From the NCBI GenBank assembly GCA_017629515.1, contig JAGBXB010000047.1:1-38184 (forward strand): a stretch of 38,184 nucleotides of DNA, in the 5' to 3' direction. The notes below the pieces were generated by a model. The model did not search any database, was not told the DNA's origin, and worked only from the letters and a program-made list of their open reading frames with translations. Position numbers and translations under genes: made by a program. Below are positions 1-38,184 of the stretch, in pieces; within the stretch, counting starts at the first letter, position 1, and every line of letters starts with the position of its first letter. Origin of the DNA: Lentisphaeria bacterium (GTDB taxonomy: Bacteria; Verrucomicrobiota; Lentisphaeria; Victivallales; UBA1829).

Positions 1-429
1 AAGATACAGGAAATTTACAACCGTTTGACCAACGATCAGGCTTTTGCTGAAGAACTGAAAAAGTTCGTGGAAGCGAGAAATATCACTACTCCTGACGATG
101 AGGTCGAGGCGTTGCTGGAGTTTGCCAAAGTCCAAGGTTACGATGTCACTCTTGACGATCTGAAAGATTTTGCCGAAAAACAGTACCGGAGCTTAACCGA
201 GGAGGAACTTGAGTCGATCAATGCTGCCGGAGCTGGCGGAGCTTGTTTTTTAATCGGTGCAGGCTGGGGACGTGGCAAAGGCGCAGAAAACGGTCCCACA
301 ACCCATTGCTATGTTATCGGTGTCGGCGTAGGTGTAACCTGGCAAGAAGCCGAAGACACCAGTCGCTGCCTGGCTTTGTGGCGCAATGGAGTAATTGTGA
401 ATGTTTTTTCCGACAGCGAGAAGAAGTAA
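1..429 (+). CDS. Nif11-leader RiPP precursor peptide (5' end cut by window edge)
   Basis: The frame is open from base 1, so the true start may lie upstream; a TTG at 25 is the first possible start inside the window. The N-terminal part (about 70 residues counted from the TTG) is an acidic helical leader of the Nif11 type, with a Gly-Tyr-Asp-Val-Thr-Leu-Asp-Asp-Leu stretch typical of that family. It ends in SLTEEELESINAAGAGG, a double-glycine signal of the kind cut by C39 peptidases. The remaining 62 residues (bases 241-426) form the predicted core. They contain three Cys (74, 95, 115) spaced 21 and 20 apart. Two of them begin the near-repeats CFLIGAGWG and CYVIGVGVG. The core is long, glycine-rich and hydrophobic. 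The maturase follows five bases after the stop. The Nif11 assignment and precursor role are confident from leader and context; the chemistry of the product is unknown. Confidence 0.85.
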   Translation, partial: KIQEIYNRLTNDQAFAEELKKFVEARNITTPDDEVEALLEFAKVQGYDVTLDDLKDFAEKQYRSLTEEELESINAAGAGGACFLIGAGWGRGKGAENGPTTHCYVIGVGVGVTWQEAEDTSRCLALWRNGVIVNVFSDSEKK

Positions 430-434
430 CTATT

Positions 435-1841
435 GTGGATAAAACAGGTATGTCAGAAAAATATTTTCAACTTTCCAAAAATTTTGCTATGCGCGGTTGG
501 CGCGATTTGGAATACAATTTGCAGCATCAACCAAGCGGCAGAGTTTTCTATTTGCCGAAATCTGCCGCCGACGCTGTCTTTCTGTCTTTCAACGGAATTC
601 CGGTAAATTCTCCGGCAATGCTGCCGTTGCACCGTCAAGTTTTGACCGCTCTGGTTGAAAACGGCTTGGGTGTTTTTAGTGCGGAGTTTTCTGCTCCGGA
701 AGAGTTCCAGCGATACCGCAAAGCGGAGTGCAACTGTACGCAGTCCATCCACTGGTCGATCACCGGCAGATGCAACTTGCGATGCCGCCACTGCTATCTG
801 GATGCGCCGGACGCATTTTACGGCGAAATGAGCCTTGAACAATGTATAACGATCATGGATCAGATGGTCGAAGCGAATATCTGCTGCGTATCCATTACCG
901 GCGGCGAACCCCTGGTTCGTCCGGATTGGACGCAATTCATTACGGCATTGAAAGAACGCCATTTGCATATTGAAGCCATATACACCAATGGTTTGGCGGT
1001 GACGGAAAAGTGGATCGGACAATTTCAGGCATTGTATCCGGAAAAAATGCTTTTCTCCTTGAGTTTTGACGGGATCGGTTGTCATGATTGGCTGCGGGGC
1101 AGAGTGGGAATGGAAGCAAGAACCATTGAAGCGATAAAATTGCTGACTGCACACGGGTATCCCATCGAGATCGAAACACCGATTTTCAAAGATAATCTTG
1201 ACAAACTCCCTGCCACTTGCGAATTGCTGGCAGATCTGGGTATCCGCAACTGGAAACTATCCCCCATGATCGAAAGCAAAGCATGGGAAAAATACAGTGC
1301 GGAACACACGGCTTCAACCGATGAAATGATCCGGGCGGCAGTGGTTCTGCTGGAGAAATTTGAAGAGTTGAATAAACCATTTAATTTGCAGATCGCCCAT
1401 TATTATATTTATGAAAAGAACAGCAATAAAGCCTATGCGCCTGCTTTTTCCGGAGAAAACAGCGAAAAAGCTCTTAAAAGTCCGCTTTGCAGCTGTATGC
1501 GTCAGCATCCCTATCTGCTTCCGGATGGGACATTGATGCCCTGTATGCCCCTTGCCAACTGCGGACTTGACAATCAAATGCCGAATCTGTTGAAAACACC
1601 CCTTGTGGAGGTTTTGCGCCCGGGGTCTGCACTTTATGCGTTGTCGGACATGCGTTTGGGAGATTTTCTGGAAAATCACGCACAGGAGTGCAATCAATGT
1701 GAACACAAATACATCTGCAAAGGCGGCTGCCGGGCTTGCGCAAGACAATGTGGCGATCTTTACGGGCCTGATACCCAGATGTGCCGGTATTTCAAAGCCG
1801 GAGATTATCGTTTTTTTGAAAAGTTTTCACAACGGAGATGA
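435..1841 (+). CDS. Radical SAM/SPASM peptide maturase
   Basis: Predicted radical S-adenosylmethionine enzyme that modifies the adjacent precursor. The GTG at 435 was chosen because AGAAG-type Shine-Dalgarno bases at the precursor's end sit about 8 nt upstream; the ATG at 450 is the alternative. The frame is open further upstream but would run through the precursor gene. From the GTG, residues 1-100 are an N-terminal domain that could be a peptide-binding (RRE/PqqD-like) module. The CxxxCxxC cluster motif CNLRCRHC is at about 113-120, and GGEP follows near 157-160. A Cys-rich SPASM-type C-terminus starts near residue 352 and ends in CNQCEHKYIC and CKGGCRACARQC. Two auxiliary Fe-S clusters are therefore likely. 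Such enzymes make thioether, C-C or epimerised links in RiPPs; which one applies here cannot be read from sequence. The stop overlaps the next possible ATG. Confidence 0.88.
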   Translation: MDKTGMSEKYFQLSKNFAMRGWRDLEYNLQHQPSGRVFYLPKSAADAVFLSFNGIPVNSPAMLPLHRQVLTALVENGLGVFSAEFSAPEEFQRYRKAECNCTQSIHWSITGRCNLRCRHCYLDAPDAFYGEMSLEQCITIMDQMVEANICCVSITGGEPLVRPDWTQFITALKERHLHIEAIYTNGLAVTEKWIGQFQALYPEKMLFSLSFDGIGCHDWLRGRVGMEARTIEAIKLLTAHGYPIEIETPIFKDNLDKLPATCELLADLGIRNWKLSPMIESKAWEKYSAEHTASTDEMIRAAVVLLEKFEELNKPFNLQIAHYYIYEKNSNKAYAPAFSGENSEKALKSPLCSCMRQHPYLLPDGTLMPCMPLANCGLDNQMPNLLKTPLVEVLRPGSALYALSDMRLGDFLENHAQECNQCEHKYICKGGCRACARQCGDLYGPDTQMCRYFKAGDYRFFEKFSQRR

Positions 1842-1846
1842 ACAAG

Positions 1847-1981
1847 ATGAAAAATGTAAAGCAGTTTTATGCGTCAGACTTTAAGAGAACCGGTACGCCC
1901 TGCTGTATCATCGGCAGCGGGGTGGGGTTTGCCACGGAAGACGGGGCAACTCCCGGGAAAAAAGTTTTTTCAGGTATTGTT
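1847..1981 (+). other. In-frame core-peptide-like segment upstream of the secreted hydrolase
   Basis: A 45-codon stretch starts at ATG 1847, with GGAG (1834-1837) 9 nt upstream. It reads straight into the hydrolase frame with no stop. It contains CCIIGSGVG, the same Cys-x-x-Ile-Gly-x-Gly-x-Gly pattern as the two repeats in the precursor core (CFLIGAGWG, CYVIGVGVG), followed by an acidic Thr-Glu-Asp-Gly stretch like the one after the second repeat. There is no Nif11 leader. It could be a short second product, a precursor remnant that lost its stop, or a real N-terminal extension of the hydrolase. The hydrolase has its own start signal at 1982, so translation of this segment is plausible but unproven. 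Confidence 0.55.
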
Positions 1982-2953
1982 ATGAAAAAAATCCTTCTGC
2001 TACTGCTTTTTACCGCCTTGCTTCTGCCATTCAGTGCGGCAGCTCGGGAAAATTTGGATTACAGTAATCCTGCCAACTGGGTGATTTGCGAAGAAACGAT
2101 CCGGAAAAATTGTGAAGTAGATCTTTTTTATGTACTTCCGACGATCTATTCCGATAAAAACAATGCCTATATGCTCTGGCATGACAACAAAGCCATTCAG
2201 AAGAAAGCACAGATGATCGCAACACAAAATACCGGGATTTTTTCCCCGTACAGCCGGGTATTTGCCCCTTATTACCGGCAGGCGGAGTTCCGCAGAGTAT
2301 TGAAAGAAATCAATCTGCCGATTGAAAAACAAAAATTTATCCACCGCGGGATCAATGATGTTAAAGAAGCATTCCGGTATTATCTGAAACACTATAATAA
2401 AGGGCGGCCGTTTATTCTGCTGGGGTTCAGCCAGGGTTCAATGGTACTGCTTGAAATAATGAAAAGTGAATTTGCCGACCGCAAAATCAATGCAAAACTG
2501 GTGGCAGCATACCTTATCGGCTACCCCAATATGCCGAAAACTTTTCCCAACTGTCCCTATTTGCGTACAGCTCAAAAAGCCGATGATACGGGAGTGATCA
2601 TCACCTATAATTCTCAAGCCCCCGGCAAGGTGGTTTCCCATTTTACCGGCAGGAACAATGTATATTGTATAAATCCTGTCAACTGGCGTACCGACAGCAA
2701 AATCGCCGGGAGAAGTGAACATAAAGGCAGTCGTTTTTTTGATTTCAAAAGCGGTAAAGCCACAGACAAAAAAGAGTTTGTTTCTGCACAAATTGTTCCG
2801 TCAAGCGGCGCACTTGTTGTGATCCCTTCCGAACCGGGAAAATTTGACAGCAGAGCTCTGGGAAAGGGTGTTTATCACATGTTCGATCTGAACTTTTTTT
2901 ATTACGATCTGCGTGCTAATGGAAAACTCCGCATTGATGCGTATTGGAAATGA
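1982..2953 (+). CDS. Secreted DUF3089 alpha/beta-hydrolase
   Basis: The ATG at 1982 is preferred because it begins a clear signal peptide (Lys-Lys, a Leu-rich core, then PFSAAA at about residues 16-21) and has AGG (1972-1974) 7 nt upstream. The 323-residue product matches the DUF3089 family: VDLFYVLPTIY near the start of the mature protein, RVFAPYYRQAEFR, then GRPFILLGFSQGS, whose nucleophile-elbow serine is Ser150. It is expected to be an exported or periplasmic serine hydrolase (esterase, lipase or peptidase-like); the substrate is unknown. It lies between the maturase and the exporter genes and so may trim or hydrolyse the peptide or its target, which is inference. The frame is open a further 48 codons upstream and includes the core-like motif annotated separately. 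Confidence 0.8.
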   Translation: MKKILLLLLFTALLLPFSAAARENLDYSNPANWVICEETIRKNCEVDLFYVLPTIYSDKNNAYMLWHDNKAIQKKAQMIATQNTGIFSPYSRVFAPYYRQAEFRRVLKEINLPIEKQKFIHRGINDVKEAFRYYLKHYNKGRPFILLGFSQGSMVLLEIMKSEFADRKINAKLVAAYLIGYPNMPKTFPNCPYLRTAQKADDTGVIITYNSQAPGKVVSHFTGRNNVYCINPVNWRTDSKIAGRSEHKGSRFFDFKSGKATDKKEFVSAQIVPSSGALVVIPSEPGKFDSRALGKGVYHMFDLNFFYYDLRANGKLRIDAYWK

Positions 2954-3018
2954 GATCAGCAGGGAATTGAGCTGTGTGCTGTTTTCCTGATATCGCAATT
3001 ATTTTACTGTTCACTTCT

Positions 3019-3047
3019 TGAAAAAAGTATATTCAAAAGTATATTAT
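3019..3047 (+). promoter_or_regulatory. Candidate sigma70 promoter of the export operon, with tandem 11-bp repeats
   Basis: TTGAAA (3019-3024) and TATTAT (3042-3047) are separated by 17 nt in the 146-bp gap between the hydrolase stop and the HlyD start. The same stretch contains two copies of AAAAGTATATT (3023-3033 and 3035-3045) at a 12-bp period. This could be a regulator site or an accident of AT-rich promoter DNA. No other gene-like structure is seen in the gap. Confidence 0.5.
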
Positions 3048-3099
3048 AAGGAATATATTTCACGCACCATATCCGGTGTTTCGGCTTGGAGAGTATGCA

Positions 3100-4383
3100 A
3101 TGGCAAACAAGATAAATTTTTCAGAAAAAGCATTAAATAATCTGGGTAATACTATTGGAAACCAGACTCTGCGCAGTGCAAAAAATTTCTGGAATTATTT
3201 TTTGTTATCGGCGGTCACGATTCTTTTTGCAACGCTTCTGATTTGGGGTTTCTGCGGCAGGCTCAGTGAGAGTGTTTCGGGTTCCGGCGTAACGCTGCTC
3301 AATAACGGATATCATCCTGTAATAGCTCACGGGACAGGCACATTAAGTCATTTGAATATCAATGTCGGTACACTTGTCACCCCGGGACAATCAGTGGGTC
3401 AAATCCATAATCCTGAACTTTTTTTCAATATCACAAAATTAGGCAATGAATACAATGCTTTGATTTCAGAAATGGAAATTCTGCGGAACGGTATTGAAAA
3501 ACTTACTGCCCGCAAGAGTGCTTCTGAAAAGCAGCGGAAAGAGATTCTTGCACAATTGACCGAACTGCAGCAGAAAAACCGTCAGCGGGCAAAAGAAATC
3601 GTAGAAATCCACTCATCATTACGCAAGAGTGGAGCTGTTTCCAAAATCACATATTTTCAGGCACTCGACAATCAGACCCAATCCGAGATCAGTTTTGCCA
3701 ATACGCTTTTTGAATTGCTTGCAAATGACTTGACAAGTGAAGAAACATTGTGGCAGCATCAGCGTCAGCTTTTGGAAATGCAGCAGACATTGGCACAGAA
3801 GAAACGGGAACTTGATCTGGCGTTGCGTCTTTTTCAGGAAAGCAACTGGATCAGTGCAAATCATCAGGGGAAAGTAACGGAAATATTCAAAAGAGAGGGT
3901 TCTTTTGTTCAAAACGGGGAAACTATTGCCCTTTTGAGTTCCGACCCTGCTGACGGTATTTATATCGCAGCATTTATTCCGGCGCTTCAGAGCCGGGAGA
4001 TAAAATGCGGCATGAGTGTATTCTTTTCCCCGGCGATCGCACCGGCCAACCGTTATGGATACATCAAAGGCATTGTGCGGGAAGTAAATCTTATACCGGG
4101 CAATCCGGAAGCCATTCAAGCAGAATTGGCCAATGAATCACTGACGAGGCAGATCATTGGACAGGGTGCAGTGATCAGGATCGTTGTGGAATTACTGCCG
4201 GATTCCGGAACATACTCCGGTTTTGCCTGGACGACCAAACGCGGCTATCCCGGAAAGATCCCCAATGGTGTAGTTGGAGAAGTCATCATCAACACTGGCA
4301 AAAGATCCCCTGCTTCTTATATTCTGCCGGCTTTGAAAGAGTTCTTTGACAACAAATATACAGGATCATTGGAGCAAAAGTGA
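3100..4383 (+). CDS. HlyD-family adaptor of the NHLM-type peptide exporter
   Basis: Periplasmic adaptor (membrane fusion) protein that couples the ABC transporters to an outer-membrane channel. The ATG at 3100 has GGAG about 7 nt upstream (3089-3092); an in-frame GTG lies at 3076. The 427 residues show one transmembrane segment near 30-55 and a lipoyl-like half (VIAHGTGTLSHLNINVGTLV) near 75-95. A long coiled coil covers about 115-250, and the second lipoyl half (QGKVTEIFKREGSFVQNGE) and a beta domain follow. Its position directly before two ABC transporters is the gene order of NHLM systems, which export peptides with Nif11 or nitrile-hydratase-like leaders. The stop overlaps the next start (GTGA), so translation is probably coupled. 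No outer-membrane TolC-type gene is in the window. Confidence 0.85.
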   Translation: MANKINFSEKALNNLGNTIGNQTLRSAKNFWNYFLLSAVTILFATLLIWGFCGRLSESVSGSGVTLLNNGYHPVIAHGTGTLSHLNINVGTLVTPGQSVGQIHNPELFFNITKLGNEYNALISEMEILRNGIEKLTARKSASEKQRKEILAQLTELQQKNRQRAKEIVEIHSSLRKSGAVSKITYFQALDNQTQSEISFANTLFELLANDLTSEETLWQHQRQLLEMQQTLAQKKRELDLALRLFQESNWISANHQGKVTEIFKREGSFVQNGETIALLSSDPADGIYIAAFIPALQSREIKCGMSVFFSPAIAPANRYGYIKGIVREVNLIPGNPEAIQAELANESLTRQIIGQGAVIRIVVELLPDSGTYSGFAWTTKRGYPGKIPNGVVGEVIINTGKRSPASYILPALKEFFDNKYTGSLEQK

Positions 4384-6554
4384 AAAACTTGTTTTCAAAC
4401 AGGAAAAAGACTCCGACAGTTCTGCAAATGGAAGTTACCGAATGCGGAGCGGCATCTCTTGGAATGATCCTGGCTTACTATGGAAAATATATCCCGCTGG
4501 AACAACTGCGCAGTGATTGCGGAGTATCGCGCAACGGCAGTAAAGCCAGTTTCATTATCAAAGCTGCCAAATCTTACGGTTTGGATGCAAAAGGATTCCG
4601 TGTTCTTACCGATCAGCTGGATTCCTTTGATACTCCTATGATCTTATTTTGGAACTTCAATCACTTCCTTGTGTACGAAGGACATTCCCGCAATAAAAAA
4701 TACTATTATCTCAACGATCCCGCTGTCGGCCCTTTGACTGTTGACCGCGAAACTTTTGAGAAATCTTATACAGGGGTGGCTCTGACTTTTTCTCCGGGAG
4801 AAAATTTCAGGCAAAGCGGCAGCAAGTTCAGCATTTGGAAGACACTTCGTCCGATGCTTGCCGGTATGAAAAGCACTATGGGTATCATTATCTGGGGCGG
4901 TTTGCTGTTGGTTTTACCGGGGGTTTTGATTCCCGGGATGATGCAATTTTTCGTTGACCGGATCCTGCCCGGAAAAAGCGGGCTGCTGGTTCCTCTTCTG
5001 GTTTTGCTTATTATAACGATGCTGTTGCAGGCTCTTTTGAGCTGTATCGTTTCCTACGCATTGAATCGCGGCAAACTGCAGTTGGCAGTCAATAAAACAT
5101 TGGGAATGTTGAACTATTTGTTTACCCTTCCGTCGGAATTTTTCTCCCAGCGATCCAGTGGAGATCTTCAAAACCGTGTATTGCTCAACAGTACAGTTGT
5201 CAATTCCGTATTCGGCACGGTCGCCGACAATGTGGTCAAACTTTTTACAGCCCTCTTTTTTCTCTTTCTGATGTTCCAGTACAGTTGGCTTCTCTCATGT
5301 TTTTCCATCGGTTTCCTGCTGTTGGATCTCCTGTTTCTGCATATAGCTGCCAAAAGAAAACAGATCCACTATTTAAGTTTGCACATGCTGAATACGAAAA
5401 TGCTATCTTCTGTCATAAACGGTATCTGCATGATTGAAAATATCCGTGCGTCCGGCAGGGAAAAGGCGGTATTTCAGCAATGGGCAGGGCTTTTAGCGGA
5501 AGTTTCACGGAAAAATCTGGAAGTTCAAACAGGAGCAGCCTATTTCAATATTCCTCCGGCATTTTTCAATCTCCTTGGCAATGTTCTGACGCTTTGTGTC
5601 GGAGCAAAACTGGTGATGGATGGCGATCTCACATTGGGCGGATTGTTTGCTTTCCAGACTCTGACCGCAAGTTTTTCCACGCCGGTAACAGCGCTTTTAC
5701 AGCAGAATGCAGAACTGCAAAGTCTGCGGGCAGATGTTGAGAGGATTCAGGATATTTACAAATATGAACCGGAAAAACATTTTGCAGAAATTTCAGACGG
5801 CTCCGACAAAATGTGCGATCAACTGGATTTTGAGATGCGGAACATTTCTTTCGGTTACAGCAAGTTTGAGGAACCGCTGATCAAAGATTTTTCCCTGAAA
5901 ATACATCCCGGAAAGCGTGTAGCACTTGTAGGACATTCCGGTTCAGGTAAAAGCACTATCGCAAAACTTGCCAATGGTACTTTAAATCCGTGGAGCGGAG
6001 AAATCCTGCTGAATGGAAAACCAGTGAGCAGTTATACAAAAGAAGAATATTACAGTTTGATCGGCACAGTAGATCAGAATATCATGCTGTTTTCCGGCAC
6101 AGTCGGGGAAAATCTTACATTGTTTGCGCCCCTTTATAATGCAGGGGTACTGCAGAAAGCAGTCCGGGATGCTGCCATTGAGGAAGAACTTACAGCAAGG
6201 GGCGATATGCTGCAGCAACTCGTAGATGAAAATGGAAGAAACTTTTCCGGCGGACAGTGTCAAAGGCTGGAAATTGCCCGTACATTGGCACAGCAGACTC
6301 CCATGTTGATCCTGGATGAAGCTACCAGTGCATTAGATCCTGTGACCGAACTGCAAATCGATTCTGCAATACGCAAACGTCACGTCAGCTGTCTGATCGT
6401 CGCCCATCGTTTAAGCACAGTTCGCGATTGCGATGAAATCATTATGCTGGAAAATGGTACCGTACTTGAACGGGGAACCCATCAGGAACTTATGCAGCTC
6501 AATGGTGCATACGCCGGAATGATGAATTTGGAACAAGGTAGTGTATCATGCTGA
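4380..6554 (+). CDS. C39 peptidase/permease/ATPase ABC exporter (NHLM ABC1 type)
   Basis: Inner-membrane transporter that cuts leader peptides after a double-glycine site and exports the core. The GTG start overlaps the HlyD stop, with GGAG 5 nt upstream. The 724-residue protein has an N-terminal C39 peptidase domain with a complete apparent triad: Cys22 in VTECGAASLGM, His95 in NHFLVYEG and Asp113 in NDPAVGP. Then come about six membrane helices (roughly residues 160-440) and an ATPase domain with Walker A GHSGSGKST, signature FSGGQCQR and Walker B MLILDEATSALD followed by the AHRLST switch. The intact peptidase fits the AGAGG site in the precursor at the left edge and perhaps the AAAG ending of the 62-residue peptide. 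It overlaps the next gene by 7 bp. Confidence 0.93.
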   Translation: MKNLFSNRKKTPTVLQMEVTECGAASLGMILAYYGKYIPLEQLRSDCGVSRNGSKASFIIKAAKSYGLDAKGFRVLTDQLDSFDTPMILFWNFNHFLVYEGHSRNKKYYYLNDPAVGPLTVDRETFEKSYTGVALTFSPGENFRQSGSKFSIWKTLRPMLAGMKSTMGIIIWGGLLLVLPGVLIPGMMQFFVDRILPGKSGLLVPLLVLLIITMLLQALLSCIVSYALNRGKLQLAVNKTLGMLNYLFTLPSEFFSQRSSGDLQNRVLLNSTVVNSVFGTVADNVVKLFTALFFLFLMFQYSWLLSCFSIGFLLLDLLFLHIAAKRKQIHYLSLHMLNTKMLSSVINGICMIENIRASGREKAVFQQWAGLLAEVSRKNLEVQTGAAYFNIPPAFFNLLGNVLTLCVGAKLVMDGDLTLGGLFAFQTLTASFSTPVTALLQQNAELQSLRADVERIQDIYKYEPEKHFAEISDGSDKMCDQLDFEMRNISFGYSKFEEPLIKDFSLKIHPGKRVALVGHSGSGKSTIAKLANGTLNPWSGEILLNGKPVSSYTKEEYYSLIGTVDQNIMLFSGTVGENLTLFAPLYNAGVLQKAVRDAAIEEELTARGDMLQQLVDENGRNFSGGQCQRLEIARTLAQQTPMLILDEATSALDPVTELQIDSAIRKRHVSCLIVAHRLSTVRDCDEIIMLENGTVLERGTHQELMQLNGAYAGMMNLEQGSVSC

Positions 6555-8746
6555 ATAAAAAAGACTTGTTGAATAAAAACCGTATCCTGACACAGGAAGC
6601 CCTGCGGGGAAAAATTGACCGTCTCGGCAGCTGCGCAGGTCTTTCCGTTGAAAATAATGAGGAAGATAAAGAAATCTGCACAAATCCCCTGTACGGGGCT
6701 TTGCAGATCATCGCAACTGAATATAATTTGCAATTGAAAAACATGGATTCTCTTTTCAGTGTCCATGGTGATCTTTCCTGGAATGAACAGTTGAAACTTG
6801 TGATCGAAAAAAACTCCTGGCGTATGCGGTCTGTTTTCCTTTCAGAGCAATTTTATTGTGAACAATCCCGTCCGCTCCTGGGATACGCAAATAACGTTCC
6901 GGTGGTACTTTATCTCAATGGGGAAAACAGTTATTTTGTTTCTGCAGAAAAACCGGGCAAAAAACAGCCGCTCAACGGAAAGAACGCCGGTATTTTCAGC
7001 AGGGAGGCATATTGTTTTTATGAACCGCTCCCCCGGGAATCCGGCAATATCCGTCTGATGCTGAAATTTATTTTCCGTTCAGCCAGACCAGTTATGACAG
7101 GAGTGATGCTGATAAGTCTCGCAAGTGCGCTGCTTGGATTGATGATCCCCATTACCACACAATATATTACCGGCAAACTCATTCCATCGGGTCTTAACGA
7201 TGAGTTGATGCAGATCTCTTTGCTGCTGCTTGCATTAACAGTTGTGGAAATGCTGCTGAAAATTGTTCCTCAATTGCTGATGCTGTTCTTTTCCTCCCGG
7301 CAATATGAACGATTTCAGGCGGCAGTTTACGATCACATCCTCCGGATCCCGCTCAAAATTTTCCGGCAGTACGATGCCGGTGAAATGACCTCAAGGATCC
7401 TGGCAGCCAGTCAGATCCAAAACACGGTTTTTTCCGTTGTCAACGGGCAGTTGATCGGCTCGCTTTTTACGGCAGTAAGTCTGGGTATGATGTTTTATTA
7501 CAGTACGAGTTTGGCATGGTGGGGCGTTATTATGGTTGCCGTTTACGGCGCTGTGTTTTTCCTGCTTGCCCGGCGCAATCTTGTACCATTGGCGCGTGCG
7601 GCGGAAGCACGGGGCAGGATAAGCGGTTTTCTCCAGCAATTTTTCAGCGGTATGAACAAGGTCCGCTCTGCCGGTGCAGAACAACAACTTGTCAATCGTT
7701 TCATGAACGATTTTTCCCAAATGGAAACGGCTCATCATAAAGCATATTCCAATGAAATACAGCAGCAGGTTTTCAGCAGTTGTTTTTCCATGCTTATTTC
7801 CGTTATATTCTATGCTCTTGCCGGAGGATTTCCGGATGCCAATCTGCCGCTGCCCGTCTTCCTTGCATTTATGGCTTCTTTCCACAGTTTCAAAGGAGGG
7901 TTGCTTGATTTCAGTGCATCAGTTTGGACTCTGCTTGCGGTAAAGACGGAAGTAAACCGTATCATGCCGATCCTTCAGGAAAAACAGGAAGATACCGGAG
8001 AAAGAAATGATGCAGGAGTTTTAACTGGAAAAGTGGAAGTATCCCATTTGAAATTCCGCTACTCGCCTGATACTCCTCTGGTGCTTGATGATGTTTCCCT
8101 GAAAGCCGATCCGGGGGAATTTATTGCCATTGCCGGCTCTTCCGGGGCGGGAAAAAGTTCATTGATCCGTCTTCTTCTGGGATTTGAAACACCCAACAGC
8201 GGAGCGATCTATTATTCTGATCAGGATTTTGCCAACCTTGAACGGAATAGCGTACGCCGTCAGATGGGGGTGATCATGCAGAACAGCCGTATTGTTCCGG
8301 GTTCCATATTGGAAAATATCATACAGGGAACCGACGCAACCATTGAAGAAGCCTGGAATGCTCTGGAAATGGCAGAATTTGCCGATGAAGTCAGAAAAAT
8401 GCCCATGAATATACATACCATCGTTACTCCATCGACCATCTCCGGCGGCCAGCAGCAGCGGATCCTGATAGCCCGGGCTCTGGTTGGAAATCCCAAAGTA
8501 ATATTGATGGATGAATCCACAAGTGCGCTGGATAATATTTCACAGGAAAAAATCATCGAAAAGCTGCGGCAGCTTGCAGTTACCCGGATCGTGATCGCTC
8601 ACAGATTGAGTACAATTGTTGATGCCGATCGCATCTATGTATTGGATAAAGGCAAAGTTGTTCAGTGCGGAACTTATGAAACATTATCTGCCGGAAAAGG
8701 TGTTTTCAGGGAATTGATCGAACGGCAGAAAACCGGAAAGGATTGA
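6548..8746 (+). CDS. Second ABC exporter permease/ATPase (NHLM ABC2 type)
   Basis: A 732-residue partner of the peptidase-containing transporter. The start overlaps its stop by 7 bp. An N-terminal region of about 160 residues lacks a catalytic Cys-His pair; it ends in RPLLGYANNVPVVLYLNGE, reminiscent of a degenerate C39-like domain, as is usual for the second NHLM transporter. A six-helix permease follows (about 175-460). The ATPase domain has Walker A GSSGAGKSS, signature ISGGQQQR and Walker B VILMDESTSALD. It probably forms a heterodimer with the upstream ABC protein or a parallel export unit. The assignment to the NHLM ABC2 type rests on gene order, length and the inactive N-terminal domain. 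Confidence 0.9.
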   Translation: MLNKKDLLNKNRILTQEALRGKIDRLGSCAGLSVENNEEDKEICTNPLYGALQIIATEYNLQLKNMDSLFSVHGDLSWNEQLKLVIEKNSWRMRSVFLSEQFYCEQSRPLLGYANNVPVVLYLNGENSYFVSAEKPGKKQPLNGKNAGIFSREAYCFYEPLPRESGNIRLMLKFIFRSARPVMTGVMLISLASALLGLMIPITTQYITGKLIPSGLNDELMQISLLLLALTVVEMLLKIVPQLLMLFFSSRQYERFQAAVYDHILRIPLKIFRQYDAGEMTSRILAASQIQNTVFSVVNGQLIGSLFTAVSLGMMFYYSTSLAWWGVIMVAVYGAVFFLLARRNLVPLARAAEARGRISGFLQQFFSGMNKVRSAGAEQQLVNRFMNDFSQMETAHHKAYSNEIQQQVFSSCFSMLISVIFYALAGGFPDANLPLPVFLAFMASFHSFKGGLLDFSASVWTLLAVKTEVNRIMPILQEKQEDTGERNDAGVLTGKVEVSHLKFRYSPDTPLVLDDVSLKADPGEFIAIAGSSGAGKSSLIRLLLGFETPNSGAIYYSDQDFANLERNSVRRQMGVIMQNSRIVPGSILENIIQGTDATIEEAWNALEMAEFADEVRKMPMNIHTIVTPSTISGGQQQRILIARALVGNPKVILMDESTSALDNISQEKIIEKLRQLAVTRIVIAHRLSTIVDADRIYVLDKGKVVQCGTYETLSAGKGVFRELIERQKTGKD

Positions 8747-8751
8747 CCATT

Positions 8752-9873
8752 ATGATCAAAAATTTACTTATTACATTTTTATCATTGACAGTATTTGGCT
8801 TTATACTGTATCACCTTGGTGTCTTCGACAATCTGAATTCTGCCGGGCGTGACGAACGCAGTCTTCACTCGGAAAAACGGACGGAAACCGTCCGTAAGAC
8901 ACCTGAATTTATGATCGGTTCTGTTTACAACAGTAAAGATATTCCTGCTGCCGAATCGGTAAAAGGAGCGATGCTCGCTTATGAAATCCTGCAATCCAAT
9001 GGAATGAAAATAAAATACATTACTGTCTCCAATTGTCAAAAACGGCCTGAAACAGCGGCAGCATTGCAAAAAATGTGCGTTGATTACCGTACAGGAGCGT
9101 TTTTAGGTCCGGGCAACTCGGAGATGCTTACATCGCTGCGTGCGATCAGCCAATTTTATGCTCTTCCGCTGATATCGCCTGTAACGGTTCGGCCGGACAA
9201 ACTGCCGCAGCTTGAATATGATAATTATGTCAGTATTTTCCCTCCCCTTGAAAAATGGATCGATGCGATCCTTGCACACATGAAAGGAAACAATATAAAG
9301 AAAATCCTCATTATTACTCCGGGAGATGGTACATATGGAGAGATGTTCTCTTCTGTATTGGAACGGAACAGCAAAAACGTTCTTAACGATTTTCAAACCT
9401 ACCGGATGACTTATCCTCATCCGTTGCGAACAAATTATTTCAATAACAGTTTGACCAATTACGGCGGTCAACACAAAGTTGATGCCATCTTTTTCGGAGG
9501 TGTTGCAGATGAATTGCCGGAGTTGATGCAGATTTTGAAAAACCATAATATAAATCTGCCCGTATATGTTTCCGATGATATTATCCGCAATGAGATAAAA
9601 ATGCCGGCAGGAACAGCCTTCAAACTCTTTTTACCGGAAGCGGAAGTACCTGTAAGCAACGCAAAATGGTTGGAACTCTATGTCAAAAAATATAAAAAGC
9701 AGCCTTCATACCATGCGGTACTCGGTGCTGAAACAATGTTTGTGATGGCGGAAAAGTTCAACAAATCTATTTACACTCCGGAAAGTTTTGTAAAGGCAAT
9801 AGAACACGCATCTCTGGAATTCAATAAAAAAATAAAGATAAGAATAATAGATTTTTCCACCGGAAAGTTGTGA
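8752..9873 (+). CDS. Membrane-anchored periplasmic-binding-protein-like sensor (Leu/Ile/Val-binding type)
   Basis: A 373-residue protein with an uncleaved-looking N-terminal membrane segment (about residues 4-24) followed by a type-1 periplasmic-binding fold. Recognisable pieces are SVKGAMLAYE near 65, GAFLGPGNSEMLTS near 117 and FYALPLISPVTVRPDKLP, all typical of branched-chain amino-acid and amide-binding receptors. The ATG at 8752 is 5 bp after the exporter stop; a TTG at 8743 overlaps it but is less likely. No importer permease or ATPase is nearby, so it probably does not feed a transporter. In this operon it may bind the exported peptide or a small ligand and signal onward, as inferred from its place before the sigma-factor gene. 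Confidence 0.75.
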   Translation: MIKNLLITFLSLTVFGFILYHLGVFDNLNSAGRDERSLHSEKRTETVRKTPEFMIGSVYNSKDIPAAESVKGAMLAYEILQSNGMKIKYITVSNCQKRPETAAALQKMCVDYRTGAFLGPGNSEMLTSLRAISQFYALPLISPVTVRPDKLPQLEYDNYVSIFPPLEKWIDAILAHMKGNNIKKILIITPGDGTYGEMFSSVLERNSKNVLNDFQTYRMTYPHPLRTNYFNNSLTNYGGQHKVDAIFFGGVADELPELMQILKNHNINLPVYVSDDIIRNEIKMPAGTAFKLFLPEAEVPVSNAKWLELYVKKYKKQPSYHAVLGAETMFVMAEKFNKSIYTPESFVKAIEHASLEFNKKIKIRIIDFSTGKL

Positions 9874-9895
9874 ACGCAATTCAGGAACATAAATC

Positions 9896-10084
9896 ATGGA
9901 TAAAAATGAAAATTTAGATACATTGATGAATAAAGTCTTCAACTTTCCACCCCCTGGAATGCCTGATTTCAAGCAGATAAAACAGGATGACATGGTTGAG
10001 GAATTGGATCCTGAAGAGCTTGATCGCCTTGCCGCAGCAGGTCAAATCGAGATTTTAACAACACCCGGAGTTACCGGTAAATAA
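9896..10084 (+). CDS. Small leader-like peptide, candidate second precursor
   Basis: A 62-residue acidic peptide. An AGGA ribosome-binding site lies just upstream of ATG 9896. Residues 36-49, ELDPEELDRLAAAG, align without gaps to the end of the Nif11 leader at the left edge (SLTEEELESINAAG). What follows is only 13 residues, QIEILTTPGVTGK, with no Cys. The front part has a Pro-rich FNFPPPGMPDF. I do not recognise a named family. It could be a second substrate of the C39 transporter, a signalling peptide, or a small regulator of the sigma factor encoded 10 bp downstream. Confidence 0.7.
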   Translation: MDKNENLDTLMNKVFNFPPPGMPDFKQIKQDDMVEELDPEELDRLAAAGQIEILTTPGVTGK

Positions 10085-10094
10085 TATTCCCGAA

Positions 10095-10595
10095 ATGCTC
10101 AGCGAAGAAAAGATAAAAGAAATATATTGCATGCTGGCGGGAAAGGTGACCAACTATCTGATCGCCTCCGGAATGGATCACGCTTCCGCTTGTGATATTA
10201 CGCAGGAATGTTTCATCAGATTATGGAAAAAGCGTGAATTGTTCCATGAAAATGATTCTGTTTCCGGTTTCATCTTTACTGTGGCAAAAAATCTGCAAAT
10301 CGACCATTACCGGAAAAATAAGTTTATTGCTTTTCAGGATGATTGGCAAAATGAAGCTTGTGACTTTATGGAGCAACCTCTGTCAGGGGATGATCTATCC
10401 TATCTCCGGAGCCGCGTGCGCCGGGCTTTGAGTGAGCTTTCAGAAAGTCAGCGGGACGCATACACACTTTTTCAAATTGCAGGCAGGAGCATTAAAGAGA
10501 TAGCCCGGATAACTGGTGTATCAGAATCAAATGTAAAAATCCGTATTCACAGAGCAAGAGAAAAATTAAGTATTCTGCTTCAGGATCTTTACTGA
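10095..10595 (+). CDS. ECF-type sigma-70 factor
   Basis: A 166-residue RNA polymerase sigma factor with only regions 2 and 4. Region 2 shows DITQECFIRLWKKRELF and DHYRKNK (about residues 33-75). Region 4 shows the helix-turn-helix RSIKEIARITGVSESNVKIRIHRAREKL (about 133-160). The start is 10 bp after the 62-residue peptide gene and has no strong Shine-Dalgarno bases, so its translation may depend on the upstream gene. No recognisable anti-sigma factor sits beside it, which is unusual for this class; the upstream peptide, binding protein or downstream lipoprotein may do that job. It probably drives the peptide locus itself, but this is inference. Confidence 0.88.
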   Translation: MLSEEKIKEIYCMLAGKVTNYLIASGMDHASACDITQECFIRLWKKRELFHENDSVSGFIFTVAKNLQIDHYRKNKFIAFQDDWQNEACDFMEQPLSGDDLSYLRSRVRRALSELSESQRDAYTLFQIAGRSIKEIARITGVSESNVKIRIHRAREKLSILLQDLY

Positions 10596-10639
10596 ATCCG
10601 ATGTGGAACAAAATATAATAACACAGGAGAAAACAACCA

Positions 10640-11335
10640 ATGAAGTATTTTTCTATCGCAACAGTAAGTTTATGTATAATCGTTTTAAGTGGATGTATGT
10701 CCATCAATGAACCGGAAGCACCGGCATTGAAAGGGAAATTTGCTACCGAAGCAAAACTGCATCTGGAAGGATTTCAGCTTTATTCCGTAAGGGAAAAGCA
10801 GCACCATGTGGGGAATTCTTATTTTACAGCATATAATTTCAAAACAGACAGCTGGCTTACCGGAATCGATTCCTCTTCAGGAACGACCTATGAACGGATG
10901 CTGGATGAAAAGTTCCCGGATATCGTAAAAGATGTTTTTGAATCTTCCGGAGCCAATATAAGAACCGACAAACCGCAATTGACAGTTGTGGGCAGAATCG
11001 GGGATGGCCGCTATATGTGGAGTTCTCCGGCAATGTGGTATAGAGATGCGCCTGTTTTTGTGGTTTCTCTTTGTACTATCGGTATGGTGATAAGCAGGGA
11101 GCGTGAAAATAATGTAAGTTTGCTCGTCTACAACCAGAAGGGTAAGCGGTTGAAAGAATACAATGCAACGACAAGTTACTATACAAATGGATTCGGACTT
11201 CCTTTCGCATTTCTTGTAAACGATAAAATACGGGCCTGGTACTGTGACAGAATGGCGGCGAAATTCGCATTGATCAGATGTGTGAATGAATTTATCTGCG
11301 ACTACAACAAGGGTTTTTACAACTTGAAAAAGTGA
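10640..11335 (+). CDS. Hypothetical lipoprotein
   Basis: A 231-residue lipoprotein. AGGAG (10625-10629) is 10 nt before the ATG. The signal peptide ends in the lipobox LSGC, with Cys19 the lipidated residue. The mature part has no motif I recognise; it contains YMWSSPAMWYRDAPVFVVSLC, which may be a membrane-associated or hydrophobic hairpin, near residues 115-140. It ends the locus: the next gene is 224 bp away and starts an unrelated operon. A role in self-immunity to the exported peptide or in signalling to the sigma factor would fit the position, but nothing in the sequence proves either. Confidence 0.7.
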   Translation: MKYFSIATVSLCIIVLSGCMSINEPEAPALKGKFATEAKLHLEGFQLYSVREKQHHVGNSYFTAYNFKTDSWLTGIDSSSGTTYERMLDEKFPDIVKDVFESSGANIRTDKPQLTVVGRIGDGRYMWSSPAMWYRDAPVFVVSLCTIGMVISRERENNVSLLVYNQKGKRLKEYNATTSYYTNGFGLPFAFLVNDKIRAWYCDRMAAKFALIRCVNEFICDYNKGFYNLKK

Positions 11336-11500
11336 TATTGTATTGAAAACATATCTCATGGTATGTTGGGAAAAATTTCTCTGTGAGGTGTATACTGCTA
11401 CCGGAAGAGAAAACTTTTCCTGAAAAGCATCTGAAAACAGAGATTTTGTTCGTTTTTTTATGTTTACTTTGCCAAAGTCGGGAAAATTTCAGCGTTTGGC

Positions 11501-11530
11501 TTGTAATTTTTCTTGCAAATAATATATTAT
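11501..11530 (+). promoter_or_regulatory. Candidate promoter of the lactate operon
   Basis: In the 224-bp gap 11336-11559, TTGTAA (11501-11506) and TATATT (11523-11528) are 16 nt apart; TATTAT at 11525-11530 is the alternative with 18 nt. A strong Shine-Dalgarno sequence AGAGGGGG follows just before ATG 11560. No clear terminator for the upstream lipoprotein gene and no gene were seen in the rest of the gap. Confidence 0.45.
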
Positions 11531-11559
11531 AAAATACTATTTTCAAGAGGGGGATTTTT

Positions 11560-12843
11560 ATGCCGAGCCTAAATGTGCCGTACGGACATTCGTTTCTGAC
11601 CGCAGATATTCCGGAAAACAATTTTGCCGGATGTTATTTTTCAGAGCTTCCCGCAGCGGCGGCTGATGAGAGTGCCGAAGTATGCCGTGCCCTGGATAAT
11701 CCTATCGGCTCTCTGCCGTTGGAGGAGTTGGCAAAGGGCAGAAAAAATGCCGTTATCATCACCAGCGATCACACCCGTCCGGTACCGAGCAAAATCATCA
11801 TGCCCCAAATACTGGAGCGTTTGCGCCGCAATGCACCGGATATCGACATCACGATCCTTGTGGCGACAGGATTTCACCGTGGGACCACAAAGGCGGAACT
11901 GATCGCCAAACTCGGAGAAAAAATCGTCCGTGAGGAAAAAATCGTTGTCCATGACTCCGGAGACGCTTCCATGCTCTGCGATGCGGGAGTATTGCCCTCC
12001 GGCGGAAGACTTATGCTGAATAAACTTGCACTGGAAACAGAACTCCTGGTTGCGGAAGGATTTATCGAACCACACTTTTTTGCCGGTTTTTCCGGGGGAC
12101 GCAAAAGTGTGCTGCCCGGAATCGCTTCCCGGACAACGGTTCTTGCCAATCATTGTGCCGAATTTATCGCCAGTTCCTGCGCCCGTACAGGAATACTGGA
12201 GGGCAATCCCATTCACCGTGATATGCTTTTTGCCGCAGAAAAGGCAAAACTGGCCTTTATTGTCAATGTGGTCATCAACGGTGAAAAAAAGATCGTCAGA
12301 GCTTTTGCCGGCGACCGCGAAAAAGCGCATCTGCAGGGATGTGGTTTTCTGTCTGACTGCTGCCGGATCACAGTGCCGGAAGTGGATATCGTCATCACAG
12401 GAAATGGCGGCTATCCCCTGGATCAGAATGTCTATCAATCTGTCAAAGGTATGACTTCCGGTGAAGCCGTCTGCCGTGAAAATGGGGTGATCATCATGGT
12501 TGCCTCCTGTGCAGACGGACACGGCGGGGAGGCTTTCTGTAAAGCTCTTTCCCGGGCGTCTTCCCCTGCTGGACTGTTGGCAGAAGTTGCCGGTATCCCC
12601 CGTGACAAAACATTGCCGGATCAGTGGGAATATCAGATACTCTGCCGGATACTGGACAAATTCACAGTGATCATGGTCACACAGGATTGTGATCACCGCA
12701 TGTTGCAGAATATGCACCTGCAGACGGCTGCAACCATCAGCGAAGCATTGGAAAAAGCCTTTGCCATTGCCGGGAAAGAGGCAAAAGTTGCCGTTATTCC
12801 CGATGGCGTATCTGTAATTGCTGCAAAACAAAATCAAATATAA
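11560..12843 (+). CDS. larA: LarA-type nickel-dependent lactate racemase family protein
   Basis: Interconverts D- and L-lactate, or a similar 2-hydroxy acid, using the nickel-pincer nucleotide cofactor. The 427 residues match the LarA/DUF2088 family in length. SDHTRPVPSKI places Asp70 and Arg73 where LarA has its substrate-binding Asp and Arg. ATGFHRGTT carries the first catalytic His near 105. EPHFFAGFSGGRKSVLPGIAS carries the second His and the cofactor-bearing Lys near 182, with NH near 198 as the nickel-ligand His. It starts an operon with etfB, etfA and a GlcD-type dehydrogenase, the gene set of the acetogen lct operon in which the racemase is lctF. The cofactor-synthesis genes larB, larC and larE are not in the window. 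Another 2-hydroxy acid substrate is possible. Confidence 0.85.
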   Translation: MPSLNVPYGHSFLTADIPENNFAGCYFSELPAAAADESAEVCRALDNPIGSLPLEELAKGRKNAVIITSDHTRPVPSKIIMPQILERLRRNAPDIDITILVATGFHRGTTKAELIAKLGEKIVREEKIVVHDSGDASMLCDAGVLPSGGRLMLNKLALETELLVAEGFIEPHFFAGFSGGRKSVLPGIASRTTVLANHCAEFIASSCARTGILEGNPIHRDMLFAAEKAKLAFIVNVVINGEKKIVRAFAGDREKAHLQGCGFLSDCCRITVPEVDIVITGNGGYPLDQNVYQSVKGMTSGEAVCRENGVIIMVASCADGHGGEAFCKALSRASSPAGLLAEVAGIPRDKTLPDQWEYQILCRILDKFTVIMVTQDCDHRMLQNMHLQTAATISEALEKAFAIAGKEAKVAVIPDGVSVIAAKQNQI

Positions 12844-12852
12844 GGATCAAAA

Positions 12853-13653
12853 ATGAATATCATCGTATGTATCAAACAGGTTCCGGGGACGACGCAGGTC
12901 GAGATAGATCCGGAAACCGGAGTTTTGAAACGCGACGGCGTAGAGTCAAAAATGAATCCGTATGACCTTTACGCACTGGAAACTGCGCTCCGGATCAAAG
13001 AATCTTACGGAGCGGAAGTCACCGTCATTACCATGGGACCGCCCCAGGCCCGGGAGGTCATCCGTGAAGCGTTTATGATGGGGGTCGACCGGGGATTTCT
13101 GCTTTCTGACCGCCGTTTCGGCGGCGCAGATGTGCTGGCGACATCTTATACACTGGCGCAGGGGATCAAAGCTGCCGGAACATTTGATCTCATCATCTGC
13201 GGCAAACAGACAACTGACGGCGATACTGCGCAGGTTGGTGCTGAACTGGCAGAATTTCTTGATATCCCCCATGTTACCTGCGTATGCAAACTCGGCAGTA
13301 TCACAGAAAAATCCATTACTGCCGATTTGGATCTTCCACTGCATACCGGTACTGCCGAGATCGCGTTTCCCTGTCTTATTACGGTGGAAAAAGGAATTTT
13401 TGAACCCCGGCTGCCCTCTTATAAACGCAAACTTGCCACCCGTGACCGTGAAATTACTGTGCTGACTCTGGATGATATGTCTGATAAAAACCCCAAACAC
13501 TACGGGTTGAATGGTTCTCCCACCCAGGTAAAACGGATATTCCCTCCGGAAAATCACAATGACCGCCAGGTGTGGGAAGGAAATGATGAAGAGTTGACCA
13601 AGAAACTTTTTGAGTATCTTGAAAGTGGTAAATTTCTGCAACAGTTGAGGTAA
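12853..13653 (+). CDS. etfB: Electron transfer flavoprotein beta subunit
   Basis: A 266-residue EtfB. The N-terminus [13 protein letters not shown] and the motif [21 protein letters not shown] (near 117-137) are characteristic; the latter is typical of the EtfB of electron-bifurcating complexes, which bind a second FAD in this subunit. It is in the operon between larA (10 bp gap) and etfA (7 bp gap). The likely role is to pair with EtfA and the downstream dehydrogenase (LctB-LctC-LctD arrangement), using reduced ferredoxin to drive lactate oxidation with NAD+. The bifurcating assignment is based on motif and context, not on structure. Confidence 0.9.
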
Positions 13654-13659
13654 CATATT

Positions 13660-14850
13660 ATGCCATATATAAAGATCCATCAGGAGAAAGCAGACTCCAA
13701 AGCGGCGCTGTTGGAAGTTTGTCCTTTCAAAGCAATAGAACTTGAAGGTGGGGAATTATCCATCAACTCCGGTTGCCGGATGTGCCGCATCTGTGTAAAA
13801 AAATACAGTAACATCTTTGAGTTTGTCGATGATACCGCAACCGAAGGCGTGGATAAATCCCTGTGGCGCGGTATTGCTGTGGTAGCAGAGATCGAGGAGG
13901 GAAATATCCATCCTGTCACCTTTGAATTGCTCGGCAAAGCGCGTGCGCTGGCAGAAAAAGCCTCTTTTCCGGTCTATTGTCTGGTCATTGGGCATAATAT
14001 CACAGAACAGGCGCAGAAAATTCTGGAATATGATGCGGACAAAGTTTTTGTTTACGACCAGAAAGAGCTGGAACAATTCCGGATTGAACCGTATACTGCT
14101 GTACTGGAAGACTTTATCAATCAGGTCAAACCTTCTGCGGTGCTCATTGGCGGCACCCAGACAGGCAGATCACTTGCTCCCCGTGCCGCAGCGCGTTTCC
14201 GAACCGGTCTGACGGCGGACTGCACAGTGCTGGATATTTCTGAAAACACCGATCTGGACCAGATCCGTCCTGCGTACGGTGGTAATATCATGGCGCATAT
14301 CAATACCCCCGGACACCGTCCGCAGTTTGCTACTGTGCGGTACAAAATTTTCCCGATCCCGGCAAAAAAAGCCCCTCACGGAACGATTTGCAACTGTACT
14401 CTGCCGCCGGAAAAACTTATTTCGGCAATTACCATTACTGCAATGAAAGAAAAAAGCCGAGAACAGGGCATTGAAGATGCCGAAGTCCTTATCGTTGCCG
14501 GACGCGGTGTCCGTAAAGCGGAAGATCTTGCCATGCTCGAAACCCTTGCAACTCTGCTCAACGGCAAACTTGCCTCCACCCGTGCGCTGGTCGAAGCGGG
14601 TTGGGTCGATGCAAAAAAACAAATCGGTTTGAGCGGACGCACTGTAAAGCCCAAACTGATCATCACCTGCGGGGTCTCCGGGGCGATCCAGTTTGTTGCC
14701 GGAATGAATGGAGCGGAAAACATCATTGCCATCAACAGCGACCCCAATGCACAGATTTTCAAAGTTGCCCATATCGGTATTTGCGGCGACCTTTATACCA
14801 TCATCCCCGGTTTGATCGACCGGATAAAAAATCAGTCTCCGGAGGTGTAA
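13660..14850 (+). CDS. etfA: Electron transfer flavoprotein alpha subunit with N-terminal Fe-S segment
   Basis: A 396-residue EtfA, longer than the simple form. Residues 1-60 are a ferredoxin-like extension with Cys21 (CPFKAIE) and CRMCRIC (Cys39, 42, 45), enough for one [4Fe-4S] cluster. The EtfA domain follows, ending with the FAD-binding region [20 protein letters not shown] and [20 protein letters not shown] (about 325-375). The same extra cluster occurs in LctC and CarE of acetogens, where it is thought to accept ferredoxin electrons. The gene is 7 bp after etfB; its TAA is one base before the next ATG. Cytoplasmic. Confidence 0.92.
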
Positions 14851-14851
14851 C

Positions 14852-16258
14852 ATGGCGGCTCCATACAAAACTTTTACCGCAGAAGATCTGGTACAATTGC
14901 GTAATATCTGCGGAGTAGAACGGGTCATCGCCCGTGAGGATATCGGTGAAGATTACTGTCATGATGAATTATCCGGCACCTACAGGTGTCCGGATGTGCT
15001 GGTCAAAGCAATGTCCACAGCGGAAGTATCTGCTGTGATGAAGTACGCTTCAACAAATAATATTCCCGTGACCCCCCGCGGCTCCGGAACCGGTCTTGTG
15101 GGCGGTGCGGTTGCGGTTTTCGGCGGGATCCTGCTGGATTTGAGCGGCATGAACCATTTTCTGGAGTTGGATGAGGAAAATATGACCCTGACTCTGGAAC
15201 CGGGAGTACTGCTTATGGAAGTAAGCAAGTTCGTGGAAGAGCGTGGTCTCTTTTATCCCCCTGATCCCGGTGAAAAAACTGCCACTATCGGCGGCAATAT
15301 CAACACCAATGCAGGTGGGATGCGTGCCGTAAAATACGGCGTTACCAGAGATTATATCCGGGCGCTGGAAGTGGTACTGCCCAATGGCGAAATCCTGACA
15401 CTTGGCGGTCAGGTCGCCAAAAACAGTTCGGGATACAGTCTCAAAGATCTGATTGCCGGTTCAGAGGGAACGCTGGGGATCGTAACAAAGGCAACTCTCC
15501 GGCTTTTGCCTCTGCCCAAGTACAAAATCAGTCTGCTTGTGCCGTTCCCCGATCTTCCTGCGGCGATCAAGGCTGTGCCGCAGGTGATCCGTGCCAGTGC
15601 CGTGCCAACGGCGGTGGAATTTATGGAACGGGAAGTGATTTTGGCGGCAGAGCAGTTTCTTGCCCGCAAGTTCCCGGATAATTCTGCGGATGCCTATCTG
15701 CTGCTGACTTTTGACGGCACAGGCAAACTTGAAGTGGAAAAGGCGTGGGAAGAGGCGGCGGATATCTGTCTGAAATGCGGTGCAATGGATGTATTCATCT
15801 CTGCTACACAGGAACGCAATGAAGCAATCTGGTCAGCGCGCGGAGCATTTTTGGAAGCGATCAAAGGTTCAACAACCGAAATGGATGAGTGCGATGTGGT
15901 CGTCCCCCGGCGCAATGTGGCGGAATTTGTGATGTATTCCCATGATTTACAGAAGAAACATGAGATCCGCATCCGGTCATTCGGTCATGCCGGCGACGGC
16001 AATCTGCATATCTATATTCTCCGGGATGAACTGGATGAAAAAAGCTGGAAGAGCAAACTTGCGGCGGTTTTTGATGATCTGTATCATAAAGCGGCGGAAC
16101 TTGGCGGTAAAGTTTCCGGTGAACACGGTATCGGCTTTGCCAAACGGCCCTATCTGGCGGAATCACTGTCAGAAGCGGAAAAAATGATCATGTGCGGCAT
16201 CAAACACACATTTGACCCGCAGAACATTTTGAATCCGGGCAAAGTTATTTCCCTTTGA
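14852..16258 (+). CDS. FAD-linked D-lactate/glycolate dehydrogenase (GlcD/LctD type)
   Basis: A 468-residue flavoprotein that oxidises lactate to pyruvate. The FAD-binding PCMH/FAD_binding_4 domain (about 40-220) shows [27 protein letters not shown] and [14 protein letters not shown]. The C-terminal FAD-oxidase domain shows [15 protein letters not shown] and [13 protein letters not shown], which carry the metal and substrate histidines, and ends with the family signature [12 protein letters not shown]. Its length is close to that of LctD of acetogens and it directly follows etfBA, so it probably passes electrons to that Etf instead of a quinone. No lactate permease or LctA-type regulator is adjacent. 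Glycolate is an alternative substrate. Confidence 0.9.
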
Positions 16259-16332
16259 TTAAGGGAAAGCAATTCTGCCATACCGGTATTGGCATAAGGT
16301 ACCCCCTTCCCTTATCCGGCTGTATGGCAGAA
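16259..16332 (+). other. Interleaved inverted repeats (possible RNA pseudoknot) after the lactate operon
   Basis: Immediately downstream of the dehydrogenase stop, two pairs of complementary arms are interleaved instead of nested. AAGGGAA (16261-16267) matches TTCCCTT (16307-16313), while TTCTGCCATAC (16273-16283) matches GTATGGCAGAA (16322-16332), an 11-bp perfect stem. They could form a pseudoknot or two exclusive hairpins. There is no T-run after the long stem, so it is not a standard terminator. It may protect the 3' end of the mRNA. Confidence 0.5.
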
Positions 16333-16357
16333 AAATAAAAAGACTTATTCGTTTTTG

Positions 16358-16403
16358 AAATACACTTCAAAAGTTGGCAACAACCTTCGGGGTGTATTTT
16401 TTT
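16358..16403 (+). terminator. Intrinsic terminator of the lactate operon
   Basis: AAATACAC (16358-16365) pairs with GTGTATTT (16392-16399) and is followed by further Ts to 16403. Inside is a small GTTG/CAAC hairpin with a GCAA loop (16373-16384). The rest of the gap to the next gene (16404-16585) is AT-rich; it holds no convincing gene, only the AAAAGGA ribosome-binding site at 16571-16577. Confidence 0.65.
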
Positions 16404-16585
16404 ATAAAAATACGCAGGATGAATTGTTGGTACAATGCAATATTTTTCTTTCCGGAAATTTTTGCATATTCAAAAATTTCTTTCATTTTTTTCCCATCCT
16501 ATTCTATTCTCTGCTTGCAAAAAACAGGGCAAGGAACTAATTTATTCCTGACAATTATCAATTTCACTCCAAAAGGATTTTTTCT

Positions 16586-17908
16586 ATGCTGAATCTTCAT
16601 AAAATGCCGCATTTTTCTTTTCCGGAAAACTTTATCTGGGGCAGTGGTTCTGCCGCTCATCAGATCGAAGGAGACAATATCCATAATCAATGGTTCCATA
16701 AAGAACAAAGCGGTACGGATCCTGCGATCAAAGTGCCTTCCGGAAAAGCATGCAACAGTTGGGAAATGCTGGATTCCGATATTGCTCTCCTCAAAGAACT
16801 GGGCCACAAAGGATACCGGTTTTCCGTGGAATGGAGCAGGATCGAACCGGAAAAAGGCAGATTTGATCAAAAGGCTCTTGCCAGATATATTGATTTTTTA
16901 CAGAAACTCAAAATGAATGGTATTCATACCTGTGTAACGCTTCTTCATTTCACCCACCCCCAGTGGTTTGAACTTCTGGGAGGTTTTACCAGAGAGGAAA
17001 ATATCCGTCATTTTACGGATTTTATTCAATTTCTTGTCCCTCATCTCACCCCTTACACAGACTCCTGGACGGTTGTAAATGAGATCAATCTCGGCAGTGT
17101 TTCCGATAACGGAAAAAGGAAAAATCTTTTGAAAGCCTTTGCCTATGGTTCTGCGATCGTAAAAAGTCTTTCCTCTGCGCCGGTCTCTGCAGCCCATGCC
17201 CTTATTCCCTGTTATCCTCTGCGGCCTTATGATGATATGGATATTGCGGCAGCGCATTTAAGCAACTGGGTGACCAATGATTATTTTTTCCATGCAGTGC
17301 GTACCGGGGAAATCGTTCTGCCGCAAATGGATGGAGAATATATACCCGAACTGAAAAACTCCTGCGACTACTGGGCGATCAATTATTATCACAGGCGGCA
17401 GATCGACTCCCGCAAAGCCAATCTTGCGGCAGACAAACTTTTTTTCAATAATTTCCGCATGTGTCTGGATCAGGCGGTAGACCGGGAATTCAATCCGGAA
17501 GTCTTTGTAAATGCCGTTTCCCGCCTCACAGACAAACCCATCTGGATCACGGAAAACGGGGTCTGTACCGATACAGATGAATTCCGCATCATCTATCTCA
17601 TGCTGCAACTGCAAGCCATGCAGACGGCAATGACTTTGCATAAAGCAGATATCCGGGCATATTTCCACTGGTCGCTGATGGATAATTATGAATGGGGCTC
17701 TTTTGATATGCGTTTCGGACTTGCTTCTGTGGATGGAACGACTTTCAAACGCACCCCCAAAAAGAGTGCTTATTTTTATAAAGATATCATTGAGGAAAAT
17801 GCCATTTCCGGCGCACTTTTTGAGAAACACACTCCGGGACTGCCTCATTTCCCCCTGATGGATATGGATTGCAGAAAAACTCTTTTATCCAAAGAGACGC
17901 AGGCATAA
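16586..17908 (+). CDS. Glycoside hydrolase family 1 (beta-glycosidase-like)
   Basis: A 440-residue GH1 retaining beta-glycosidase. AAAAGGA lies about 8 nt before the ATG. Visible family landmarks are FIWGSGSAAHQIEG near the start, GYRFSVEWSRIEPEKG (about 73-88), TLLHFTHPQWF, the acid/base Glu in VVNEIN near 166, the nucleophile Glu in WITENGVCTD near 328 and HWSLMDNYEWGSFDMRFGL near 365. The usual NEP after the acid/base site reads NEI here, a small departure. No signal peptide, so it acts on imported small glycosides in the cytoplasm. It heads a same-strand run with two large unrecognised proteins and an acetyltransferase. Confidence 0.88.
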   Translation: MLNLHKMPHFSFPENFIWGSGSAAHQIEGDNIHNQWFHKEQSGTDPAIKVPSGKACNSWEMLDSDIALLKELGHKGYRFSVEWSRIEPEKGRFDQKALARYIDFLQKLKMNGIHTCVTLLHFTHPQWFELLGGFTREENIRHFTDFIQFLVPHLTPYTDSWTVVNEINLGSVSDNGKRKNLLKAFAYGSAIVKSLSSAPVSAAHALIPCYPLRPYDDMDIAAAHLSNWVTNDYFFHAVRTGEIVLPQMDGEYIPELKNSCDYWAINYYHRRQIDSRKANLAADKLFFNNFRMCLDQAVDREFNPEVFVNAVSRLTDKPIWITENGVCTDTDEFRIIYLMLQLQAMQTAMTLHKADIRAYFHWSLMDNYEWGSFDMRFGLASVDGTTFKRTPKKSAYFYKDIIEENAISGALFEKHTPGLPHFPLMDMDCRKTLLSKETQA

Positions 17909-17939
17909 AAAAGTTTTTTTACAGAACAGAGGTATAAAA

Positions 17940-20900
17940 ATGTCAAGTGACAGATGTTTCTATTATGATTTTTCTCTGGAAACAGAGTTGAAAAACTGGT
18001 ATAATATTGTAACAAAGGAAGATCTTTTTTCCTTTGATATTTCTTTTGTCTGCCATGAGGAGGGCGAATATATTCTTCTTATTTCAGAAGTTTATACCAA
18101 TATCACAATAGATATGGGCTATCCCAGTCTGACGCAACTGGAATTCCAGGGGAAAATTTATACATATCCCATGGATACTCTCCCATACTTTGCGGGTATA
18201 AACGGCAACCGCAACGGACTTTTCCTCTCCTTAAAAAAGGGAACACATTTTCTTCATGTCACCGGGAAAAATCCGGAAAAAGGTTTGCAGGAAAATATTC
18301 AATTTTCTCTCATAAAAAATCCTCTTTCCAAAGTGGAAAAAGTTTCCTCATCATTCTCTTCTCCTGAAATATATTCCATACAGGACTCCGGAAAAATACA
18401 GGAAAAAGAAAACTCTGTTCCGGATCTTTCTTCCTTCCATCCCGGCATCGGCTGTGAAGAAATTCCGGGAAGATTCGGTTTTGTCAAAGGCGATGGAGTA
18501 TTGGATTTTTCCATGCTGACTCTGGGGACTGTTACAAAAATGTATATGACAGGTCACCCGGAATATAAAAAACCATTTTACTGGCATTATTCCACATTTC
18601 CCCGGGGGGAAAATTCCTATCATGGCACAATGCCGCCGGCAAGAACAAATATAAAGAATGATGAAGTAAAAATAAATCATCTTTGCAGTACATGGAAAAG
18701 CTCCTTCAATGGAAAAAACTTTTCCTGTACCTATTCTCTGGCGACCCCCGCACTCCTTACAGAATATGACGGAAAAGAAATGTGTATATCCGATCTGGAA
18801 TATGCAGGCAATTATCAGTATGCCATGCTCTGCCGCAAGGGAGGAGTTATAGAGGTATGTTCCTTAAAGGATCTTTCCATAGAGGATATGGAAGAAAATT
18901 ATATCCTTCTTTTCGGAACAACAGAATTTCCTGATCTTCCTCTGCTTCTGGTCTTTCAGAAAAAGCCGGAAAAATTTACTGTAAAATATGATGAAAAGAG
19001 CAACCGTTTAAGCAGTATCCTTATTGAAAACTGTCCTCTTCTTTTTACTGCCACCCCTTACGGGATCGAATCTTTTGCCCCGATCCGTCCGGATGATGAA
19101 AAATTCATCCGTAAAAGTGCGGCTCTTTGCCGTTTCTGGAGCAGAGCGTTTCTTGCTTATCCGGTAAAGATGGAAGAATATTACAAACACGATGAGGAAA
19201 ATAAAAAGACAACGATCGTACAGAAATTTTCCTACCGTTATATCAAAGACGACTGGGGAACAGTTCCTCTGGAACTTGCCCCCATTCCCCCGGTTGCCCA
19301 GCTTTCCAGCCTTATGGAGACGGAAGAAAATACCGATTTTGCCTTCCCCACACAATTTGGTCCCCTGAAAGGCTGGATCGGTTCATATAGTTCCTATACA
19401 CTTCCCTGGATGCCCTGCGAACGGAAATTCCCGCTGAAAAATACAAATTCAAAATTGCCGGAACTTTTGAAAGAAGGGTACGATGAATATTTCAATTTTG
19501 TAAGTTCTTTCCCGCCGCCTGCCCAGTCCTACCCCTATGCAGGGGCATTTCTGGAACCTTATGCTTTTGCTTCCGCTCTTACCAATTTTCTTTCTGAAGA
19601 AGATCAGAAAAAATTGCGGGATAATCTTTTCCGGGCATTATCCTTTATCTGTGATGAAGAGGCAACCGGCGATTACAAGGTGATAGACTGGGGCGAAATC
19701 ATGGGGAAAAATCCGGAGAATGAGGAACTTCTTTCCATCTATTCCAGACCGGAAATGCGCAGCCTTGCCCTGAAATTGTGGAATACAAGAAAAGAACCTT
19801 TTACCGGAAAAGAATATACCATCTGTTATCTGAATTTGTGCTACTTTACCGCAGGGATCCTGAAAACCGGCTCCCGGGAGGAGATCAAAAATCTTGCCAT
19901 TCCCCTTATTGAAAATGACTGGGGACTCGGACTTACTTTCTACTATATCTACCTGGCAACCCTTGCCTGCGGCGATCTTACGCCCGTAAAGAAAAACTTT
20001 GCTGTTCTGAAAAGAGCCTTCCATTTCTTTGAGATGTTCCACGATTGGGCGTGTATGGGATCCGGTTACAGTGAAAACGGCGTAACATGGTGCGAAGGCG
20101 CCAATTACGGAGCATTTACCGCCTTTACCCAGCTTTGCGAACTTCTGGAAGAAAAGGAAAGTTTATCCTTTGCAAGATATTACAGCAGCAAACAGTTTGC
20201 CTTGCGTATGGGGATCTTCCGGGCGACCCGTTACTATTTCTATAAATATTTCGGGATCCCCCCCTACGATATTTGTCAATCTTTCCGGGAGGGCAATCAG
20301 ATCTCCGGACAGTTTTTATGTGCGCCCAAAGATGTGAAAGAAGATGGATACAGACCGCATACGCTCTATAAAATGAGTACGGAAGGAGTGTACGGGGAAC
20401 TTTTCAGCGGTGCAGGCAGATTCTTGCCGGAGGATTGGAAAAGAGTGCGTACATCAGTGGGAAAAGATCTGCATGAACTACAAGAGGGAACAAAAGTCAC
20501 TTGGGGAATTCTGGAACCTGCCGCAGTCTATCTTATGATGCTCGGATTGGATGAGGATGTAGCTCCTGAAACCTTTGAAAAGGAACTTGCCTATATCAAA
20601 GAAAGAGGTTTCCTTATGCAGAGATGGCGGGGCATCCACATTTTCAGCAGAAGATTGCCGCAGAATGCCTGGGAAACACAGGCACGGGCATGGAATGAGA
20701 TGAAACAGCACCCCATGTGGCTTACTTTGTGGAAAAATGTTTATATCCGGTCGGCGGAATGGACAGGTAAAGAAGCCGAAATCCATGTGGAAGTAACTGG
20801 TGAAAAAGCCTTTATCCGTGCCGGATATAAGAAAAGACCTCTGAAAGTATATCTGGACGGAAAGGAAGTTGCCTTTATCTGTAATGAAAAAGAAAAGACG

Positions 20901-20957
20901 ATGGAGATCCCTCTTTATAAAGGTGCCGGGGTCATTCTCTGTAAATACAGCAGATAA
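17940..20957 (+). CDS. Large hypothetical protein (1005 aa), possible carbohydrate-active enzyme
   Basis: I do not recognise a named family. No signal peptide or membrane segment is visible, so it is probably cytoplasmic. Residues 1-150 look like a beta-sandwich (EYILLISEVYTNITIDMG, then a Gly-Lys-Gly turn pattern ending in THFLHVTGKNPEKG). From about 530 the sequence becomes helical and aromatic, with an Asp-Trp-Gly pair, NDWGLGLTFYYIYLATLACG and GSGYSENGVTWCEGANYGAF. This resembles an (alpha/alpha)-toroid as in heparinase-like or glucoamylase-like enzymes. The last 70 residues are again beta-rich. Thirty-one bp follow the GH1 stop, so it is likely cotranscribed. A glycan lyase or hydrolase role is inference. 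Confidence 0.7.
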   Translation: MSSDRCFYYDFSLETELKNWYNIVTKEDLFSFDISFVCHEEGEYILLISEVYTNITIDMGYPSLTQLEFQGKIYTYPMDTLPYFAGINGNRNGLFLSLKKGTHFLHVTGKNPEKGLQENIQFSLIKNPLSKVEKVSSSFSSPEIYSIQDSGKIQEKENSVPDLSSFHPGIGCEEIPGRFGFVKGDGVLDFSMLTLGTVTKMYMTGHPEYKKPFYWHYSTFPRGENSYHGTMPPARTNIKNDEVKINHLCSTWKSSFNGKNFSCTYSLATPALLTEYDGKEMCISDLEYAGNYQYAMLCRKGGVIEVCSLKDLSIEDMEENYILLFGTTEFPDLPLLLVFQKKPEKFTVKYDEKSNRLSSILIENCPLLFTATPYGIESFAPIRPDDEKFIRKSAALCRFWSRAFLAYPVKMEEYYKHDEENKKTTIVQKFSYRYIKDDWGTVPLELAPIPPVAQLSSLMETEENTDFAFPTQFGPLKGWIGSYSSYTLPWMPCERKFPLKNTNSKLPELLKEGYDEYFNFVSSFPPPAQSYPYAGAFLEPYAFASALTNFLSEEDQKKLRDNLFRALSFICDEEATGDYKVIDWGEIMGKNPENEELLSIYSRPEMRSLALKLWNTRKEPFTGKEYTICYLNLCYFTAGILKTGSREEIKNLAIPLIENDWGLGLTFYYIYLATLACGDLTPVKKNFAVLKRAFHFFEMFHDWACMGSGYSENGVTWCEGANYGAFTAFTQLCELLEEKESLSFARYYSSKQFALRMGIFRATRYYFYKYFGIPPYDICQSFREGNQISGQFLCAPKDVKEDGYRPHTLYKMSTEGVYGELFSGAGRFLPEDWKRVRTSVGKDLHELQEGTKVTWGILEPAAVYLMMLGLDEDVAPETFEKELAYIKERGFLMQRWRGIHIFSRRLPQNAWETQARAWNEMKQHPMWLTLWKNVYIRSAEWTGKEAEIHVEVTGEKAFIRAGYKKRPLKVYLDGKEVAFICNEKEKTMEIPLYKGAGVILCKYSR

Positions 20958-20967
20958 AGGAATAAAA

Positions 20968-21765
20968 ATGAAAATACCTGAAATTATTTCCCGTATCCCC
21001 AAAGGGGCAGTTCTTGTAATGCACGCTTCTTTCAAAGCCTGTAAAGATGAGGGGATAAGTCCTGAAGAAATGCTGCAAATGCTTATGGCTCAACTGGGGG
21101 AGGAAGGTACTCTTATGCTCCCCACCTTTACCTACAATTATGCGGACATCTGGGCGGTAAAACCTTATCATACACAGGAAACACCCGGCATTGAAAACGG
21201 GATATTGTCTGAAACATTCCGCCAGATGCCAGTCGTTTTGAGAAGCGGCAACCCCACCTATTCGGTTGCCGCCTGGGGAAAATATGCGGAACTACTCACA
21301 AAAGGTTCTGATGATAACGCGGGACTGGGTCACAAGTCTTCCTATGAAAACGCCAATAAACTTGGTGCAAAGATCCTGCTTTTCCATGTGGGGAACAACC
21401 GCAACAGTATGCTGCATTATGCGGAAGTTGCCTCAAATATCCCTTATAACGATATTCCTTTCCGGGAATGCTGGGGAAGAGAAGCTCTTACAATTGCCGG
21501 CAGAATGAAACTTAACGGGGAATTTCCTGCATGCAGTGAGGAATTTTCCAAATTTGATGATATTTTTGTCAAAGAAGGCTTTGCGGAAAAACTGGGAAAT
21601 TCCGGCTTCCTGATTGATTCCTCTTCCATGGTGGAATATATCTGCAAAGAAATCAGCGTAACTGCTGATATCATGCTTTGTAAAGATTTTACCTGCGAAC
21701 CCTGTACCGTACGCAGACAACGCCTTGCACAAAAAGGATTTCTTGCGAAAATGCGATACCGTTAA
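20968..21765 (+). CDS. AAC(3)-fold acetyltransferase (antibiotic acetyltransferase family), probably metabolic
   Basis: A 265-residue acetyl-CoA-dependent N-acetyltransferase of the aminoglycoside 3-N-acetyltransferase fold. The ATG at 20968 follows AAAGGA; a longer open frame overlapping the previous gene is rejected. Motifs: VLVMHASFKAC near the start (HSSL-like), EGTLMLPTFTYNYAD near 48, GLGHKSSYENA near 112 and the catalytic-region stretch LLFHVGNNRNSMLHYAEV near 134. It is 10 bp after the large hypothetical gene, inside a sugar-related cluster, so it more likely acetylates an amino sugar or similar metabolite than confers antibiotic resistance. The same fold includes many enzymes with no resistance role. 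The substrate is not readable from sequence. Confidence 0.8.
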   Translation: MKIPEIISRIPKGAVLVMHASFKACKDEGISPEEMLQMLMAQLGEEGTLMLPTFTYNYADIWAVKPYHTQETPGIENGILSETFRQMPVVLRSGNPTYSVAAWGKYAELLTKGSDDNAGLGHKSSYENANKLGAKILLFHVGNNRNSMLHYAEVASNIPYNDIPFRECWGREALTIAGRMKLNGEFPACSEEFSKFDDIFVKEGFAEKLGNSGFLIDSSSMVEYICKEISVTADIMLCKDFTCEPCTVRRQRLAQKGFLAKMRYR

Positions 21766-21767
21766 AT

Positions 21768-21795
21768 TTGATTTTTTTATTGCAACATGTATATT
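21768..21795 (+). promoter_or_regulatory. Candidate promoter for the second large gene
   Basis: TTGATT (21768-21773) and TATATT (21790-21795) are 16 nt apart in the 145-bp gap after the acetyltransferase. The gap has no obvious terminator, so readthrough from upstream is also possible. Confidence 0.4.
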
Positions 21796-21910
21796 ATCAG
21801 TGTGCAGCTTCCATGAAAAGAAAAGTACCCTTTTTCGCGAAACTTTTTCAGTATGAAAAATGGAAAGAAGTAAAATAAAAAAATAAACAGGAAAGTGCAG
21901 AGAGGAAAAA

Positions 21911-24900
21911 ATGAGCAGAGAATCTTTTGAAAGAATATACGATGTGGATTTTTCATTTGAACGGGAAAATTCCTATCCCGATTGTTTCCGGCTCTGCTGT
22001 ATGAGTCCACATCCCAATAAATTAGGTTTGGTGCGTGACGGAGAATTCTGTGTCACTTTTCCCGGTTCCTGGCATATTTTGAAGACAGAAAAACTTTCTG
22101 ATTTCCATTTGACTTTTACTATGGGAAAAAATCTCAACTCCTCCAGAGATTTTCTCATTTATCTGCATTGCGATGATAAAACTCTTACCGGAGCATATTT
22201 ACAGATACAGGCAAATATTCTTACCTTCGGGTCTCTTGCCGATACCCGTTACATCCCCATTGAAAAAATGGAGGATTTCAACAGTGATTCTTTTGAATGG
22301 GAGATCACGGCACAGGGGAACAGGTACATTGTGAAGAACGGTTCAAAGGAGATGCTTTTTACCGCACCGGAAGATATGCCGGAAAAGGGATATATCGCCT
22401 TTGACAGTACCAGTTACGGTGCAAATGAATTCCGTATAAAGACACTTGCATTGGATGTGCCCGGTATAGAATATACCGCTTTAAAAAGTTTTTCAACAGA
22501 AATGAAAAACGGGCCCCACGGGATCCCCCTTGGCTATACCATCCATATCCAAAGAAAAAAAATTTCCTCTTCCACTCTGGAAAAGTGGCAGTTATGTATG
22601 GCAGGCGGTCCCGGTGATGTGGAAAAACTGCCTTTTATGCTTCAACGGTTTCTCAATGCTGAAAGTATGCATTTTCCTTATTGCAGGGGATTGGATGAAA
22701 ATAAAAAGGAACTCTTCCGTTTCTGTATTGCCAATGGCATCGCCGGAAATAAGAATGTTTTCAGATGTACTTTCGGTTTTCCTCAATTTGAGTTTCCCTT
22801 GACAAAAAACATTACGGTAAATACAGAAAATCTTGCTTTCCTTGCTTTCGGTTATGAATTCTATCAGGCGGAAACTGCTATTTCCTGTGCCGGAAAAAAT
22901 GGAGAGATGCTTTGCGATCTTACTGGAAAAGTGCATTGCTTTGAAAAAGTATATCCTGACGGCCAATGGGAGGTCTGCCTTGAATCCCATCCGGAAAAAG
23001 CCATTCTTTCCCTCATTCCGGAGGATATCCCCTGTTATGAAGATGCGTTGGAATTTGCACGGAAAAATCACTATTTTCTGGAAGGGGAAAAGATCTCTTT
23101 TAAAGCATTCTGTGCCAATAAAAAAACCACTATGGCAAAGTGCGTACTGGAAGACGCTTTCGGTAATACAATAAAAAAATTCCGTAAAAAGGCAGAAGAA
23201 TATTTCTTTCTGCCGGCTCTTGCCCCCGGTGTATATCATCTGCGGGCGGCTCTTTACAATCACGAACTTTTCCTGGGGGAAGTGCGGCACGCTTTCGAGG
23301 TCATTCCCGATGATCCGGAGGAATCCGCACAGGATCGTTCCGGACTTCCGGAGTTCTTTCCTGATGAATTTTTAAGTGATATGTCCGAACACTTCCACCC
23401 CTGGGGCGGAGCGATCCGCAATGTATCCCACTATACTTCCACAGGTAATATGTATACATTCTGTTCCGACCGCAGATACCTGAAATTACTGAAAGTATAT
23501 CACCGGAAATGGACAAGCCGCTGTCAGCCGCGTTGTGCCCCGGATGAGGATAATGCGTTCATAAGGGAAAATGCCGTTCTCATCCAGAGCCGGAATTTAA
23601 GCGACAACGGCAGATATTATCTGCATTATCCTCCCACCTATGAAAATGAATGGATCAAAGAAAAAACGAAACTTTTTGCCGGAAAAGAACTTTCCTTTGA
23701 AGAAATCTATCCGGAAAAATGGACCGCGTGGCTGGATTTTATCGCCCCTTACTGCCGGGAACAATTTAAAAGTGCCAACACATTCCGGAAAGGGGTGAAG
23801 GCTTCCGAATATCTGGGAGCGGCTACTTACGGAGCGATCTACAAAGGGGCAAATTATTCCCGCCTGACCGGGATCGACTTGCGTAACGGAAAGTTTGAAG
23901 AGATCATTACCGGTTTTGCCGTCATGGAAGATTATCCCTATTCCTCCCGTTATCCTTTGAGCCGCAGTATATGGCAGTATACGGCTTTCTGCATGGAGGC
24001 TCCCAAAGTTCGTTTTCTCCCCCAGGTATGGGGACTGAATGCGGAAACCCAGGACGGAAGGGTGGTTTACAGTCATCCCCCTTACGGCAGAAGTATAACA
24101 CCTCCGGGCTTTTTCTTCACACGCCTTACGGAACTTCTTTTTGATACGGCCTGGTTTGACGGTGAAAATTTCCATTACTGGGACGGCAACGGCGCGTTAC
24201 ATTCCAGTTCCTGGACGGAAGAAATGTTCCAGGTGGCTCTTGAAGCCTTTGCATTGCGTAAAAAATACCCGCCTGCAAGACCGTTAAGAACACCGGCTTA
24301 TGTTTACAGCCGTGCCGCCTGTGATGCCCATGAATATTTTTACGAAAAAAATGAGAAATTTATCCGGGGCGGGTCCATGATCAATACAGCAGAGGAATTT
24401 CCTGCCTATATGTATGAAATGGCGCGCAAGGACGGGCAGTTGGGTGGTTTCCAGACAAGAATGGAATCTTTGAAGGGCTTGTGCGCTTCCGATGTATCCT
24501 GTCTTGTGCTTCCGCCTCTGAAGGGAGTACCGGATGAGGAAATAAAGGAGATCCGCAGACTGCATGAAACAGGAGTGAATATCCTCTGTTCCGAAGATGC
24601 GGCATCTCTTGCAGATCTTTTCGATGTGGAAAATGCCCAATGTCTTCTGGAAAGGGATGGGAAGAAATTCCTTACTCTCAAAAAGAATAAAACAGCTTAT
24701 GCCGCATTTTTTACAGGAGCCCCCTCCATGCAGAAACGGGGCCGTGACCGTACCGGCGGATCGGGACAGAAGGCTCTGGATGAAGAGGTGAATATGGCAG
24801 CAATATCCCTTATGCGGCTTATCGGGGATTATCCCCTTACAGCAACAGATCACGGTTCGGTAACAGCGTTTACTGCGGAAGACGGCATTTCCTATGCTTT

Positions 24901-25033
24901 CGTACGGGAAAATGCCTGGCCGCATAAAGGCAATACCATCACTCCGGAAATATATTATAAAGGTAAATATGTGAAAAGTGTCCTTCTTGAGGAATATGGT
25001 TCTCACTTTTTCCCCCTGGATAAGAAAAAATAA
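21911..25033 (+). CDS. Large hypothetical protein (1040 aa), possible glycosidase-like enzyme
   Basis: No named family recognised and no signal peptide. An AGAGG ribosome-binding site precedes ATG 21911. Residues about 25-175 look like a concanavalin-type beta-sandwich (SWHILKTEKLSDFHLTFTMG, then GYIAFDSTSYGANEFRIKTL at the end), as found in DUF1080/LamG-like sugar-binding domains. Residues about 480-800 have the aromatic, Asp/Glu-rich look of a TIM-barrel glycosidase (WGGAIRNVSHYTSTGN, FLPQVWGLNAETQDG, FHYWDGNGALHSSSW). Residues about 850-920, with VSCLVLPPLKGVPDEEIKEI and ETGVNILCSEDAASL, resemble the Rossmann-like trimerisation domain of GH42 beta-galactosidases. Together these suggest an unclassified glycoside hydrolase; this is inference. 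It is 14 bp from the next gene. Confidence 0.65.
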   Translation: MSRESFERIYDVDFSFERENSYPDCFRLCCMSPHPNKLGLVRDGEFCVTFPGSWHILKTEKLSDFHLTFTMGKNLNSSRDFLIYLHCDDKTLTGAYLQIQANILTFGSLADTRYIPIEKMEDFNSDSFEWEITAQGNRYIVKNGSKEMLFTAPEDMPEKGYIAFDSTSYGANEFRIKTLALDVPGIEYTALKSFSTEMKNGPHGIPLGYTIHIQRKKISSSTLEKWQLCMAGGPGDVEKLPFMLQRFLNAESMHFPYCRGLDENKKELFRFCIANGIAGNKNVFRCTFGFPQFEFPLTKNITVNTENLAFLAFGYEFYQAETAISCAGKNGEMLCDLTGKVHCFEKVYPDGQWEVCLESHPEKAILSLIPEDIPCYEDALEFARKNHYFLEGEKISFKAFCANKKTTMAKCVLEDAFGNTIKKFRKKAEEYFFLPALAPGVYHLRAALYNHELFLGEVRHAFEVIPDDPEESAQDRSGLPEFFPDEFLSDMSEHFHPWGGAIRNVSHYTSTGNMYTFCSDRRYLKLLKVYHRKWTSRCQPRCAPDEDNAFIRENAVLIQSRNLSDNGRYYLHYPPTYENEWIKEKTKLFAGKELSFEEIYPEKWTAWLDFIAPYCREQFKSANTFRKGVKASEYLGAATYGAIYKGANYSRLTGIDLRNGKFEEIITGFAVMEDYPYSSRYPLSRSIWQYTAFCMEAPKVRFLPQVWGLNAETQDGRVVYSHPPYGRSITPPGFFFTRLTELLFDTAWFDGENFHYWDGNGALHSSSWTEEMFQVALEAFALRKKYPPARPLRTPAYVYSRAACDAHEYFYEKNEKFIRGGSMINTAEEFPAYMYEMARKDGQLGGFQTRMESLKGLCASDVSCLVLPPLKGVPDEEIKEIRRLHETGVNILCSEDAASLADLFDVENAQCLLERDGKKFLTLKKNKTAYAAFFTGAPSMQKRGRDRTGGSGQKALDEEVNMAAISLMRLIGDYPLTATDHGSVTAFTAEDGISYAFVRENAWPHKGNTITPEIYYKGKYVKSVLLEEYGSHFFPLDKKK

Positions 25034-25047
25034 AAGGAAATGAAAGT

Positions 25048-26076
25048 ATGTGCAATACGCCTGAAAAGAAAAACACTTTGAAAGAAATTTTCTTTCATAT
25101 CATAAAGATCCTTGTTGCCGCATTGCTTATATACTGGGTAGTAAAAGATATAAAGATGGAGGAACTTTCTTCCATCCCCCGTTCCCGTATGCTCCTTGCC
25201 TGGTGTGCCGGATTTGTTATGGTGATGCTGCAAAGTTCTTTTACGGCATTGCGCTGGCAGATCCTTGTAAAAGCCCAGGGGATCCCGTTATCTTTTTACA
25301 AGGCGCTTTCTCTTACATATCAGGGGATGTTTTTCTCTCTGTGTCTGCCCGGCGGAGCTGTGGGGGGAGATGTGGTGAAAGGAGCGTGTATTGCAAAAGA
25401 AGCGCAAAGTGACAAAAAAGTGGAATCTGTAACAAGTATTTTTGTTGACCGCCTTGCCGGACTTATCGCTCTTTTCGGAATGGCATTTCTTCTTATCCTT
25501 ATTTCCATAAAGGAGATCCTGCATTTTGACAAAGGTATCCAGATCACGATTTTTACCATTGGAGCAATGTGTCTTGCAGGAGTAAGTGCCGCTCTTTTTA
25601 TATTTTTCCATGATATATTTCTGCGGATACCCCTTATCTCCAAACTACTGGATATTCCGGACAAATTCCTGAAAGGGGGATTGAGGAGGATCTTTGCTTC
25701 TGTGGATGTTTACCGGAAAAAATGGAAAACTCTTCTTCTTGCCTGTGTCATGGGGGTAACGGTCATCCATCCCTTTCTGCTTTCCGGATTATATCTGATC
25801 TGTCTCATCATAAGCGGAAAAGTTTTTTCTGCCCTGCCGGTCTTTCTTTCCTCCGCGCTGGGCAATGTTGCCTCCTGTATTCCCGGAACGGTGGGAGGAC
25901 TTGGCGCAAGAGATAAAGTCATGCAGGTAGTATTGGAAAGCAACGGCATCTCTCTTTCCGAAGCTGCGGTTGCGCCTATTCTTTATACCTGCGGATATGT
26001 TTCCGTATCTCTTCTTGGAGCAATTTTCTTTATTCTGGATTCTTTTCTGCAAAAAAAAAGGAAAGTACAGAGGTAA
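25048..26076 (+). CDS. UPF0104/AglD-type integral membrane protein (lysylphosphatidylglycerol-synthase TM family)
   Basis: A 342-residue polytopic membrane protein, with about seven to eight hydrophobic helices from residue 15 onward. FFSLCLPGGAVGGDVVKGAC near 91-110 and VTSIFVDRLAGLIALFG near 127-143 are the hallmarks of the LPG_synthase_TM (UPF0104) family, and PGTVGGLGARDKVM near 280 is the second conserved loop. Family members act as flippase-like or glycosyl/aminoacyl-lipid proteins; none of the soluble catalytic domain of MprF is present. It ends the sugar cluster. The last 17 bases of the gene form one arm of the terminator of the opposing panD operon. Confidence 0.82.
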   Translation: MCNTPEKKNTLKEIFFHIIKILVAALLIYWVVKDIKMEELSSIPRSRMLLAWCAGFVMVMLQSSFTALRWQILVKAQGIPLSFYKALSLTYQGMFFSLCLPGGAVGGDVVKGACIAKEAQSDKKVESVTSIFVDRLAGLIALFGMAFLLILISIKEILHFDKGIQITIFTIGAMCLAGVSAALFIFFHDIFLRIPLISKLLDIPDKFLKGGLRRIFASVDVYRKKWKTLLLACVMGVTVIHPFLLSGLYLICLIISGKVFSALPVFLSSALGNVASCIPGTVGGLGARDKVMQVVLESNGISLSEAAVAPILYTCGYVSVSLLGAIFFILDSFLQKKRKVQR

Positions 26077-26093
26077 ATTTTTCTGTACTTTCC
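26051..26093 (-). terminator. Intrinsic terminator of the panD operon, overlapping the opposing gene's 3' end
   Basis: TCTGTACTTTCC (26082-26093) and GGAAAGTACAGA (26060-26071) form a 12-bp perfect stem with a 10-nt loop. Read on the minus strand the stem is followed by nine Ts (A-run at 26051-26059). On the plus strand no T-run follows, so it serves the minus-strand genes. Bases 26051-26076 are also coding for the plus-strand membrane protein. Confidence 0.85.
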
Positions 26094-26113
26094 GGGAATA
26101 ATCCATAATTTTT

Positions 26114-26491
26114 TCAGACGATGGGTTCTCTGCCCAGCCGGATGGCTGTTATATCATTCTTTTCATCCAGAACCACCACACGGGGTTTGAAAGAGGATGC
26201 CTCTTCTTCCGTAAAGGAGGCAAAACTCATAATGGTAATGGTGTCCCCGATACTTCCCCTGTGGGCGGCGGCACCGTTGAGACAGAATACTTTGCTTCCT
26301 GCTTTTCCGGCAATGGCATAGGTTTCCAGTCTTTTACCGTTTGTGGCATTGACCACCAGAATCTTTTCATAAGGCAGGATCCCCGCCTTTTCCAGAATTT
26401 CGGAATCGATTTCCAAACTTCCTTCATAATCGATATCGCACATCGTGATCCTTGCCTGATGGATCTTTCCTTTCAGCAGCTGCAGAAGCAT
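26114..26491 (-). CDS. panD: Aspartate 1-decarboxylase proenzyme
   Basis: Makes beta-alanine from L-aspartate for pantothenate and CoA synthesis. The 125-residue length and sequence are typical of PanD. The self-cleavage site Gly24-Ser25 in DYEGSLEID generates the pyruvoyl cofactor. Other conserved parts are Lys9 in LKGKIH, VVNATNGKRLETYAI with the catalytic-site Arg, and LNGAAAHRGSIGDTITIMSF. The ATG has AAAGGAG about 7 nt upstream on the minus strand. It lies 37 bp downstream of a cytidylate-kinase-like gene, with which it is probably cotranscribed, and ends just before a strong terminator. Cytoplasmic. Confidence 0.96.
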   Translation of the reverse strand: MLLQLLKGKIHQARITMCDIDYEGSLEIDSEILEKAGILPYEKILVVNATNGKRLETYAIAGKAGSKVFCLNGAAAHRGSIGDTITIMSFASFTEEEASSFKPRVVVLDEKNDITAIRLGREPIV

Positions 26492-26528
26492 TTTTTTCTC
26501 CTTTGTTCTTTTGGTATTTCAATAATGA

Positions 26529-27131
26529 TCAAAGATTTTTTTGATCTTTTCTATATAAGGAAGCAATGATTTGCGCACAAATTTCCACGCCGAACTTTCC
26601 GGCATCAAGGGTAAGGTGGTAGTTTTTCCCCTCTCCCCATATCTGTCCTGTAAAGTAGTTGTAATGGGCGGCACGGCTCTTATCTTTCTTTTTCAGAAAT
26701 CTTACACACTTATCCGCTTTGATGTCCGGATCGGATGCCAGAAGTCTCTCTTTGCGGAAATCCATATTTGCATGAATAAACACATTCAGACAATCCGCTT
26801 TGCCTTTCAGGATATGATCTGCACATCTTCCCACAATGATACAATCTTCCTTTGCCGCAAGTTTGCTTATGATATTATGCTGGATGACCCATAATTTTTC
26901 CTGATTGGAAAGAACTCCCCCTCCCCCGCTGTGGGAAAAGATCATGGAAAGCAATCCTTTGGAGTATTCCCCCTCCTCCCTGATGTAATCCGAATCGAAA
27001 CCGCTTTTTTCGGCGATTTTTTCCAGTAAAGCCCCGTCATAACAGGGTATGGAAAGAGTCCGGGAAAGGATTTGCGCTATGGAACTGCCACCGCTGCAAA
27101 ACTGCCTGCTGATCGTAATAACTTTTTTCAT
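26529..27131 (-). CDS. Cytidylate-kinase-like family protein
   Basis: A 200-residue P-loop kinase of the Cytidylate_kin2 family. The N-terminus VITISRQFCSGGSSIAQIL matches the family's modified P-loop (usually ITISREFGSGG), CYDGALLEKIAEKSG follows, and CIIVGRCADHIL near 97-108 is the second conserved block. KERLLAS and KKKDKSRAAHYNYFTG carry the arginines and lysines of the lid. These proteins are widespread but mostly of unknown substrate. A strong promoter lies directly upstream. The linkage to panD does not have an obvious metabolic reason. Confidence 0.85.
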   Translation of the reverse strand: MKKVITISRQFCSGGSSIAQILSRTLSIPCYDGALLEKIAEKSGFDSDYIREEGEYSKGLLSMIFSHSGGGGVLSNQEKLWVIQHNIISKLAAKEDCIIVGRCADHILKGKADCLNVFIHANMDFRKERLLASDPDIKADKCVRFLKKKDKSRAAHYNYFTGQIWGEGKNYHLTLDAGKFGVEICAQIIASLYRKDQKNL

Positions 27132-27178
27132 TTTTCCCCCTTTCCTTTCTTATTTTATTCCTGCAAGAGGAGCAAAAC

Positions 27179-27206
27179 TTGACTTATTACGCAATTATGC
27201 TATAAT
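27179..27206 (+). promoter_or_regulatory. Promoter for the M20 amidohydrolase gene
   Basis: TTGACT (27179-27184), 16-nt spacer, perfect TATAAT (27201-27206). Face to face with the minus-strand promoter; the two -10 hexamers share 27204-27206. Confidence 0.65.
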
Positions 27207-27233
27207 ATAACGGCAAAGTATATATTTTGTCAA
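27204..27233 (-). promoter_or_regulatory. Promoter for the cytidylate-kinase-like/panD operon
   Basis: Minus strand: consensus TTGACA (27228-27233), 18-nt spacer, TATATT (27204-27209). The -10 hexamer overlaps that of the divergent plus-strand promoter. Confidence 0.65.
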
Positions 27234-27283
27234 GGGCAAATTGCCGGAAAACAGGAAAAAACAACCCGGAAGAAAGGTTTTTT

Positions 27284-28447
27284 ATGAATGAAAATGTAAA
27301 AAGTATCCTGGAAAGAGAAATTGGCAATGTTCTGGAAAAAGCAACCTCGTTCCGTCATCTGCTGCATACGATCCCGGAACTTGCCGGCAAAGAATATAAA
27401 ACCTCTTCCGCCATCCGGCAGGCTCTTGCCCCTCTGGATCTGGAAATACTTTCCCCTTTCCTGCAAACCGATGTTGTGGCATTTCTCAACAGACATAAAG
27501 GAAAAAACCTTACTTTACGGGCAGATATCGACGCACTCCCCATTGAGGAAGATCCCTCTTTCCGCCCTTACGCCTCCACACATAAAGGGCTGAAACACGC
27601 CTGCGGACATGATGGACATGCCGCTATGCTTTACGGTGCGGCATGTGTCCTTTCTTCCATGAGAGAACTTATCCCCTGTTCTGTCCGTTTTATCTTTCAG
27701 CCGGGGGAAGAAATTGCCTGTATGGCAAAAGATCTTGTGGAAAAAGGGGCATTGCTTGATCCTGAACCGGATTTTGTTACAGGCCTGCACTCCTGGCCCG
27801 GACTTCCTTACGGTAAGATCTGCACCAAACCCGGTGCGCTTATGGCGGCAGCGGGATTTTTTCAGATAAGATTACAGGGCAAAGGCGGGCACGGAAGTCT
27901 GCCGCATCTGTCCCACAATCCGTTGGATTGCGCCGCAGAAATCATGTATGAAGCAAAAAAGATCGTGCCGGAAGGAAATGTTCTTACATTCTGCTCCTGC
28001 AAAGGCGGAACAAATAACTCCATCATCCCGGATGAGGCACTCCTTATGGGAACGATCCGCTTTCTTGATCCGGCAAAAGGGGAAAAGATGCTCCATGATT
28101 TTACGCTTCTTGTGCAGAATATTGCAGAAAAAAGAAAGATCAAAGCCCACTTTTCCTGTCCGGTACCTTATTTGCCGGTCATCCACAGGGAAGAAGATTT
28201 TACAAGAGTAAAAAATATTGTGGAAAGCTCGATGGGGGAAAATGCGTTCCATACCCTCTCCACTCACGTGATGAGCAGTGAAGATTTTTCCTTCTATCTG
28301 CAAAAATATCCCGGGATTTTTGCCCATCTGGGAAGCGGGGAATCCGCAAAACTGCACTCATCCGGATTCGATTTTGATGACACACTTCTGGAAAAAGGCA
28401 TACGGTATTTCTGTACGCTTGCCCTGGAACTTTTTACGGAAAAGTGA
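27284..28447 (+). CDS. M20-family amidohydrolase (hippurate/IAA-amino-acid hydrolase type)
   Basis: A 387-residue zinc or manganese peptidase-like amidohydrolase that releases an acyl group from N-acyl amino acids or similar. ATG 27284 is preferred to the upstream in-frame start at 27227 because AGAAAGG lies 6-12 nt before it and the -10 promoter sits at 27201-27206. Metal and catalytic motifs: LRADIDALPI near 80, HACGHDGHAAML near 105, FQPGEE near 138 with the catalytic Glu pair, GLHSWPG near 167 and the late HVMSSEDFSFYLQK near 330. No signal peptide: cytoplasmic. Its stop (TGA) directly abuts the stop of the convergent gene. Confidence 0.9.
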   Translation: MNENVKSILEREIGNVLEKATSFRHLLHTIPELAGKEYKTSSAIRQALAPLDLEILSPFLQTDVVAFLNRHKGKNLTLRADIDALPIEEDPSFRPYASTHKGLKHACGHDGHAAMLYGAACVLSSMRELIPCSVRFIFQPGEEIACMAKDLVEKGALLDPEPDFVTGLHSWPGLPYGKICTKPGALMAAAGFFQIRLQGKGGHGSLPHLSHNPLDCAAEIMYEAKKIVPEGNVLTFCSCKGGTNNSIIPDEALLMGTIRFLDPAKGEKMLHDFTLLVQNIAEKRKIKAHFSCPVPYLPVIHREEDFTRVKNIVESSMGENAFHTLSTHVMSSEDFSFYLQKYPGIFAHLGSGESAKLHSSGFDFDDTLLEKGIRYFCTLALELFTEK

Positions 28448-28861
28448 TCAACGCCCTCTGCCGCCTGCGGCAATAAATTTTATTTCGGAAGCATCCTCCG
28501 GGGAAAGGACGGTATGGATCTTTTCCAGCATTACTGTTTTCATACGGGGAGTATTGAGTACGGCAAGAAATGCCGGATGCCTTACTTCGATATAGACGAT
28601 GGAATTTTCCACATTGACAACGGTACATTTTCTTGCCACATCCGCTCCGGCGATCTCCTGCCAGCAATTCTGCAATTTCAGAAGTTTCATCGTCCAGGGC
28701 TTGATACATTTGCTTACCGCCCGTTCCAGCAGTTCTGACATTTCTTTGCTTTCCGGACGGAAACGGAGAAATTCCCCCCTGCCCTCGTCCTCCCCCAGCC
28801 AGGAGGAAAGCATACTTTCCAAACTCTTTTCCATCGGGGATTTCCGGTTCGTGCCTGCCAT
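28448..28861 (-). CDS. dciA: DciA/DUF721 family protein
   Basis: A 137-residue DUF721 protein; characterised members (DciA) help load the replicative helicase DnaB in bacteria that lack DnaC. The conserved core is WQEIAGADVARKCTVVNVENSIVYIEV followed by HPAFLAVLNTPRMKTVMLEKI (about residues 75-125). ATG 28861 (MAGTNRK) was chosen as the nearest start upstream of the family domain; GGGAG lies about 12 nt upstream. The open frame extends further but into the neighbouring gene. The gene has no intergenic base between its stop and the amidohydrolase stop (TGATCA). Confidence 0.7.
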   Translation of the reverse strand: MAGTNRKSPMEKSLESMLSSWLGEDEGRGEFLRFRPESKEMSELLERAVSKCIKPWTMKLLKLQNCWQEIAGADVARKCTVVNVENSIVYIEVRHPAFLAVLNTPRMKTVMLEKIHTVLSPEDASEIKFIAAGGRGR

Positions 28862-28896
28862 AAGTACACAGTACTCCCATATAGAAATAATACGTG

Positions 28897-29259
28897 CTAC
28901 AATGCACCGGTCAATCCGGTAACAGGGATCATAACCACATAATAGGTCATCTTGAATGGAGCCATCAGCCCCTTGAGCATCTGTTTGCCTCCGGATTTGA
29001 AACGCATACAGCAAACCAGAACCAAACCCACCGGAAGCCGGAATATATTCAATACTTCCACACCTGCTTTCAATGCCGTTTTCCCCATGGCCGCCAGACT
29101 GCGGAACACATAGGGGAGAACCACCCGCGCCGTCTGTACCGCAATAGGGGTAAGAACAGCAATGGTAACAGGATCCACATACGCTTCCGCTTTATGAACC
29201 GGTGCAATTACTGCAAAAAAAACAAGCACCAGTGTCAGGATCAAAAGATACCTTCTCAT
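28897..29259 (-). CDS. Hypothetical small membrane/secreted protein (120 aa)
   Basis: No family recognised. The N-terminus MRRYLLILTLVLVFFAVIAP is a signal peptide or anchor ending in a possible cleavage site at KAEA (about residue 26). Two further hydrophobic stretches follow near 31-50 and 70-85, and the last 20 residues are also hydrophobic. It may be a small inner-membrane protein. It is 35 bp upstream of the dciA-like gene. On the minus strand a TATATTAT -10-like element lies upstream at about 29308-29315. Confidence 0.65.
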   Translation of the reverse strand: MRRYLLILTLVLVFFAVIAPVHKAEAYVDPVTIAVLTPIAVQTARVVLPYVFRSLAAMGKTALKAGVEVLNIFRLPVGLVLVCCMRFKSGGKQMLKGLMAPFKMTYYVVMIPVTGLTGAL

Positions 29260-29330
29260 ATTTAAAAAACTTTCTGTTATTTCCCGTATGACAATAATCT
29301 TATAAAATAATATACACCAGAGAAGCTGTG

Positions 29331-29365
29331 AAAAAAAGCAATTTTTTATTTTTTTTACGCTTTTT
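29331..29365 (-). terminator. Weak AT-rich terminator-like hairpin after the antiporter gene
   Basis: On the minus strand AAAAAGC (29359-29365) can pair with GCTTTTTTT (29331-29339), spanning the antiporter stop codon. The stem is short and AT-rich with a long loop, so this is only a candidate. Confidence 0.3.
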
Positions 29366-30944
29366 CTGCTTTTTCACATTCGGTACAGCGGCAAACAGCC
29401 CCGGAGGCAAAAAATTCCTCGCAGTTCTTCACTGCCGGAGGACTGCCCATAATGGTCAGGATGTCCCCCTCATATAATACAGTATCCCCTCTGGGAACGA
29501 TAAATTTTTCATCTCTTCTTATCATAAGTACCAAAGCTCCTTCCGGCAGTTTCATTTCTGCAAGAGTCTGTCCGTTACGGCAGGAGGGCAGTTCCAGTTC
29601 TCTGGAATCAGAACTGGAATCCCCGGTCTCTTCAAAGGAGAGCGGCATACGCACTTTCTTTTTGAGAGGTGCATCCAGTTTCAGAAGTTTTGCCAGAGGC
29701 ATGACCGTCATCCCCTGTAACAGTACGGAGGTGATCACTATAAAGAATACGATATAGAACAATCCCTTTGTCCCCGGAGCATCCGGCATGGCAAGAAGGG
29801 GAAATGTTGCCAGCATGATGGGCGCACCGCCGCGCAGCCCCACCCAGGAGACCAAAATCCGTTCCCGGATGGAAAAAGGACTTCTCCACATACAGAGAAA
29901 TACTGCAAGAGGACGGCCGAAAACCATAAGGAATCCGGCAATCGCCAGTCCATACCACTTTGCATCCCATACCGCCTCCGGCGCAGCAAGCCTGCCCAGC
30001 ATGGTAAACAGAATGACCTGCATCATCCATGCCAGACCGTCATAAAATCTGCCCACCCCGTTATGGAACACAAATTTACTGTTTCCCATATAGATCCCTG
30101 CCACATACACAGCCATAAAGCCGTTTCCATAGCAGAGACAGGTCACAGAATAGGTGAGAAGAACCGCCACCACGGCAAGCACATAGTATAATCCATTGTA
30201 ATCAAAGTCGATCTTATTGTAGATCCACACAAAAAGTGCGCCGATCCCCACCCCCATAAGAACGCCGATGGTCATATCCCGGAAAAAAGCGGGAACCACC
30301 AGAAGATAATCCAGCATAACAGGCGACTGCCCTTTACTTGTTTCCATCGTGACCAGGGAAAGGAAAAAGAGCGTAAGGAACGCCGCCATGGGATCATTGC
30401 TTCCGGATTCAAATTCCAGTAACGGCTGTAAATTGCCTTTCAAACTCACGCTTTTGGAACGCAAAATGGAAAATACTGCCGCTGCATCCGTGGAAGAGAT
30501 GATGGAACCAAGCAGAAGACAACCGGAAAGAGTGAATTTCAAGTCCGTTGCGGTGTAATGAAACAATCCCCATGCGGCAAACCCGGTGAAAACAGCAGAT
30601 AAAAGCACTCCCGCCGTGGAAAGAAGCAAGCCTGTACGGAAAACTTTCTTCACCGATTTCCAGTCTGTATCAAATCCCCCGGAAAAAAGGATAAACGCCA
30701 ATGCAATAGAACCTATATAGTTGGCAAGGACAGGACTTACTTCTTCAGTCATCCTTGCACTCTGGGCGTCGGAAATAAGGGGGGTATCGGTAATGAATGA
30801 GGTGACGGTATCACTGCCCCAGAGCATCCCCACAGCAAGAAAAAGAAGCAGACAGGGCATATTGATCAGACTGGAAAGTTTACTGGAAAGCAAACTCATA
30901 AGCATCAATGCGCCAAGAACGGCAAGAATCACATACAATTCCAT
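29355..30944 (-). CDS. CPA1-type K+(Na+)/H+ antiporter with C-terminal TrkA-C domain (NhaP2/CvrA-like)
   Basis: A 529-residue inner-membrane cation/proton antiporter. About twelve helices cover residues 1-395, including LLGSIISSTDAAAVFSILRS near 150 (the ion-binding Asp of CPA1 exchangers), EFESGSNDPMAAFLTLFFL near 178 and WVGLRGGAPIMLATFPL near 365. Residues about 445-515 form a TrkA-C (RCK_C) regulatory domain (GQTLAEMKLPEGALVLMIRR, DTVLYEGDILTIMG). This is the NhaP2/CvrA architecture. The extreme C-terminus has a short CRCTEC motif I cannot explain; it might bind metal. The gene is monocistronic or precedes the downstream hypothetical gene. Confidence 0.9.
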   Translation of the reverse strand: MELYVILAVLGALMLMSLLSSKLSSLINMPCLLLFLAVGMLWGSDTVTSFITDTPLISDAQSARMTEEVSPVLANYIGSIALAFILFSGGFDTDWKSVKKVFRTGLLLSTAGVLLSAVFTGFAAWGLFHYTATDLKFTLSGCLLLGSIISSTDAAAVFSILRSKSVSLKGNLQPLLEFESGSNDPMAAFLTLFFLSLVTMETSKGQSPVMLDYLLVVPAFFRDMTIGVLMGVGIGALFVWIYNKIDFDYNGLYYVLAVVAVLLTYSVTCLCYGNGFMAVYVAGIYMGNSKFVFHNGVGRFYDGLAWMMQVILFTMLGRLAAPEAVWDAKWYGLAIAGFLMVFGRPLAVFLCMWRSPFSIRERILVSWVGLRGGAPIMLATFPLLAMPDAPGTKGLFYIVFFIVITSVLLQGMTVMPLAKLLKLDAPLKKKVRMPLSFEETGDSSSDSRELELPSCRNGQTLAEMKLPEGALVLMIRRDEKFIVPRGDTVLYEGDILTIMGSPPAVKNCEEFFASGAVCRCTECEKAEKA

Positions 30945-30984
30945 TTTTTTCTTCTCTGCTCCTTACTCTGCTGAAATTGCCCGT

Positions 30985-31012
30985 AATGTATCATATAAGA
31001 AAAAAAAGTCAA
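30985..31012 (-). promoter_or_regulatory. Candidate antiporter promoter
   Basis: Minus strand TTGACT (31007-31012), 16-nt spacer, TACATT (30985-30990), about 40 bp before the antiporter ATG. Confidence 0.5.
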
Positions 31013-31028
31013 GTCCGGTTCATTAAAA

Positions 31029-31820
31029 TCATGAAAAAGAAAATAATTTTTGAGCATTTTCCCCTGTTACGGCAGCACACTGCTGTAATGAGACACCTTT
31101 CAATACGGCAAGATATTCTGCTATTACAGGAATATATTTGCTGTGATTGGGTTTTCCCCGGTAAGGAACAGGGGCAAGATAGGGGGCATCTGTTTCCAGA
31201 AGCATTCTTTCCAGCGGGATATAACGGGCGATCTCCCGGATATTATCCGCCTTTTTGAATGTCACCATTCCCCCGATACCGAAATACCCTCCCAGATCCA
31301 GGAACTTTTCCGCCCATTGTACGGTTCCGGCATAACAATGCAGATCAAAAAGCCCTCCCTTTGAAGCATATTCCTTTAACAAAGTATAGGTGATCTCATA
31401 AGCACGGAAAGAATTTTCCTTATCTCTGCAATGTACCGTTACAGGCTTTTTCCATTCCAGAGCCTTTTCCAGAAAATATTGAAAAACAGCAATTTGTTTT
31501 TCCTCCGGGGCGCAATCGTAATAAAGATCCAAACCGATTTCCCCCACCGCCCCCAGAGAGGGATGGGAAGAGAATATATGGAACTCTTCAAGCGTTTCCG
31601 CCACATTTCCCTCCGGCAGAAACTCGACCTCCCCGGGATGGACGCCGGCGGTAAACCGGATACAGGGGATTTTTTCCGCTTCGAGAGCGGCTTTCTCCGC
31701 TTCCGGGCGACTACCGGTATTCAAAAGGAAATATTGCACATTTTCTTTCTGTGCCTCCTCCACATATTCCTGCATGGTGATATTATCGCAAAAATGATAG
31801 TGGCTGTCAATAAAAAACAT
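31029..31820 (-). CDS. tatD: TatD-family metal-dependent hydrolase (DNase)
   Basis: A 263-residue TIM-barrel nuclease-type hydrolase of the TatD family. Metal ligands appear in order: His-x-His in IDSHYHFCD near the start, GEIGLDLYYD near 88 with the bridging Glu, VTVHCRD near 130, LFDLHCYAGT near 157 and LLETDAPYLAP near 208 with the final Asp. The start is an ATG with GGGGTG about 6 nt upstream. Such proteins cleave 3' DNA ends or act in RNA/DNA repair; cytoplasmic. HAFSG-like motif of E. coli TatD reads HCYAG here, which is common. Confidence 0.92.
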   Translation of the reverse strand: MFFIDSHYHFCDNITMQEYVEEAQKENVQYFLLNTGSRPEAEKAALEAEKIPCIRFTAGVHPGEVEFLPEGNVAETLEEFHIFSSHPSLGAVGEIGLDLYYDCAPEEKQIAVFQYFLEKALEWKKPVTVHCRDKENSFRAYEITYTLLKEYASKGGLFDLHCYAGTVQWAEKFLDLGGYFGIGGMVTFKKADNIREIARYIPLERMLLETDAPYLAPVPYRGKPNHSKYIPVIAEYLAVLKGVSLQQCAAVTGENAQKLFSFS

Positions 31821-31933
31821 ATTTCACCCCGTTTTCCAATTTTTTTCCCATTTTCTCTTGCATTTTACACAAAAAAGGAATATTTTATATGAAAAGTCAA
31901 TTTCAAAAGTCCCCCGAAAGCCGGAAAAGTCAT

Positions 31934-31956
31934 AAACGCTGTTCCGGTTGGCGTTT
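31934..31956. promoter_or_regulatory. Inverted repeat upstream of sugar-binding lipoprotein (possible operator)
   Basis: AAACGC (31934-31939) and GCGTTT (31951-31956) are perfect inverted arms with an 11-nt centre, in the 208-bp divergent gap between tatD and the binding-protein gene. A TTGAAA at 31955-31960 overlaps the right arm and may be a -35 element, though no good -10 at normal spacing was found. LacI-type operators have similar AAACG/CGTTT halves but usually closer together. Confidence 0.35.
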
Positions 31957-32028
31957 GAAATCACCTCTAAAAAAAGGAATAAACAATATACTTGTTTTTC
32001 ACAAAAAATCAAACAGGAATCTATTGAA

Positions 32029-32991
32029 ATGAAAAAACTCTTTATCTTTTCCACCCTGTCCCTCGTTCTTCTCCTCGGAACATTTTTTATTGCCGGATGC
32101 GGCAAATCACAGAAAAAGACTGTTATAGGCGTATCCATCCCCAGTGCCGATCACGGCTGGACAGGGGGAGTCGTCTATTGGGCGGAAAAAGCGGCAAAGG
32201 AACTGGAAAAGAAATATCCGGAAGCAAAAATCCTTGTTTCCACTTCCTCCGACTCTGCCGAACAGGTCTCACAAATTGAAAATATGCTTATCCAGAATAT
32301 CAAGGCTCTGGTAGTGCTCCCCCATGAACCTGCACCCCTTGCCGGGATCTGCAAACAGGCAAAGGATAAAAAAGTATTCCTTACCGTCGTTGACAGAAAT
32401 CTTGCCGGAAATATTGAAGATCTTGCTATTGCAGGGGATAACGCCGGATTCGGCAGAGCCTGCGCCGAAGAGATGGCAAAACAACTCAAAGGCAAAGGCA
32501 ATATCGTTATCATGGAAGGGGTGCTTTGCGATGTAAACACATTGAGGGTCAATGCGTTCCGTGAAGTTATGAAAAAATATCCCTCCATAAAGATCCTTGA
32601 CAGCCAGACCGCCAACTGGAATACAGAACAGGGGTTGAAACTTATGGAAACATATCTGGGAAAATATAAACACATCGACGCAGTATGGGCGGGGGATGAT
32701 GATGTGCTTCTGGGCGCACTGAAAGCATACGAAGAATCCAAAAGAAAAGAAATCAAACTTTTCATCGGCGGCGGCGGAGCGAAACTTATCATCAAAAAGA
32801 TCGTGGATAAAGATCCTCTCATCCCTGTCAATGTGACCTATCCTCCCCGTATGATCGCTTACGGTATGGAATATGCTCTGGAAAAAGTTCTGGGCAAAAA
32901 AGAAATCAAAGAGAAAAAGATCATTATCCCTGCGGAAGTCATTACAAGAGAAAATGCTTCCCGATTCTACTTCCCTGACTCCATTTATTAA
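32029..32991 (+). CDS. RbsB-type sugar-binding lipoprotein
   Basis: A 320-residue periplasmic solute-binding lipoprotein of the ribose/xylose-binding (type-1, Peripla_BP_4) class. ATG 32029 begins the signal peptide and has AGGA about 10 nt upstream; the open frame upstream is not used. The lipobox is IAGC near residue 24. Family signatures: TVIGVSIPSADHGWTGGVVYWAEKAAKEL, QIENMLIQNIKALVVLPHEP, TVVDRNLAG, ITGDNAGF-like IAGDNAGFGRACAEEM and VWAGDDDVLLGALKAYEE. The ABC permease and ATPase expected for sugar import are not beside it, so either they are encoded elsewhere or it is an orphan or chemosensory binding protein. Its stop shares a palindrome with the convergent gene's stop. Confidence 0.88.
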   Translation: MKKLFIFSTLSLVLLLGTFFIAGCGKSQKKTVIGVSIPSADHGWTGGVVYWAEKAAKELEKKYPEAKILVSTSSDSAEQVSQIENMLIQNIKALVVLPHEPAPLAGICKQAKDKKVFLTVVDRNLAGNIEDLAIAGDNAGFGRACAEEMAKQLKGKGNIVIMEGVLCDVNTLRVNAFREVMKKYPSIKILDSQTANWNTEQGLKLMETYLGKYKHIDAVWAGDDDVLLGALKAYEESKRKEIKLFIGGGGAKLIIKKIVDKDPLIPVNVTYPPRMIAYGMEYALEKVLGKKEIKEKKIIIPAEVITRENASRFYFPDSIY

Positions 32992-33002
32992 GAAAAATTT
33001 TC

Positions 33003-33932
33003 TTACCCCTGCCGGCTCTTGATTTCCAGAAGAACGATTTCCGGCGGGGAAAAGATCCTTGTATGGATGAATGTGGTTCCGATACCGGAACTCACAAACA
33101 TTTTTGCGTGATTTTCTTTATGCTCATACCACGCCATTTCCAGTTTTTTCCCGCTGTAAGTGGAGGTACGCAATGCACCGAAAAGGGGCATCCGGATCTG
33201 CCCTCCGTGAGTATGACCGCAAAGGAAAAGATCCTTTTCATTCAAAGATATATTTTCCTTCTGCAGGCGTCCCGTTACTGTATCCGGACTGTGGGCGGCA
33301 AAGATGCGGATGATCTCTCCATTTGCCGCCTCATCCGGCAGGGAAAGCAAAGGATACCCCATTCTGGTATCGTCAAATCCGTACAGAAAAAGATCTTTCC
33401 GTAAAAAGACTCCTTCATTGACCAGGAGTCTCACCCCCGCTTCTTCCAGCATCTTCCGGCGGGCGGCATAAGAAAGAGCCGTATTGCCTTTTTTATCCCA
33501 GTTGCCGTGAATGGCAAATTTCTCCGGAACAGCAAGGCGGGAAAAAAGTGCCGCAGACTCCGGATAAATACAACTTTCCCCGGCTAAATCCCCGCCGAAA
33601 AGCAGAATATCGGGCTTTGCAAGCGCGATACTTTCTTCCAGATTTTCAAAAATGAGAGTGCTGCCCTGCCATTTCAGACAAGGGAAAAAACTCCGGGAAA
33701 AGTCATTGCGGATGTGGGTATCGGAAAAAAATAAAATGCGTAATGCGGTCTCTTCCCCCCTGCAGGAACGCTCTTTTTTCCCGTCAAAAGAAAGAACAAA
33801 TTTTTTAAAAAGAAAACCGCCGGAAAGAAATCGTTCCTCCCGGCAGAGCAATACATCATCAAGGGAGGAACGGCTCCACTTGCGCCGTTCCTGCCGTATG
33901 ATCTCTTTCTGTGTTGGAAATTCCCTTTTCAC
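33003..33932 (-). CDS. Calcineurin-like metallophosphoesterase (YkuE/LpxH-like)
   Basis: A 309-residue phosphoesterase with all motif blocks of the family: FFSDTHIRND near 69 (Asp-x-His), LLFGGDLAGES near 110 (GD), IHGNWDKKG near 138 (GN, with Trp-Asp in place of His-Asp-Glu), FAAHSPD near 212 and LCGHTHGGQIRMP near 236. The GHTHGGQIR stretch is typical of the YkuE group, which includes UDP-diacylglucosamine pyrophosphohydrolases. The start is a GTG that overlaps the greA stop (GTGA), so the two are translationally coupled. No signal peptide or membrane anchor is seen, although many relatives have one. Confidence 0.85.
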   Translation of the reverse strand: MKREFPTQKEIIRQERRKWSRSSLDDVLLCREERFLSGGFLFKKFVLSFDGKKERSCRGEETALRILFFSDTHIRNDFSRSFFPCLKWQGSTLIFENLEESIALAKPDILLFGGDLAGESCIYPESAALFSRLAVPEKFAIHGNWDKKGNTALSYAARRKMLEEAGVRLLVNEGVFLRKDLFLYGFDDTRMGYPLLSLPDEAANGEIIRIFAAHSPDTVTGRLQKENISLNEKDLFLCGHTHGGQIRMPLFGALRTSTYSGKKLEMAWYEHKENHAKMFVSSGIGTTFIHTRIFSPPEIVLLEIKSRQG

Positions 33933-36034
33933 ACTTCTGCGGCAAGAGATTCGATGATATTACTATCCAGCGGAGCGATCTTGCTGACCACAGCAGTACC
34001 GCCTTCGGGCAGAGTAACACTGTCCCCTGCCTTTCTGCCCAGAAGAGTTTTACCAAGTGCCGTATTATAGGCAATAAGGTTTTCTTCAGGTTTTCCATCA
34101 AAAGCACCGACAAAACTGTATTCCAGATCTTTTCCGTCGGAAGTTTTCAGAAGCACTTTTGTAGCCACCGCCACCATTGCCAGATCGGGTTTGAGTTCCG
34201 TAAAGTCGATGGGCTGAACTGTGGCAAGCTGATTTTCCAGTTCGCTTCTGCGTTTACGCAAAATGCTTCTCTGCAATTTTGCCGCATCATATTCCGCATT
34301 TTCACTCAAGTCGCCGAATGCTCTGGCAGTTTCAATGGCTTTCACATTTTCCGGGATCTTCACGCGGACAAGTTCTTCCAGTTCATTGGCAAGGCGTTTA
34401 TAGGAGGCAAAGGAGGTCATAAGTACAGTTTCATCCGCCTGTTCCTCATCATTTCCGCCAAGGACTTTTTTACCTTCGCCGCTTTCCAGTTTGGCTTTGA
34501 GTGTTTCGGAAATACGGGAAAGTTTCACCAGCAGACTCTGACATTCGCCCATCTGCATATTACGCATTTTCTGTACGGCATAGATGAGAGAGGAAACATT
34601 TTCCCCGGCATTTTCCAGAATGACTTTCTGGAAATCCGGTTTATCAAAGAGAAGTTTTTTCAGTTCTCTCTGCGCCGCCGCCCACTCTTTGGGCAGTCCT
34701 TCCTGACTCAAACAGCGGGAGATATTTGCCATATTGATATACTCTTTGAGTTCGCCGAATTTTGCTTTGTTTTTCCAGATGAAAAGCAAGACATCGCAAC
34801 TTACTTTATCTGTTGCATAGATGGCATCTGTCACGTCGTTTGCACTGAGAGTTTCCATCATGGGAGTCATACAGCGCAAGGGAAGAAGCGTGAAAAGTTT
34901 TGCCAGTTCATAACGGGAATAGAGACTTGCCGCACTTTTGATGAATCCGGCAAGAAGTTTCACAGAAAGTCGCCCCCACATTTCCAGATTTTTGAGGAGA
35001 GTCGTTTCATCGATCCGGGCAGGGAAGAAAGGAACTTTGCCCCGCAGAGGTGTAAACATTTTTTTCAGGATCTCTTCATTACCGCAATCCGCAAGGATGG
35101 CAATGGTTTCCGCAAGTGTTGCAAGATCCTTGGGTGGCATATTGGGACGCACTTTGGCAAAGAGGAGAGAAAGTTTTTCGGCAGAAGACTCATCTACCGT
35201 CATGTCGCCACCTTCCGCAGCGGAAAGAAGGGTATAAAGTTCAAGGATACTGCGGGCATCCCGGAAAGAACGGCCTTTCTGACTGCTGTGGGCGGGAGCA
35301 GTGGAAGTCCACCACTTTTCAAAACCGTCAGCAGTAAAAATTTTGGGAACGAACATTTTTTCCAGAAGGGAACGCATTTTTTCTTCGCTCATACTGCCGA
35401 TAGAGTGTTTGGCAAGAGTTTCCCGGCAGAATGCGGCATTTTTCACGGTGGCGGAATTGGCAGCGATAAGATTGGTCATATCAATATGCTGTTCAAAGAA
35501 AAGGCATCCGGAAAGTGCGGTGGCAACAGGAATGGAGATCATGCTGTTGGTGGCAAAAGTATTGACCGCAATGGTCGCTGTGACCTTATCCAGATTGACC
35601 ATTCTGCCCCAACACTGGGATTCTGTCTGGAATACATAGGCATTGGTACGCAGTTTCTGCAATTTATGGATACGGCTGGCAACAGAATTCACAGCGATCC
35701 CGGTATCTCTTGCCCCGATGGCTTTTGCCACAGCCCCGCTGGAAATATAGGGGGGAAGCAAACGGCGTGCCGCATCGTTGAGGGCTGCGCGGAAAAAGGG
35801 TGTATCCAGAACGGAAAGTTCCGCAAGAGCGAGACATACTTCCGCCTTTTTATCGGAAGCACTTACTGTATCATCCCATTCCTGAAAGAGAAGATTGAAA
35901 TTTTCCGCAGCTCCTTTGAGGATTTCATGTTCACAATCCCTGATTCCGGCAAGCAGTTCCTCCGCAGCGGAGTCATTGTCACCCTGCATAGCCGCCATAA
36001 TGAGATCATCCAAAAGTTGCTGTTCTTTGATCAT
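33929..36034 (-). CDS. greA: Long-form transcription elongation/cleavage factor GreA
   Basis: A 701-residue protein whose last 160 residues are a complete GreA. The coiled coil carries ARAFGDLSENAEYDAAK, keeping the acidic tip (Asp, Glu) that stimulates RNA cleavage in stalled polymerase. The FKBP-like domain follows (YSFVGAFDGKPEENLIAYNT, ALGKTLLGRKAGDSVTLP). The first 540 residues are helical with no motif I recognise, like the large N-terminal extension of chlamydial GreA. ATG 36034 was chosen over an upstream in-frame ATG at 36091 because AAGGAG lies 8 nt before it. A metallophosphoesterase gene overlaps its stop. An antisense open frame of similar length on the plus strand is a shadow. 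Confidence 0.88.
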   Translation of the reverse strand: MIKEQQLLDDLIMAAMQGDNDSAAEELLAGIRDCEHEILKGAAENFNLLFQEWDDTVSASDKKAEVCLALAELSVLDTPFFRAALNDAARRLLPPYISSGAVAKAIGARDTGIAVNSVASRIHKLQKLRTNAYVFQTESQCWGRMVNLDKVTATIAVNTFATNSMISIPVATALSGCLFFEQHIDMTNLIAANSATVKNAAFCRETLAKHSIGSMSEEKMRSLLEKMFVPKIFTADGFEKWWTSTAPAHSSQKGRSFRDARSILELYTLLSAAEGGDMTVDESSAEKLSLLFAKVRPNMPPKDLATLAETIAILADCGNEEILKKMFTPLRGKVPFFPARIDETTLLKNLEMWGRLSVKLLAGFIKSAASLYSRYELAKLFTLLPLRCMTPMMETLSANDVTDAIYATDKVSCDVLLFIWKNKAKFGELKEYINMANISRCLSQEGLPKEWAAAQRELKKLLFDKPDFQKVILENAGENVSSLIYAVQKMRNMQMGECQSLLVKLSRISETLKAKLESGEGKKVLGGNDEEQADETVLMTSFASYKRLANELEELVRVKIPENVKAIETARAFGDLSENAEYDAAKLQRSILRKRRSELENQLATVQPIDFTELKPDLAMVAVATKVLLKTSDGKDLEYSFVGAFDGKPEENLIAYNTALGKTLLGRKAGDSVTLPEGGTAVVSKIAPLDSNIIESLAAEV

Positions 36035-36079
36035 ACGCTCTTCTCCTTCTATTAAAAATTTTATTTTCTGCATCATAAT

Positions 36080-36108
36080 AATATACGGCACGATTCCGCA
36101 TTTTTCAA
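36080..36108 (-). promoter_or_regulatory. greA promoter
   Basis: Minus strand TTGAAA (36103-36108), 17-nt spacer, TATATT (36080-36085), about 45 bp before the greA ATG. Confidence 0.6.
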
Positions 36109-36357
36109 GTTGAAAAATCTTTTTCCCCGCCCTTCAAAATCATTTTTTTTGAGATTTTTTTCTGTCTGCGGATCTGCCGGAAAGCAAATTTTTCTTTACG
36201 TTCTCCTTGAAATGACCCGATAACAGTACCGCAGAAAAGAGATTTTCTCATCTTTTTTGATTCTTTACTGGAAAAATCAGCAAAAAGGAAGTATTGTAAT
36301 ACTCCATGAAAAACAGTTCATTTTGCATTTATATACAACAGAAGAAAGGAAATCAAA
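36109..36357 (+). other. Divergent greA-hisG intergenic region
   Basis: About 250 bp without a gene. It contains a small hairpin AGAAAA-GAGA-TTTTCT (36233-36248) followed by CATC and six Ts (36253-36258), possibly a weak attenuator or leader element of the hisG mRNA. It also holds a GTATTGTAATAC inverted repeat (36291-36302) and AGAAAGGA just before hisG. No convincing -35/-10 pair for hisG was found, and no His-rich leader peptide. Confidence 0.35.
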
Positions 36358-37230
36358 ATGGCAAAACTCATGCTCGGCTTCCCCAAAGGAAGTCTTGAAC
36401 AGTCCACTGTGGACATGTTTGCAAAAGCCGGTTACAAAGTCTCTATCAGCAGCAGATCCTATTACCCCACCATCGACGATCCTGAAATCGAATGTATGCT
36501 CATCCGTGCTCAGGAAATGAGTAAATATGTGGAAGAAGGCATCCTTGACTGCGGTCTTACAGGGTATGACTGGATCCAGGAGAACGGGTCCGATGTATAT
36601 GAAGCAGCAGAACTCGTTTATGGTAAAGTTGGCAGAAATCCCCTGCGCTGGGTTCTTGCCGTTCCGGAAGATTCCCCCATCCAGTGCGCCAAAGATCTGG
36701 AAGGAAAACGCATCTCCACAGAAGCAGTGGGCATGACCAAGCGTTACCTTGCCAAACATGGTGTCAATGCCACTGTGGACTTCTCCTGGGGCGCAACCGA
36801 AGTAAAGCCCCCCAAATTTGCCGATGCCATTGTGGAGATCACCGAAACAGGATCCTCCCTGCGTGCAAATAAACTGCGTATCGTAGACACTCTCTGCATC
36901 AGCACCACCCGTTTCATCGCCAATAAAAAGGCAATGGAAGATCCGGAAAAGAAACGCAAGATCGAAAATATCGCTCTTCTTCTCAAAGCCGTTCTTGCCG
37001 CCGAAGGCAAATACGGGCTCATGCTCAATGTCCCCAAAGAAAAACTTGACGAGATCATTGCCAAACTGCCTGCACTGGAACATCCCACAGTTTCCCAGCT
37101 TTCCGATCCTGCCTGGGTCGCAGTCAATACCATCGTTACCGAACATGTGGCAAGAGAACTTATTCCCGAACTCAAAAGACTGGGTGCGAAAGGGATTGTG
37201 GAATATCCTCTCACCAAGATCGTTGAATAA
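36358..37230 (+). CDS. hisG: ATP phosphoribosyltransferase, long form
   Basis: First enzyme of histidine synthesis: joins PRPP and ATP to phosphoribosyl-ATP. The 290-residue length marks the long (HisG_L) form with a C-terminal ACT-like domain for histidine feedback inhibition (about residues 215-290), so no HisZ partner is needed. Catalytic domain landmarks are [13 protein letters not shown] at the start, [15 protein letters not shown] near 60, [18 protein letters not shown] near 118 and [20 protein letters not shown] near 156 (PRPP-binding loop). AGAAAGGA precedes the ATG. It is 15 bp upstream of a PurO-type gene. Confidence 0.95.
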
Positions 37231-37245
37231 GAGAAAGGAAAAAAA

Positions 37246-37887
37246 ATGTATATTGGAAGAATCGTTGCTGCCGGGATGACTCCGGATGGAAAAGTGACCG
37301 CCGCCTATCGTGTCTCCTCCCGCTCTTTCCCCAACCGTACTGCAAAAATCACAGGCAAGACCATTTCCATCCTGCCCCGTGCAGGTCACGAAGCCGACCT
37401 TGCCAAAAATCCCTATATTGCCTATAATTGTGTCCGTCTCTGCGGCAGCATTGCTCTTGCCACCAATGGCTCCCAGACCGATCCCATTATTGAAAAAGTC
37501 ATTTCCGGCATGAATCTGCGGGATGCTTTTGCTTTGGGACTTATGGCAATGGATTATGAAAAAGACTCTCTGGATACTCCCCGTATCGCCGCCGCAGTTG
37601 ATGCGGAAAAAGGGATCGCCATGATGGGGATCGTCCGCAAAGACGCTCTTCTTGTCCGTTCCATTACTCTGGAACCCGGCAAGATCTACTATCTTTCCAC
37701 CTACGAAAAAAATGCTCCCGCCCTCCAGAATGTGGATGAAGCCTTTTCCGCCGCAACTGCGGAAGATATCACTTCCTACATGATCGGCAAAGGGGTTTTC
37801 GCCGACTTTGAAAAGCCGGTAACAGCCGCCGCCGCTCTCTGGAACGGCAGTGATTTTGATTACGCTGTGGAAGATGCCGCTTTGTAA
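37246..37887 (+). CDS. purO: IMP cyclohydrolase (PurO-like)
   Basis: A 213-residue protein of the archaeal-type IMP cyclohydrolase family, which closes FAICAR to IMP in the last step of purine synthesis. The N-terminus MYIGRIVAAGMTPDGK followed by AAYRVSSRSFPNRTA is the family signature, and YNCVRLCGSIALATNGSQTD near 66-85 is the second conserved block. It replaces or supplements the usual bacterial PurH cyclohydrolase domain. It is cotranscribed with hisG; histidine synthesis releases AICAR, the precursor of FAICAR, so the pairing makes metabolic sense. It ends just before an intrinsic terminator. Confidence 0.85.
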   Translation: MYIGRIVAAGMTPDGKVTAAYRVSSRSFPNRTAKITGKTISILPRAGHEADLAKNPYIAYNCVRLCGSIALATNGSQTDPIIEKVISGMNLRDAFALGLMAMDYEKDSLDTPRIAAAVDAEKGIAMMGIVRKDALLVRSITLEPGKIYYLSTYEKNAPALQNVDEAFSAATAEDITSYMIGKGVFADFEKPVTAAAALWNGSDFDYAVEDAAL

Positions 37888-37912
37888 AAAGCGCTTTCCG
37901 TATTGATATTCA

Positions 37913-37947
37913 GGAAAGATCATCCGCAAAGGATGTTCTTTCCTTTT
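37913..37947 (+). terminator. Intrinsic terminator of hisG-purO
   Basis: GGAAAGA (37913-37919) pairs with TCTTTCC (37937-37943) and CATCC (37921-37925) with GGATG (37931-37935), one T-T mismatch between, loop GCAAA. TTTT follows directly and a second run of eight Ts comes at 37951-37958. Confidence 0.85.
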
Positions 37948-37969
37948 CACTTTTTTTTATGCTCTGGAT

Positions 37970-38184
37970 ATGTCTGCCATAATTGATTCTCTGAACCCTG
38001 AACAGAAAGAAGCCGCAAGTACCATTGACGGACCGCTTCTTGTCCTTGCCGGTGCAGGAACCGGAAAAACAAGGGTCATCACCTGCCGTATTGCCTATAT
38101 GATCGAGCAGGGCGTACCTCCTTCGAGTATTCTGGGGGTAACCTTCACCAACAAAGCGGCAAAGGAGATGCGGGAAAGACTCAA
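37970..38184 (+). CDS. UvrD/PcrA/Rep-family DNA helicase (3' end outside window)
   Basis: The first 71 residues of a superfamily-1 helicase. It opens with [21 protein letters not shown], the Q-motif region. Next come the Walker A motif AGAGTGKT (near residues 27-34), RIAYMIEQG, and the motif Ia [13 protein letters not shown]. The ATG at 37970 is taken as the start; an overlapping ATG at 37959 stops after seven codons. It lies only 22 bp after the hisG-purO terminator, so its promoter must overlap that terminator or some transcription reads through. Whether it is UvrD, PcrA or Rep cannot be told from this fragment. Confidence 0.93.

Follow-up and report, generated by a model that had tools for sequence, protein, structure and literature searches.

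A Nif11 RiPP locus of a Lentisphaeria bacterium with a possible export-coupled sigma switch

Introduction

FlgM, the partner of sigma-28, is exported through flagellar type III export and so couples transcription to secretion. To our knowledge, nobody has shown how NHLM/Nif11 producers learn that their peptides get exported. The export cassettes concerned (TIGR03794, TIGR03796 and TIGR03797) have been described for NHLP and Nif11 (N11P) precursors, with a cluster of Victivallis vadensis among those listed (Haft et al. 2010, PMC2887384, accessible portion), and the accessible portion of that main text makes no mention of periplasmic, sigma or binding protein. According to the accessible sections of PMC4973701, the RiPP cluster of microbisporicin is under its own ECF factor, MibX, which acts by feed-forward and is kept membrane-bound by its anti-sigma, MibW. 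For the C39 protease LahT, the available part of PMC6363468 reports that Val-4, Leu-7 and Leu-12 of the leader are read.

Here we analyse a stretch of 38,184 nucleotides (the window) from a Lentisphaeria bacterium. The three-gene exporter that the NHLP/Nif11 cassettes, as described in the accessible text, place beside Nif11 or NHLP precursors is also found here, and the window locus adds a binding protein (BP), a 62-residue peptide (P62) and an ECF sigma factor. An ECF factor of its own is a feature shared with the microbisporicin cluster as far as the consulted account goes, whereas no gene for a membrane anti-sigma is seen at this locus, the neighbours of its sigma factor being P62, with an export-type end, and a lipoprotein, with no anti-sigma match. 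LahT and its substrate LahA, in the available description, share the leader register of Leu-12, Leu-7 and Val-4 followed by a double small residue; in the present locus, by contrast, this register is also found at the end of a peptide that has no core and is encoded next to a sigma factor, and the site reads Ala-Ala. BP has the type 1 binding fold of LivJ and LivK, but is predicted to be membrane-anchored and lies beside an exporter instead of an importer. We tentatively read this as a Nif11 RiPP locus with an export-coupled sigma switch, in which the C39 exporter that handles the precursors would also cleave P62 and clear it away, and we put this reading somewhat short of an even chance.

Results

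Tandem Nif11 precursors interrupted at a contig edge

The whole window is one contig (G000:C11), and its first base already lies inside a Nif11 precursor; all parts from this precursor through the lipoprotein are on the + strand, within positions 1-11335. The end of a second contig, C66, carries on its - strand one full Nif11 precursor (613-173) and the start of another, cut one (154-1), 75% identical to window positions 1-140. The Nif11 precursors are thus a tandem array of at least three copies that spans the assembly break, with a C66-C11 junction that we infer. The sequence-only reading had called the locus complete; it is not, since the window opens within the array. The window precursor (1..429), the last of the array, lacks its 5' end and scores below both Nif11 cut-offs (PF07862, 9.8e-04, 19.8 vs 23.8 bits in Pfam; TIGR03798, 5.5e-05, 23.3 vs 32.3 bits in NCBIfam), and the full upstream copy exceeds the Pfam cut-off (35.8 vs 23.8 bits). 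The Nif11 leader proposed for the precursor therefore stands, and the double-Gly site proposed with it does not, as the cleavage site in the C39 register is Ala-Ala (INAA before the cut, G after it). The core holds three Cys, each with a Trp right after it.

Downstream lies a radical SAM/SPASM peptide maturase (about 435..1841; PF04055, 2.7e-16; CxxxCxxC at residue 113), with orthologues of 51-55% identity in two genomes (G124 and G191). No curated equivalog was over its cut-off in the best 25 of its 78 NCBIfam matches (top 98.1 vs 395 bits), and no product class (sactipeptide, ranthipeptide or others) could be assigned through this enzyme. The following stretch, 1847..1981, is in frame with the next gene (frame 1838-1981) and is probably a collapsed precursor: it has a Nif11-like start, a GGAG 9 nt 5' of the ATG at 1847 (by eye) and a core-like TPCCIIGSGVG, and the score of its core part against precursor A was reached by 7 of 2000 shuffles. 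Next comes a DUF3089 alpha/beta hydrolase with a signal peptide (1982..2953; PF11288, 1.3e-50), for which blastp of L023-L032 and L033-L038 gave a second occurrence only near L034. At the far end, the lipoprotein (10640..11335; paralogue on C66, by eye) is probably outside the core system because it is missing at related sigma loci. A candidate sigma-70-like promoter 5' of the adaptor gene (TTGAAA-16-TATATT, 3018..3045) is a lead only, as the scan gave 26 promoter-like sites where shuffled sequence gave 19.3 (sd 4.6). A candidate ECF promoter motif 5' of precursor A (GTAAC-N15-17-CGTT) was dropped, with 25 matches in the genome against 150 for the reversed control; this lack of enrichment counts against a switch.

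An NHLM exporter followed by a binding protein, a small peptide and a sigma factor

The exporter comprises an NHLM HlyD adaptor (3100..4383; TIGR03794, 9.6e-52), which exceeds its curated cut-off (176.3 vs 156.2 bits), an ABC1 protein with a C39 leader protease (4380..6554; TIGR03796, 4.1e-250) and an ABC2 protein (6548..8746; TIGR03797, 4.2e-204). The two ABC proteins fall short of their cut-offs (ABC1 only just, with 831.8 bits for 853.3; ABC2 with 679.9 bits for 709.4), and these are nevertheless full-length matches to their best-scoring families. The C39 domain (PF03412, 1.2e-34) has its Cys-His-Asp motifs ECGAAS, NHF and LNDPA at 21, 94 and 111. BP follows at 8752..9873 (start likely ATG 8752), with a periplasmic-binding fold of type 1 and a predicted N-terminal membrane helix, then P62 at 9896..10084 (profile A2), whose end is in the exporter-leader register (LDPEELDRLAAA before the cut, G after it), and the ECF sigma factor at 10095..10595 (TIGR02937, 84.9 bits vs cut-off 42.9; PF08281, 7.7e-18). 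From the adaptor to BP the genes overlap or nearly abut, and the gaps after BP are 22, 10 and 44 bases. The sequence-only reading of an NHLM/Nif11 RiPP biosynthesis and export locus is borne out by these cassette genes: it had named the radical SAM/SPASM enzyme, the secreted hydrolase, the adaptor, a C39 exporter with intact triad, a second ABC exporter, a membrane-anchored binding-protein fold, a 62-residue leader-like peptide, the sigma factor and the lipoprotein, with short gaps or overlaps from the adaptor onward, and all of these were recovered.

We then placed the locus among 197 genomes of the host's class, Lentisphaeria. TIGR03797 matches at E<=1e-110 occurred in 41 of them; we kept 13 ABC2 loci at >=508 bits, a fragment (G193:C52, 411 bits over 229 positions) and a contig-edge piece found via BP (L028), and we regarded the rest of the places listed, none above 412 bits, as other ABC proteins and left them out. 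The control search gave sub-cut-off matches in 2 of 14 well-known genomes. The resulting 15 loci come from 11 genomes, of which G118 contributes three and G115 and G064 two each; they are not independent, since some are close kin or share a genome. BP follows ABC2 in all 15, a fixed position across two different sets of maturation genes, with 13-28% identity between the window BP and its counterparts at other exporters. Eight exporter loci (L030, L032-L038) have BP with neither sigma factor nor P62 in the fetched stretch. BP thus travels with the exporter and the small peptide with the sigma factor, as two modules. As an ordinary importer subunit BP was rejected: one of 11 BP matches (L031, in G007) was called such an importer by eye, from its neighbouring ABC ATPase and Liv-type permease, and was dropped. 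A literature search for a GRRM-type orphan binding protein as a possible precedent listed no paper with that term.

The added genes recur beside exporters and precursors. Two loci, in two further genomes (L025 and L027), have ABC2, BP, a family-3 binding protein (SBP3), sigma factor, P62, two Nif11 precursors and the radical SAM enzyme in one row, the contig of L027 starting within ABC2 and that of L025 ending within the radical SAM gene, and three more genomes hold most of that row (L026, L028 and L029). The neighbourhood comparison suggested from the sequence thus shows co-occurrence in related genomes; the refuting outcome, BP, P62 and sigma factor never standing beside precursor and exporter, did not arise, and the comparison upholds the view of these three as recurring parts of the RiPP locus.

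P62 relatives share a leader register

A profile search at E<=1e-6 found the P62 family in 8 of the 197 genomes, the host counted; members lie in the same row as the sigma factor in seven and beside a precursor remnant in one (G101). At sigma-bearing exporter loci of the class P62 is present in six of seven, one copy being frameshifted (L026); the seventh, L023, has sigma factor and BP but no P62, which counts against a switch. Leaving out the frameshifted copy, 13 of 14 sigma-partner peptides carry the register L(-12)xxxxL(-7)xx[LIV](-4)x[AG][AG], and a short polar tail takes the place of a Cys-bearing core. Window P62 has Leu at -4, and its register pattern turns up in 27 of 2000 shuffles. 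Relatives of P62 conserve the tail (GET..DIVRFLKN), as would be expected of a signal peptide, and this counts against a switch; window P62 is without it. An Ala-Ala site differs from the usual Gly-Gly, Gly-Ala or Gly-Ser, a further point against a switch. P62 matched no Pfam family, which also weighs against a switch, and in the 5.8-billion set a query of P62 with one relative returned 3 proteins.

The peptide without the register belongs to G154, in which a C39 domain is fused to BP via one membrane stretch, with the catalytic Cys replaced by Ser and the His by Arg, so that this domain is apparently inactivated. No NHLM ABC exporter was found in the fetched 19 kb, and G154 retains both sigma factor and P62-like peptide, two genes apart, a spacing that counts against a switch.

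Peptides of similar build occur near ECF factors in Firmicutes

The P62 profile found no relative in 80 loci from outside the host's class, so we call the Firmicutes peptides described here look-alikes, for their build, rather than homologues. They stand near ECF factors at four NHLM exporter loci (L092, L096, L112 and L123), where the BP profile found nothing (two of these are on contigs <6 kb). Among ECF-bearing loci outside the class, a short coreless peptide lies near the sigma factor in 4 of 14, which counts against a switch. In the order of L123, the peptide sits between ABC2 and the ECF gene and overlaps the latter by 4 bases, at 3 places in 2 genomes. In that of L112, with 189 genomes, the peptide occurs in 89, the NHLM adaptor in 112 and both in 85 (Fisher p 2.8e-24, uncorrected for kinship). 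The L092 peptide, whose front looks anti-sigma-like, was rejected as a known anti-sigma (no Pfam match, nothing in PDB below E 1.9), a result that weighs against a switch as well, and it had no further match among 4 genomes of its class.

For the Selenomonad peptide of the L112 order, labelled 'hypothetical protein' where any source names it, all 120 of 120 listed relatives fit the register once Ala is also allowed at -4. Among 30 fetched loci, 14 have the peptide gene preceded by an ECF gene, no more than 1.2 kb away and in the same orientation, and 16 have no sigma factor within the fetched 1.5 kb, which counts against a switch. Several copies per genome occur, and 51 of 121 places are <=16 kb from a listed NHLM adaptor. 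The front of this family is far more conserved than its tail (0.70 vs 2.24 bits). Ordinary precursor families, however, likewise vary in the tail and conserve the front, and this too counts against a switch.

Discussion

Under the tentative reading of an export-coupled switch, the radical SAM enzyme would modify the Cys/Gly/Trp-bearing cores, and C39 would cut precursors and P62 alike after their shared register. Intact P62 may hold, or chaperone, the sigma factor, and its processing would free sigma for transcription of the array or the exporter, such that sigma activity would be a readout of exporter activity. The membrane-fixed BP beside the exporter may report a periplasmic ligand to the C39 domain, a suggestion drawn from G154, where BP is joined in one protein to a C39 domain that is apparently inactivated. 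Several observations support the switch: the row recurs wholly in two loci and mostly in three others; the P62 family shares the sigma factor's row and the leader register; the look-alike of the L123 order overlaps the ECF gene, and that of the L112 order co-occurs with the NHLM adaptor and lies near an ECF gene in 14 of 30 loci; and in G154 the fetched 19 kb show no NHLM ABC exporter, the C39 domain fused to BP is apparently inactivated and the register is missing from the P62-like peptide. The logic would be that of FlgM and sigma-28, here with a predicted export of the partner and a proposed binding to sigma; judged from sequence, the C39 leader register gives P62 the export signal that an exported anti-sigma should have.

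P62 could instead be just another substrate that is exported without modification, whether bacteriocin-like or inert, with the sigma factor answering to something else. The Selenomonad relatives fit this account in their sigma-free loci, their multiple copies in one genome and their frequent nearness to an adaptor; we consider it doubtful, as three peptide families with no evident sequence kinship adjoin or overlap ECF genes, their tails are short, polar and Cys-free, and the Selenomonad family conserves its front far more than its tail. The sequence-only reading had joined BP, peptide and sigma factor into a single send-and-sense circuit. In such a circuit the tail of P62 would be secreted as a pheromone and bound by BP as its receptor, and the signal would reach the sigma factor. 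An export-leader end, a tail conserved in relatives, and a ligand-binding fold with a predicted anchor all agree with it. As stated it is not supported by the survey, given BP at eight exporter loci that lack sigma and P62, P62-like peptides near sigma at four loci where the BP profile is blank, and a window P62 that itself lacks the conserved tail; nor do window positions 1-11335 show a gene for a relay from BP to the cytoplasmic sigma factor, the exporter itself aside. We regard such a circuit as unlikely. That BP and the family-3 binding protein merely ride on the exporter and have their role in self-protection or in the sensing or uptake of amino acids seems quite improbable: the closest folds to BP are Leu-type binding proteins, and its profile's best PDB match, a Desulfitobacterium hafniense protein, was solved also with Leu, but no importer permease or ATPase is among the scanned genes of window positions 1-16258, and BP keeps its place after ABC2 in every locus and with both sets of maturation genes.

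A broader extension of the export-coupled switch, which we rate as rather unlikely, is that NHLM exporters of several phyla have their own sigma switch. The front of a mini-protein would hold the ECF factor and its end would be a C39 leader; once at work, the exporter would destroy or eject its own repressor and turn the peptide genes on. In the host's class an exporter-docked BP would provide outside input, and in one genome the exporter would have been reduced to a pure sensor, a dead C39 fused to BP, that keeps sigma factor and mini-protein. Should P62-like peptides prove to be sigma partners processed by the exporter, ABC peptide exporters would have a checkpoint on export comparable to that of the flagellum. 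Regardless of this, BP and the leader-ended peptides are two nameless families linked to these exporters, and one of the latter occurs in 89 of the 189 genomes of a single order; both are handles for finding RiPP loci.

The biosynthetic locus and its precursor array

All ten genes of the sequence-only reading are present in the window, on the plus strand. Its description of the locus as complete was not upheld, since the left end is cut: the first precursor has an open frame that runs to base 1. The window corresponds to an entire contig (C11) of a host assembly of 2.90 Mb in 147 contigs, 82% complete. At the end of another contig, C66, the minus strand carries a full Nif11 precursor (precursor A, 146 residues) followed by the first part of another, which is 75% identical to window positions 1-140. 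This identity and the open frame at base 1 together suggest that C66 and C11 are adjacent, and that three or more Nif11 precursors stand in tandem across the assembly break. Ahead of the adaptor gene, positions 3018-3045 form a sigma-70-like site (a kind of site that barely exceeds chance expectation here), and the stretch from adaptor to lipoprotein may therefore be a transcription unit separate from the array.

The radical SAM gene is separated from the hydrolase by an open frame (window 1838-1981; MKNVKQFYAS...TPCCIIGSGVGF) that resembles a Nif11 start fused to a precursor core and continues in frame into the hydrolase; judged by eye, its ribosome site is the better one. Window 11560-16258 encodes, in a row, LarA (lactate racemase), two electron-transfer flavoprotein subunits, and an FAD-linked oxidase, likely a lactate-use cluster. 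On C66 (L011 2464-6720), a paralogue of the window's lipoprotein comes after a C10-peptidase protein that contains an RTX repeat, and the NHLM locus of G084 has a further relative of this lipoprotein nearby (L037 13240-13983).

Recurrence of the gene row and linkage of BP to the exporter

Among the 197 genomes of the host's class, radical SAM enzyme orthologues (E≤1e-40) were found in two others, G124 and G191. As predicted from the sequence alone, these enzymes share a row with the second ABC exporter gene (ABC2), the binding protein with a predicted membrane anchor (BP), the sigma factor, the 62-residue peptide (P62), and two Nif11 precursors; the G124 contig starts inside ABC2, and the G191 enzyme is divided between two contig ends. 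The row also occurs without the enzyme in G115, G117, and G118, with a frameshift in both P62 and the precursor in G117 and no precursor seen in the G118 row (L029). Five loci (L025-L029) have a family-3 binding protein between BP and the sigma factor (PF00497, 3.6e-31 in L029), which is not present in the window.

We then considered 15 NHLM ABC2 loci from 11 genomes of the class. BP lay directly 3' of ABC2 on the same strand at all 15, a position read before 14 of these sequences were used to train the BP profile. At eight loci no sigma factor was found in the fetched stretch, and BP therefore goes with the exporter. Six of these eight constitute a second branch (L033-L038) with a diverged BP, in which L034-L036 have, ahead of the adaptor, a B12-type radical SAM protein (Pfam-checked in L034 only) that the contig edge truncates in L037; L033-L035 encode a 452-residue companion protein, and L035 an NHLP-like precursor. 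The remaining seven loci have a sigma factor, accompanied by P62 in all except L023. The send-and-sense circuit proposed earlier for BP, P62, and the sigma factor is consequently replaced by two exporter-linked modules, with BP tied to the exporter (15/15) and P62 to the sigma factor (6/7).

Outside the class, we examined the best 80 of 591 ABC2 relatives from named genomes, at least 1300 bases past ABC2 being available in 74. The profile detected BP in three: after ABC2 in L089 (Spirochaetaceae), before HlyD in L116 (Oscillospiraceae), and, in L085 (Desulfotruncus arcticus, 3205-4902), immediately ahead of the NHLM adaptor (HlyD) as a fusion with a cyclic-nucleotide-binding domain. No BP was evident in the other 77 at the profile's sensitivity. 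By eye, the BPs of these three loci have the IGHxxS...YVFRNxP build of a Desulfitobacterium hafniense binding protein (PDB 4mlc/4q6b).

Putative sigma-partner peptides beyond the class

An ECF factor lay within 8 kb of ABC2 in 14 of the 80 foreign loci, four of which (L092, L096, L112, and L123) had short, coreless, leader-ended peptides near it; in the remainder we saw ordinary precursors or nothing. Family searches were widened from the peptides of L112 and L123. In the order of L112, the family occurred in 89 of 189 genomes (121 places) and the NHLM adaptor in 112, 85 of them with the peptide (both, peptide only, adaptor only, neither: 85, 4, 27, 73; Fisher p 2.8e-24, uncorrected for kinship), and at least 51 of the 121 places have a listed NHLM adaptor within 16 kb. 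Of the 30 best-scoring loci fetched from this order, 14 have an ECF gene upstream of the peptide on the same strand (9 within 129 bases), and 16 have none within 1.5 kb. In the order of L123 the peptide was found at four places in 3 of 147 genomes; at three it lies between ABC2 and the ECF gene, which it overlaps by 4 bases, and at the fourth it contains a stop and lacks ABC2 or ECF neighbours. The window's order, ABC2-BP-P62-ECF, is the L123-type order plus an inserted BP. In a Selenomonad locus (L172 1501-1701), a leader-ended peptide follows what look by eye like genes for another set of sigma-control proteins: a PP2C phosphatase, a STAS protein, and a kinase of RsbW type.

The exporter-leader register

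The leader pattern read by C39 proteases, L(-12)xxxxL(-7)xx[LIV](-4)x[AG][AG] (the register), was present in 13 of 14 sigma-partner peptides, the frameshifted L026 copy of P62 being excluded, and in all four precursors tried. With Ala also allowed at -4, it was present in 120 of 120 listed Selenomonad relatives (184 found). Shuffles retained it in 27 of 2000 cases for the window's P62, and in 24 to 104 for other peptides. Because the sigma-partner peptides carry the register and precursors pass the same test, we think that P62 meets the exporter.

The exception is the P62-like peptide of G154 (L024), where the fetched 19 kb contain no NHLM ABC exporter. This locus encodes a 510-residue C39-BP fusion (L024 8863-10395, minus strand, contig G154:C47; C39 = PF03412, 3.2e-15) with one membrane stretch between the domains, and its C39 domain has the catalytic Cys replaced by Ser and His by Arg; the row also has a sigma factor, an adaptor piece, and a DA1-like protein. 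Loss of the exporter and of the cleavage end, with sigma factor and P62 retained, is what a regulatory role would predict, in this one case.

In L032 (16785-18991, minus strand, G064:C11), two RTX-repeat proteins are encoded upstream of an NHLM exporter, from which a single acetyltransferase-like gene separates them. Both begin with a Nif11 leader and GG site; the one tested matched PF00353 (8.1e-51) and PF07862 (4.8e-08). Thus, Nif11 leaders head larger proteins too.

Precursor cores and the radical SAM enzyme

Precursor A and the window copy have in common, by eye, CxxGxGxGW- and CxIIGxGxGVTW-like core elements, and the window precursor has an extra element, RCLALWR. In G115 and two relatives with the same enzyme, 14-17 residues follow the Ala-Ala register site, with one Cys each and, four or five positions beyond that Cys, a Trp or Phe (RVCRGLLWF, WTCSVLFR, TCWGALWI, TCSLLWR, FCRWYPWL). 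The radical SAM enzyme matched 78 NCBIfam models, with none of the best 25 reaching its cut-off, and its closest solved relative by sequence was SkfB (8.8e-13). In a set of 5.8 billion proteins, 719 of 7992 scored candidates were relatives at E≤1e-30, and 9 of the 120 relatives listed were at least 83% identical.

A recurring variant of NHLM/Nif11 loci

In the literature searched, judged by title, abstract start, and term counts, no paper described a leader-ended partner for an ECF factor at a Nif11/NHLM exporter, a weak negative given that most subscription journals lay outside the search; the words periplasmic, sigma, and binding protein are absent from the main text of Haft 2010 (PMC2887384). 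The locus belongs to a genuine variant form of NHLM/Nif11 RiPP loci that recurs in other genomes of the class, and we infer, with moderate support, that it would include an export-coupled sigma switch.
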